Shown here: positions 1 to 64,000 of the stretch, in pieces
How the letters are laid out: each line of letters starts with the position of its first letter
How positions within the stretch are numbered: the stretch's first letter is position 1
Position numbers and translations under genes: made by a program
NCBI GenBank assembly: GCA_954871525.1
Contig: OX940869.1
Location: 12,919,001-12,983,000, forward strand
DNA from: Parietaria judaica
Lineage: Eukaryota; Streptophyta; Magnoliopsida; Rosales; Urticaceae
DNA: 64,000 nucleotides
Reading direction: 5' to 3'
Notes under the pieces: generated by a model
The model's database searches: none
Seen by the model: only the letters and a program-made list of their open reading frames with translations
Told to the model about the DNA's origin: nothing

Positions 1-2700
1 CAAATCCTATCCATTCGAATGTATATGGTTCCACATTCTAAGGCATAATTCGATTTTTTACACATATAAATATATATTATTTACATATTAATATAAATCT
101 ATTAATTATTGAATAATAATTAATAATATATTAATAATTAAATTTGAATAATTAAATCATATTAATATCCTCTGATCTCAATATCACACATTCAAATGTC
201 ATGGTGTCACACCATCATTTAAATTCGTGACATGTGATTTAATTTCATAGTTTACCGAAACGATCACAAACTTAGAAATTCTTTAAATCACAAACCGTAC
301 GTCGAAACGACTCGGTTCCAAAAGCAAAGTTTCTTAGAATTTAATTTCCAACATCTTTCATGTTGACATAAAATCCAAATTCTTCTTTATTTTGTCAGTT
401 AATTTCGGTTATCACGTACGTATCATCTGTTACGGAGCTATCCTGGGGACCATGGACCCGTATCACTTAAGCTCCAACGAACTGCTAGGGTGTTCGTCAA
501 ACCTCGGTGTTATTCCACTATAAACCCGAGGCTGCACTCTTTAGTGATACAGTATATATTATTCCCTTAATTACAACAGGGTGTCCATTGATACAATCAA
601 ATTCGGGTTATTGATCTTTCACTTGATGATCCACACATGAGCAGGCGGTTTCTACCGTTATGCCCTTCATTGCATTTTCATCCTTGACTCAGTCAGTAAT
701 ATCATGAGTAACCCACTTATGGTTTCGATTCATAAGTTGCGCACGGGTACCTCTCATTTCTCACCACCGACAATAAAGGGAATCATGACTCTAAAGAGAG
801 CTGTGTGATGCCCATGTGTATGACCAAGCTACCCTTACTGCTGACTATCATGTTCCCAAAATAATAGTGTTGGGAACAACGGTAATATATTGTGTTCTTT
901 AACGGTTAAATCAAAGAACAATCAAGCCAGCAGTTCGGACTCAAGATCACTCAGGACTTAGATCGATATCCAGTTGATCATCTACTAGTGACTCAACTCC
1001 AAGTTATCAGTGACGGTCTTATATGATAACTTCCGGAGTTTAAGTTAGGTCCAGTCCAGTATGAAGACACTTCACACTTAATGCACTTCTAGTGAGTGTG
1101 ACGCACACAAAATCCAGAATAGGATTATCACTTAGTCACATTAATGACATTATACGATTAATGGGCTCCCACCCAGTTAATCAGGTCACGGACATTTTAA
1201 GTTCATTTATTATGATTATTAATTCTTCCTCACATTGACTCTGTTGTGATAATAATAACATAATTGCATCCTTTATGAACTAAGGATTAAACATTCTATT
1301 TTACTCTACCAGAAACTATAATAAGATTATCATAATAAGCACCATCTTTATTCAACGACTTGTCATAATCTTTTACAAATGGATAAAATATCTTGTTTAA
1401 GGACACACATGTCAAACATTATGGGCCGCGAGGTATTTTTTGGGCTGACTTTGGCAAGTCAAGCGTGCCTGGTTTAACTAAGCCCATCCCCGCGACAAAG
1501 CCCCAGGGCATGAAGCCCACAAGCTTGCCCTATTAGGGGCTGCCCACGAAGGGTTAACCCAACCAAGGTTCGTGGGTCGGACTGGGTTAACCTGAGTCGG
1601 GTATTTGACCTGTTTCTGGCACACCAACCCGACCCATTTTTAAAAAAAGTTTTTCACGGGTTAGGCCCTATTCTTTTGGGTCCGACCCACGACCCGAAGC
1701 CTTGAGCGGGCTTGGGTTTTGACCCAAGCCAAAGCCGTGCCAACCCTTTGTGGGCCTCGGCTAAACTCTTTTGCGCTTTTAATTCGATGAATTAATTTTA
1801 ATCATAAAGGACTTAAATTAAAGTAATTAGAGTAAGCATCCATTTATTTTTGCGGAAAATTAATTTACGAAATTATCTCTAATAAGGAAATCGTAAGATT
1901 TTAATTGTCTTTTTCTAATTTTATTTATTTGATTAGTCTTTTAAATTTTATTAATTATTGTTCTAGAAATAGTCATGTTAGTAAATTAGAAATTAAAATC
2001 TCATGTCACATTATATGTTAAAGTGGTTTAACTAAGGATAATGTTAGAATAAATTATGATTTTGTTTAATTACTTGATCAATTTATCAACTTATGATTTT
2101 TAATTAGATTAGTTATAATCATTAAGATTTATTAGATAAGTCTTTAATTAGCATATCCTTTTGTCTAAGTTTATGTTAGATAACTATTAGCCTATTGCTA
2201 GATATGTTTTAATGGAACTGGAACAAACTAATTAGTTAGTTTAATTAACCCCCCCAACCCCCCCCCCCCTCCCCAAGAATATCAAGCAAGTGAATAATAT
2301 TCCTGCTCTCTAACCCTCGTCAAGCTCTCGATCGTTGTGGACAGACCTACCTGGGTAGGATGGATACCTAGTCCGTCGGTTTTATAGCAGGGTGGTACTT
2401 GGCTAATGAACCCTTAAATGATTAGGTAATTTGAGATGTTAAGGTCCATCTCGAATCATAGGAAACCCTAATAGGATTAGGCAGCTAAGAACTTCTTAGA
2501 TCTTTTAAAAAGGGAGTTAGGATTAAAAGGGTAGTTTTATTCCATAACTAAATAGAGATTATATGAGATATAAATATAAACGTTCCTTTACTCTATGTCA
2601 ATAATAATACTAATGTTAAATGAGGGTTACTGTATTTATTGTTAATGAAGAATAGCCTTATTAAAAGTCCATTTATGCTATTATGTATTTATGCTCAACT
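1..2700. other. AT-rich non-coding sequence, probable old repeat
   Basis: No coding region is visible. Positions about 420-1400 have a more balanced base composition and the look of LTR or transposon sequence, but no second copy lies in the window, so termini cannot be set. About 1430-1760 is a GC-richer patch with repeated gggtt/cccgac words. A C-rich homopolymer-like tract lies at about 2250-2275. The segment precedes a Copia gag remnant and may include its 5' LTR, which is inference only. Confidence 0.4.
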
Positions 2701-2732
2701 AACAAGTTTACTAATGTTATTAGGCTTTCATA

Positions 2733-3594
2733 ATGGTTATGGGAGCAAGGGGAATGTTTCTGAAGGTAACAAAGATGAACCCGCTACACTATGCGAACTT
2801 TGATGATTGGTATAAGAATTTGAGGAGTGTTCTCGCCGAAGATAATCTGTTGCATATGGTCGAAAAGGTTCCAGTGGAGTGCCCCGACCTATTAGGAGCC
2901 CAAGAAGACAGGGATACTTACTCCAAGTACGGCGGTCAATCTATTAACATTTCTGAACTCATGCTCGGATCCATGATTCCATCAATCACAGAGGAGTGCG
3001 AGTCCTACAGAGACCTCAACATGTTCAACAGGTTTTAGATCACGTGTCAGTTCTTCCACAAGAATATGCATTGGTCATATTCTGTCAAAGAACATTTTGA
3101 GATGATGATTTCGCTGGCAGACAGAGTGAACGCGTCAGACATTTTCATTGGACCAAAGCTTTTGAAGTTCGTGATCCTGAATTGTCTTACCCTAAAGTTC
3201 GGCGATACTGTTGACATGATTCTTGGTAGTTACAAGGTTCAAACCCATAACCTTCTTGACATACTTCCGACTGCCGAGAAGAACATACTCTGGGAAAGAA
3301 AGGGAAAGGGAAAAGGAAAGATGCAAAATGAAATGACAAAGAGGAGAAAAAGGGTCAGCTACCCCTCGTCTTCAGGTATAATTTTTATAACAAGTATTTA
3401 TGTTTTATTTGACTAAGTATGAGATACAACTCAAAGTACTAAAATGGTTTATGCTTTCTGTTTTGTCAGGTACTGGAAAACATGAGGGACTTAAGGCATG
3501 TTGGAACACGGCTAGGGAGGAAGCAATGCCTAATGAGGACGACAACCCCTACATGTTTGACTTTCCAAGTGAAGCGGTTGATGGAGGCTTTTAA
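2733..3594 (+). pseudogene. Degenerate Copia-type gag remnant
   Basis: This is a broken retrotransposon gag gene. Three short open segments (2733-3038, 3066-3416, 3400-3594) together resemble a Copia gag: an N-terminal part containing FDDWYKNLRSVLAEDNL, then a helical part with FGDTVDMILGSYKV, then a lysine/glycine-rich stretch (KGKGKGK) where the zinc knuckle would follow. A stop at about 3036 and a later frame change break it. Gag would form the particle in the cytoplasm. The pol remnant downstream on the same strand supports the assignment. The exact ends are uncertain because no LTR pair was found. Confidence 0.6.
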
Positions 3595-3939
3595 ATTATG
3601 AATGCCATTTTAAGTTTTAAGAGTCTTGAGTTTATTTCTATTATTATTTTAGTAGTGAAATAAATGACCGCTAGAGTCTTTAAATAATGAGTGTCATTTT
3701 AAAGACTTGAATTCATTTCTATTAAGAGTATTATTAGTTATGATTACTCTTTAAGACAAATGTTATGATCAATAAAATTATTTTAATTTCATTGGCATTA
3801 TTTGAACGAATTACTTTTAATCTTTTTGAACATATTACCTATGTTATTAACATTATACAAATAAGGTTAAAGAACGAACCCACTCACCCAAGCATACCTC
3901 TGCAATTATCAACTTGCACTAATAAATAAGAAACACATA

Positions 3940-6300
3940 AACAAGCTCCATAAAGATGGACATCTTGATTTGTTTGATTATGGATTTTAGAAAATATGTG
4001 AATCTTATTTGATACAGCCAATTGATAACAACCCATTCAGAGGGAGAAGCAGAGATAGAATGTTGTATTGAACTTAATTACATTAAGATGTATGAAACTC
4101 ATTACTCATGATTAAAGCTAATGGGAGGTTTAAGGTACTACATTACTTTTACTGAATCATCAGAAAGTATGACTATGTCTTTTAAAGAAACAAGTTTAAG
4201 TTACTTGAAAGGGTTCAAGGAAAACATATGTAGTAAAGAAACCACTTAACAATATAAATGTAAACCTTTCAATATGATTAATGCGGTGTATATTTTGTAT
4301 GATTGGTTTAAGGCCTTTTATGAGAGACAGAGTCGTCACATCATTGATCTCTTTACAAACATCCATTTTTATGGTATATTTGTTTGGTGAAACCTAACCA
4401 CGTAATAAACAAGGTTTCAGGGAATGATGAAAGGGACAAAGTAACCCAAATCTACATGGAAACTTTTCACTTCAAATCATGCGACCGCACTTAACATATT
4501 CCGTCAAACAGTGGTTCCTGTGACATCATATGAGATATATGCTTTTGGGAGAAACCCATCAAGTCATAAATAGTTCTCCGAAATTCCGATGACCACATCA
4601 AAGGGTTTATAAAAGATGGTCTAAGCTCAGAATCAGACAACTATTTGTTCATGAGATATTTTTAAGGAAACGAGAGAGTATTTTGCTTACTACGACCGAA
4701 AACTCCACAACGTGTTTGATAGTAAAATGAAGCATTTAAGAAAGAAGAGTTCTTGATTGAAATGCTAGTGGGAACAACATTATACTTATAACAAGAATAT
4801 GGCTTATTGAACTAAAATGAACAGTTAATAAGATACATTGACAGTACACTTTATGATTATCAAGATCCCCAATTGGTTGAGGACTTAAGATAGGCTACTA
4901 ATGGTGACCATTATAATTTGCATGAACTGTCCCATGATACACTAACACTGCAAGGATCTGACTAAAGTCACCACACACTTAAAAGTTGAACCTACTTATA
5001 TTTACGAATAAGCAAGGACTCGACGATTTTGTGATGGCACACCAAAGTATTATAAATAAGTAGTGGGAGGGAATAACTATGAGATATGGCTTGAGACTCT
5101 GAAATATGAGATAAACTCCAATAAAGTATGAGACTTAATGGTTGCACCAAAGGGATAAAACCCATTGGATGTCAAAGAAGAACCTGAATGGCGATGTACG
5201 AACATACAAAATAGAGACTGGAAGGAAATGGTTCTACCCGAATTATAGTATTGACTATATATGAAATATTATCTCTCACTCTACCATATCCAAGTCTATA
5301 AAGATTTTTTTTGAAGTTGCCACATTTCTTAAATTTGGCAAAAGGATAATGACTGTCTTTCTTAAAAGTTTTGAATGAGGATGTGTAATTGACACACGGA
5401 GTTCACAGTCACAGCTTACATACAATTTGTAGTCTGTATCAAGCGTCTCATAATATGAATCGACGTCTTAATGCCCTAATCTGTTCGGTTTCATTAAGTG
5501 CCTAGACTTCATACAAGTATATAAGAAATAGTGGGAGCGAAAATGATCTTCTAAATGTCTATATGTATGTGACATATTTATAATAGAAAATAGATAAACC
5601 TGAACTCCAATTCATTTGGAGAAATGATGAAAGTGTTTCTCAACAAATGACTAAAGTGAGACTACTAAGCATAGGAGTCAAGATATGTTACGAACATGAA
5701 CTGGAAGACTAATAGTGATGTTTTGGGTACATAAGAATATAATATATTAAAAAGAGTTTTATATGATTCTGTTGATTGGTTTACTAGCATAAATCATCAG
5801 ATGCATTCATCCGGTCATATGAATTATAAAAGGAAATGTTCTTTCATTACTAGATAATTCTTGGTCAGTGTAATTTGACGGCATATTGAAGGCATTCAAA
5901 CTTAGAGCTACTTTTCTAACCAGAGAAAGTTTAGAAAATCAAACAGAATATATTTTGTATGAACAATGGGAGTGTGGGTCAGTCAATTAAATTAGGCTTA
6001 AGCCAAGATAGACTATTATAGCAGACTCAACAACTAAAACCAAATATGAGACTACCTGCGAGGTAGAAGTTAAGACAATCTGGATAGAGAATTATTTTCT
6101 AACCCGGATATGATTCTGAATAAAGCTAAGCCCATACCACTCTATTGTACCTGATAAGAGAGCCATCATCTAAGCTAAAAGATTTAGATCACATGAAGTT
6201 GTAAGACACATTTGGAAAATCCAATTCATCTATGATATATGGATATACAAAATATTGATACGTTTATCACGTGGTCTGACTTATGACATATATTTTGTCT
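3940..6300 (+). pseudogene. Heavily decayed Copia pol remnant (integrase, RT, RNase H)
   Basis: No long ORF survives, but translation in shifting frames gives Copia pol echoes in the right order. An integrase core-like phrase (GGLRYYITFTESS) lies near 4130-4200. The late-integrase phrase with VPVTSYEIYAFGRNPS lies near 4510-4570. The RT start (YEIWLETLKYE and PKG.NPLDVK) lies near 5070-5190. RNase H-like text (DSTTKTKYETTCEVEVKTIW) lies near 6020-6090, followed by a block matching the usual CDN.GAI.QAKEPRSH region near 6130-6200. Stops and indels occur throughout, so this is an old dead copy continuous with the gag remnant at 2733. No LTR or TSD was found. Confidence 0.6.
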
Positions 6301-7466
6301 AGCAGAATCTATATGATGTTGGAAACATATGAGTTGCATGTCGTAGGAAACAAATCAAATTTACAAGACATTATTTTGAACAAAAGTTATAGTTTATGTA
6401 TTTCATTATACGAAGACAAGTGTCATTGTTCGAGAGGATATACCAAATATTACTGTTGAACAAGGTCTTTAGATTATTATACGAGATGACTCTCTTAAAT
6501 GGTTCCTGGTCGAGTATCATCGTGCGAAATAGGGACACACATGACACAACCGAGACTAGTATGTGATAGGAAGAAAAGAATGGTTATCGGCTTGGGAAAA
6601 GTTTTAGTCTTAGATACCATGTGAGATTCACATGGTAAAATATTAAACCTTAGGAAGGTGGGACTAAAATCTCAAGAACACAAAAATTTATGCAAATGAT
6701 TTCTTAAGCCTTAGCGAAATCATAGCTCATTACCTAGCGAGTGATAAACTTTGAAAACAATTAACGGTGTTCGTAACTGGTAGTTATAAAAGTTGTTTTT
6801 AGGTATATCGCATACTTTGTAGAATGGGGATTATTAAGCAAGATAGCGTACATCTCTCCTTATTGGAGTTATACAACTCATGGCCTCCTTGTATGGAATG
6901 ACTCATGAAATTCGTGGCCACCCTCAAGTTGGTAAAGAGTTATACTTGGTTAATTCAATGATTTTGATCCAAGAAAACAGGAAATTGGAAAATGGAAAAA
7001 TAGAAGTACAAAATCCATGGTCTGTGTCACTCTCCGAGTAGTATAGATGAAAAGGAATAAAGTTACGTGAAAGAACCAAAAGTTTTTTCTCAATTGTCAT
7101 TAATAGGATAAAATATCGGATCATCGAAATTTTTATGGATTGTGAGTAGCGATGTTTTACTAGAAACCTCTTGCTATTTTGGTGATAACTACCAATGGCC
7201 AACACTGCAAAATCCTACAGGGTCGCAACGGAAGCGGAGTAAGAAACGAGGTTTCATGACACAAGATGTTGTGAAAAGTAAGGACTTATCAAAGGACCAT
7301 AACGAGTCAAAGGCACTAAATATTATCACCTGGAATTCAAATCTCGGCATCTTTGTGCAAGTGAGAGATTGTTAGAACCTTGCAGTATAAATGCCCAAAG
7401 TTTGGGATTGGACCTGAATGGGCCCCTGTGAATAAATAGGTTGATTCATGATATTGATTAGAGAAT
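6301..7466. other. Non-coding flank of the old Copia remnant, target of the next element
   Basis: No supported gene. The short ORFs at 6924-7205 and 7142-7375 lack recognisable features and overlap on opposite strands. The sequence may include the old element's 3' LTR. It ends with agaat at 7462-7466, the left target-site duplication of the element at 7467-17270. Confidence 0.4.
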
Positions 7467-8210
7467 TGTAGAGGGGGTTTTTCACCACCCTTTTCCAGTC
7501 ACAAAGACAATCATCAAATAATAAATAAAATGACAACAAATGATGAGTATCTCTGTTTTATTATGATTTCCGAAATGAGCTCGGTTTTCTTCCGTTAAAT
7601 AGCTGGACAGATGAAGGATCATGAGCCTCAGATAATTCTATTACAAGATCTCTTTTTCTTGCTTTTGCTGAGTCTTTTTTCTCTCCTTTTTGTTCGAATC
7701 ACCAACTAACCAACCTCTACAAAATGAGGCTTATCTTGCCTTTTATAGAGTTGCAATACTTTCCCCTTCTATCCTTCCCGCCCTTTTTCTCTTTAATAAT
7801 CATTTTCTGACGTGATTTGAGGGCAGCGGGGTTTATCCTCACTTTATGTCACCTCCGAGCATGCTCCCGTAATGGGTAGGTGCGCCGCATTAAATGCGCG
7901 TCTCGTCAGCCGTCGCTGACGCTCTCATCGAGGGAGTAGGTCGGCTTCATTAAATGCACGTCTCTTCGGCTGTCACCGGGCTCTGCATAATCATCATGAC
8001 GAAGTTCCTCATCGAGTCGTGTGGGACGCTTCATCGCGACCCGCTTGCTCGCGTGGCTGCGTCCCCTCGCTGATGAACCTCCTCGGGGGCGTCCTTCCTC
8101 GGGGATAACTCCCTCTTCGCTGGTGAACTTCCTCGCCTCCCTCATGTCGTTTATGGACAAAACGACACGAGTTGTGTTGAGGATGGATTTGACCAAATCC
8201 GACCTTAACA
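7467..8210 (-). repeat. 3' LTR of the F-box-carrying element
   Basis: A 744-bp copy of the LTR at 16511-17270. In the sense (minus) direction it runs TGTTAAGG...CTCTACA. A TATA-like box (CTATAAAAGG, minus) lies at about 7739-7748. It lacks a 15-bp repeat unit that the other LTR has near 17132-17146. Confidence 0.93.
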
Positions 8211-8226
8211 TTTAGTCCCCCATTTT
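8211..8226 (-). promoter_or_regulatory. Polypurine tract of the F-box-carrying element
   Basis: Read on the minus strand this is AAAATGGGGGACTAAA, directly abutting the TG of the 3' LTR. It is the expected plus-strand primer for reverse transcription and fixes the element's orientation. Confidence 0.75.
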
Positions 8227-8784
8227 ATCAAGTGTATACACTTGGTAAAATAAAGTATAACTGCCTTGGGGATTGGCACTAACCGGCGCCGATTGACTCG
8301 TGGTCGGTGACTCCTTCTTCGGCTCCTCGCGTGGTCATATTATGACGTTGCTCCCTTCCCTCGCTAGGCTTCCTTTGCTTTCCTAAGCCCCAACTAAACT
8401 CTCAGCGACGAAGATTTCTCAACGTTGCTCGGGTCCGGGGCCCACCTCAATTTTGCTTTCCCAAAAATCTGTCAGCCTCGAATCTTACGCACGTCCCTTC
8501 AGCATTGAATGACCATCCTTTTTTGCATTTGAGGGCCTGTAGAGATTTATAACGGGCCTTTGAAATGAACCGTTGATAAGTTAGCAGGCTTCGATTTTGG
8601 GCCGTCAGATTAAGGACGTGTCTACTCATCACTCTTCCCTTTCTATAAATTCGAAATTCAAAACCATTTTTCCAGGCATTTTTTCATATTTTTTTCAAGA
8701 ATTCTCTCCAGGTTTCTTTTCACTGTTGTTCATCCTCATCTCCTCGTTCCCGAAATTCTTCCTCCTTCTCCCTCAGACGCCTCG

Positions 8785-11646
8785 ATGGGTCCATCCCGCT
8801 CCGGCCCAATCTTTAAGACTCGGAGTCCCCCTTCCGTCATGACGGAAGAAGGCTTGAAGTATATCGTCGACAACCACACTGACTCAGGGACCTGCTTTGC
8901 CCGTCTCCCTCTCGAGGGCGAGTTCGCCGATGAACCTCAGAGCGACTTCGTTTGCGTCTATGAGTCATTCTTCCGCATCGTCGGCCTTCGCTTCCCGACG
9001 CCGCTCCTGGTCGTGGCGTTTCTCTACGCCTTCGGGGTTCCGATTGCTCAGGTGAGCCCTAACACTCTTCGCCTCCTCCTTTGTACATTGGCCATTGCAT
9101 GTGAACAGAAAGTGGAGCTCACGCTCGAGGACCTGATGCGTCTCTTCAAAGTCTCCCGTAATCCAAAGAATCTGGGTCGTTTTGCCATCTCTCATCGCGT
9201 CCGACCGCACATCCTCCTGAACACACCCTCAAACGAATCCGGCTGGGAGAATAAATATTTTTTTGTTCGTGTGGACAATTCTAACTTCGGTCCCCACCAT
9301 GCTTTCCTATCGACAGATTTGGTGCTCGAGGGAGCGGACCTCCCTTGATTCAAGCTTGAAGAGAATGAGGAGGCCGAGGCGCGGTTCAAGAGCATCCACG
9401 CTGCTCTCCTTGCCAATCCCAGGCGTGATTGGAGTAAAGACTTCGGGGGCCAGCGGCTTGAGAAATCTGGGGTTTATCAATTGGCCCGAATACACGGGGC
9501 GCCCCCTAACACTCTTCTCCCGAAAGGTTTCCTTCGCGAACCGGCCCCGGAAGGGTCTCCCGTGGAGCGGAAGAAACCTGCTCCTAGGCCGAAGAAGAAC
9601 GCCGAGGATATAGTCGTGGCTACTAGGGATAGCGCTCCCGTCGGTCGGGATCGGGAGGCGCACAGATCGTCGAGGTCCCGGGCAGGGTCTGACGCTCCTC
9701 GCTTCATGGGGCTCACCCCCCGAGAGGGCGGTTTCTCGAACAAACGCCCCGTCGAGGATACTGGTGACGAGCGGCGAACAAGGGCGAGGACGGAGTCCGC
9801 GGCCCGCCCCTCGCAAGATACCTACCGCTCCTCGAGGGGATCTCCTCGGGAAGAAAACTCTCTGGGCAAGCGCCCCGCCGAGGAAGCGCGTGACGCTTCT
9901 CTGGCGAAGAAGACGAGGGTTCCCGACCCGACTCCTGAACTCGAGGCGGCTGACCCGTCTCAGGGAGCCGCGGGAGGGACTTCGGGCACCGCGCCTGTCG
10001 AGGGCACAACGGGGAGGACAAGGCCGGTGGCGGACGTCTGCGTACACCCCGCCGAGATCTCGCGAGAGAGACTGGAGATGGAAGACATCGAGCACCTGGT
10101 CGTCGCGCCGGATGCTCCTCCTCCGCCTCCGTCGGGGGCTGAAGACCCCATTCCTCTTTCTGCTTCGGAGCCCGCGATCCGGTCTTCCCTGTCACCGCCT
10201 CGGGGAATCCCCGATGAAGTGATGCGAAACCCGGTTGTGGCCTTAACGCCTCCGACTCAACCTTTGGTCAAAGGGACCAATGCTCCCAACGACGGAGATA
10301 CGGGGCCCGTTGGCGAGGAAGACGCTCCAGGACAGATCCTCCCCGGGCCCACGGAAGAACACTCCAGGGCGCTCCCCGACGTGAATCCCGCTAATCCGAA
10401 GCTTCTTCCCGACGTTCCCGGCGTCGAGGCCCTCGAGGGCTCAATGGCCTGGCCTTCCCCTTGTCTTACCGGCGTCTCCAGCTCGCAAGTACCTCTTGTC
10501 GCTCCTCCCGGCGCGTTGCCCCAATTAGCGGATGGCTTGACGCAGCCTTCTGAGCCGTCCCTTGACCTCGAGGGAATCCCCGAGGAGGTTCCTACCGGGT
10601 CGCCGCGGGCTCAAACCAGCTTCCCAATCTTGCCGCCTCCGGGAGCACTTCCCGCGGCTGAAGCTTCTCATGGGCTCGTCGAGCCTTCCAGCGATCCCGT
10701 GGGGAACCTAGAATTGGTTGACCGCGTTGTCCAGGGGGTGGCCCAGTTGTCGGGCGTTATCGTGGCCATGCAGCTATCCGCCGCTAGGGTAGAGAGAAAG
10801 AGCAATGAGTTGTCGGCAGAACTCTCATTAGTCCGGGAACGGTTTGAGGCTTCCACCCACGACGGGCAGAAGTTCCAGGGGCAGATCGAGAAGCTTTCCT
10901 CGGAGCTCGACGAAGCCAAATCTACCTTGGAGTCGGAAAGCTCATTGCGCCGGGCCGCCGAGGCCGAGCTCAATGACGCCAAGTCCATCTTGGAATCGGA
11001 AGTTTCGCTGCGCCGGGCCGCTGAAGCCAAACTCGCGGATCAGCAAAACTCTTGCGCTGTTATGGAGGCGAGCCTCTCCGACAAACTCCGGCTTCAAGCG
11101 GAATGCCTTGCTCAGATAGGCGAGGCCGTTGGCGTATCGCCTGAACGGGAAGACCAGCTGGTGTCCGGGGTCAATGCCGCGCTGAGGAAGCTCGCCGATG
11201 ACCTTGAGGCTGCGCGAGCCGAGGCAGCTGAGGAGCGTCGTGGCCGGGAGCGCTTGTTCGAGGAGGCTCAAGCCAAGTTGGAGCGTCTGTCGGTGAAGTA
11301 CGATTTTCTTGATCAATCAATCAACGCCCATCGCTTGGCCGCTGTGTACCAGGCCAACATCGCCTTGGTCGAGAAGAACCCCCTGTTGGCACAAGCCGGG
11401 GGCCTCGATACACGCTTATCCTCGTGGCGCGAAAGCCGCGATAAGCATCGGGCCGTGGTTAAAGAGCTGGACCAGAAGTCTACCCGGGATCCCGGATCTC
11501 CGCCGCTCTCTCCCTGCAATCCGCCAACCTCGGACTGTCGGAGACTTGAAAGCCTTGCTTCGGAGGTGGTAGCCCTTGGATCGGCATTGCGCGATGGATC
11601 CGGCCCGAGCACCGAGACCCCGGCGCTCCCAGAGGCCACGGTATAG
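8785..11646 (+). CDS. First exon/ORF of the antisense gene
   Basis: An open frame from the ATG at 8785, with an in-frame TGA at 9346 that interrupts otherwise continuous coding to 11646. Codon use is GC-rich, unlike the AT-rich surroundings. The frame ends ...EATV-stop, where the last codons coincide with a splice donor (ACG|GTATAG), so the TAG at 11644 may be intronic. The ATG at 8785 was chosen as the first in this frame; another in-frame ATG follows at 8839. Confidence 0.6.
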
Positions 11647-12960
11647 GATGTTTTCTTAGAGCCTCCCTTTCTATTTCCCGCTTTTGTAAATTTCGCATTT
11701 CGTGGCTTGTGCTGTATTTTCACTGTAATCCAAGCATAATTACCGTATGAATATAAAGAAATATTTATTGGGTTACCTTTTTCTCTCATCGTCGAATCTT
11801 TTTCTACTATCGCCCTTGTATGCTTGCCCTTTCCCTATCCCTTCTCTTATCGGGCTTCTTTATTGTTTCTTCCGTATTCCCATTCTCTCTTTTTCTCCTC
11901 AGGCTAGAGGTGGCGTCGTTGTACTTTGCCCTGACACTTCTTTCCCCCCGCTACGGAGGAGGTCACGAGGGGGCTGGGGAGTCCGCCCCTGCCCTTGCGC
12001 CGGTGAAGGCTTTATCAGGGAACGAAGGCATTCCCCCCGAGGCTCTAGAGGCTAAGATCGCCGAAAGTAAGGCCGAGCACGATGAATATAGGCGCCTCCT
12101 CGCTATTGCCGAAGAATCCCTTCTCGAGGAGCGGCAGCGTTATCGGCGGTGCAAGGACACTCTTTCGGCCCAGCTCTGGCAGAAGAATGAGTGTTTCAAT
12201 CGTATTGCCGATGCCATAAACCTGTCGCCTGGTCGGGAGGAGCAAATCTCCTTTCATGTCAAGGCCACGCTGAGGAAGCTCGTCAAGGATCGCGACGCAG
12301 CCAGGAGTTGGGCTATAGAGGAAGAATTCTCCCGCCTACGCCTCTACCACCAAGCGGTTGACAAGCTGAAGCGTGCCTCCGAAAGGTTTGGTGTGCTTGA
12401 GGGGATTGCTCGTACTCAGCGCCTGCTGGGCGGCGTTCTCTCGAATATCAAACTCGTCGAGGGATTACCTTCCCGCTCGACTGTTGGCGAGCTCCGAGCC
12501 AAACTGCCAAGGTGGCGCAAGTTGGAGCAGGAGTACCTGGCTGATTTGGCCAAACTGGAGATGAAAACCTCCGGTGACCCAAACTCTCCTCCGCTTTCTC
12601 CCTGTCTTCCCCAAGGCGTTGCTAGGGTGCGCTCGCCGGGTTTCGACGTTCTTCCCTCCTCGTCGAGTACGGTATGAGATGGATCAGCACAAATAATTTT
12701 TACCTCTTCCTTCTGGGGTCGATCCCTTGCTCTTGGTTCCTTCTCTGCAGGCCGATAGCAGGGCTGATGCGGATTTAGCAAGAGTTTCTTCGGGTAAGCC
12801 TCAAGGACTTCGTGCTGACGATCCTGCTTGCCTAATTGCGGACGACATCATTCGTCGATGCTGCGACATCATTATTCAAGAATGTGCCGATGCGGTTTTG
12901 GATCAAGATTCCTCTAATGATGGCGTCGCGCGGGGGAATCGGTCCTTGCGAGAGTTATAG
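8785..12960 (+). CDS. Antisense element gene: putative gypsy-type transposon protein with coiled coil (one stop)
   Basis: Lies antisense to its host LTR element. The first exon (8785-11640) is one frame of 952 codons, broken only by TGA at 9346-9348. Residues about 13-190 resemble the plant 'putative gypsy type transposon' domain (GLRFPTPLLVVAFLYAFGV; VELTLEDLMRLFKV). A Pro/Arg/Glu-rich disordered stretch follows, then a long coiled coil at about residues 650-905. A second exon (about 11910-12671) and third (12751-12960) are suggested by GT-AG signals. The second intron (12672-12750) is phase 0 and joins two open frames cleanly. The first intron (donor at 11641) has its best acceptor AG at 11902 out of frame; AG at 11908-11909 keeps the frame. 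The product's function is unknown; antisense ORFs of this kind are typical of Tat elements. Splicing is inferred. Confidence 0.6.
11820..12677 (+). CDS. Second coiled-coil module of the antisense gene
   Basis: An ORF whose body (from about 12040) is a coiled coil similar to the end of the preceding exon. Both share an ..I..A....P.RE.Q.S...A.LRKL..D..AAR... pattern, a later R..W...E phrase, then GDP.SPPLSPC and a donor reading ACG|GTAT. The N-terminal part up to about 11909 is hydrophobic and probably intron translated by chance. Likely a duplicated exon; function unknown. Confidence 0.55.
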   Translation: MLALSLSLLLSGFFIVSSVFPFSLFLLRLEVASLYFALTLLSPRYGGGHEGAGESAPALAPVKALSGNEGIPPEALEAKIAESKAEHDEYRRLLAIAEESLLEERQRYRRCKDTLSAQLWQKNECFNRIADAINLSPGREEQISFHVKATLRKLVKDRDAARSWAIEEEFSRLRLYHQAVDKLKRASERFGVLEGIARTQRLLGGVLSNIKLVEGLPSRSTVGELRAKLPRWRKLEQEYLADLAKLEMKTSGDPNSPPLSPCLPQGVARVRSPGFDVLPSSSSTV

Positions 12961-13149
12961 TATGCATATGTATCCGGGGTGTAACTACGAGTTGTAAATA
13001 ATGATACTGCGTTTTGTCTTTTTTGAATCCAATGGACATGTGATGACGATGATTTTCTTTTATATGAGTTTGCTTGCGATCTTCGAATCTCTGTGAGGGT
13101 TTGCTTGGTGCCTTTAGTCGTGAATGTGATTTTTCTTTGCTCGGTACTT

Positions 13150-14690
13150 TCGTCGTGGGCACTTCTGCCTCTTTTAATTTTTGCTCGGTACTCTCGCCGT
13201 GGGCACTCTCGCCTTTTTTGATTTCCTTCTCGGCACTCTCGCCGTGGGCACTCTCGCCTCTTTTGATTTTTGCTCGGCACTTTCGCCGTGGGCACTCTCG
13301 CCTCTTTTGACTTTTGCTCGACACTCTCGCCGTGGGCACTCTCGCCTCTTTTGATTTTTGCTCGGCACTTTCGCCGTGGGCACTCTCGCCTCTTTTGATT
13401 TTTGCTCGGCACTCTCGCCGTGGGCACTCTCGCCTCTTTTGACTTTTGCTCGACACTCTCGCCGTGGGAACTCTCGCCTCTTTTGATTTTTGCTCGGCAC
13501 TCTCGCCGTGGGAACTCTCGCCTCTTTTGACTTTTGCTCGACACTCTCGCCGTGGGCACTCTCGCCTCTTTTGATTTCTGCTCGGCACTCTCGCCGTGGG
13601 CACTCTCGCCTCTTTTCGTTTTTGCTCGGCACTCTCGCCGTGGGCACTCTCGCCTCTTTTGATTTTTGCTCGGCACTCTCGCCGTATATAGGATCTCGGC
13701 CTGTTTTGCCGGACCGGGCTTGCTCGGCACCCTTAGCCTTATATATGATCTCGGCATGTTTTGCCGGACCGGGCTTGCTCGGCACCCTTAGCCGTATATA
13801 GGATCTCGGCATGTTTTGCCGGACTGGGCTTGCTCGGCACCCTTAGCCGTATATAAGATCTCGACATGTTTTGCCGGACCGGGCTTGCTCGGCACCCTTA
13901 GCCGTATATATTTTCTTGGTGTTCTTGTCGTAGTTGTCTTCTGCGGGTATCGCTAGGTTTCGTCGGGTACGAGCCGACTAATTCCCAGGATCCCTTAGGC
14001 ACTCTCGCCTTGTATATTTCTTCGGCGTTCTTGGTAGCCCGGGCTTGCTCGGCGCCCTTAGCCGTAAATAGGATCTCGACATGTTTTGCCGGACCGGGCT
14101 TGCTCGGCACCCTTAGCCGTATATAGGATCTCGACATGTTTTGCCGGACCGGGTTTGCTCGGCACCCTTAGCCGTATATAGGATCTCGACATGTTTTGCC
14201 GGACCGGGCTTGCTCGGCACCCTTAGCCGTATATAGGATCTCGACATGTTTTGCCGGACCGGGTTTGCTCGGCACCCTTAGCCGTATATAGGATCTCGAC
14301 ATGTTTTGCCGGACCGGGCTTGCTCGGCACCCTTAGCCGTATATATTTTCTTGGTGTTCTTGTCGTAGTTGTCTTCTGCGGGTATCGCTAGGTTTCGTCG
14401 GGTACGAGCCGACTAATTCCCAGGATCCCTTAGGCACTCTCGCCTTGTATATTTCTTCGGCGTTCTTGGTAGCCCGGGCTTGCTCGGCGCCCTTAGCCGT
14501 AAATAGGATCTGGACATGTTTTGCCGGACCGGGCTTGCTCGGCACCCTTAGCCGTATATAGGATCTCGACATGTTTTGCCGGACCGGGTTTGCTCGGCAC
14601 CCTTAGCCGTATATATATGTATATATATTTTGAAATTTTCTCGGCGCTCTCGCCGGATTGGGCTTGCTCGGCACCCTTAGCCGTTTTTTT
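13150..14690. repeat. Two-tier tandem-repeat array inside the LTR element
   Basis: About 13180-13690 is a 44-bp unit (ctcggcactctcgccgtggg, then a cactctcgcctctttt tail) repeated about 11 times. About 13690-14630 is a 55-bp unit (ctcggcacccttagccgtat, then a block with gttttgccggacc) repeated many times. A higher-order duplication of about 435 bp is visible: the block beginning tatattttcttggtgttctt occurs at about 13906 and 14341. The array ends in a T-run at 14684-14707. Tandem repeats between the coding part and the 3' LTR are common in Tat-type elements. All three minus-strand frames across the 44-bp part are open. Confidence 0.9.
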
Positions 14691-14997
14691 TTTTTTTTTT
14701 TTTTTTTGCCAATACACTTTCCCTCCTAATTGGTGTTACCACCGAGCAGAGTTGCATACACACTTTGCCAACTTTATAATTTGCTCGCTCCTTAACAAAT
14801 AAAAATAAAACAAAAAGAAAAAGAAACACACACATACATAGACATCAGAAATCCGACACAACGAACCCAAACAAACTTCTATCACCTATGATAATCTACT
14901 AATGGTAGTTTAAAAAGGGGTAGCCGCCCCAATTCTCTCCTCGCTCCGAGCAGCTTATGAGCCTTACTCTGGGCAGCTTATGAGCCTTACTCCGGGC

Positions 14998-15999
14998 TCA
15001 CTCCTCTTCGATGATCGAGCAGGCTGATGACGCGATTTTCTCCACAGAGCTCCTGCTGGGGCGACCGAAGTTACATTCCGGGCAGAGGTCAGTGTACCAC
15101 GTGGTACCAAGGATGTAGCACGACCTGCAAAAACCGCAAACACGCCCATCCCGCCATTGCCCAAAACACGGCGGGCGGACGGAGTCTCCTGCTTGAATCC
15201 TCGTTGGCTTTTCGTAGACCAGGACATTTCTGTCGCACCGTCTGCAGAATTCCATGTCGAGCAGACGACCGCGTGAGGCATGCGCCTGCTCCTCGGAATG
15301 GTTGGCTGGATTCCCTGCCGCGAGCAGAGGGGGAAGGTCCTCAAGTTTGACCTTGGTTCCCTCCACGAACCTGGGAAATAAACCGTTGACCCTCATGAAT
15401 TTTATCCCGTGCTCGATGGTGGACAAGTTGCTGACCACGTCATCTAAGGTGATTTGGTGGCAGCGTGGCAGGCATAGCTTCACGAGCGTCGGGTTGCCCC
15501 GCATGATCGTCTCCACCGCGGTGTTGGTGATCCCGATGCACCCATCCAACGTCAAAGTCTCCATCTTCCCTTGAGATCTCCTTGCCAGCCTCATGAGATT
15601 GTCGTCTTCCATCCGTTCGCTCAACGGGTTGTAGATGCTGATGTTGCGCCACAGAAGGTTGTTTCCCCGAGCCTCGTCGCGCAACGACGTGCATACCATC
15701 TCCACCGCGAGGAGCTCCTCGGGCGTGAGATAAGGCAGAACCAGTTCCAACGCGGGGTGCGGTTCACCCGGGATCCTTGACTGCTCTTGATCCCGCTGGC
15801 CCTCCGCGATGTCCTCATCCATTGGACATGGCTCGCTGCTTTCCGGCCACTCCTCGTGCTTCCAGAAGTCCGTCACCTCGTAATCATCTCCTCCTCGTGC
15901 CTCAGTCGCTCCCTCCTTGGGCCATCCCCAGTCCTCATCCACGATCATCTCTGACTCGTCTGTGTGACTCTGGCCGGCATCTCCTTCTCTGGGTGCCAT
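14998..15999 (-). CDS. Captured SKIP14-like F-box protein
   Basis: An intact intronless ORF of 333 codons. Residues 1-80 are acidic and disordered. About 81-120 form an F-box (LELVLPYLTPEELLAVEMVC ... LLWRNI), which would bind SKP1 in an SCF ubiquitin ligase. About 121-185 carry leucine-rich-repeat-like text (METLTLDGCIGITNTAVETI, LVKLCLPRCHQIT). The C-terminus is Cys-rich with CxxC pairs (C252/C255, C288/C291/C294, C306/C309), like the end of plant F-box SKIP14 proteins. At 333 residues it is shorter than the roughly 450 I recall for SKIP14. The ATG context (AAGATGGC) is good. It lies in sense about 490 bp after the element's PBS, where gag normally sits, so the LTR TATA at about 16784-16793 could drive it. 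SKIP14-like is from memory of the family; substrates are unknown. Confidence 0.8.
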   Translation of the reverse strand: MAPREGDAGQSHTDESEMIVDEDWGWPKEGATEARGGDDYEVTDFWKHEEWPESSEPCPMDEDIAEGQRDQEQSRIPGEPHPALELVLPYLTPEELLAVEMVCTSLRDEARGNNLLWRNISIYNPLSERMEDDNLMRLARRSQGKMETLTLDGCIGITNTAVETIMRGNPTLVKLCLPRCHQITLDDVVSNLSTIEHGIKFMRVNGLFPRFVEGTKVKLEDLPPLLAAGNPANHSEEQAHASRGRLLDMEFCRRCDRNVLVYEKPTRIQAGDSVRPPCFGQWRDGRVCGFCRSCYILGTTWYTDLCPECNFGRPSRSSVEKIASSACSIIEEE

Positions 16000-16488
16000 C
16001 TTCTCCTCGTGTGCTTCCCGGCCTGTATTTCAAAAAGCAAGCACTGGTTTCGGAGTGAGAAAGGATCTTTTGTTTTCTGGGTTGAGAGAACGATACTTAT
16101 CTGGGAGTTAACCGAGTTGGTTTCTATTTCCGCAGACTCATTGCTTCTGACCTTCTCCAAACTTCCCATTTTATAAACGCTGGTTGTTTCGCAAGCGACC
16201 CTTCGCATTCTCTCTTTCGCTGTCGCTTCACGACGTTTCGGAAGTTGCTCCCCTTCGTCGATACGCGTGCCCTCCTTTTTCTGACCAACCGTCTATCAAT
16301 CGGCTTCTCTTAAATGCAAGGAGTCCGTACGTCTCCCCTTCTTACGTCACTCATGTCCCTTGAGTTGCCTCTTTATATTCTGCTTGCTATTTTCGCACGC
16401 TCAACCGTCGAGCGCTTCGCTGACGATGGCGTCGTTTGATAGCGTCATGTCCCTCCAAATTCCTGGCTGTGAGTTAGAAAGAAAACAA
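16000..16488 (-). other. 5' leader of the F-box-carrying element
   Basis: Non-coding stretch between the primer-binding site and the F-box ATG. Short ORFs on both strands have no recognisable features. It would be the untranslated leader of an LTR-initiated transcript. Confidence 0.5.
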
Positions 16489-16510
16489 AGCCCCATGGTG
16501 GGCGCCAAAC
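16489..16510 (-). promoter_or_regulatory. Primer-binding site
   Basis: On the minus strand the LTR end CTACA is followed by GT and then TTTGGCGCCCACCATGGGGC. PBSs beginning TGGCGCC are typical of Tat/Ogre-type Gypsy elements. The position fixes the right-hand LTR as the 5' LTR. Confidence 0.75.
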
Positions 16511-17270
16511 TGTAGAGGGGGTTTTTCACCACCCTTTTCCAGTCACAAAGACAATCATCAAATAATAAATAAAATGACAACAAATGATGAGTATCTCTGT
16601 TTTATTATGATTTCCGAAATGAGCTCGGTTTTCTTCCGTTAAATAGCTGGACAGATGAAGGATCATGAGCCTCAGATAATTCTATTACAAGATCTCTTTT
16701 TCTTGCTTTTGCTGAGTCTTTTTTCTCTCCTTTTTGTTCGAATCACCAACTAACCAACCTCTACAAAATGAGACTTATCTTGCCTTTTATAGAGTTACAA
16801 TACTTTCCCCTTCTATCCTTCCCGCCCTTTTTCTCTTTAATCATCATTTTCTGACGTGATTTGAGGGCAGCGGGGTTTATCCTCACTTTATGTCACCTCC
16901 GAGCATGCTCCCGTAATGGGTAGGTGCGCCGCATTAAATGCGCGTCTCGTCAGCCGTCGCTGACGCTCTCATCGAGGGAGTAGGTCGGCTTCATTAAATG
17001 CACGTCTCTTCGGCTGTCACCGGGCTCTGCATAATCATCATGACGAAGTTCCTCGTCGAGTCGTGATGGGACGCTTCATCGCGACCCGCTTGCTCGCGTG
17101 GCTGCGTCCCCTCGCTGATGAACCTCCTCGGGGTATTCCTCCTCGGGGGCGTCCTTCCTCGGGGATAACTCCCTCTTCGCTGGTGAACTTCCTCGCCTCC
17201 CTCATGTCGTTTATGGACAAAACGACACGAGTTGTGTTGAGGATGGATTTGACCAAATCCGACCTTAACA
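16511..17270 (-). repeat. 5' LTR of the F-box-carrying element
   Basis: A 760-bp LTR, nearly identical to 7467-8210. A TATA-like box (CTATAAAAGG on minus) is at about 16784-16793. It has an extra 15-bp direct repeat (cctcctcgggg tandem) near 17132-17146. The TSD agaat follows at 17271. Confidence 0.93.
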
Positions 17271-17275
17271 AGAAT

Positions 17276-17820
17276 CATGTAATTAATGAAGTTTAACTTA
17301 TATGATAATAATACCCATTATTTTCATATTATGCTATTCCATTTTATATAGATTTGATAACTTAGAAAAGGGAAACTAACCATGCATAGAAAGATCCACA
17401 TTCATGTATGATTATTTAAGCTTCCCTAAGCTCTAAAATTTGACCACCACCATTCCAAGAGGTAGTTCGAATTCTCTAGCACCTGAAAAGTTCATGTTCG
17501 TGTTCTAATTGTCTTCGAAGAGCTAGTATTCCTAGAAGGCGATTTCCTGTCGTAGAGGCATTTCGTTTGTTGACGTGGTGAACTACGTAGAGGCCGAACA
17601 CTTGAGCGCCTCGTGATCGACATATAGTGAAGAAAAAGCTACGCGCATCATCTCCGACGAAGACGTGGATATCAGTTTGTGATTGAAGATAATGAAACGT
17701 TATGTAGAGAATTTATTCTCAAATGGTAATTTTTTATTAAGCGAAGTTACCTAGATTATTATTAGTTTCTAGGATTCCTGGATATGTGAGATCATAGAAA
17801 AAAAAAACAACACTCACGAC
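17276..17820. other. AT-rich sequence, nothing recognised
   Basis: No ORF with recognisable features and no terminal repeats. It is the right flank of the young LTR insertion. Confidence 0.4.
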
Positions 17821-19090
17821 ATAAAGGTGCCTCCTGCGACGACCTTGAAAGGTTTCCACCAACCCCATGTGGTTACGGCGACCTTAGAAGGTCCTCGGCA
17901 AGAAAATAACCACCTTAAAAGATCCCCGACAGGAAGACAAACATCTCAGAAGCTTCCTAACGATGCCTTGATAAAGACAATCTCTCCGGGCGACCTCTCG
18001 GCAAAGACAAGCTCTCCTGGCGACGAAAAGCTCCCATGATGATGTTGGGAAACATCACCAACAATCTTGACAAGAGGAATTACTCAACAACCATCAAGCT
18101 ACAATACAATCCAAGCCCACAAGGATGTTAAGGACGCTCCAAAGACGCCTTAGGATCCGATTAGTAAGCTCACATGACACCTAGAGGGGCTCAAGATGAC
18201 GTTCCGGACGCCCGACGACCCCTGCACTTAAGAAACAAATTCGGCAACCCCTGCGCCTAGCAAGGATAAACAGCGAACTCCTCTGTGGCATCTTCAAGGA
18301 ATATTCTTTTTAGATGCCCCAAAAATGAGAAAAAATAGTTATCCTTTTTTCTTATAGATGTTCCTCATTCTTCACATTTACAGACAAATTTCTCCAGAGA
18401 TTCTCTCTCTAAAAATCGCCCCTCTCCTCCGGCCACCTTTGGCTCCCGCAATGTTGCCCCCGAAGCTCGCCAGAAAGAGCTGAATACGCTGAGACTTGTT
18501 GAGAGGGACCAGGGCTTGCTAGAAAGATTTTCCTCGCCACGAAACCTTGCCAGTACGGGCCAATTTAACTGAAGCTTGCTTAGTGTGCCCCATCGCCTCG
18601 GAGCTCGCCAAGAAGCATAGTTTTTCATCGGAGCTTGTCGCAAGCCTTGTCCTTGACGAACACCTCCATAGGAAATCTCCGGATCATCAATATCGTGCTC
18701 GCCTTCGACATTTTCAAACGACATTCTTATCCACGAGGAATCATACCCTCGTCAGGGACACTAGACCTATGATTTCACTAACCATCGAACTTCGTGATGA
18801 CCTTATGCATCTTGATTACAAGCTGGTACATAGGTAACCTTGCTATAGTGATGTGGTGCGGCATTAATCTTTTATTTTTAGCAGGCCCTCCTTCACCGCC
18901 GAGGAAGTTATTAGATCAACGGGATAGCTCGTGCCTCGCTGGAGATGATGTTTCACATTCAACAAAGTTGAGACATTAGTCAACCCTCGTTGACTCCATT
19001 CTTGACTGCCCACACGACCACAAGGTCACGCTCTGGGCTCGAACCGTGGACCAGGTTCTAAGTTAATCAAAATTCGTGCATTAACGTTTT
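17821..19090. other. GC-richer old repeat, possible LTR fragment
   Basis: At 17830-18040 a diverged word of about 30 bp (gcgaccttgaaaggt-like) repeats. From about 18043 (tgttgggaaacatc) to about 19086 (gtgcattaacg) the sequence has the look of a solo Gypsy-type LTR, with a CT-rich leader near 18370-18430. No matching TSD was found and no second copy is present, so this stays tentative. The ORFs at 18365-18837 look non-coding. Confidence 0.35.
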
Positions 19091-19291
19091 TAATACGTTT
19101 TGCCTTAAAGCACCTTAAACAGTTATACCGTTTTACTGTTAAAAATATATCGTTTTTATATAGTTTTAGCGTTGAACAGTTATACCAATTTATTGTTAAA
19201 ACTATATCATTTTAAAATCAGTAAACTGTAAAAAAAATTACGAATTCAAATAAATATTACAGTGCTTAAAAAAATATATTGCATAAAAAAA

Positions 19292-19310
19292 ACACACACA
19301 CACACACACA
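19292..19310. repeat. (CA)n microsatellite
   Basis: A simple acacac run of about 19 bp in AT-rich sequence. Confidence 0.9.
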
Positions 19311-19479
19311 ATTGAATGATAAATTACCGACTAACTATCTGAATCAGTATATTCGATTGACAAGTGTTCAATTAGAACATTTCGAAGTTCAATATGAGCA
19401 TTCTTATCTTTGGTTTATTTCAATCGAGCTAAGAATTCTTGAAATCGAGCATCCTCATTACTCGCCATTTCAAATCTTG

Positions 19480-20300
19480 CAGTTGGAACTTCGGCTGATC
19501 ATTCTTCAATTATTGCGTCAATATCACGTTCATCCTCTATGATCGAATTGTGAATTATGATACAAGTTTTTATTATATCGTATTAACATTTTCTTTACTC
19601 CATAAGCATGATGGTACGACAACAATTGTGAATCTTGACTACAATACTCGAAATGCATGGTCCACATATTTTCTACATGCTTCTTATTTAATTGCAAATT
19701 TTTTTTGAGGATCATGTGGATCGTGAATTGATTGAACAAGAATGGGCCATTTTAGATATATATATATATATCATCAGCTATATAAAAACCCATATTGTAA
19801 TTGTTTCCATCAATAGCATAATTAGCGGGTGGAGTGGTACCTTCAGCTATATTAACGAAAATATTAGATGCTTTTAGTACACTAAATTCATTACTAGATT
19901 CTGGTAGACTAAAATATACATGTCAAATCCAAAGATCATAATCAGCTACAACTTCGAGAAATAAAATAGGATCCACTATGACCAGCATATTGTCCTCCCC
20001 AAACTGTTGGGCAATTTTTCCATTTTCAGTTCATACAATCTAAACTACCAAACATACCTGGAAATGCTCGTTTGCTCACCAATGTGGAGTAGCCTTTCAA
20101 CGTCATTATCGTTAAGTGATCGAAGATAGCAGTCTGCAGGTACCATGACAACAACACAACAAAATTGCTTCAAACTTAAGAGAGTTGTAGACTCTCCTAC
20201 TTTGATATGCTCGTCAGTGAAATCATAGGGTGCATCATATGCACTATCTGGAAAACCATCATTACTTTTTGAAAACCAGACAACCCCAGTTTACCGATTC
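19480..20300 (-). pseudogene. PIF/Harbinger transposase (nuclease) pseudogene
   Basis: Read on the minus strand, broken frames match plant Harbinger (HARBI1/ALP1-like) DDE nuclease phrases in order. YLRSLNDNDVERLLHIGE lies near 20100. A decayed ...GSLDCMHWKWKNCP..W.GQY.G block lies near 19970-20050. VADYDLWI lies near 19930-19960, and LHNSIIEDERDID lies near 19520-19560. These transposases cut and paste PIF elements, usually at 3-bp targets. Stops and frame changes (for example a TGA replacing Trp after the C-M pair) make it non-functional. Terminal inverted repeats were not located. Confidence 0.7.
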
Positions 20301-20489
20301 TACCTCTTCGCTAGACAAATAAATTGTCATGCCTCTAAATTGGCCGACAAATTATAAGAAGCAAATGGCGGCTCATTCAAAAACAAAAATTGTGAATAAA
20401 ATCTACGGAAACAAAGGATTTTAAGCAAGATAGTCATTGAAGAGATTACGAGAAGTCGTTTCCAAATAAGGGTTGATAACTATATAACC

Positions 20490-20850
20490 AAGTGTGGCAG
20501 TCATCAATCCCGTGAGCCGAGGGGGCAAGAAAGGGTAAGTTGTACAATCTCGCATCACCTGGGCAAGGGGATGTGCTTATGGGACGTTCCCGAGTTTGTG
20601 CAGGTATGACACTACACAGTTATTTGAGATTTTACAAGTATGGGACTGTATGGTCGAAGAGGCATAAAATAATTGATTAGTACTACCTATGTCAACTACT
20701 TGTATCTTATTTTTGGTAGCTCGTTCACAAGAACTCCAAAGTTAAGCGTGCTTGGCTTGGAGCAATCCTGGGATAGGTGACCTCCTAGAAAGTTTCTTGG
20801 GAAAGAATCGGTCCACGACGAGATCCTTCTTTATTTTGGTACATAGTGAT
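20490..20850 (+). mobile_element. Cassandra-like TRIM fragment with 5S rRNA-derived segment
   Basis: About 20695-20795 closely tracks the 3' two-thirds of plant 5S rRNA (agaactccaaagttaagcgt, gcttgg, gggataggtgacctcct), including the internal pol III promoter zone. Upstream, about 20494-20540 has a purine-rich gagggggcaagaaaggg that fits a polypurine tract, and tgtacaatct at 20541 would then start a 3' LTR. Cassandra TRIM retrotransposons are known to carry 5S-derived sequence in their LTRs. Only one LTR copy and a little of the internal domain remain, so this is a truncated copy. Confidence 0.7.
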
Positions 20851-20880
20851 AAGAGAATTGGTGTTTGTAGTAGTTTGACA

Positions 20881-21363
20881 CAAGGTTCAAAATGGCGTTT
20901 ATGCCGATAAATCGGTTGCCCTTTTTGAAGATTATCGGCGGATTTTCGAGGATTATCAATGGAAAACCAATAAACCTGTAGCTTATCGTTACCGACACAT
21001 ATCGAGGATTATCGACACTTATCTAGGATTATCGTTGAAAAACCACTAAAATAGTTTTAATAATATATTTACTAAGTTTACATATGTAAACAAAATATAG
21101 TATCACTCTCAAATATATGAATACTCAAATAAAATCATGTCAAATAGTCAAATAAATGTAAATAAAATCATGTCATTGAACGTACTTTCGCCGAAAATTG
21201 TTGAAAAGTGAATTTTTTTTTCTTCCGAAAAGTACCCAATTTTTTTTATTATTTTTACAATGTTTTTACGGATAATCGATTGGTATGGAATATTTGCCGA
21301 TGACTACCGGCAAGACGGATAATCGACGATTATCGAGGATAATCGTGGAAAATTCGAACCTTG
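20881..21363. mobile_element. hAT-type MITE (483 bp)
   Basis: Terminal inverted repeats CAAGGTTC...GAACCTTG lie inside a perfect 8-bp target-site duplication, gtttgaca, at 20873-20880 and 21364-21371. An 8-bp TSD is the hAT hallmark. The interior is full of gattatcg / cgataatc words in both orientations, resembling subterminal transposase-binding motifs. No ORF is present, so it is non-autonomous. Confidence 0.85.
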
Positions 21364-21430
21364 GTTTGACATATTACTTGTATTTCGAAACTTTCATAAT
21401 ATTCATTATCGAATGAAAAATAGGAAGAAA

Positions 21431-21583
<153 letters not shown>

Positions 21584-21692
21584 GTATATAAGATGAACAA
21601 CAAGATCAAAATTCATAATTTATAAGAAAAATAACAATAAGAAGATGGTCGGTTTTGGATAATTAATCTTATCATGATACCCATAATTTATA

Positions 21693-22110
21693 GATTAATC
21701 TTAGCAAGTCACATGTTCATCATTTACATGATAAGAAAATAACAAAGTGATCTAAGTCGTTGAATTTATTTGACCATCATCTAAATGAAGCATTGATTAA
21801 TCCAATCAAGTCTCATCTTTATCATTTACATGATAAAGAAAATAAAAGAGTGATCTAGGCTGTTGAATGTATTCGACCGACATCTAATTGTAGCATGCGT
21901 TAGTTAAATCAAGTCTCATCTTCATCAATTTACATGATAAGAAAATGACAAAGTGATCTAAGCCGTTTGATTTATTTGAACAAGATCTAACCATATATGC
22001 ATTAGTCTTATCAAGTCTCCTCTTCATCATTTACATGATAGAGATAATAAGAAACCAATCTAGCCCGAAGATTTATTTGACCAAAATCTAACCGTAAATT
22101 ATATTGTCTT
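21693..22110. repeat. Four-copy diverged tandem repeat (about 104 bp)
   Basis: Four units share tcatcatttacatgata, then a tgatctaagccgttgaattt-like word and a ttgaccaacatctaa-like word, starting near 21693, 21799, 21904 and 22006. No coding potential. Confidence 0.75.
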
Positions 22111-23035
22111 ACATCCATATATAAATACATAAGTAAGGGAGAGTTCCCAAAATTTTATATAAAAAAAAAATCAAATTTTAAATTGCATGAATTAATTACC
22201 CGAATGCTTAAAATATGTTGCTTTGACAAGTGATAAACAATTTCATGTTAACGTCTTTCTCAATTTCATGTCTTCAAGAACAAAATCACACATCAAATTG
22301 TATCATGTCCCAACTTGTACCCACAAGAAAATACATATATGGAGTATATTTGGTCATCGGGTTGACCATCATTTGTGGTGATTGATTATATGGCAATATT
22401 TTCTTGATTGTTAGAGAAAACACACGTAGTAACGTATCTTCTATGGGTACGTTCAATATAGTCTGTCATTGCATGCTCTACCACCACCAAGAAGATGGTA
22501 TTATTAAATGGATGACTGGGATGCAAGATACATGAAAAAGAACTACCATGTTATAGTAAACTATTACATTATAATTAACATAGTTTAATTGCAAGCTAAT
22601 GGAACTAATAGTATAATAAATCTAAATAAAATAATACTAAGTGCAAGCTAAGGAAACTATATAGTATAATTGAATATGAGAGTATTAACGAGGGAATGGG
22701 TCATCAAGGCAAGAGAGTGAAGATGAGAGAGTTGTGAAGAAAACAAAGTAAAATTTTGTGATTGACGTTACAATTGATTTGATGAGTATTTAGAAATATA
22801 GCTTTACGTAAAATATGTTCAATGGGACATACGTGAAGTTACGTTCTTTTGAGAAAAAAATAAATATAAATAAAGACAAATTTATATAATATAAAATGTG
22901 TCAATTCAATCTTAATAAGAAGTAAGAATGATAAAAAGAATTCGTGTTAACTTACGTTCAAACATGAGTTCTGACTGCATTTAAGAGACATGGAATCACA
23001 CACACAAATAATTCTTTGAAATAAAGTTTATATTT
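22111..23035. other. AT-rich non-coding sequence
   Basis: No supported gene or terminal repeat. It ends with the TSD ggata of the Copia element that starts at 23041. Confidence 0.5.
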
Positions 23036-23040
23036 GGATA

Positions 23041-23399
23041 TGTTATGTATAATGAAATACTCATTAGCATATTAACATAGGTTTGTATTAATTATTCTCA
23101 CTATGCACTTATAATATTTAATTACCTAACTACCCATATAATTTTCTATATATACCCTCCATTGGAGGATGAATGAGTACACACTTTTCATTCCATATTT
23201 TCACTTTCATCACTCTCTCCCGTATACATTTCTACTCATTATCCTCACCTTATCTCTTCATCCAATATTCAACCATCTATTTCAATCATTCAATCCATAT
23301 CATTATACTTACTTTCACATCATCTATTCATCAACCTACCACCATAAATCTTACCACATTTTATCAATTATTGGTACAAAAGTAGTGAGTTTTACAACA
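23041..23399 (+). repeat. 5' LTR of the 23-29 kb Copia element
   Basis: A 359-bp LTR starting tgttatgtat and ending ttacaaca. A TATA-like ctatatatacc lies at about 23147-23157. Confidence 0.93.
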
Positions 23400-23413
23400 C
23401 GTTATTAGCACGA
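23400..23413 (+). promoter_or_regulatory. Primer-binding site
   Basis: cgttattagcacga directly follows the LTR. It resembles the cgttatcagcacga PBS seen in many plant Copia elements, with one change. Confidence 0.6.
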
Positions 23414-24269
23414 TCACTCTAGGGTAAGTTCAGAACACGGTATATTAAATTGTGGATTGAAAATTTTATGATTATTATTATCGTTGTATAACATCGTATT
23501 ACTATATACAGGAGGCTTTGCCACCTTATAGTAATGTGATGGGATTTACGGTAATTAAGGTTTTTTTATTTTTTTTTATTTTTTATGAATAACATCATTT
23601 TACTATACACATGAGGCTCAACCACCTTATGGTAATGTGATGTGATTTACGATATTTAGCTTTGCTATGTATAATATCATTTTGTTATACAAATGAGGCC
23701 CTACCACCTTATAGTAAAATGATGTGCTCACATCTAACGAATATTTATCTTCAGATAATATCAAATTACTATATACAAGAGGCTCTGCTACCTTATTGTA
23801 AAATGATATTAATTGAAATTAGTTTTAACTTCTTCATTTTAATATTCTTATGATTAATATTATATATCCATAATGTTCATCTATTTTTTGCATCTCATTT
23901 TATGACATTACATCACTAATCCAATCTTAACATTTAATTACATTGTGCTAGTTTATACCCAACGGTAATATAACGGCTATAAACGGCTATATTTTACACT
24001 ATAAATACAAGTTTATCAAACTATACAAAAATCACATCTCTTCTTCTACCTCATATTTTTCCTTCCAAGTTTAGTCCATAAAAATGTCGAGACTAATATT
24101 AGTTTTTGTAGCCATAATTATCCTTATATTTAATGTTAATATTTTCATCTTTGATATTACACCGGAGGAATTTTATGTTGCCTCAAAAGTGGCTGTAATC
24201 ATGTATTTTTCTTTATTATTTAAAATCCTTGTAGACTTTTATATTTTTAATTTCATGTTAGTTATCACC

Positions 24270-25230
24270 ATGTCGAATCTTGTGAAGATTGAATTCAGCC
24301 CTCTTGATATTAATGGCAATAATTACATGCCTTGGACAGTAGATATTGAGATGCACTTGGAGTCAATGAATCTTGTTGACACACTCAAGGAGGTGAACGA
24401 CTCATCAAGGACGGACAAGGCAAGATCTTTAATCTTCCTTCACCGACACCTTGATGAAAGCCTAAAAAATGAATATCTCACTATGAAAATCTAAGTGAGT
24501 TGTGGAAAAACCTTAAAAAAGGATATGATCACCAAAGGGATGTAATGTTCCCCATTTTCCGCGATGAATATTAAAAAAATCTTATGTAATGTTGAGAATC
24601 GTAACACACTTGAGATTTTTGGGGTAACGATTACTGACACTACATGAGACTTTTTCTACTTTCCCCGCATCAAATGTAACCCTGCAACAACAATATCGTG
24701 TATTGGTTTTCCAAAATTATTCTGAACTAATTGCTTTTCTCATCATCGCAGAAAATAATAATGAGTTGCTGATGAAGAATCATCAATCTGGCCGGAACGG
24801 CTCAAAAACGCTTCCTGAAGCAAACGCTATTAACTCCGACGACCTGAACCCAAGAATTATTTTCAGGGTCGAGGTCGTGGCCTTAGTTACGGACGTGGAG
24901 GAGGGAAAAAAGAGATGATGTCCCCAAAAGGCTTTGAAACAACTTGTTTCAGATGTGGCTCCAAAGGGCACTGGTCAAGAGTCTATCGAGACCCACAACA
25001 GTTATGCAAATTCTACCTGGAGTCCGTGAAAGGGAAAGGGAAAGAGAAAGAGGTCAACTTTATTGACCAAAACGTATCCAATCATCTCGAAACATCTGAA
25101 TTCAATGGTGATTTCATTTACGCAGATGGTGATTTCGGTGAACAAGCGGCTGGTGGAAACTTAAATGAATTATGTAACTCCTTTTGGAATGAAGCCCAAT
25201 GGTTCGATGTTTATTTGTCTTTTTTTTTGT
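24270..25230 (+). pseudogene. Copia gag pseudogene
   Basis: Begins with ATG at 24270 (MSNLVKIEFSPLDINGNNY..., the usual Copia gag start) and stops at 24494. Further fragments reach 25232. The zinc knuckle near 24945-24990 reads CFRCGSKGHWSRVY, so the last Cys of the C-X2-C-X4-H-X4-C motif has become Tyr. A hydrophobic ORF upstream (24084) in the same frame is probably leader sequence rather than gag. Gag would coat RNA in the particle; this copy cannot. Confidence 0.75.
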
Positions 25231-25499
25231 AAGATATGTCATGTATTTCTAATTTTAAGATGTATAATAGACTAATGCTTGTGTTTAATAATTATCTTTC
25301 TTATCAAAATTTGTGTTTGTTTTTAGTTAAAGTTTTCAAATGGACAAAGCTAATTTTGAAGCTGGAGAATTTTGTATACTCGACTGTGGAAAAACACATG
25401 CAATATTGAAAGATAAACGTTTTTCTCAAATATAAAATCAACACAAGCCAGTGTGGATACAATATCAGGTCATATAGATCTGATTGAAAGTGTTGGCAA

Positions 25500-28400
25500 A
25501 TAAAATTTAACACTACCAAATCGAACAGTGTTTAACATAAATAATTCCTTATTTTCCCCGAGATCCAAAAAAAAATTATTAAGTTTCAAAGATATATATT
25601 CTCATGAATTTGATACTCAGTCTGTAACTGAAAATGCCATGAAATATATGTTTATCATAATGTACAAAATCGGGGAAGAAATACATACTTGCAAAACTAC
25701 GAGTGCTCCCTACTGGATTGCATTACACGCATATAAGTGCAATTGAATCAAATATGGTAGTTATCCGGCCTTAAATATTTACCACATGGAATGGCCGACT
25801 AGGTCATCTTGGTTCAATAATGATACGAAGAATTATTGAAAATACACATGGACATCCATTGAAGGACCAGAAGATCCCTGAAGGAAAAAATTTCTAGTGT
25901 AAAGCTTGTTCTCTGGAAAGTTAATCATAAGAACTTCAACGATAAAGGTTGAAACAAAATCACTTATGTTCCTTAAGCGTATTCAAGGTGATATATGTGG
26001 GCCCATTTACCCACCGTGTGGACCATTTTGATACTTCATGGTACTGACAGATGCCTCTAGCAAATGGTCACATGTGTGTCTGTTATCAACTCGCTATATG
26101 GCATTTGCTATATTACTCACTCAGATAATCAACTTGCGAGCTCAATTTCCCGATCATACGATCAAGAAAATTAGACTTGATAACGCCGGTGAATTCACAT
26201 CCCAAGAATTTGATGATTATTGTATGTCAGTTGGGATTGATGTTGAACATCCTGTTGCTTATGTTCACACAAAATGGTCTGGCTGAATTATTGATCAAGC
26301 GTCTCCAGCTTATTGCTAGACCATTGATAATGAGAACAATGCTTCCTACTTCAGTATGGAATCATGCAATATTAAATGTTGCGGCATTAATTCGCATCAG
26401 ACCAAGTGCATATCATAAATTCTCCATATTGCAACTTGTATCCGGCCAATAACCAAATATATCCCATCTTAGCATTTTTGGTTGTGTTTTTTATGTGCTT
26501 ATTGTACTACCTCAAAGAACAAAGATGGGCCACAAAGAAGTCTTGGTATTTATATAGGCTTAGAAAGTCCATCTATTGTTAAATACCTTGAACCTCAAAC
26601 TGGGAATATTTGTACAACTCATTTTGCTGATTGTCACTTTGATGAAGAAAATTTACCAGCATTAGAGGGTGAAAGAAAACAACTGGAAAGAGAAACAACT
26701 GGAAAGAGAAATTACATGGTATGTACCAACATTGTTGCATCTTGATCCTTACACAAAAGAATGTGAAGGAATAGTCCAGAGAATTTTGAATTTTCAAGAT
26801 ATAGCAAATCAACTTCCTGATGCATTTACGGGCGCAAAGAGAGTTACTAAATATCAAATACCAGCACAGAATGCTCCTGCCCAAATTGAAGTCCCAAAAG
26901 GGCGAATTAAAAACAAAGTCACTCATGAAATCACAACACGCTTGATGCGTGGAAGACCACTCGGTTCCAAAGATAAAAATCTTTGGAAAAGTAAAGGAGT
27001 AGAGAAAAATGATCACAATATGAAGGAACGTATTCCTGAAGAAATATACAGTGAGGAAAATCGAGAAATTTTGATTAATTATGCTAGTACATGTATAATG
27101 TGGAACCCAAATGTGAACATCGATGATGAATTTTGTTACAATTTGGCATGCCATGTCATGGACGAAAATAATGGAGATCCCGAACCACAGTTTGTTACCG
27201 AATGTAAAAATAGACGCGATTGGGCTGAATGGAAAATGGCTATTGATGTTGAATTAGACTCGCTTAACAACCGCAAGGTTTTTTGACCTCTAGTACTCAC
27301 ACCTGAAGAAGTGAGACTTGTTGGATACAAATGGGTATTTGTGCGAAAGAGAAATGAGAAAAATGAGATTGTGAGATACAAGGCTTGACTTGTTGCTCAA
27401 GGTTTTTCTCAAAGGCCCGAAATTGACTTTAAAGAAACGTATTCTCCTGTCATGGATGAAATTACATTCGGACACTTGATCAGTCTAGCTTTGCATGAGA
27501 AACTGAATATGAACCTTTTAGATGTTGTTACCGCTTATTCATACGGATCGCTCGATACTGATATTTTACATGAGGATCGCTGAAATGCCTGAAGCATCAA
27601 GTTCAAAACCCTGAGAAAATTGTTTAATCAAATTACAAAGATCTCTATATGGGTTAAAACAATCCGGACGCATGTGGTACAACCGACTAAGTGAATATTT
27701 GATACAAAAGGGATATGTCAATGACCCTCTTTGCCCTTGTGTTTACTTCAAGAAGACAACATCTGGTTGTGCGATTATCGTTGCCTATGTTGATGATTTA
27801 AACATCATTGGGAAAAATGAAGAGATTCAGGAAGTAATCTTTTACTTAAAGAAATAATTCGAGATGAAAGACCTTGGGAAAACAAAGTATTGTCTCCGTT
27901 TGCAAATTGAGCCCTTGCAAAGTGGGATACTTGTGCATCAATCGAATTACACAAGAATTTTTTTAAGGAGATTCAATATGGATAAATCAAATCCATTAAG
28001 TAGCCCAATGGTCGTGAGGTCCCTTGATGTAAGAAAGGATCTATATCGTCCATGTGAGGAATCTGAAGAGATTCTTGGTCTAGAAGTACCATATTTCAGT
28101 GCAATTTGAGCTCTTATGTACCTTGCTAATTGTACTCGATTGGATATGGCTTTTGCTGTTAATTTGTTAGAAAGATTCAGTTCAGCTCGTACTAAAAGAC
28201 ATTGGAATGGAATTAAACATGTGTTTCGTTATCTTCAAAGAACTATTGATTTATGATTATTTTACCCTAACAATACGAAACCAGTTTTATTGGCTATGCA
28301 GATGCAGGTTACTTGTCAGATCCACACAAAGAGAGATCTCAAACAGGGTATGTGTTTATCTGGGAAGGGATTGCAATTTCTTGGCGCTCCTAGAAACAGA

Positions 28401-28780
28401 CACTCGTTGCGACATCGTCAAACCATGTTGAGATCATCGCACTACACGAAACAAGTCGTGAGTGCGTGTGGCTTAGATCCATGATCTGGCATATCAGAGC
28501 CACAAGTGGTCTCCTACCAAATGATGATCCCCTCATACTTTACGAAGATAATGCCGCATGTGTTGTTCAAATGAAGGAAGGGTTTATAAAGAGTGACCGC
28601 ACAAAGCATATCCCTCCGAAATTCTTTTCATTCACTCAAGAGCTGGAAAAGAGTAATGCTATTAGCATCCAGTATGTTTGTTCCTGCGAGAGCTCCACTG
28701 ATCTCTTCACAAAGGCTCTCCCCACTTCAGTGTTCAGAAAACATGTCCATGGCATTGGGATGCACAAGCTACAAAGTTTA
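25500..28780 (+). pseudogene. Copia pol pseudogene (integrase, RT, RNase H)
   Basis: Fragments in order. Pre-integrase/zinc text lies around 25770-25930. The integrase core lies at 26038-26286 (FLTDASSKW-like start, DNAGEFTSQEFDDYC). A linker ORF runs 26669-27286. RT lies at about 27180-28100, with its catalytic YVDD in VAYVDDLNIIG near 27783-27815. RNase H lies at 28466-28780 (YEDNAACVVQ, TDLFTKALPTSVF). At least ten stops or frame changes separate them. The element is unable to move itself. Confidence 0.85.
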
Positions 28781-28935
28781 TGAAGGAATCGCCCATGTTC
28801 ACATGAGGGGGAGCTATACGTGGCTGTACTCTTTTTCCCTTACTATGGTTTTTATCCCACGGAGTTTTTTCTAGTAAGGTTGTTAATGAGGCAGCATGAA
28901 CACGTTAATCTTGTAATCAACATTCCAACGGGGAG

Positions 28936-29293
28936 TGTTATGTATAATGAAATGCTCATTAGCATATTAAGATAGGTTTGTATTAATTATTTTCACTATG
29001 CACTTATAATGTGTAATTACCTAACTAACCCTAGAATTTTCTATATATACCCTTCATTGGAGGATGAATGAGTACACACTTTTCATTCCATATTTTCACT
29101 TTCATCACTCTCACCCGTATACATTTTTACTCCTTATCTTCATCTTATAACTTCATCCAATATTCAACCATCTATTTCAATTATTCAATCCATATCATTA
29201 TATTCACTTTCACATCATCTATCCATCAACCTATCACCATAAATTTTACCAATTTTATCAATTATTAGTACAAAAATAATGAGTCTTACAACA
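28936..29293 (+). repeat. 3' LTR of the 23-29 kb Copia element
   Basis: A 358-bp partner of 23041-23399, preceded by the polypurine tract aacggggag at about 28927-28935. Confidence 0.93.
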
Positions 29294-29298
29294 GGATA

Positions 29299-30925
29299 AT
29301 TTTTTTGTTCAGCATTTTTTGAGACATGAAAGATATGAGATCACAACCATAACATTACATATAAGAAAAACATTAAGAAATACTATCAATTGCTCTGACT
29401 ATGATAGTATTGTAATAATAAGAAGGGTGTACAGTAGATCTCAAAACAAATGTCATAGTATAATATAGACTTAACAAATATTAAGAAATACTCTAATAAA
29501 AAAAAAAACTTCACAAAGAGCCTTAAGAATGCTGTAAACCAGTTTTTCTTGCTATCGACCGCCGGGAATTGGTGACCACGATTTTATTTATATTTTTAAT
29601 AAAAAAATTTAAAACCATAATTTTGTAACATTTTTTCAAAGTGATTTAAGCAAGTTTATTTAAAATAATTCATATTTCAAAATTTTATAAAATCTTTTTA
29701 GGTATGCCGTATGCCATTTATAGATATATTAATAATTTGTAAAATATTATCATTACAACTGATTATTAATTTTTAAAATCGTACAAAAATCTCATCATTA
29801 TATCCGTAAAATCTAATCATAATTTTAGAATATTTCGAACTCGCAAACTTTGGCAGTATATATTATAATCAACCTTTTGATTTTGCAGAAAAGACAAATG
29901 TATTCTTAGGAACAATTTCACCATTTTTGTTCAATAAGATGAATCATATAAAATAATTGCAGCGTGATATTATTAACTTCATTTAATTACTACATGATTG
30001 CATAAAAAGTCAAGACTTTGAAGAACTGTCTCATACAATATCATAAAGGTGTGATTATATGTGATATGATTCTTAAATGATGGCGACTTATTCGACCGAT
30101 ACGAGATATATAGCATTGATCTCATCAATATTGATTGTAAAGTTTGCTATTTTGAAAAAGATAAATTATATTAATAAAACATTACAAGTTTGAACTACAC
30201 ATTTTCTTCTATTTACTTTCTCTTTTTGAAATAGACGGGAGATCACTCCCACGATCATGTCTAATGGAACCTTCACGTATGTTGGAAAAAATCATAATTA
30301 TATTATATTTGAGATTTATAATAATAAAAATAAAATATCTTAAATATTAAAATTTAAAACTATCCCGTAAAAAAAAAAAAAAAAAACTCACCAAATGGGA
30401 CCTTGTATAGAAATGGATGACAGGTGAAAAAAAAAAAGAAAGAAGCTAAAAATAATTGTTTATATATCATTGCTCAAATCACAAGGGGAAACCTTGTAAG
30501 GAAATGGTTGTATAACAGAAAATTCAAAATGACCAACGAATGGGTTGTGGCATTACCATCTTCATGAACCATCCTTACCACGGAACCACAAATACCGATA
30601 GGAGGTGACGATTACTAATTAGAATAAAAAAAGGGAATACTATATAGTACAAATTTCATAAATATTTTGTAATATTTCATTACATAGCATTACATCCAAT
30701 TTGAGAGCATATATTTTCTAATTTTTAAAATAACTCCAATTTGAGAGGATATAATCCTTATTTGTTCTTTAATGAAATTTAAAAAAAAAATAGTTTCTCA
30801 CTTTGATCTTATATATGATAAATTAATGGATATAAATATATTGTTCATTTTCTGGCACATGTCCCTTAGAAGGTAATCATATGATCAATTAATAATCAAG
30901 CTTGTTTGGTCTTGTTGTAAATCTA
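29299..30925. other. AT-rich non-coding sequence
   Basis: No supported gene. An A-run lies at about 30368-30387. Confidence 0.5.
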
Positions 30926-31900
30926 TGTAACAGCCCCTTTTTCCAAGGACTATTACGACTTTACTTTATCTAATTCAAATCCCGACTTCTATAATATATT
31001 TAAGAAAATATAGGTCTTTGACTTTAGCGCGCAAAGATAACAGACTTTATAATAGTTTTGAAACGTCTATACAGTAGTACCCAAAACGTAGTTTACAAAA
31101 AGAGAACTTTATAAAAGAAAAGAAAAACTTAGCGGAGCTCCTAGCTATTGTTTTTGAAAATATGACACAACAAAAAGTTAACAACTCTCCTATTCCAAAA
31201 CCGTATTCCACCATATGCACCATATACGTCGCATCACTGACCCCGTACTATCCGCATTTAGCCATTCATCGGTTTCTTTCCTGGATCTACAACACAACTA
31301 TACGAGTGAGCTAACGCTCAGTACGCAAAAGCTTTATATTACTCACAAAAATATATCAAGGAACAATCACTTCGAAATGCATAAATTCAATGTCCGGTTA
31401 TAATTTATAACTTTTTATAAACATATTATTGGGCCCTGCGTGCGTACCAGCGTGCGTACCAGCGTGCTATAATACCTATGGGGGACTGGGGGCGCGACCC
31501 TAACCAAGTCAGTCCGGGGCAAACATCTCACGACGTATCATTTGAGACTACGCGACTCAATACAGTCGGAGGCTTCATACACATTGTAATCAGTGACTAC
31601 GCGACCCGATATACAATGGTTGGTACGACGCAATTTACTAAAAATGTCATACATATATTTAGTATTACTATAGATTATATGTATGACTAAATGCTCATGC
31701 TTTTCCGATACGCTCACAACGCGTATAGAACATACTCTTACTACAGTAGAATTCAAACTACCAAACTATACAGCCATAAATTTCACACCACACACAATCA
31801 AACAAACCACAATATTATTGTTGTGTTGTAGTGAGTACTTTTACGTACCTTATTCCTATCAAAATACTACGGAACACGAGTTATGCTTCTTTCGAAAATG
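30926..31900. other. Possible LTR-like repeat
   Basis: Starts near tgtaacagcccc, a common start of plant LTRs, and is less AT-rich than its flanks. It includes short direct repeats (gcgtgcgtaccagcgtgcgt near 31438-31460) and the paired words ctacgcgac at about 31547 and 31597. No partner copy lies in the window, so identity is uncertain. Confidence 0.3.
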
Positions 31901-31941
31901 AACTTCCTGATCATTTAAGAAATTAAATGTCAGCATCGAGG

Positions 31942-31944
<3 letters not shown>

Positions 31945-31984
<40 letters not shown>

Positions 31985-32204
31985 TCTTCTCGAAATCAAT
32001 AACTAATAATCTAATGCTAGGCCAGACAAAATAATCTCATAACTTTTATACATATTAATCTAGCTATATGTATATTCACAGAATCGTATCTCATTTCCAA
32101 AATAATTTATAACTTGTTCTCTATGACATTATTTTAATTATTTTTGTATACCAAAAACAACGTTACGAAACCCTATTAGGAAAACCCTATTAACATACAC
32201 AGAA

Positions 32205-32236
<32 letters not shown>

Positions 32237-32350
32237 GGTGGTCTCTGTAACTAACCATATATAAGCATATTAAACCCTGCTACACTATACATATATATGC
32301 TATGATTTCCCTTCATTTTCTCTTAAATATATATATATATATATATCTTG
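31945..32350. repeat. (AT)n microsatellites
   Basis: Three at-dinucleotide runs, at about 31945-31981, 32204-32231 and 32326-32346, in otherwise AT-rich unique-looking sequence. Confidence 0.85.
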
Positions 32351-33322
32351 GAAAAAAATTAATATATACTATCATATGTAAATATATGTATATCGATTCT
32401 CCTGCTACACTATATTAGTCAAAACAACACCTGATTATATCTTATATATATACATATCTATAGCTATACACTATTGATCTACACCAAAGGAATAAAAGAG
32501 ATAGATTCATATACCTAGACCATGGCTCGACTTGAAGGACGGGAGGAAATTTAGCGAGAGAGAGAGTTCTAATAACAATTTCAAAAGAGATAAGCATAAT
32601 ATATAGTCGGCTAGCATATTGGAATGTAATCCAAATTACCATGCAATGATTACTTGGATTAATTATATGAATAAATAAAAGCATAAGTCGGTTAGAAATG
32701 TAGTCTAGAAAAATATAAAGTTAAATATTTAAACAACTTAGTACCTAAGTTAGAAATATTTGCACATAAAGTAAGAAATTAATATATACTCTTTGGCACT
32801 CATATTTAAAATAAAAAACAAAAAAACAAAAAAAAACAAAAAAAAACAAACAAACTACTTAAAGAGAGCCATAGTATTATTATTTATCATGACAAAAGAT
32901 AATATACCCTCAAAACTAAGAGCATGTATATTTATCTTATTATCGTTGAAACATCAAAACGATAATATACAGAACTTTTACGGCTATTACAATCTACTTC
33001 ATGATTCTTCGAGAGATCTTAAGTTTAATCTGGACGCGGCGTACAAATAACGTTTACATATGTAATCTTAGCTAATATAGCCAATTATTCATACATTTTG
33101 AATATATTTTATGATGCGAGTACTTACAATCTTAATTAATAGTGTCATGTTAAATAATAAAACAATATCAGTGCAACTCCCCTGTGTGATTGGTTTATGT
33201 ACTCTTTCCTCTAATTTCATTGAAAATTTTGAAAATCTAGAATTTGAGGATTCTTAAATCCTTTCTCTCTAAGATAGCTACTTCATTCTTGATATGTATA
33301 TATATATCAAATATATAGAAAG

Positions 33323-33734
33323 GCGGACCCAGGCATGTTTGGGGGTGGCTAATGTCACCCCCGAGTCGTCCGGCAATTTTTTTTTTTTTTTTGCATTTTA
33401 ATATGTAATCTTTTATCTTGTATTTTTTTAAGGATTATATTTATTATGTTTATCATCATACACTTTTGTACCATTATTTTTCTTTTATTTTTTATTAAAA
33501 AAAGAAAGAAAATTGTACAAAAATATCCATTTAGCTACAAATATTTTTAAAACTACTCATTGTGTATTAAAATGGGTAATTTTTAAAATGATTTGTATAA
33601 AATTGGTATTTTATTAATAAACTCTTAAAAGTCTTAATAAAAATTATTTTTTCGTTCGCTACCTCGTATAAATACTATAATATAATTTATTTTATTTGGG
33701 GTTCTTCACCTTTGACCTTGAATCCTGAGTCCGC
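33323..33734. mobile_element. Candidate TIR element of about 412 bp
   Basis: Starts gcggacccaggcat and ends atcctgagtccgc, giving a 13-bp imperfect inverted repeat. The interior is AT-rich without an ORF. A clean TSD was not found because the flanks are ta-rich, so the class is undecided. Confidence 0.45.
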
Positions 33735-33779
33735 ATATATATATTTTAATAAATTACAAAAATATGCCCCAAATTATAT

Positions 33780-34026
33780 TTTAACCCGACTTGGTTAATT
33801 AACCCAGCCTCTCTCTCTATGCCTCACCCACGAGCCCGAAGCCGCAGCCACGCACGCTCTCTCTCGCTCTCCCTCTCGCCAACCACGGCGCTGTTCCTCG
33901 CGCCGACCATTCTCTCTCTCTCTCACTCCCTCTCGCCGACGAAACCCACGAGATACCTCGTTGAAACAGGGGTGAACCGAGACGAGTGTGAAACTCTCTC
34001 TTTCTCGCCGCAATGAAAGACCAAGG
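33780..34026 (+). other. Gene-like CT-rich leader with possible first exon
   Basis: A GC-richer, CT-rich stretch typical of plant 5' UTRs (33800-34010) leads to ATG at 34014. After 13 coding bases a good donor follows (CAAG|GTATGT), then T-rich intron-like sequence. This may be the start of a gene whose later part includes the uL14 fragment at 34349. Splicing cannot be confirmed. Confidence 0.3.
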
Positions 34027-34321
34027 TATGTTCTTTCTTGGGTTTTAATTTGTTGATTTTTGCTCAGATTTGGTTCAGATATTTAGTTTGTAGGGTTTGA
34101 TTTTAGGTTAGAAATTATGGTTTGATTTTATGGTTTAGTTTGGCATGATATTTAGGGTTGATTTTAGGTTTGATTTCAGATTTAGATAGCTCAATATATG
34201 GTTTAGGTTTCATTGACAGTATTGGTTTTTGAGTGCACACAAAGTGTTTGTTGATATGCCTCAATTAGAAAGTGTTTTGGAATTCACACAAACTGTTATG
34301 TTCCAAAAGTTTCATCATTAA

Positions 34322-34510
<189 letters not shown>

Positions 34511-35139
34511 TAGGTAAATTCTGTCATTTTGTTGCACTTGAACATGCGTATGCATTGTTTCGACTTTAATTCATTAGGAAGACAGTAAAAGCTCCCTTTG
34601 ATTAATTTTCAAATTGGACCCTTTTGATCTTGATATAACCAATAAATTTAGGTCCGGCATGAATAAGGAATCCACAATATTGATGGAGATAATAATTAGA
34701 AAGTAAATATGAATCCCGATTATTTTGAAGAAAGCCTAACTCCATTAGGTTGGCATATAAATGCTCTATGCTTGAATGATTTTTTTGAATGAATTAAGTT
34801 TTTTAGGATTTTCAGTTTTGAATAAAGTACCAATATTTTGGTTGTCTTCTTATATTACCTATGTTATGCCATTTGTGTAGTGTAGGGAAAAAGTCAGATT
34901 TTAGAAGAACGTTGAGAGTTTATTTTTATAGCCTATTTTCTCCAAATTTTCTTCATATAAATACACAATAAAGCTTAAATTATCCATGATTTACGTGCCT
35001 GGTTGCTCTTCTTTAATTTTACGGATATTGTTATATTGCATAGAGGATACAATTCGGCTTGCAGAGAAGGAACAAAGACAAATGGATTTGTCGAACGAGA
35101 TTACTAATGAGGCCGACACGCGACAAGTAGAAACTCTTG

Positions 35140-35275
35140 TGTCTCTAATTTTACCCTTGCTGTTGTATCTGTTGTACTGTAATGAATTATTATTACCCTA
35201 TTCGACTGTATTACCATTTTACCTTTGTTGTTGTATCTGTTGTACTGTAATGAATGATTATTACCCAACCAACCA
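35140..35275. repeat. Two-copy tandem repeat, about 67 bp
   Basis: The block ttgtatctgttgtactgtaa with flanking taccYttg and attattaccc occurs at about 35150-35210 and 35217-35272. Confidence 0.75.
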
Positions 35276-35639
35276 TTTTGTGTGTGCTTGTTTGTGTTAT
35301 TATATAGATGAAGTAGAGAGTTTGTATCTAGCCCTGTTTTATTTATGTAATGAAACCTCTAATTCCATACTTTTTTGCCTCCTTTTCTCTGCTCCTCTAC
35401 AAGAATAATGCTATCCTTTTCCTTAATTAATATATAAGCTAAGCGTGTGTCCAATATACGAAAATGTAGAACGAATTTATCTTTTTATTATCTATTGTAA
35501 TTCAAAGATTTACATCATCGGCATCCAACTCTTGATCTTTTGGATAATGTTATTATCTTTAAGTAAGAAATTTATTAAACTTTGTAAATAAAATTACAAA
35601 AAATAAGAAAAAAAAAACCGTTGGATGTAAAGAAATAAA

Positions 35640-37029
35640 TTCATTTAAACACTTTTTGCCTAAATTTAAACGGTTTTGTTCTTCAAGCCCAACGATTTTT
35701 TTTTTCGGTGCAAAAATAAAAATTTAAATACATTTAAACACTTTTTGCCTAGATTTAAACGGTTTTGTTCTTCAAACCCAACGGTTTTTTTTGGGTCCAA
35801 AAAAGAAATAAATCCATTTAAATACTTTTTGCCTACATTTAAACGATTTTATTCTTCAAACCCAACAGTTTTTTGGGTCCAAAAAAGAAATAAATCCATT
35901 TAAACACTTTTGCCTACAATTAAACGGTTTTGTTCTTCAAACCATATGGGTTTTTTTTTTATATATATATAAAAAAAAATCCATTTAAACACTTTTTGCC
36001 TACATTTAAACAGTTTTGTTCTCCATAGGGTTTTTTTTATTAAAAAATAAAACAAAATCCATTTAAACACTTTTTGCCTCCATTTAAACAGTTTTGTTCT
36101 TCAAACCCTATGGTTTTTTTTTTTATATATATAAAAATAAAACCCTATGCTTCGATGAACAAAACTGTTTAAATGTAGGAAAAAAATGTTTAAATGGATT
36201 TTATTTTTTTATATAAAAAAAAACACCCTATGGTTTGAAGAACAAAAATTTTTAAATGTAGGCAAAAAGTGTTTAAATGGATTTTATTTTTTTTATATAT
36301 ATAGAAAAAACTCTATCGTTTGAAGAACAAAACTGTTTACATGTAGGCAAAAAGTGTTTAAATGAATTTTATTTTATTTAAATAAAAAAAAAAACCTATG
36401 GTTTGAAGAACAAAATTGTTTAAATGTAGGCAAAGAGTGTTTAAATGGATTTTATTTTTTTAAAATAAGAAAAACAAAAAATCTATGGTTTGAAGAACAA
36501 AACTGTTTAAATGTAGGCAAAAAGTGTTTAAATGGTTTTTATTTATTTATTTTTTATATAAAAAAAACCCTATGGTTTGAAGAACAAAATATTTTAAATG
36601 TAGGCAAAAAGTGTTTAAATGATTTTTTTTTACTAAAAAAAACACTATGGTTGGAAGAACAATACTCTTTAAATTTAGGCAAAAAGTGTTTAAATGAATT
36701 TTATTTTATTTTTTAAATAAAAAAAAACCTTATGGTTTGAAGAAAAAAAAGTGTTTAAATATAGGCAAAAAGTGTTTAAATGGATTTAATTTTTTTAAAT
36801 AAAAAAAAAACTATGGTTAGAAGAACAAAACTGTATAAATGTAGGCAAAAAGTGTTTAAATGGATTTTTTATTTTTATTTTCTTATAAAAAAAAGCCCTA
36901 TGGTTTGAAGAACAAAACTGTTTAAATGTAGGCAAAAAGTGTTTAAATAGATTTTACTTTTTTATATAAAAAAAAACCTATGGTTTGAAGAATAAAACTA
37001 TTTAAATGTTGGTAAAAAGTATTTAAATG

Positions 37030-37076
<47 letters not shown>

Positions 37077-37665
37077 CCCATAGGATTTTAAGAACAAAAC
37101 TCTTTAAATGTAGGCAAAAAGAGTTTAAATGGATTTTATTTTATTTTTAAATAAAAAAACCCTATGGTTTGAAGAACAAAACTGTTTAAATGTAGGCAAA
37201 AGGTGTTTAAATGGATTTTATTTTTATATAAAATAAAACCTATGGTTTGAAGAACAAAATTGTTTAAATGTAGGCAAAAAGTGTTTAAATGGATTTTATT
37301 TTTTTTTATATAAAAAAACCCTATGGTTTGAAGAACAATAGTGTTTAAATGTAGGCAAAAAGTGTTTAAATGAATTTTATTTTATTTTTAAATAAAAAAA
37401 AGCTCTATGGTTAGAAGAACAAAACTGTTTAAATGCAGGCAAAAAGTGTTTAAATGGATTTTATTTTATTTTTTTATATAAAAAAACCCTATGGTTTGAA
37501 GAACGAAACTGTTTAGATGTAGACAAAAAGTGTTTAAATGGATTTTATTTTTTTTATTATAAAAAAAAAAACCCGTATGGTTTGAAGAACAAAAGTGTTT
37601 AAATGTAGGCAAAAACTGTTGTTATGGATTTTATGGGTTTGAAGAACAAAACCGTACGGGTTTAA
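35640..37665. repeat. Head-to-head array of about 83-bp repeats (long inverted repeat)
   Basis: From 35640 to about 36135, some six units read atttaaacactttttgcc, then tttaaacggttttgttcttc and a T-run. From about 36140 to 37665 the reverse-complement unit (gtttgaagaacaaaactgtt, then taaatgtaggcaaaaagtg) occurs about 18 times. The orientation flips near 36136-36145. Units vary mostly in A/T-run length. No ORF. An (AT)n run sits at 37030-37074. Confidence 0.9.
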
Positions 37666-37669
37666 AATA

Positions 37670-38130
37670 AAAGTGTCTAAGCTTTCTCGCTGCATTACTA
37701 ATCAAATTATTATAAACCATTAAATCCAATCATAGAAATCTATAACTCAAAATAAAATTATCAAACATATAGCGCAACACATTCATTGCGAAAATAATAA
37801 CATATACATCAAGTGAAACTAGTTATTACCCGAACATATACTGTGGCATAATTTATAGCTATAATCAAAATTCACATTAATTTCACAATACAGTGACTAA
37901 ATAGAACATAGAAATCGAACTTGTGCTCGTTTACTCGATCCATTCTCTGCTTTACATTCTTCGCCTTCCGTAATTCGCGTGCAACAACCAATGGATCTGC
38001 CTTCGAATTTGTTTTTTGCCTACAAAATCAACAAAAGGAATTTAAATTACTATTAAATTCAACGCGCTTGCAATAGTGTTACTGAGTAATAGTTAAGAGT
38101 AGATATTGTTAATGCCTTTAATTATCATTT
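37670..38130. other. Non-coding sequence
   Basis: AT-rich, no supported gene or repeat boundary. Confidence 0.4.
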
Positions 38131-38134
38131 TTTG

Positions 38135-38591
38135 GGTTAATACGGCGAAAATACCCAAAGCTTGGTCAAAGAACCCCTCGTGTACCCAAAGTCTAAACGT
38201 GGTGGCAAAAGTACCCAAAGTCACATTTAGGGTGTTGACCACTCCATTCTCGTAACGCAGTTCACTTACCTGTTAATTCTGGTCACGTGGACAAACGTGG
38301 GTCGCTGACATAACAATTTTTTTTCCACGTGGACAAGCCCACATCTGCCTCGTTTACGACAAAACAATGGATTAAACCCCTAATTGGGCTCGTCCACGTG
38401 GCAAAAAATTGCCATGTCAGCAACCCACGTTTGTCTACGTGGCCGGAGTTAACGAGTAAGTTAACTACGTTACGAGAATAGAGTGGTCAACGCCCTAAAT
38501 ACGACTTTTGGTACTTTTTCCACCACTTTTAAATTTTGGGTACACGAAGGGTTCTCTGACCAAACTTTGGGTATTTTTGCCGTCATTAACC
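38135..38591. mobile_element. Foldback/MITE element with about 215-bp inverted arms
   Basis: The left arm (ggttaatacggcgaaaatac, then ccaaagcttggtcaaaga and onward) is repeated almost completely as its reverse complement at the right end (ending gtatttttgccgtcattaac c). Arms of about 215 bp leave a spacer of only a few tens of bp. Long TIRs without coding capacity suggest a Mutator-like MITE or foldback element. The TSD is obscured by flanking T-runs. ORFs predicted across it on either strand are artefacts. Confidence 0.8.
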
Positions 38592-38599
38592 TTTTTTTT

Positions 38600-40715
38600 T
38601 TTTTTGCCATTGCCATCTCTGTCGAAAAAAACAGAGATACTAGAAACCACGAAATAAATTTCAGTGAAGAAGTCGGCGGCTTCGTTGTGGAGATGATCGG
38701 CAATAAAAAATACGATTCAGACAAAAGTGACAAAGACCAACTCATGATAGTTGTTATTTACCCAAAAAAAAGACTTCAGTGATTAATTTCACACGAACCT
38801 GTGCACGGAGAGGACGAGATTTTTGCAGCAGAGGACTTGCTCGACAAGGCTCATGGAGAATTTGGTCGAGAATCTGGTGCTTGAGGACTTGCTCGACAAG
38901 GCTCACCAGATTGGCGTGTGACGGTGGTCAGTGTCGGATAGCATCGTCGGAGAAGAATCGACGAGCAACCTCTTTATGTTGGAGCAGCGTGACACCACCA
39001 TGGTAATGTCCGTTCACGGTGACGTCCGGGCAGTAAACTATTTGGAAACCGGGAGCACGAAAATTGTGTCGGAACATACTTTATGCAAAAAATAAACGCG
39101 AATACCGGTCAACCACTCACATGAGGAAATGAGAAGCCATGATCAACTCTGGTCACATGTAATAGCAATTCTGGTCACGTAATAGCAATTCATATAATTA
39201 AATCTAGATAAACATAAAAAAAAATTACAATTTCACAAAATGGTCACATGCTTATGTATCAGTGAGGCATTTTATCAAACAAGATATATTCATGAATTTC
39301 AAAAATTAAACGGGCTTCTCACAAACCATATTCAATCTTCAAAGTCAAAGCAGTCTGAAATCACAACGATTGTATTACAACTTTCTTTTAAAACATAAGT
39401 GTTACATTAGCATAACAATTAATCAACATCGATTGTATCATCTTCTCTACATTATTTGAATGCAAGGTTCCTCACAATAAATTCTCCATGACTGCATCTT
39501 CAACTCCCCAATAACTCCCCAAAGAGATTTTTTTTCCTTCGGACACGTCTTTTTCATCAAATTTTACAAATTTCTGGATACACGAAACAATCAAAAACCT
39601 TAAGCACAATCGCTATTTCCTGTTACTTATTCTACACTAACATAATTGAACAAACACCACCAACGGCCTTACATCAATTTCCAAATATACAGGAACATCT
39701 CATGAAGCAATACACAAATGCATACATCAATTTTGCAAAAGATCAGCAACGAAAAAAATATAATACAAGAAACATACTTTGACTTTTGAATCCAACAATC
39801 ACATTGTAAACAAGAACCATCAAAATCAGCTCAAAGACTCAAACAACAAAATACATTTTGATTTAACACAAAGTACAACATAACCTCAACACAACCTTAA
39901 ACGGAAGCAAAACTGATCAAACCAGATTTTCATACACATAATAGAAATCTTATCATGCTCAAATCGATTATAAAACAGATTTTCAATCGAACCGTAAACA
40001 ATCACATCGATTAACAACAATATTTACAAAAACCCTAGATTGGAACAATAATTTATGAAAAACCCTTGACTCAAACAAAAGGGGGGAAAAAGAGCATACA
40101 GATATGAGCATGAACAAATTGATTACGAGCATGAACTCAGAAAAACCTTTTTAAGAGAATGTAAAAATTCATTAGGTTTATAGCACATAATAGAAATCAA
40201 CCTAAAAAAAATTCCACAAAAATAAAAAACTCCTAGCTTTGAGCAACAATACACTGTACCTTTATTCAAATCGATTCAAAATCTTCACCAACAAAACCTA
40301 TTAGGCAAAAACAAGTTTAATATGTAAATACCCAGAACCAGAGACAGAGAGAGAGCGACAGTCGGATTAGCATTTCCGGTCACCGGATTAGCGTTTCAGA
40401 TTAACGTTGGAAGGAGAATGAGTGACAAAGAGCTTGAAAAACTACAAATCGAACACACAAAATTTAGAGAGAGGGAGAGATAGCACACCTGAGAGGGTGC
40501 GATGGTCGGAGGAGAGTCGCCGGTCGGAAAATCGCCGCTGGTCGGAGGCACGTTGTTGATCGCAGATTTTGATCTAGATGATGAACGTGAATGGGTATGA
40601 TGAGAACGACCGACAGAGAGGGAAAAGAAAAAGAAAGGAATAAAAAAAGATCTTAATGAAAAAGCGATGGGTACGCATCTCATCTGACCGATGTTCGTTC
40701 TTTTACTCGTGCATG
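38600..40715. other. Mostly non-coding; weak gene-like segments
   Basis: At 38829-38905 the word gaggacttgctcgacaaggc occurs twice, 52 bp apart. At about 40493-40697 the minus strand resembles a plant first exon: a pyrimidine-rich leader, ATG, GC-richer codons and a donor (CTCAG|GTGTGC). It may be the start of an unrecognised minus-strand gene cut off by the Copia insertion just upstream. The rest is AT-rich without features. Confidence 0.3.
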
Positions 40716-40720
40716 GAGAA

Positions 40721-40907
40721 TATTAAGTTTCAGCGTCTATCTTTTGTCGTTTTATCTTTTCATGTCGTTTTATCTTTTCTGTCGTTGCCTTTAAATAGGC
40801 TTTCATGTAATTCATTTGGCAATTAATAAAAAGTTTCAGATGTATTTTTCATATTCATTTCTCTCTCTCGATTATCTTCTCCGAACTTCCACTCTGAGAA
40901 GTTAATA
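40721..40907 (+). repeat. 5' LTR (TA...TA type)
   Basis: 187 bp, tattaagttt to gaagttaata. The ends form an inverted TATTAA/TTAATA. A TATA-like tttaaatagg lies about 40791-40800. Confidence 0.95.
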
Positions 40908-40919
40908 TGGTATCAGAGC
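40908..40919 (+). promoter_or_regulatory. Primer-binding site (initiator-tRNA-Met type)
   Basis: TGGTATCAGAGC directly abuts the LTR end and is complementary to the 3' end of plant initiator tRNA-Met. Confidence 0.9.
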
Positions 40920-41040
40920 AATTCCGCCATTGAAGCTCGTTCATCGGAGCTCGCATTCTGCCATTGTTGATCATTGTCCGAGCTCAAGCTTTTCTCAGTT
41001 TTCAGCTCAGATCAACATCTCCTTCCATCTTCAATCAAGA

Positions 41041-44000
41041 TGGAGACTCAGATTACCAAGCAAGACGCTGCAAATCAAGCCATCGCGATCAAATCTCCGA
41101 TCGATGATCAGCTGAGCGTCTATTACTTGCATCACTCTGATAATCCAGGTGTGATTCTTGTTTCTCAAGTTCTTACCGGTGATAACTATGCATGCTGGTC
41201 AAAATCTATGAAGATCGCACTCTCTGTCAAGAATAAACTCGGATTTCTTGACGGATCTTTGCCAAAACCGGTCTCCGGTGATCCTCAGTTGATCAATTCT
41301 TGGATTCGCAACAACAATATGGTAGTTTCTTGGATTCTTAACTCGGTGTCGAAAGAAATCGCCTCCTCTATACTTTTCGAAGATACAGCTAGCAACATCT
41401 GGAAAGACCTCAAGGAGCGGTATCAATAAGGAAATGGTCCGAGAATTTTTCAACTAAGGCGTGAGATTGCTAACTTACGTCAAGGAAACGAATCTGTAGC
41501 AACTTTCTTCACTAAATTGAAGGGTTTATGGGAAGAGCTCAAAAATTTCAAGCCTCCCTGTGAAACTAAGGCTTGTTTAGACTTCTACAGTACAGAATAT
41601 TCAATGAAATTCCTTATGGGACTCAATGAGTCTTACTCAGGAATCAGAGGGCAAATTCTTCTCATGGATCCTATTCCGATCATCAATCGCATTTTCGCTC
41701 TTGTTCTTCAAGAGGAAAAACAGAGAGCGATAGGGGCTGAATCCTCCATTGTTGATACAAGCAATGCCATGGCCATGGCTGTGAAGGATGATCCGGGTCC
41801 GAGAAAACAGTTCAGAAAAGAAAGGCCGTTTTGCACTCATTGCAAAATGCCCGATCATACTGTGGACAAATGCTTCAAGATTCATGGATTCCTGCCCGGA
41901 TATGGAAATAGAGTCAGAGCACAAGCGGGAATGATAGAGATCAAGCAGAAGGACAATGAAGCTTCCCAGTCGGCTTTCTCTTCAAAGCAATGTCACCAGC
42001 TCATCGAGATGCTTTCAAACCACCTTACTTCAACTGGGAATCTCAACGTCAAGCCTTCTACTTCAGATGCCTCAATCAATCTTGCTACTTTCGATGCAGG
42101 TTCTTTCTGTTTTCTCAAAGCTATGAACAACAAATTGTGTTTGCATAACTCGTGGATAATAGATTCTGGTGCAACAAGACACATTTGCAACCAGAAATCT
42201 AAATTTCTTTCTTTAAAGCCGCTTAATAATTCCACAGTTACTCTGCCAAACCAATTTGTTATTTAAGTTCACTATTATGGAGATGTCAAATTGAATGACC
42301 AAAATATCCTTTATGATGTTCTGTTAATCCCTAGTTTTAAGTTCAGTCTCTTATCCGTTAAAATGATCACAATGGATTCAAAAACTTCTGTTACCTTTTA
42401 TGATGATTATTGCTTAATACAGGATTCTCTCAAGACCAAGATGATTGGCAAGGGTAGAGTCAAAGATGACCTTTACATTTTCAATGAAGAAACTGTTAAT
42501 TCTGTTACTTGTAGTTTGAATAATGTTTCTGCCAATTTGTGGCATGTTAGGCTTGGTCATCCCTCTTATAAGGCATTGACCCATTTACATAACATTTTGA
42601 ATATGAATGGTAGCAATAATGTTTTACCCTGTGAAATATGTCCTCTTGCTAAGCAGAAGAAACTTCCCTTTGCTTCTCTTAATAACATGTCTGATGCTTC
42701 TCTTGACTTAATTCATTGCGATATTTGGGGTCCATATCATGTTACTTCACATTCTGGTTTTAAATTTTTTTTTTACTTTGGTTGATGATCACACAAGGTT
42801 TACTTGGGTCTACTTGTTGAAACATAAATCTGATGTGCACGAGATTATACCGAGATTTACCACTATGATTGAAAGACAATTTTCAAAACCTGTTAAAGCT
42901 TTTAAATCAGATAATGCTCGTGAGCTGATATTTGCTGATTATTTTTCAGAAATGGGAATAATGCACCAATTTTCTTGTGTTGAGACCCCACAACAAAATT
43001 CAGTTGTGGAGAGAAAACACCAACACATCTTAAATGTCTCTCGAGCATTACTTTTTCAATCCAAAATCCCGGTAAAATATTGGTCAGAGTGTGTTCTAAC
43101 TGCGACCTTTCTTATTAATAGAACCCCTTCCTTTGTTCTCAAAGGTAAAAGCCCGCATGAAATTATTTTTAACAAGGTTTTTGACTATAATACCCTTCGA
43201 GTTTTTGGCTGCCTCGTATTTGCTTCAACTTTGTAGGTGAATAGGAGCAAATTCTGTCCACGTGCAAGAAAATGAGTATTTGTTGGATATCCTTCTAATT
43301 ACAGGGGTTACAAAATATTAGATTTAGAAAAGAAAGAAATTTTCATATCAAGAGATGTCATTTTTCATGAACAAATTTTTCCTTACCATTCAGCATTAAG
43401 TACAAACATTTTTGCAGATCCTTTTGAGGGCATTGTCATTCCTAATGCTCAACCTAATATCAGCATTGAAGAATTATCTCCACATGAAGATTCTGACATC
43501 ACAGATGCAATTAAATCAACCCTCTTTCATACTGATCAGTCAGCGGCAAATCCATCTGAACCGGATAATTCAGCTCAACAGCAAAGTGCCTTGAGAAGAT
43601 TTACTCGAGAGACAAAGAAGCCGGATTATCTGCACGATTATCATTGCAATTTGATCCTTGATCGAGAAAAACATTCTTCTCCACAAAGCCTCTCCAAAGT
43701 CTTAAGCTATGACTGACTCTCTAAAGGCTTCAAAGCCTTCTGTCTAGCTGTTTCTATAGACTTTGAGCCTCAGTTTACAATCAGGCTTCGAAGTATTCTC
43801 ATTGGAATGATGCTATGAGAGATGAACTAAATGCAATGGAGGATAACAACACTTGGATAGTCAAACCTTTACCGCCAGGGAAACAAGCCATAGGATGCAG
43901 ATGGATATATAAAAACAAGTTTACTGCAGATGGTGTTCTCTCTAGGCGTAAGGCAAGACTTGTGGCCAAAGGTTACAGCCAACAAGAAGGGATCGACTAT

Positions 44001-45317
44001 GTCGATACTTTTTCTCCGGTTGCAAAACTTGTAACAGTTAAACTTATGCTCTCCCTTGCAGCTTCACATGATTGGCATCTTGCTCAACTAGATATAAATA
44101 ATGCTTTCCTCAATGGAGAGCTCGAGGAAGAAGTTTATATGAGGCTTCCTCAAGGATACACACCTCAGGGGGAGATTGCAAAAGATCAGAACTTAGTTTG
44201 TCATCTTCAAAAATCGATATATGGACTGAAACAGGCCTCTAGGCAATGGAACCTCAAATTCACTACAGTTATTATTGGTTTTGGTTTCAAGCAATCAAAG
44301 GCTGATTACTCCTTATTTACAAAAGGATCAGGTTCTGACTTTGTAGCCTTATTACCATACGTAGATGATATACTTGTTTTGGGTCCGAACAAGTATGTGA
44401 TTAATCAAGTTAAGCACGATCTTCAGTCAGCCTTCAAGTTAAAGGACTTAGGAGAAGTCAAATTTTTCCTTGGCCTAGAAATTGCAAGATCAAAACTGGG
44501 AATAAGCATCTCTCAAAGGCAATGTACATTGCAGTTATTAGATGACTTTGGTTTTTTGCAATGCAAACCAACCAAGACTCCCATGGAAATAAACTCTCAA
44601 CTAAGTGCAACTGACGGAGATCTGCTTGACGACCCCACTCCTTACAGGAGACTCATCGGCAGATTGCTTTACCTAACCATAACCAGACCCGACATCAGCT
44701 TCACTGTTCTTCATCTCAGTCAGTTTTTATCTTCTCCAAGGGATCCTCATCTTCAAGTTGCCCATCGCCTTCTCAGATATCTGAAGGCCCAGCCGGGACT
44801 TGGACTGTTCTACCCCTCCAGCTCTAACAGCCAAGGCCTCAAAGCTTATTCTGATGCTGATTGGGGATCTTGTCCAGATACAAGACGTTCTGTCACCGGT
44901 TTCTGCGTCTTCTACATGGACTGTTTGATCTCGTGGAAAGCTAAAAAGCAAACCACTGTCTCTCGTTCTTCAGCTGAGTCAGAATACAGAGCTCTTGCTT
45001 CAGCTTCAGCAGAACTTATGTGGATTCAACAGTTATTAAGAGATCTACAAATCAACATATTTTTGCCTATTTTGTATTGTGACAACCATGCTGCAATGCA
45101 CATTGCATCCAATCCAGCCTTTCATGAACGCACAAAACACATCGAGATTGACTGTCATTATGTCAGAGATTGTGTTGCAAAGAAAAGACTTCAACTTCTT
45201 CCCGTGAACACCAAGATGCAACTTGCTGATGTCTTCACTAAAGCTCTCCCAGGAACCACATTGTCCAGTTTACTCTCCAAGATGTCATTGCTGAACATAT
45301 TTGCAATCACATCTTGA
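41041..45317 (+). pseudogene. Copia gag-pol polyprotein, interrupted
   Basis: Starts at ATG 41041 (METQITKQDAA...). Domains in order: gag N-terminal (YYLHHSDNPGVILV, the Copia gag_3 type), CCHC-like knuckle (FCTHCKMPDHTVDKCFK) at about 41827-41880, protease (WIIDSGATRHIC) near 42150, pre-integrase (LWHVRLGHPSYKAL), integrase (42700-43230, PQQNSVVERK), then RT and RNase H in an intact 500-codon frame from 43815 (LPYVDDILVLG near 44350; YSDADWGSCPDTRRSVTG; YCDNHAAMHIA). Breaks: TAA 41427, TAA 42264, a frame change in the T-run at about 42766-42777, TAG 43234, TGA 43273 and a one-base loss near 43775. It would encode the proteins for reverse transcription and integration but is now non-autonomous. 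Confidence 0.92.
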
Positions 45318-45324
45318 GGGGGAG
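45314..45324 (+). promoter_or_regulatory. Polypurine tract
   Basis: ttgagggggag immediately upstream of the 3' LTR, overlapping the pol stop region. Confidence 0.8.
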
Positions 45325-45511
45325 TATTAAGTTTCAGCGTCTATCTTTTGTCGCTTTATCTTTTCATGTCGTTTTATCTTTTCTGTCGTTGCCTTTAAAT
45401 AGACTTTCATGTAATTCATTTGGCAATTAATAAAAAGTTTCAGATGTATATTTCATATTCATTTCTCTCTCTCGATTATCTTCTCCGAACTTCCACTCTG
45501 AGAAGTTAATA
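45325..45511 (+). repeat. 3' LTR (TA...TA type)
   Basis: 187 bp, same length as the 5' LTR, three substitutions by eye, followed by TSD gagaa. Confidence 0.95.
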
Positions 45512-45516
45512 GAGAA

Positions 45517-47472
45517 AATACCGGTTTGTGTCTGCTCTTTCATTAATTTAATTTGATTTGGATATCTTTAGCTCTATTTACGAAATTACTCCTCGTATAT
45601 CCTATTTGAGAAGAACTAAAGAAAAAAAAAGTGATAGACCCCAATTTAGCTCGGTCGTCTCCGAAACTCACACTAACATGTACCGTTATGATCTAGGAGC
45701 AAGTTTTGTCCGTAATTAGGCTGATTTTAGAGTTTTCAGTGGTCGTAGTCAAATTATAATTTTTAGCTATTAATAATAAATAAATTATTATATGAAAATT
45801 ACTAATATCTAATATACGTTGGTCGTGAAATTACAATTACTAAATTGTTCTCTGGGGTTATTCGTTTCGAGAGTCCAACATTCTAAACAATCGATTTAGT
45901 GGGATGATTTAGGAATTAGGACTTTAGTGTTGTTTATTTTATTTTTATGTTGAGGACTAAGTCAGTGTTAGGGCTCAATCTAATCCGTTTAATCCGCCCT
46001 GCTCAAAATTGGATTAGGTCGGGCTGGACCCGACTGTTCTTCGAAGTTTGGGCCAATACCTTGGGTTTCGGCTAACCTGAAGAACCCGACCAATATAATT
46101 AATATATGATGTATATTAGTTTTTTCTCAAATTTTACTCAGGTAGTACAATCTTGAGTCTTTTTCATATTTATCGTTCTCAATTTTATTTTTCTTGATAA
46201 GATTTTCAAATCTCTCCACAACTTTTAGTTTTCATTTGAATCTAGTCAGTAATAATTCTTATATGAATATGTTTGAATATATTTATCATGTTTGACTATG
46301 GGTAGTAATCTTATGTAATTTAAAATACTTGTTAGGTTTTTTGAGTTGGTGCTCGATTCAAACACGTGTTTAGTTTATGTTTATTTAATGGATGTCATTT
46401 TTAAAAAAATTCAAGCACGAAGGCCTAATCCAATCCAACCGGAACATAATCAATTAGATTAAGCTCTTCAAAATATTGAGTTGGATTAAATATAGTTTTT
46501 TTCAACCCGAAACGAGCCAACCCATGTTCACAATTGTTAACCATTATTGAATGCGATTCTCTTTGGGCCACACATTTGGTTCTCAATTGGGCCGTGGGCT
46601 TGTTATCGTTACATACAAATTGTATATTCCCCATACTAAAACTATAAAATAGTGACAAATCTTTTCCGTCATATTGTTTTTTATTTTATTTACAATTGCT
46701 TCTCGGTGCAGGCTCGGTGGCATTTTCGATACCATCGAAGGGTATGCACTTCGGCGGGAGATGCACTTGCAGTTCGACTCGGCTTCATGCTCGCAAAAGA
46801 ATACGTTATTTCGCAATTCATGGTAAAATATGATGCGTCGACAATATTGGTTTGAAAGTTATTATCGATAATATTCGCGAGTTATTATAAAATCTAACTC
46901 TGTTATTGTTTTGGTCACCCTGCGTTCCATTAACACAATCCGTATAGTTTTTCTAAATTATTTAACGTTATTCCGTTTCGTATAGGCCCTCGACTATTTT
47001 AATTTCTCTGTTATTCCATTTTGATGAAAATAGCAACCTCTATAATGATATCATGGAGAGAAATCATGTATATTAATAAAGGTAAACTGCGGTTAAAGTA
47101 CTCAATGTTTGGATTTTTTTTAAGTTATGTACCTAATTTTTTTTTATTTTGCTTTGTAGCTAATGTGCCCAAGCTGCATTCTCTTAGCGGCTAATGTTCT
47201 CTTCGTTAATTTTTAAATAAATTAAAATTCTTCATGAATCTTTTGAATAAAAAAATCAAGAGAAAGTTATATATTGAAGAAAAATATATGAATTTTGCGA
47301 CAACAAATTTCAGTAGAAGTTAAAGAGAGTTGAATCCTTCAAATAAATATAAAAATTATTTATTTATTTTTTCAATTAATTGGTTTTCTTTATTCACTTG
47401 AAAAAACGATCATTTGCAAAGCCATATCTAGTGAGCCTCCCTACATCAAGATACGAAAACGACGTCGTTTAA
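45517..47472. other. Intergenic sequence and GH3 3' flank
   Basis: No supported gene. Patches near 45965-46100 and 46425-46520 carry aatccaa/gggttt/aacccga words that recall degraded hAT-like repeats. On the minus strand an AATAAATAA poly(A)-signal-like run sits at about 47357-47368, roughly 105 bp after the GH3 stop. Confidence 0.4.
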
Positions 47473-48014
47473 TCAGCGATAGGCCGTGCTGTGATACCTC
47501 CCAACGGTGGAGAGATCGAGAATGCGCAGGATGACTTGGTTGCTGGTGCAGCGCGGCGTCTTGAATTGGCTGAGCGCCGCCCCGTTGGCGATGAAGTGGT
47601 CGAGGATCTGCTTGAACGTGCCCCGCTCGACGACGCGCAGCTCCAGAGGCCCGATGGACTTGGCGCGGCGGGACACGACGTAGCCGTGGTCGACAAACGA
47701 GGTGTCCATCACCGTGCAGCACTCCTCGAGCACGGCCGCGTCGGCGTCGCCTTTGATCTCCCAGTAGACCACGTAGTGGCCGACGGGGCGGCTGGACACG
47801 TCGGCGTGGCTCGTGAAGTCGACAAGCTCGGCCCGGGCCTTGCGGGCGAGCAGCTCCGAGCCGCGCTCGACCACCATTTGAAGGTCCTTCTCTGTGTTCT
47901 TGTCGACGTTCAGCGCCAGGATGAGCTTCCTCCGGCAGAGGAAGCTCAGCTTCGGCGTGCCGTTGTGAAAGCCGGCCACTTCCACCACGTCGCCGAGCCT
48001 GCACCTGTACAACC
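47473..48014 (-). CDS. GH3.10: GH3 exon 4 (C-terminal domain)
   Basis: Starts after TTTCAG at 48015-48020 and completes the Gly codon begun in exon 3. It encodes LYRCRLGDVVEVAGFHNGTP through RCTSN...STAYR and TGA at 47473-47475. It holds the mobile C-terminal domain with the third ATP-binding motif. The exon is markedly GC-rich. Confidence 0.9.
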
Positions 48015-51000
48015 CTGAAATTACGTTCAAGATTATGATCAAATATCATCAATTATATATATATATATATATATTTAAGAATAAATCTATATTTGTAGGG
48101 CTGCAACTGGTCGGTTAACCTGTTTATTTTTTATTATTTGGTATCCTTAACCTAATTCCGGTTAGTCATCTTTTAATAACCTTAATTGTTTTTAAAACCG
48201 GTTAACCTAATTTCCGGTTATCAAAATCCGATTAACCTGTTTAATAACTTTAACTTGTTTTTTTTTTATATAGCATTTAACAGAGTTTATCTCTACGATA
48301 AAATATGTCGGTCCAAAATAAATCGCAATAAAACAACCGAGTCTAAAAAGAAATATACCGGTCTAAAACATAAATCCAAAAAGTACAACAATTATAAATA
48401 AAAAAAATATTCAGTTCAACAACTCGAAGAGACTTTGACTGAAAGAGAGAAAAACATACTTAATTTAATTTTAAAATATTTAAATAAATAAATAAATATC
48501 AAAACCAGTTATAAAAACCAGTTACAAAAATAACCGGTTTTGAAAAGAAAAAAAAACCTGTAACCTTATTCTGTTTGAAACCGGATACGGTTAACCTTAA
48601 CCTGTTTTTAAAAGAATTCGGTTACGGTTATTTTAAACCAGATAATTTTCGGTTACCGGTTATTTTGCACACCCCTAAATGTTTGGGAATAGTGAATTTG
48701 TATGGTGCAACGCAACCACAAAATATCATTTTGGTGTAAATTTTTGCACCATTTTGGTGGTGATACTAATCTTATTAATAAAATAACAAAGGAAATAAAT
48801 ATAAATGATAAAGTGAACAGATATTAAATGATTAAATATGAACAAGTATTAGTTAGTGAACAGTATTTGATGTAGTTTTTAGTGTTGTGATTGGAATAGT
48901 ATAATACTAAATAGTGTTTGCTATTAAAATTTTAATTAAAATAGTTAAATTCTATTACTAAATTTTATGGTTGAGATGCTCTTATTATATGAAAGTTGAT
49001 ATATGAAGAACCAATTTCTATTCGATTGGTGATTGGTTATTTTGTGAACTACAGTTGTAACTAGTTCATCAGCCTTTATATGTTCTAGTTACAGCCACAG
49101 CCGTGACCACAGTTGTGCATGTGCAGAAACTTGCGATCAAAGAAGGTTAAGGATTTATTCGTATATTATTCTGGATTGATTTATTTTCATATCTTATTTG
49201 ACCTCTTTGGATTCGCACGAAAGTCTCCCTTCGGTTACGCATAAGTTGCATGGATTGTGGAACTACCTTTTAGCAATCGCATAATCTTAGGAGACTACTA
49301 GGGTTGATATAAATATGAAGAATGCGCCTCAGTTCATCTTCAACCCTTCCCAGAGAATAACCTTGCGCTCAGTTTCATCAAGGTTATCAGCTTTCACAGT
49401 ACGGTGTTTATATCATCGATCATCCTACCTCGGGAGAGGCGTCGACTGCGTTATTGAGAACCAGACTGAAGGAGCCAGTCTAACGTCGACACATAGCAAG
49501 GGGAGTCCGACTTCCAAGAAGGAAGTGACCGCCGTCACAAGTCGGGACTCCATCACCGTTTCAAGACCAAGTTGTTCTATCAGCTATAGCTTCAGGGGGA
49601 GCCCTTTTCTTTTAGCTATTTTACTATCATTTGTAATTGGTGCTTGTAAACAATATTGGTGATTAATCTGGGTGAGTGCCCCGCAGAAGTAGATAGGTAT
49701 CGAACTGCGTTACCAAAACATCGTGTGTGTTCTTTATAGCTTTCACGTTGTGTTTGGTATTCGTATTCGTATTCGTAACCTTCATATAATCGGTAATCTG
49801 ACTTTACAATTGGTATCAGAGCTAGGCCACTGAAGAAATCTATCTTTGACTGCAAAGACAGTGGTAATCGTAGTCAGATACCTCCATCAACATGGCCTCC
49901 CGCGATTCCGCTTCTTCGGCAAGACCACCGCTGCTTGATGGAACAAACTACAATTTCTGGAAGATGCGCATGAAAGCCTTCATCCAGTCTCTTGATGCTC
50001 AAGCCTGGATCATTCTTAAGGAAAGATGGACTGAACCTGTAAAACATAATGAAGCAAATGAGTCTATTCCTAAGCCCTTGAACGAATGGACTACTGAAGA
50101 CCACTCTGCCTCAACCGCAAATTCTAAGGCCCTGAATGCTATTTTCTCATGTGTGGACGAGCATCAGTTCACTCTCATCTGTGTTCATGAAACTGCTAAA
50201 GAGGCATGGGATGCTCTGGAAAATCTTCATGAAGGAACCTTGGCTGTTCGTGAATCAAAACTGCAGATTCTCACTTCAAGATTTGAAAATCTCAGGACGG
50301 CTGAAGATTCAACTATAGCTGAATTTTACGAGCAACTCAAACAGATCTCCAATCAAGCCCATCAATTGGGAAAACCCTACACAGAACTCGAGCTCGTCAG
50401 AAAGACCCTTCGATCTCTCGCCAAAAGATTTTGACCGAAGATTGCAGCCATTGAGGAAGCTAAAGACGTAAAGACTATCAAGCTAGATCAACTCATTGGC
50501 TCCCTTCAAACCTATGAGATGAACTTGACTGACGAGGAAAAAGGTGCAGCAGGAGGAGTTGCTTTCAAAAGCTCAACTGAAGATCTCTCCAGGAGCTCAT
50601 CAATTGGAACCTTATCGTCTCAACCTAAAGAAAGTGTAGATGACCTTGCACTGCTTACCAAAAACTTTGGTAGGATGCTGAAAAAATTCCAAAAACGTCC
50701 CCCCTACAAGAAGGGAAGTAGCTCTAATCCTAACCACAACGCTGAAAATTTTCGCAATAATCCTGACAAGACTGCAGGTGGAGATCGCTCAACACCACGA
50801 GGGATTAAGTGCAGAGAATGTGAAGGATATGGTCATATTCAAGCTGAATGCTACAACACATCCAATCGTGAGAAGAAGTGCCAAGAATGTGGTGGATATG
50901 GACATGTTCAATCTCAGTGTGCCAACATTAAGAAAAAACAACGCTCCAAGTCATACAACTCCACGTTATCTGATGACGACTCTGAGGATGAAGAACATGA

Positions 51001-54000
51001 AGGAGGAGTAGTGAGTCACTATGTTGCGTTTACAGCAAGTCTTTCTCCTCTTGAAGACGTACCGGCTAGGAATGTGGATCTTTCTATAACCATTCAAAAT
51101 GACGATGCTGATGATGATGAAGCTATAGCTGCCATCCTTGATGAACAATATCAAACTCTCATGGAGAAATCTCAAGAGATCAGTGAACTGAACAATAGTC
51201 TGATTAAAGCTAACCATCTTCTCAGGTGTGAAAAGGAGATCCTTGTTTTAGAGGTAAACAATCTTCATCAACTTAGCGAAACTCAAGCTGAACAGATTAC
51301 TCAGTACAAACAGTCACTGGCTACTGCTACATCTAAACTGACAGAACAAGACCAGAAAATTTCCGAACTTACCTCTGCCGTGAAGAAGTTTAATTCTGGG
51401 AAGTCCAAGCTAGATGGAATTCTTCATGAAAGTCAATAGTCAGGAAATCGATCTGGCTTGGGATTCTCAAAATCAGCAAGTGTTACCTCTGCCCCAAGTA
51501 CAATCTTTGTCAAAGCTGGAGCTCAATGCAGTATCTCAAAGACAGCTCAGCCAAGTCTCAAGAGCAACTCTCGTCATTCAATGTCAAGAGCCGTGTCCTC
51601 TTTGACTAATTTCAACATGAAACACAGTCCTCTTATTACTACACGTATCAAGACTTCCACTCCTCTCAAGGAATTCAGTTGTGAGTTCTGTTTGTCTCGT
51701 GGCCATAATGACGCTCAATGCATGAAGCTCTTCAAATGTCTGATGGAAGGAAGAAACTCTCAAGCTATATCCAAAGTTGCATCTCCTCTTCTCAAATCAA
51801 GATCAAAGTGGACCCCTATTTTCAGAAGGATGCGGGTCCCCAAACGCAGTTTCACGTGCCTCATGGCTCACAAATTGTTCAGATCTCCTCTTGATGATGC
51901 TTGGTACTTCGACAATGGATGCTCAAGACACATGACTGGACACAGACACTTACTTAAGAACTATCGAGAATGTCGAGATGGAAATGTCACTTTTGGAGAT
52001 GGACAACGCAGTCTTATTCTTGGAAAAGGAGATCTTGACTCCAGTGGATTAAAAGAAGTGAAAGATGTCTTGTTACTGGAATCTTTAAAGGCAAACCTTC
52101 TGAGTGTGAGTCACTTATGTGATGATGGTAATGATGTTCTCTTTACTGTGGATGACTGCTCAGTGATTGATGTTAAAAGTAGAGATATAGTTATGAAAGG
52201 CTTCAGATCTTCAGATAATTGCTACATTCTCACAAAGGACATCACCTGTCTTCGATCTATGCTGGATACCTGGACTAAGTGGCATGCCAAACTTGGCCAC
52301 ATAAATGGTCGTCAGATGTTTAATCTTGCTAAATTAGAAGCTGTCAGAGGTCTTCCTGTTCTTCACAAGCAACATGACCACGTGTGTGGACCGTGTCAAC
52401 TAGGCAAACAACCCAAGTCATCTCACAAAGCTGTCCAGAATGTCACAACCAGCCGTATTCTTGAACTTCTCCACATGGATCTAATAGGTCCCACTCGGAT
52501 CACTAGCACTGGTGGAAAAAGATACATCTTCGTATGTGTTGATGACTTCTCTAGATACACATGGGTCAGATTTCTAACTGACAAATCAGAGACTTTTAGT
52601 GTTTTCCAAACTCTGTGTATCAGGGTTCAAGCTGAAAAGGGAGAATCTATCAGAAAAATCATCAGAATCAGGAGTGATCATGGGAAGGAATTCGAGAATA
52701 AGTCCTTTTCAGATTTCTGTGAGGCCCAAGGAATTCTCCACGAGTTTTCAGCTCCCATAACTCCTCAGCAGAACGGAATTGTTGAAAGGAAGAATAGAAC
52801 ACTACAAGAGATGGCTAGAGTCATGATGAATGCCAAAGATCTGAATCCCAAGTGGTGGGCTGAAGCTGTAAACACAGCTTGTCATACTATAAACAGAGTA
52901 TATTTTCGGCCAAAGACTGAACAGACTCCTTATGAAATCTGGAATGGGAAGAAACCTGATATCTCATACTTTCACATATTTGGAAGCAAATGCTACATTC
53001 TCAATGATCGAACTCCTGTTACAAAGTTCAAAGCCAAAAGTGATGAGGGCACGTTTCTTGGATACTCACCCAACAGTCGAGCATACCGAGTCTACAATAA
53101 GAGAACTCGAGTTATCATAGAATCTATAAATGTCAAGGTTGACGACAGCATTGAAGAAACTCAGGTTCAAGGATTGAATAACTCCTCTACAACTTTATCT
53201 ACTGAAGATCATGCCATGGCAACTCCAGTCACAACCACAGCTCGTGACGAAACAGCTCATCCAAATACGGTAACAACTCAAGCTCCACTTTCAACTGCAG
53301 TCTCTGATGCGTGTACTACCCATCAGGACTTAAATAGTAGTGAGTCAGAATCAGAAGAGACCACCAACAACAACACCACGAGACGTACTTCCAGAATCTA
53401 CAAAAATCATCCTCAAGATCTGATCATTGGAGATGCTTCTGAACATAGAAGAACCAGGAACAAGGAAAGACCTAATTATCGTGATTTGGCCGGTCTATCA
53501 TGTTTCACCTCTAAACTAGAGCCAAAGAATGTGACTGCAGCTCTAACCGACGAATACTGGATCAACGCCATACAGGAAGAACTCAATCAATTCCAAAGAA
53601 ATGACGTCTGGACAATAGTGGAACGACCAAGTGGTGTAAATGTCATTGGAACAAAATGGATATTCAAGAACAAGACCGATGCTGATGGCAATGTAGTAAA
53701 AAACAAAGCTCGTCTTGTTGCTCAAGGATACACCCAGGTTGAAGGTGTGGATTTCGATGAAACCTTTGCGCCTGTGGCTCGCCTTGAATCCATTCGACTT
53801 CTTCTTGCTAATATCGTGCAGTCTCAACTTCCAAGTTCATCAAATGGATGTCAAGAGTGCCTTTCTCAATGGAGTCATAAATGAAGAAGTTTTTGTTGCA
53901 CAACCGCATGGCTTTGAAAATCCTTATTTACCTCACTATGTCTACCGATTGAAGAAAGCTCTCTACGGGCTCAAACAAGCACCTCGTGCCTGGTATGATC

Positions 54001-57000
54001 GCCTCACTACTCATTTAATTCAATCTGGTTATGTTCGAGGTGGTGCTGACAAAACTCTTTTCATTCTCCGTAACAACTCTCACACAATGCTTGCTCAAAT
54101 CTATGTTGATGACATTGTCTTTGGTTCTACTTCTGAGCACATGATCAAAGAGTTCGTCAAAATGATGGAAAATGAGTTTGAGATGAGTATGGTAGGAAAC
54201 CTCTCGGTGTTTCTTGGACTTCAAATTACGCAACTTGATGAAGGAATGTTTATCTCTCAAGCAAAATATGCCAAGGCTCTCTGCAAAAAATTTGGTATTG
54301 AGAAGACTCGCAATGTTCGAACACCTATGGGAGCTACTGAAAAATTATCCAAAGATGAAGACGGAACTCCAGTCGATCAAAAACTCTACAGGAGTATGAT
54401 TGGCAGCCTTCTGTATCTCAAGGCTAGCAGACCTGACATTTGTCAAAGTGTTGGAGTCTGTGCTCGTTACCAAGCCAACCCAATGGAATCTCATCTGACT
54501 GCGGTCAAAAGAGTTATCAGGTACATTTCAAGTACTATTGAGTATGGTTTATGGTATTCAAAGGATTCCTCTACATGTCTTCTAGGATACAGTGATGCTG
54601 ACTGGGCAGGAAGTGCTGATGATCGAAAAAGTACCTTCGGCGGATGTTTCTATATTGGTGTAAATCTAGTTACTTGGTTCAGCAAAAAGCAGAACTCTAT
54701 AGCTCTCTCTACAGCTGAAGCTGAGTATATAGCTGCAAGTAGTGGATGAACTCAACTTCTATGGATGAAACAGATGCTAAAGGATTATGGGATAAGTCAA
54801 CAGAGCCTCACTCTTCTATGTGATAACCAAAGTGCAATTTGTATTTCCAAGAACCCAGTTCAACATTCTCGCACAAAGCATATTGACATACGTCATCACT
54901 TTATTCGTGAACTGGTAGAAGAGAAAACTATAGCTCTGGAACATGTGGCTACAGCTCTACAACTGGCAGACATATTCACAAAGCCATTGGACTCAACTCG
55001 CTTTGAAAATCTTCGGAGCAAGTTGGGTATTTGCCGCAAATGAGGGAGAATAAATCAAGTCAGTTATCTTCGTATTTTATTTAAGCAAGTAGATTTTTCA
55101 ACATATGAGTTTTAATTTGCTGAGTTCATATTTGAATAACTATGAGCTTTTTATTTGAAAAAGATAACTGACTTGCTTCATGGGTTTATAAAAGTCCCTA
55201 AACTCATGCTAATTCGGGTACATGAGGTGGAATTAGTCTTCAAGATTGACTTCGATTAGTTACAAGTGACACATGTCACCTCTATGAGATTCCAACGTTC
55301 ACCTCATGCAGATCAAGATTGAGGCTGTTCATTTTCCTAAAATTTTTGAACTTCCCTCTTTCTCTCTCTCTTCGTGATTTGTTTTGGTTATTCCCTCTCC
55401 GAATGGACTCAAATCAAAACTCATCCCACTCCTCGAGCTCTTCTTCTTCCTCGTCTTCACTTCCTGCTCATCCCATTCGCCTGGAATATCTGAAGAAGCT
55501 TCAACGGCGACAACGATCAGGCCGACCTCCGTGGGCTCCTTACAGTCACTCGGGGTTTCGCTACCAAGGGAAACTTCTTTCAGTCAAGCCCTCGACCTAC
55601 ATTCGCGAGCGCCAGAGACTTCTCTCTAAGGGTGCAAAGGAGATCCCTATTCACTCCAGCTCAGACGACACAACCCTTCTCACGAGTCCAGAATCTTCGA
55701 CTCCCATGGGTGATTCAGAGGGGATATCATTCAAGACTCCTCAAGAGAGTCCTGATGTTGACAACTCGCCAGCTGAGGTATCTTCTAAGGCTCCACATGC
55801 TTCTCCTTCTTAGGCCGTGGACCCCCAAGAGCACAGTGCATTTCCTCCACCTCAAGTGATTCCTGAGCCTAGTGCTCCTCTCGAAATTCCTCCGGCTCCA
55901 GTTCCCACACCAACCACGGTGAAAGAGCCTGTTGATCCTCAATATCAACAATCTGACGACTCTTTTGATCCGTTATTCAACCATCACCAAGGAGCTACAA
56001 CTTCATTTGAAGACACTCATCAGGAGGAACACAAGTCGGTTGATCCATTCCCTTCAACTAAGAAGAGGAATCTATCTCCTCCACCATTTCAGAGAAATCT
56101 GAGGACAAGAAGACAGGGGGAGAAAGCTCTCCACGATAAGGCCTCACAGGGGTCTCCTTCAGTGGTTCATGTGTCATCGTCCCAGGAGACAGCCTCTCCA
56201 TCATCAGCTGCAGTTCCCCCTTCCCCTCTATTTGTTTCAAAATCAAAGCCAGGCTCCTCAGTCAAGAAGTCTGTCTCGAAAGGGAAAAAGGCATCGGTCA
56301 AGTCCTCCAAGAAAACTGCCGCTGCTTCCTCTTCAAAGCCAACCTCAGCTACAGCTGCAGTGGAGCATGGGACTACAGCTCCGTCTAACGTCCAAGACTC
56401 TTCTGTTCCTTCTTCAGGCATGAATCCGGTCTCCCATGTGGATCCCTCGAGTGCCCTCTCTGATGCCTTCTTCAACTCCTCAAGTGCCAAGAGATGGAAA
56501 GAGCTTGGTTCCAAGAGCTTTACTTACGAAGGATTCTTCACGGAGGATTTCTTTAACAAAAAGAACTTGCGCGGGTTCTTGGCTGATCGGGGGCTTCTTC
56601 AGTTAGCTACAACTCCTCAAAAGGTCTATGACACTCTGGTCCGTGAGTTCTACTGCAACCTGGAAGATGACTTCGATGTGGAATCTTCTGCTTGGTTCAA
56701 CCAGGTTTACGTCCGGAGGAACATCTGCAGCTTCTCCACTGCTGTCATCAGAAGTCATTTTGATCTCCCTGTGCATCCGGTCTACATCGATATTGACACT
56801 GATGATCGCCTCCAGGATCTCAATCTCATTACCACTGTTCTCACTTTTGGAGGTCTTCGTTCTTGGGAAGGTTCTTTCTTCTCCTCCTCCAAGCTGACTA
56901 AGAGGAACTTCTGCCTCTACAATTTTGTCACCCAGAATTTGCTGCCTTCTTCAAACAATATACGGGTGTACAAGAGGGTTGCCGTTCTCATGTATGCTAT

Positions 57001-60000
57001 TCGTGAGAATCTGCCAGTGGACTTTCCCGGGTTAATCATGGAGAACATTTTGCAAGCTACTGCTCCTAACAGAGATCCAAATCTGCGTCTGCCTCATCCC
57101 GCTCTTATCAGCTCCATCCTTGAGAGTCAACTCGGGAAATTCCCATCAACTGAGCCCTCTCACGCAACTCATGCAATCACGTTCCAACGGGCGGAGGCGA
57201 AATGGGAGGACCTTATTGGAGGTTATGACGAGAACACACCAATACCGGGGTTTGCTCCTACAGCTCCATATTCTGGAAAATCTCCAGCTGCAGCTGCAGC
57301 TACTTCCTCTGCGAAGCTACCTGTTCCTCCCAAAGGACCTTCATTGGAAAATTTATGCGCTTCATTCTCTCCTCCTCCGAACTCCTCGGTTCATGCATCT
57401 TCTCTGAATCTTGAGGAAGAGTTTTCTATGGACAACCTCTCGGCAGAACTTCATTCCATGTTTCATTGCATGGGAATTCTCCAAGCCACTCAACTCTCAA
57501 GCACTCATCAGACGAATGTGCTCCTTCAACGGTTCAGTACTCTGCAGAAGTATATGGCCAAGGCGCCTCGGGCCTCCAATTCTTCTCAAGCTCGTCCCAC
57601 AGAAACTGTAGCTGCAACTGCATCTTCTGTGCCTCAGGAGGTCATTCCTTCCAAGGCCAATCAGGGCGCGGAACCTGACCTCTCTCAAGCCCCTCAGTAG
57701 CATCCCTTTGTCATTTTATGATCAATAGGGGGAGAAATAGTGTGTGTTTTGTATTTTGCATTTTATTTGCTTCTAGCTGTAGAGACAATCATTATTTTTC
57801 TTTTGTCAAGACTATCTTTGAACAACAGTTTGGGCCGCATTTTGGCAACTGTTCTGTGATGTAATAGCTAGGTGACTTCTTCTTCATCATGCCAGAGACG
57901 TAGCCATTATCCCTCAAGACTATTCTCAGAAGTTCATTCAGTAAATCACCTACTAGTCTCGCAGTATCACACACATGGGCTAGGTCAGTATTATCATGTT
58001 TCTGCACATTTATAATCCTGATGATTGTTGAATAGGATTGTTTCCAAAATGCCAAAGGGGGAGATTGAAGAACCAATTTCTATTCGATTGGTGATTGGCT
58101 ATTTTGTGAACTACAGTTGTAACTAGTTCATCAGCCTTTATATGTTATAGTTACAGCCACAGCCGTGACCACAGTTGTGCATGTGCAGAAACTTGCGATC
58201 AAAGAAGGTTAAGGATTTATTCGTATATTATTCTGGATTGATTTATTTTCATATCTTATTTGACCTCTTTGGATTCGCACGAAAGTCTCCCTTCGGTTAC
58301 GCATAAGTTGCATGGATTATGGTACTACCTCTTAGCAATCGCATAATCTTAGGAGACTACTAGGGTTGATATAAATATGAAGAATGCGCCTCAGTTCATC
58401 TTCAACCCTTCCCAGAGAATAACCTTGCGCTCAGTTTCATCAAGGTTATCAGCTTTCACAGTACGGTGTTTATATCATCGATCATCCTACCTCGGGAGAG
58501 GCGTCGACTGCGTTATTGAGAACCAGACTGAAGGAGCTAGTCTAACGTCGACACATAGCAAGGGGATCTTGCTGAGTCCGACTTCCAAGAAGGAAGTGAC
58601 CGCCGTCACAAGTCGGGACTCCATCACCGTTTAAAGACCAAGCTGTTCTATCAGCTATAACTTCAGGGGGGGCCCTTTTCTTTTAGCTATTTTACTATCA
58701 TTTGTAATTGGTGCTTGTAAATTGGTGATCAATCTGGGTGAGTGCCCCGCAGAAGTAGATAGGTATCGAACTGCGTTACCAAAACATCGCGTGTGTTCTT
58801 TATAGCTTTCACGTTGTGTTTGATATTCGTATTCGTATTCGTAACCTTCATATAATCGGTAATCTGACTTTACAATATAGTTTTGAGATTCTTGTTTTTT
58901 TAGGAGAAAAAAGTTTTTATAATTTGTTGAGCCGAAAGTAAATTAGTAAAAAATGAGACTATATAATTAAGTGGTAAATCAAAGTATCAAACCAAATAAC
59001 AAAACACATAGATTAAAAAAATTAAAATCCAATAACTAAAATGAGAGACAACACGATACTCGGACTCGGCGCAAAATCGTTAGATTAAAAAAATTAAAAT
59101 CCAATAACTAAAATGAGAGACAACACGATACTCGGACTCGGCGCAAAATCGTTTTCGAAAGTGTTAAAGGGTTTAAGTCCCTAATAATCCTTTTTAGTGT
59201 TAATCCTAATAATTTATCAATGTAACCTCAAAATCTTATTAAAATTATATATATATAAAAAAAAAATCTTACTTTCTCCAAAAATTCCTAACCAAAATCC
59301 CAATTCACAATCCAAATTCGAAGACGTGGACGGACCCTCTTAATTCTTAACTCTATCAAAAAAAGTAAAGTCACTAAAAAGAGAAAGGACAAATGACATC
59401 ACTAGATGATAGATCATCCAAACCAAGTACGGTTAGGCAAATATAATTACGTGATAAAGATGTTGTTATAGTTAGATAATGAGTAATAAAAACGTGGTAA
59501 AATCGCACATTGATTTAATAATAAATTCAGTTTTTTTTTTTTTTTTTTAGAAATGTGTGCCTTATTGCTTCACGAGTCATCTTCGACGCTTCGCTGCTAG
59601 GTTATTATAAGCAAGTTGGTGGGTCTAGGTGTCATGCAAATGATAAGCTTTTTATTCCAAGTTGTCAAAGTCAATGGTCCACCAAAACTTCACTATATAT
59701 ATAGTAGTATATATTATAATATAATGGATTCTTCTCTTTTTATTCCATTATTAGGTTTCGTCGTCTTCTTCGTATTATCTTCTTCGTTTCAATCGTAAGA
59801 AAATTCAATTATATATATGGTGCATCTTATTACTTGAGGAAAAATGTTAATCATGGCTCTCACTCTCCTTTACTAAATAGAGATAGAGAAACTCACATTT
59901 TATATTTTTTATATACTTTTAAAAGTTATAACTTTACATTTAATTCTTTATAACATTAATTTATAATAAAAATTGAGGGATTAAAAAAATAGTGATATGT

Positions 60001-62388
60001 ATTAGCATTTGAAGTTTAACTAAAGATATTTATGATGAAAATATATACAACTTAAATAAAATAATAGTAATTTTCACATTTTTTTCTGAAATTATAATAA
60101 TATTTAAATAAAATATTTTTAAATGTATATTATTCAACTATTTTAATATTATTAAAGACATTAAAATCTAGGTTCCCGAGTAGGTTTTTATAGTAATATT
60201 TATATTTCCAATAATAAAATATATATTGTGATAAAAACAGAACATAATAAAATAAAATAGATTGCTACTTCTACTTATTTTTCAAGTATATATTTGTATG
60301 GTCACATATACAGGAGGTGAGTATATATAAGTTATAACAACAATTCACGTGCTCTAATACAATATTTATTGAATAAGATAAAAAAAAGCATATGTTAAAT
60401 GTTGGATAAAATAAAAAAAAACGCAAACAATCACGTAGCTAAAATATGTTAAGGGGGCCACTAATATTTTAAAAGTCAGGTATATATCAAGTTTCTTATA
60501 AAAAACATGTTTGCTTATTTTTATTTTTTAAATTCATTTTTTTTCTTCATAATTAAATGGCTTTGTGAGTTATATAAAGAAATATAATTCACAATCGCAA
60601 GACTCTTATAATATGTTAACGGAGCCAATAATATTTTAAGACTCGGGTATATCAAGTTTCTTAATAATAATAATAAAAATGTTTGCTTATTTTTATTTCT
60701 TAAATCTATATATTTTTTTTTTTCATATTATAATTGGTTTGCGAATTATATAAAGAAATAGAAGAGATAAATAACTGGAAAAAAAAATGTACCAGTGAAA
60801 GTGGTGAGCACAATCTCATACTCTTGCCCAAGCTTGACTTGCGAGAGTGGAATGGGCTCGTCTTCAACAAAGTCATCACTCACCGAGAACTCAACCGAAT
60901 CGGAATTATCCTTCTTTCTCCGGTACACCGGGATAAACTCGAAGTACGAGAATGTCGGAACCACCGCGAAAGTCACTCTCTCTGGCGGCAAACACGGCTC
61001 CAAGTTCACCCCGATCCAACTCTCCGTTGACCCATAGTCGGCGCTGACCAATGGGAGCTCCCCCGCGTAGTGGCGCAGCTTCTTAAGGTACGGCTGCATC
61101 GAGCCCGTCATGATGGAGTACACGTACTTGGCGTTCGGCCAAAGCCTCGGGACCAGCCCGGCCCAGTCCGATTCACGCAGCGCCTCACAGGCGGCCCCGA
61201 CCCTAGCTGCCAGGCCCGGGTTGGGCGCCGAGAGGATGTGCATGACGGCATGGCGCGCAGCGGGAGATTCGACGCTGGCTCGGCCGTGAGTGATGTCCGC
61301 GCAGAGGGCGGGCCAGAGGTCCTCGAAGGCGGCGAAGGCATGGACGAGGGTGTAGGCGAAGGTGGAGGTGATGAACTCGACTTGCTCGGAGAAGACGAGG
61401 CCGAGGAGGAGGTGGCAGTAGGTGGACTGGCGGTAGTCGCCGGCGGAGATGACCTCTGGCGGGCTGCACGTGAAGGTTTTGGTCCTCTCTTGCTTGATTT
61501 TGAACTCCGGGCTGTTGTAGTAGTGCGTCGTGGCTAACCCGACAGTTATTCCGCCTTTCGTTTTGTACTGCTTGCTGCTGTATATGAACTCCAGGATTCT
61601 ACCACCTTCTCTAGTTGGATAAGCCCTGCAAAGAAATGAATATTTATTAACTCTCTAAAATATCGGTGACTCTTCATCGTATGTTTTTCCGACATGTCTC
61701 GTCAATTGGCGGGCTCTTTTAGCTCACTCATCTAGATTAGCGACCATGCGAACTAAGTGAACTTTAGTATTAATTAAGAGGTTCTATGATCTCAAATCAT
61801 TGATTTAAAATATAAAAGCGCGCGAGTAACTCACGATCTCAGTCAAAATATAATACTTTGACCTAATTTTACCTTGACCTGTAAGCCGCTGCCAGTCTGA
61901 AGATTTGAAGCGTTGTTTGAGCACTGTGGTTCGTGAATGGGACATATTTCTGTCTTCCTTCTGTGGTTCCCGAACTATATATATACACATATAACACACA
62001 CATATATACATATACATATGCATCAAAGAGAGCTAATATAAACCATATGAAAGCGGCATAAGTATATTAAGATCATGTACCTGAGAGAGAGCGTGTCGAT
62101 AGGGTTTCGAGTGAGCAGAGGAGCAGAGTCCCCATCGGCGATCCTTTGGATGAAAGGCTCCAAATCTGCATGGCTCGAGAGAGGCACCAACCGCGCGTAC
62201 AGCGACTCCAATTCCGACTCGTCCAAGTCTCGGATCTGCTTGTCGGAGAACCACTTCCTCAGATACTCGACGCCCCAGTTCGCCTCCAGAATCCGCCGCA
62301 GCGTCCGCCTCTGCACCGCCGCCGCCGACGCCGAAACGGCCTCGAACCACGACTCGATGTCGTTTTGATCCCCGCCTTCTTCTTCCAT
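47473..62388 (-). CDS. GH3.10: GH3 acyl-acid-amido synthetase, GH3.10/DFL2-like (four exons)
   Basis: GH3 enzymes adenylate jasmonate, auxin or other acyl acids with ATP and conjugate them to amino acids in the cytosol. Joining exons 62388-62081, 61974-61873, 61625-60793 and 48014-47473 gives 1,785 nt, 594 residues, the usual GH3 length, with GT-AG sites and matching phases at every junction. Nucleotide-binding motif 1 spans exons 1-2 (LSLRSSGTTEGRQKYVPF-like; SGTTEGRQK is clear), motif 2 is SADYGSTESWIG, and motif 3 is LYRCRLGDVVEV, where the usual YRYR has Cys for the second Tyr. MTGSMQPYLKKLRHYAG and the VGRYHSTAYR end favour the GH3.10 (DFL2) branch, a group-I relative of JAR1 reported to make JA-Ile. 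Substrate is inferred. Intron 3 is about 12.8 kb and hosts a Copia element. Confidence 0.92.
48096..48677. mobile_element. hAT-like MITE in GH3 intron 3
   Basis: Termini TAGGGCTGCAAC and, reverse-complemented, TAGGGGTGTGCA form an imperfect TIR of the common plant hAT type. The interior is rich in ggttaacc/accggtta words in both orientations. The flanking 8-mers tatatttg and aatgtttg agree at 6 of 8 positions, a decayed TSD. No coding sequence. Confidence 0.6.
49005..49808 (+). repeat. 5' LTR of the intronic Copia element
   Basis: 804 bp. A TATA box (gatataaatatg) lies at about 49303-49314. A 115-codon ORF starts at 49315 just after it, without recognisable domains. Relative to the 3' LTR it lacks 9 bp (atcttgctg region) and has 5 bp extra (caata). 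Confidence 0.95.
49811..49822 (+). promoter_or_regulatory. Primer-binding site (initiator-tRNA-Met type)
   Basis: TGGTATCAGAGC two bases after the LTR end. Confidence 0.9.
49892..55043 (+). pseudogene. SIRE-type gag-pol polyprotein, interrupted
   Basis: ATG at 49892. Gag: DGTNYNFWKMRMKAFIQSLD start, helical UBN2-type core, two zinc knuckles (CRECEGYGHIQAEC, CQECGGYGHVQSQC) at about 50810-50925, then acidic and coiled regions. Pol continues in the same frame: protease (WYFDNGCSRHMTG near 51900), pre-integrase (WHAKLGHINGRQM), integrase (HMDLIGP, RSDHGKEFEN, PQQNGIVERKNR), RT (VIGTKWIFKNK; YVDDIVFGS near 54100) and RNase H (YSDADWAGSADDRKS; TAEAEYIAASS). Breaks: TGA 50432, TAG 51437, one frame change near 53805-53830, and TGA 54747. 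The first two look like C-to-T changes. With only four lesions the copy died recently. Confidence 0.92.
55403..57700 (+). CDS. Extra 3' ORF of the SIRE-type element (one internal stop)
   Basis: A 766-codon frame starting MDSNQNSSHSSSSSSS, with a single TAG at 55811-55813. Residues 1-300 are Ser/Pro-rich and disordered with basic patches (KKRNLSPPPFQRNLRTRRQG). About residues 375-575 form a globular domain (SFTYEGFFTEDFFNKKNLRG; EFYCNLEDDF; VYVRRNICSFSTAVIRSHFD) resembling the 'putative plant transposon protein' domain found in many plant retroelements. It lies where Sireviruses carry an envelope-like ORF, but I see no signal peptide, membrane span or coiled coil that would make it an envelope protein. 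Function unknown. The TAG may be a C-to-T change of a Gln codon. Confidence 0.7.
57726..57738 (+). promoter_or_regulatory. Internal polypurine-like tract
   Basis: aggGGGAGAAAT-like purine run just after the extra ORF, about 330 bp before the true PPT at 58053-58063. Repeated PPTs are reported for Sireviruses. Confidence 0.5.
58066..58874 (+). repeat. 3' LTR of the intronic Copia element
   Basis: 809 bp, directly after the PPT, ending CTTTACA before TSD atata. It carries the same post-TATA ORF start at 58377, altered by the 9-bp indel and a premature stop. Confidence 0.95.
59009..59152. repeat. 72-bp perfect tandem duplication in GH3 intron 3
   Basis: The unit starting tagattaaaaaaattaaaat and ending gcgcaaaatcgt is present twice with no visible difference, so the duplication is recent. 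Confidence 0.92.
60443..60770. repeat. 167-bp diverged tandem duplication beside GH3 exon 3
   Basis: Two copies, starting at 60443 and 60610, share aatatgttaa, ggtatat(at)caagtttctta, tgtttgcttatttttatttc and tatataaagaaata. The second copy ends about 20 bp from the exon 3 donor. Confidence 0.75.
60793..61625 (-). CDS. GH3.10: GH3 exon 3 (main catalytic part)
   Basis: Begins after TTTGCAG at 61626, completing an Arg codon: AYPTREGGRILEFIYSSKQY. It includes the acyl-acid pocket region, KYVYSIMTGSMQPYL and SADYGSTESWIGVN, and ends ...EIVLTTFT plus one base of Gly at 60793 before the donor GTACAT. 833 nt; entry and exit phases fit its neighbours. Confidence 0.9.
61873..61974 (-). CDS. GH3.10: GH3 exon 2 (short, nucleotide-binding motif)
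   Basis: A 102-nt exon between TATATAG (acceptor) and GTAAAA (donor). It encodes SGTTEGRQKYVPF, the phosphate-binding motif, then QTTLQIFRLAAAYRS. It is too short to appear as a stand-alone ORF; it was found by reading the intron between exons 1 and 3 for the missing family motif. Confidence 0.88.
62081..62388 (-). CDS. GH3.10: GH3 exon 1 (N-terminal)
   Basis: ATG at 62386-62388 (MEEEGGDQNDIESWFEAVSA), then VQRRTLRRILEANWGVEYL and VPLSSHADLEPFIQRIADGD, matching GH3 N-termini. Ends ...IDTLSL plus AG at 62081 before GTACAT. Earlier in-frame ATGs were not seen. Confidence 0.9.
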
Positions 62389-62550
62389 GCCAAAACTTCT
62401 TCTCTTTGTTTTGGCGCTTCTGTTGGCGCTTAAAAGAGTGGTCTTTATTTTTATGATTTTGGAAAATCTGAAGCGCCGTGTGATAGAATTGTACGATTAT
62501 GTGTAGACCACAAGAGTGAAGACACTAGTAGTGTACGTGGTTTGGTTTAA

Positions 62551-62560
62551 CTTTATATAG
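62551..62560 (-). promoter_or_regulatory. Probable GH3 TATA box
   Basis: CTATATAAAG on the minus strand about 165 bp upstream of the GH3 ATG, giving a plausible 5' UTR of roughly 130 nt. Confidence 0.55.
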
Positions 62561-62899
62561 CTTTTGAGAGGAGAGGAGACGAGTGAGAGAGATTTCTTTG
62601 TCAATGCGTTACAGGCATATAGGGACAATGTTCTGCCCATTGGCCTTGGGGACCAAAACAATAAAGGTTCATTATCTAATAGCCGAGCTTATTTAAGATT
62701 TGGCAGGTGGATACTTTTATATGTACTAGTACACATGTAATTTAAGAGGGAAATTCATTAACTAGTAAAATTAGGTTGAAATAGAAAACTAATGTTAACA
62801 AATTCGAAAAATAGTGAACGTTTAATGTTTATTTAACTAAATAAAGTTTAGATAAAAGGAAAAAAAAATCATAATTGGAACCACATTCATCGCTACGTC

Positions 62900-63085
62900 C
62901 CCTTCTCTCTCTCCTTCCCCGACATTCTCGCCACTTCTTCTAAAGATTCATTTTCTGTATCTGAGAATTTCTTCGACAGTGGGACCATGGAAGTTCTCAG
63001 GTGGGCCCGACGTTCGTGTCCGTCCACTCATCACCATTGCCGTCGCGGACCACGGAGAAAATGCTCTACTTCGGCCACTGCTGTA
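62900..63085 (+). other. Possible first exon of a divergent gene
   Basis: A CT-rich leader (ctctctctccttccccgaca) is followed by ATG at 62988 (MEVLRWARRSCPST...) in GC-richer sequence and a donor-like CTGCT|GTAAGC at about 63078-63090. No homology recognised and no clear second exon. It would share a bidirectional intergenic region with GH3. Confidence 0.3.
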
Positions 63086-63168
63086 AGCTTTCCAAACATC
63101 TTAATCTATTTTTTTGGGTAATTTTTTTTTATTTTTAATAGCTTTCTTACGACTTAAAGTGATAGATC

Positions 63169-63420
63169 TTGTTATACGACTATCGTAGTGTTTGCCTGGG
63201 CGCAACAGTTAGCACCATCGAAGTTGGAGTTGCTAACACTGAATTCGGCGATGATAACCCCGAAATCAAAGTTTGTAACCCTGATTTCAATAGCATCAGT
63301 GTTATCGGTGACATTGGTGTTAGCACCACCGAAAACGGAGTTTGTAACCCGGAATCAGCATATGACCATTTGAATCCGACTTCTAATTTATCATCAATGA
63401 CATTGGTGCTAATTCCGTAA
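63169..63420. repeat. Imperfect internal repeat
   Basis: The word gttagcaccaYcgaa followed by ggagttKgtaac occurs at about 63209 and 63329, 120 bp apart, with further agtttgtaaccc copies between. An 83-codon frame runs through it, but the repetitiveness suggests chance. Confidence 0.4.
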
Positions 63421-64000
63421 AAATGATATATGAAGAGCATTTCATGTATATCTATATAATATAGACTAGATGGTTGGTTTTGAGTGTATGGAGACCGTAG
63501 GTAAAGTAATATTTTTAAGCTCTTAATTTGATGAAATAATTTTAAATATAAATTTACAAATAAATCTCGCCATGAGTTTTTGTGTTTAATTTAACCTTGT
63601 AAATATATTATATTGATATCAAATATAACTTTTTAGGGACCCTTAAGGCGCACCTCATGTAGTAGGTCAGGTCTATATATAAATTATATTTATAACTCAG
63701 AGACACCACCACTAGTGTCCTAGGCCATATAGTGTCACTGTGTTACTATATGATATGTATATATTATAGTCGACATACACATACTTAAATTGTATGGCTC
63801 AACTTGACAATCAATGAATAATTGACAACAAAATGCCAAAAAAGATGGTTGTAAGTAACAGGAGCTGGCCAAAACACTCATTATGAGCAATATCTTGCTC
63901 GGCAAATCATCGCGTCCTTGAAGCGAAATTCTTATCCATTAAACACGTAAGTACTATCTTTAGGTAGTTCGTATAACATGTTAATTAATATCATATTTTT
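63421..64000. other. AT-rich non-coding sequence
   Basis: Nothing recognised. Confidence 0.5.

Follow-up and report, generated by a model that had tools for sequence, protein, structure and literature searches.

A young LTR retrotransposon carries an intact, apparently host-derived F-box gene in the position of gag-pol. We propose that it belongs to a two-form, Retand-like Ty3/gypsy family in which a gag-pol-bearing form B mobilises a form A whose anciently captured F-box gene is under selection, a reading to which we assign a probability of about 0.78. The window, i.e. the whole stretch of 64,000 nucleotides that was analysed (G000:C19:12919001-12983000), lies in a genome of 539 Mb. A preliminary description had recognised a non-autonomous, recently moved element in which a host-descended F-box gene replaces gag-pol. 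This is supported by the present results, which add to it the two-part structure, the partner with gag-pol and the poly(A) junction. If the proposal is right, a transposon has taken over a ubiquitin-ligase adaptor from its host and holds it under a constraint near that of pol across subfamilies.

Structure of the window element

The form-A element covers 9804 bp (7467..17270, sense on the minus strand), as delimited by its LTR pair and by a perfect target site duplication AGAAT (left copy 7462..7466, right copy 17271..17275). The 5' LTR (16511..17270, minus strand, 760 bp) starts with TGTTAAGG, finishes with CCTCTACA and contains a TATAAA near 16791; the 3' LTR (7467..8210, minus strand, 744 bp) carries a 15-bp deletion. 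Apart from this indel the two LTRs differ by a 1-bp indel and four substitutions in 744 aligned bases, in agreement with the near identity noted in the preliminary description. With 1.3e-8 substitutions per site per year as an approximate rate, this divergence corresponds to roughly 0.2 million years. Downstream of the 5' LTR, all on the minus strand, follow the primer binding site (PBS) GTTTGGCGCCCACCATGGGGC (16490..16510), which is the same in form B apart from 1-2 bases, and a leader start of about 61 nt (16450..16510) that can be aligned to form B and ends at the 5' breakpoint of the gag-pol replacement. The F-box ORF of 333 codons occupies the gag position (14998..15999, start context AAGATGG) about 490 bp past the PBS, in sense orientation as first described. 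It is followed by the 3' UTR of the captured transcript (14708..14997), by a poly(A) of 24 residues (14684..14707, T24 on the plus strand) that forms the junction between this UTR and the element repeats, and by tandem repeats of 44-bp and 55-bp units (13136..14683) with the motif CGGCTAAGGGTGCCGAG, which is common to form B. The polypurine tract (PPT) AAAATGGGGGACTAAA (8211..8226, minus strand) adjoins the 3' LTR.

The region between repeats and polypurine tract holds a gene on the plus strand, antisense to the element (8785..12960), that consists of three coding blocks. In the window copy its first frame (8785-11643) is interrupted by one in-frame stop; the further blocks at 11907-12671 and 12754-12960 fit putative GT-AG introns. 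The N-terminus of the antisense protein gave a weak match to Transposase_28 (PF04195) in the window copy and in the older copies L049, L050 and L051, which covered 67 of the 69 profile positions and scored 15.2-16.8 bits where the cut-off is 26.2 (copies other than the window copy are designated by L-numbers). A Pfam search of the 8.3-kb interior in its three sense frames, with stops read as X and E values up to 1, detected no gag, protease, reverse transcriptase, RNase H or integrase domain, as the first reading had stated. The same scan returned the F-box together with Toast-rack_PspC-Cterm and CLIP_SPH_Scar, two unrelated families that both scored under their own cut-offs; gag and RVT_2 were recovered from a copia element within the window as positive control. 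Eight ATGs lie between the putative transcription start and the F-box ATG and would be an obstacle to translation if the transcript is not spliced, so that splicing or reinitiation may be needed. A candidate leader intron (16096-16023) that would lengthen the F-box ORF was dropped, its donor being weak and its GTATCG motif absent in two of three older copies.

Identity and conservation of the F-box protein

Residues 80-122 of the ORF (15634..15762, minus strand) match the F-box-like domain PF12937 with 26.1 bits (cut-off 24.3, E 7.3e-6), and the ORF shows similarity to FBXL2 leucine-rich repeats (whole-sequence E 2.2e-9). The C-terminal part (residues 246-316; 15052..15264, minus strand) is Cys-rich. 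The GC contents at codon positions 1, 2 and 3 (0.57/0.46/0.71) are coding-like, and a chance ORF was rejected: in 1000 sequences generated by a first-order Markov model of 14710-16510 no ORF reached 333 codons, the longest having 281. That the ORF might be a conserved viral gag, an objection raised beforehand, is ruled out by its homology to host F-box genes; no gag was recognised in it. A search with the F-box protein in a protein database gave no match, nor did the antisense ORF that served as control, and from the latter we infer that this database is without plants. Searches of viral_contigs, genome_contigs and plasmids returned no F-box relative, and viral_contigs no relative with the PBS pattern. 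An AlphaFold model computed without alignment reached a mean pLDDT of 35 and was set aside.

Across 35 copies each of the 14 cysteines of the whole ORF is retained in at least 34, and the start ATG with its AAGATGG context is kept in 17 of 18 copies (GTG in L017). Strong conservation of the cysteines, together with the location of the ORF behind the leader, where gag would be, would suit a structural protein that binds nucleic acid and packages form-A RNA in a gag-like manner with no part in ubiquitination. This packaging role is the main functional rival to a ubiquitin-ligase adaptor, yet we regard it as unlikely, the F-box domain being the best-kept portion of the ORF with 26 of 44 residues invariant over the 35 copies, as against 28 of 71 in the Cys-rich part.

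The F-box ORF across the copies of the family

LTR and ORF were searched separately. The LTR query yielded 2510 first-look candidates, and the 40 that were scored are all 98-100% identical. With the F-box protein 684 candidates were found; the best 121, window included, were scored at 82-100% identity, and every one covers at least 321 of the 333 residues. No in-frame stop is present in 83 of these 121 and one or more in 38, a proportion in which intact copies are over-represented since the best 121 of 684 are the ones scored. The F-box ORF is thus a trait of the family in this genome; it occurs at 121 sites or more, and more distant copies are also present.

Twenty stretches picked from the 40 scored LTR matches contain 19 insertions, of which 14 possess the F-box ORF (form A, including the recombinant L022) and five gag-pol (form B). 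Copies without the ORF, which could have spoken against a captured family gene, therefore exist, and those read are the gag-pol partner form. In the 17 copies with two complete LTRs, window included, a perfect 5-bp target site duplication was found 16 times (exception L009) and the LTR pairs differ by 0-7 substitutions; the LTRs start with TGTTAAGG in all 17 and end with CCTCTACA in 16, L028 ending with CCTATACA. The exact PBS core is present in 16 of the 17 (absent in L010) and, among two copies with a cut 5' LTR, in L024 and not in L025. A recent one-off capture or a nested retrocopy was considered and ruled out, the ORF being family-wide and joined to the repeats by a single common poly(A) junction.

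A gag-pol partner

Form B is represented by L015, L016, L027, L028 and the composite L020+L021, in which pol holds an insertion. Pfam was applied to L015, which encodes Retrotrans_gag, an aspartyl protease, RVT_1, RNase H and an integrase (rve); the other four copies were identified via their ORFs or by tblastn. Both forms have in common the LTR, the PBS, the leader start, the repeat motif CGGCTAAGGGTGCCGAG, the PPT and a related last stretch of about 167 bp. With L010 as query the leaders are 92.5-97% identical over the first ~61 nt (66-67 aligned nt, 5 of them in the LTR), and the similarity stops immediately before the gag start of form B. Gag and pol had no tblastn match in 15 A copies, and the F-box and antisense ORFs had none in four B copies. 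Forms A and B hence show matching termini, PBS and PPT with gag-pol confined to B, the features by which an autonomous and a non-autonomous LTR element are paired.

Mean LTR identities are 98.5% between A and B, 99.0% within A and 98.0% within B. In an LTR tree of 13 A and four B copies (35 LTR rows; 13 of 32 inner branches are without support) the B rows are scattered among the A rows: L015 groups with L011-L013 (support 96/83), and L028 with L022 (93/75), near L018 and L026. L022 is an A/B recombinant, its 5' side being 97% identical to A and its 3' side 92-96% to B, with A at just 90% at the end; the switch point lies inside the repeats common to A and B. The intermixing of LTRs and the recombinant point to co-packaging of A and B RNAs and template switching between them.

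Older and more distant copies

An F-box tree of 35 rows places 20 older copies in older layers. Three older loci, L049, L050 and L051 (LTR identity to the window 79%, 88% and 87.5%), display the same order of leader, F-box, repeats, antisense gene and 3' LTR, and no gag or pol was found inside them; a 48%-identical pol past the 3' LTR of L051 belongs to another element. The stretches retrieved for L049 and L051 do not include the 5' LTR. L050 has an intact F-box ORF between two LTRs that are 99.0% alike, which indicates that its older subfamily also moved recently. This insertion and the several F-box layers of the tree make it improbable that the ORF is kept intact by one or a few source loci co-opted to serve the plant.

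Eleven distant loci (L053-L063) were compared with the window ORF by tblastn: three (L057, L059, L062) are 82-87% identical and eight 63-68%, a figure lowered in most of the eight by a deletion of 40-45 codons. In the 500 nt that follow the first stop, 7 of the 11 have an A-run of at least 8 and 5 have the repeat motif GGCTAAGG. Eight loci that align in a single long piece (L053-L056 and L058-L061; L059 has a stop) were used for dN/dS; L057, L062 and L063 align in two pieces and were left out.

Coding constraint

The open ORF of a young copy had initially been taken as a hint at selection or at very recent capture. The second alternative is rejected, since the ORF occurs at no fewer than 121 sites and extends to diverged subfamilies whose synonymous divergence reaches about 0.7; the first gains support from the pattern of substitutions. 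Fifteen young A copies were compared, of which 13 are uninterrupted and two, L017 and L023, have one stop each. Their pooled pN/pS is 0.250 in frame versus 0.997 and 1.213 in the shifted frames. Values for comparison are 0.22 for pol and 0.31 for gag (four B copies), and 0.43 and 0.55 for the antisense gene (14 copies); the constraint on the F-box ORF is close to that on pol (0.25 vs 0.22).

Under neutrality, 2.27 nonsynonymous changes are expected for each synonymous one, a ratio that was derived from 50 LTR differences and ignores CpG context. Against this expectation the sole pair tested, the window copy and L024, shows 12 nonsynonymous and 22 synonymous differences (p 4e-5), and fixed differences between young and mid copies amount to about 24:26 (p 0.0013). 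Among singletons, the young (22:13, p 0.25) and mid copies (28:6) lie close to neutrality, and the old copies are shifted towards synonymous changes (101:64, p 0.015). A contrast of fixed differences with singletons in the manner of McDonald and Kreitman had the expected direction and was not significant (p 0.10-0.28).

Over longer distances, 20 older copies (18 of them chosen for being stop-free) compared with the window copy gave dS 0.17-0.34 and w 0.24-0.39, L059 gave dS 0.28 and w 0.32, and seven distant copies dS 0.42-0.73 and w 0.23-0.29. The older copies among themselves have a pooled pN/pS of 0.35, with individual pairs up to w 0.99, and six close relatives within the distant group have pairwise w of 0.33-0.85. 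Raised w between close relatives is as expected from decay after insertion and is by itself no sign of selection. Such values could also be expected of a functionless passenger carried along by a successful non-autonomous element, and plant genes captured by LTR elements are known, many of those in rice being described as pseudogene-like in the relevant parts of PMC3726574 and PMC7264820. A passenger is nevertheless a quite improbable explanation here: a frame-specific constraint near that of pol spans copy pairs at dS 0.02-0.73 as well as subfamilies, and the cysteines and the start codon are conserved as given above. The captured gene appears to be maintained by natural selection across many copies.

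Origin of the F-box gene

A SKIP14 sequence was used as probe, and among the 97 matches listed of 540 candidates the host SKIP14 orthologue was located at G000:C3:47418206-47419772 in three pieces with 57-68% identity to this sequence. Its exons, when connected according to reading frame and splice signals, encode 462 residues. The element ORF is 35% identical to this protein over 216 aa (E 2e-33), which bears out its initial designation as SKIP14-like, and it aligns unbroken across the site of a 244-bp GT-AG intron predicted in the host gene from frame and splice signals. A poly(A) run of 9-30 residues marks the junction of 3' UTR and repeats in all 15 young A copies (interrupted in L018); in the older copies runs of 10 and 14 were found in L049 and L051 (two of three), and none of at least 8 in L050. 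The absence of the predicted host intron from the ORF and the poly(A) junction, the two features that would be expected of a retrocopy, indicate a spliced, polyadenylated SKIP14-like mRNA as the source of the ORF.

A protein tree of 18 rows places host SKIP14 on a long branch far outside the element ORFs. So great a distance (35% identity) implies an old capture or a donor gene that was a different member of the family. Low dN/dS between copies would also result if constrained host genes had re-seeded the element repeatedly with F-box cDNA, or through gene conversion, and other host donors may exist beyond the 97 matches listed of 540 candidates. We consider such selection on host genes hardly credible: the intron-bearing SKIP14 found among these 97 is remote from the element ORFs, and the element copies have a single poly(A)/repeat junction and a single leader in common.

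Proposed mechanism

We propose that a spliced, polyadenylated SKIP14-like mRNA replaced gag-pol long ago, most likely through template switching, which would have yielded the present order of LTR, PBS, ~61 nt of leader and F-box cDNA with poly(A), followed by the repeats, the antisense gene and the second LTR of the element. Lacking gag-pol of its own, form A would be moved in trans by the proteins of form B, and the F-box ORF would presumably be expressed from the LTR. The F-box protein may then mark a host protein that limits the elements for degradation, and RNAs that carry the F-box gene, or their kin in the same cell, would replicate better. That it acts as a Skp1-binding SCF adaptor which degrades such a limiting factor is the function we consider most probable, though with somewhat less than an even chance of being correct. 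More doubtful still is a truly bipartite LTR retrotransposon in which A, with the antisense gene and an F-box adaptor directed against host defence, and B, with gag-pol, complement each other in trans; if true, shared and freely exchanged LTRs would bind the two segments together in the manner of a multipartite virus. Polerovirus P0 is a viral F-box protein that suppresses silencing. The plant F-box protein FBW2 degrades AGO1, according to the relevant part of PMC9035678. Both cases illustrate that an F-box protein can remove a silencing factor, a mode of action which the element protein may share; no sequence relation to P0 or FBW2 is claimed. The family offers a test case for two questions: by what means selection preserves a protein gene on an element that is unable to replicate on its own, and if any plant retrotransposons code for proteins by which host silencing is dismantled. 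As it is conserved, the F-box gene could serve as bait towards its host target.

Comparison with known systems

Dasheng and RIRE2 of rice are a non-autonomous LTR element and its putative autonomous partner, and Dasheng is not known to have a coding gene. They resemble the present family in being paired and differ in that form A has a coding gene. Extra ORFs of LTR elements were reportedly surveyed by Steinbauerova in 2011. Membership of the family in the Retand lineage of Ty3/gypsy is likely. As summarised in PMC11963269, an antisense ORF with Transposase_28 is typical of Retand elements, 97% of the clusters having one that bears a TRP28 domain; about half of the elements have tandem repeats, and certain clusters are without gag or other domains. 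The window element shares with these the antisense ORF region and a tandem repeat array in the 3' interior ahead of the 3' LTR, and its 760-bp LTR and 8.3-kb interior fall inside the ranges given there. It differs in having an F-box gene where gag-pol would be, with gag-pol undetectable, and, judged by the same portions of PMC11963269, in a gag-pol partner (form B) without antisense ORF; the term 'F-box' occurs 0 times in the text of that paper. Among the papers that searches of open-licence PubMed Central listed, none, as judged by titles, word counts and abstract openings, describes an LTR retrotransposon that has retained an F-box gene. The reverse case, F-box genes that have acquired a transposase domain, is the subject of PMC12062965.

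Precedents exist both for element pairs whose non-autonomous member is coding and for gypsy elements with additional host-like domains. RLG_Cereba and RLG_Quinta of wheat centromeres are likewise paired, with LTR termini, PBS and PPT that match between the two and a non-autonomous partner in which a coding gene is intact; following the passages on them in PMC11302176, RLG_Quinta provides GAG and an unknown domain, whereas form A has no GAG and instead a host-derived F-box protein. The rice pararetroviruses ePVCVL and ePVCVL2 also have complementary gene sets and recombine in a common regulatory region, but they are viruses rather than LTR retrotransposons, and the sections of PMC5491270 that treat them describe no captured host gene. 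Gypsy elements of Phalaenopsis with an AlkB m6A demethylase likewise have a host-like regulatory gene as extra ORF; according to the corresponding sections of PMC9289625 they came from an RT-anchored consensus screen, and 'F-box' occurs 0 times in its text. Maize Bs1 is similar as an LTR element bearing host gene segments. In the account of Bs1 drawn from PMC13317346 these segments come from three genes and form no full-length ORF, whereas form A carries one intact gene over several subfamilies.

Complete and recombinant family copies

The family copy L022 holds a short element of 4.25 kb (L022:35-4284) that combines the F-box ORF of form A, the non-autonomous retrotransposon found in the window, with the 3' end of form B, its gag-pol partner, and that lacks the antisense gene. 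Its LTRs are separated by zero substitutions and its target site duplication (TSD) is perfect. Judged by its sequence, this element is a recent recombinant between forms A and B. The element of another copy, L009 (L009:143-9365), has an identical LTR pair (0 differences over 760 aligned bases); its flanking 5-mers are unequal (CTTAT/GCTAT), in contrast to the other 16 of the 17 copies with both ends complete.

The antisense gene of form A

The antisense reading frame of the window copy is interrupted by one in-frame stop at window 9346-9348. Among 13 further A copies, none showed this stop at the corresponding codon; 10 of these are stop-free in the surrounding stretch, although several have missing bases there. 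Within the same gene, the coding blocks 9349-11643 (residues 536-714) and 12042-12578 share 33% identity over 179 residues, which suggests an internal duplication.

Other features of the window

Two copia-like elements, each with its coding parts spread over several ORFs, lie at window 41040-45317, as identified by Pfam, and at 49892-54749, as read from the ORF list only. The ORFs at 47441-48049 and 60746-62388 (minus strand), which may be fragments of a GH3 acyl-amido synthetase gene, have a third-position GC of 0.70-0.91. The segment 20680-20830 resembles 5S rRNA, as in Cassandra elements; Rfam scans reported no 5S there. A long GAT/ATG microsatellite (~150 bp) is present at about 21432-21583.

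The gag/pol boundary of form B

In each of four form B copies (L015, L016, L027 and L028), gag and pol lie in the same frame, separated by a lone TAG in the context TAG CAA TTA. The leaky stop codon of tobamoviruses has this same context, and the pol of form B may therefore be made by stop-codon readthrough.
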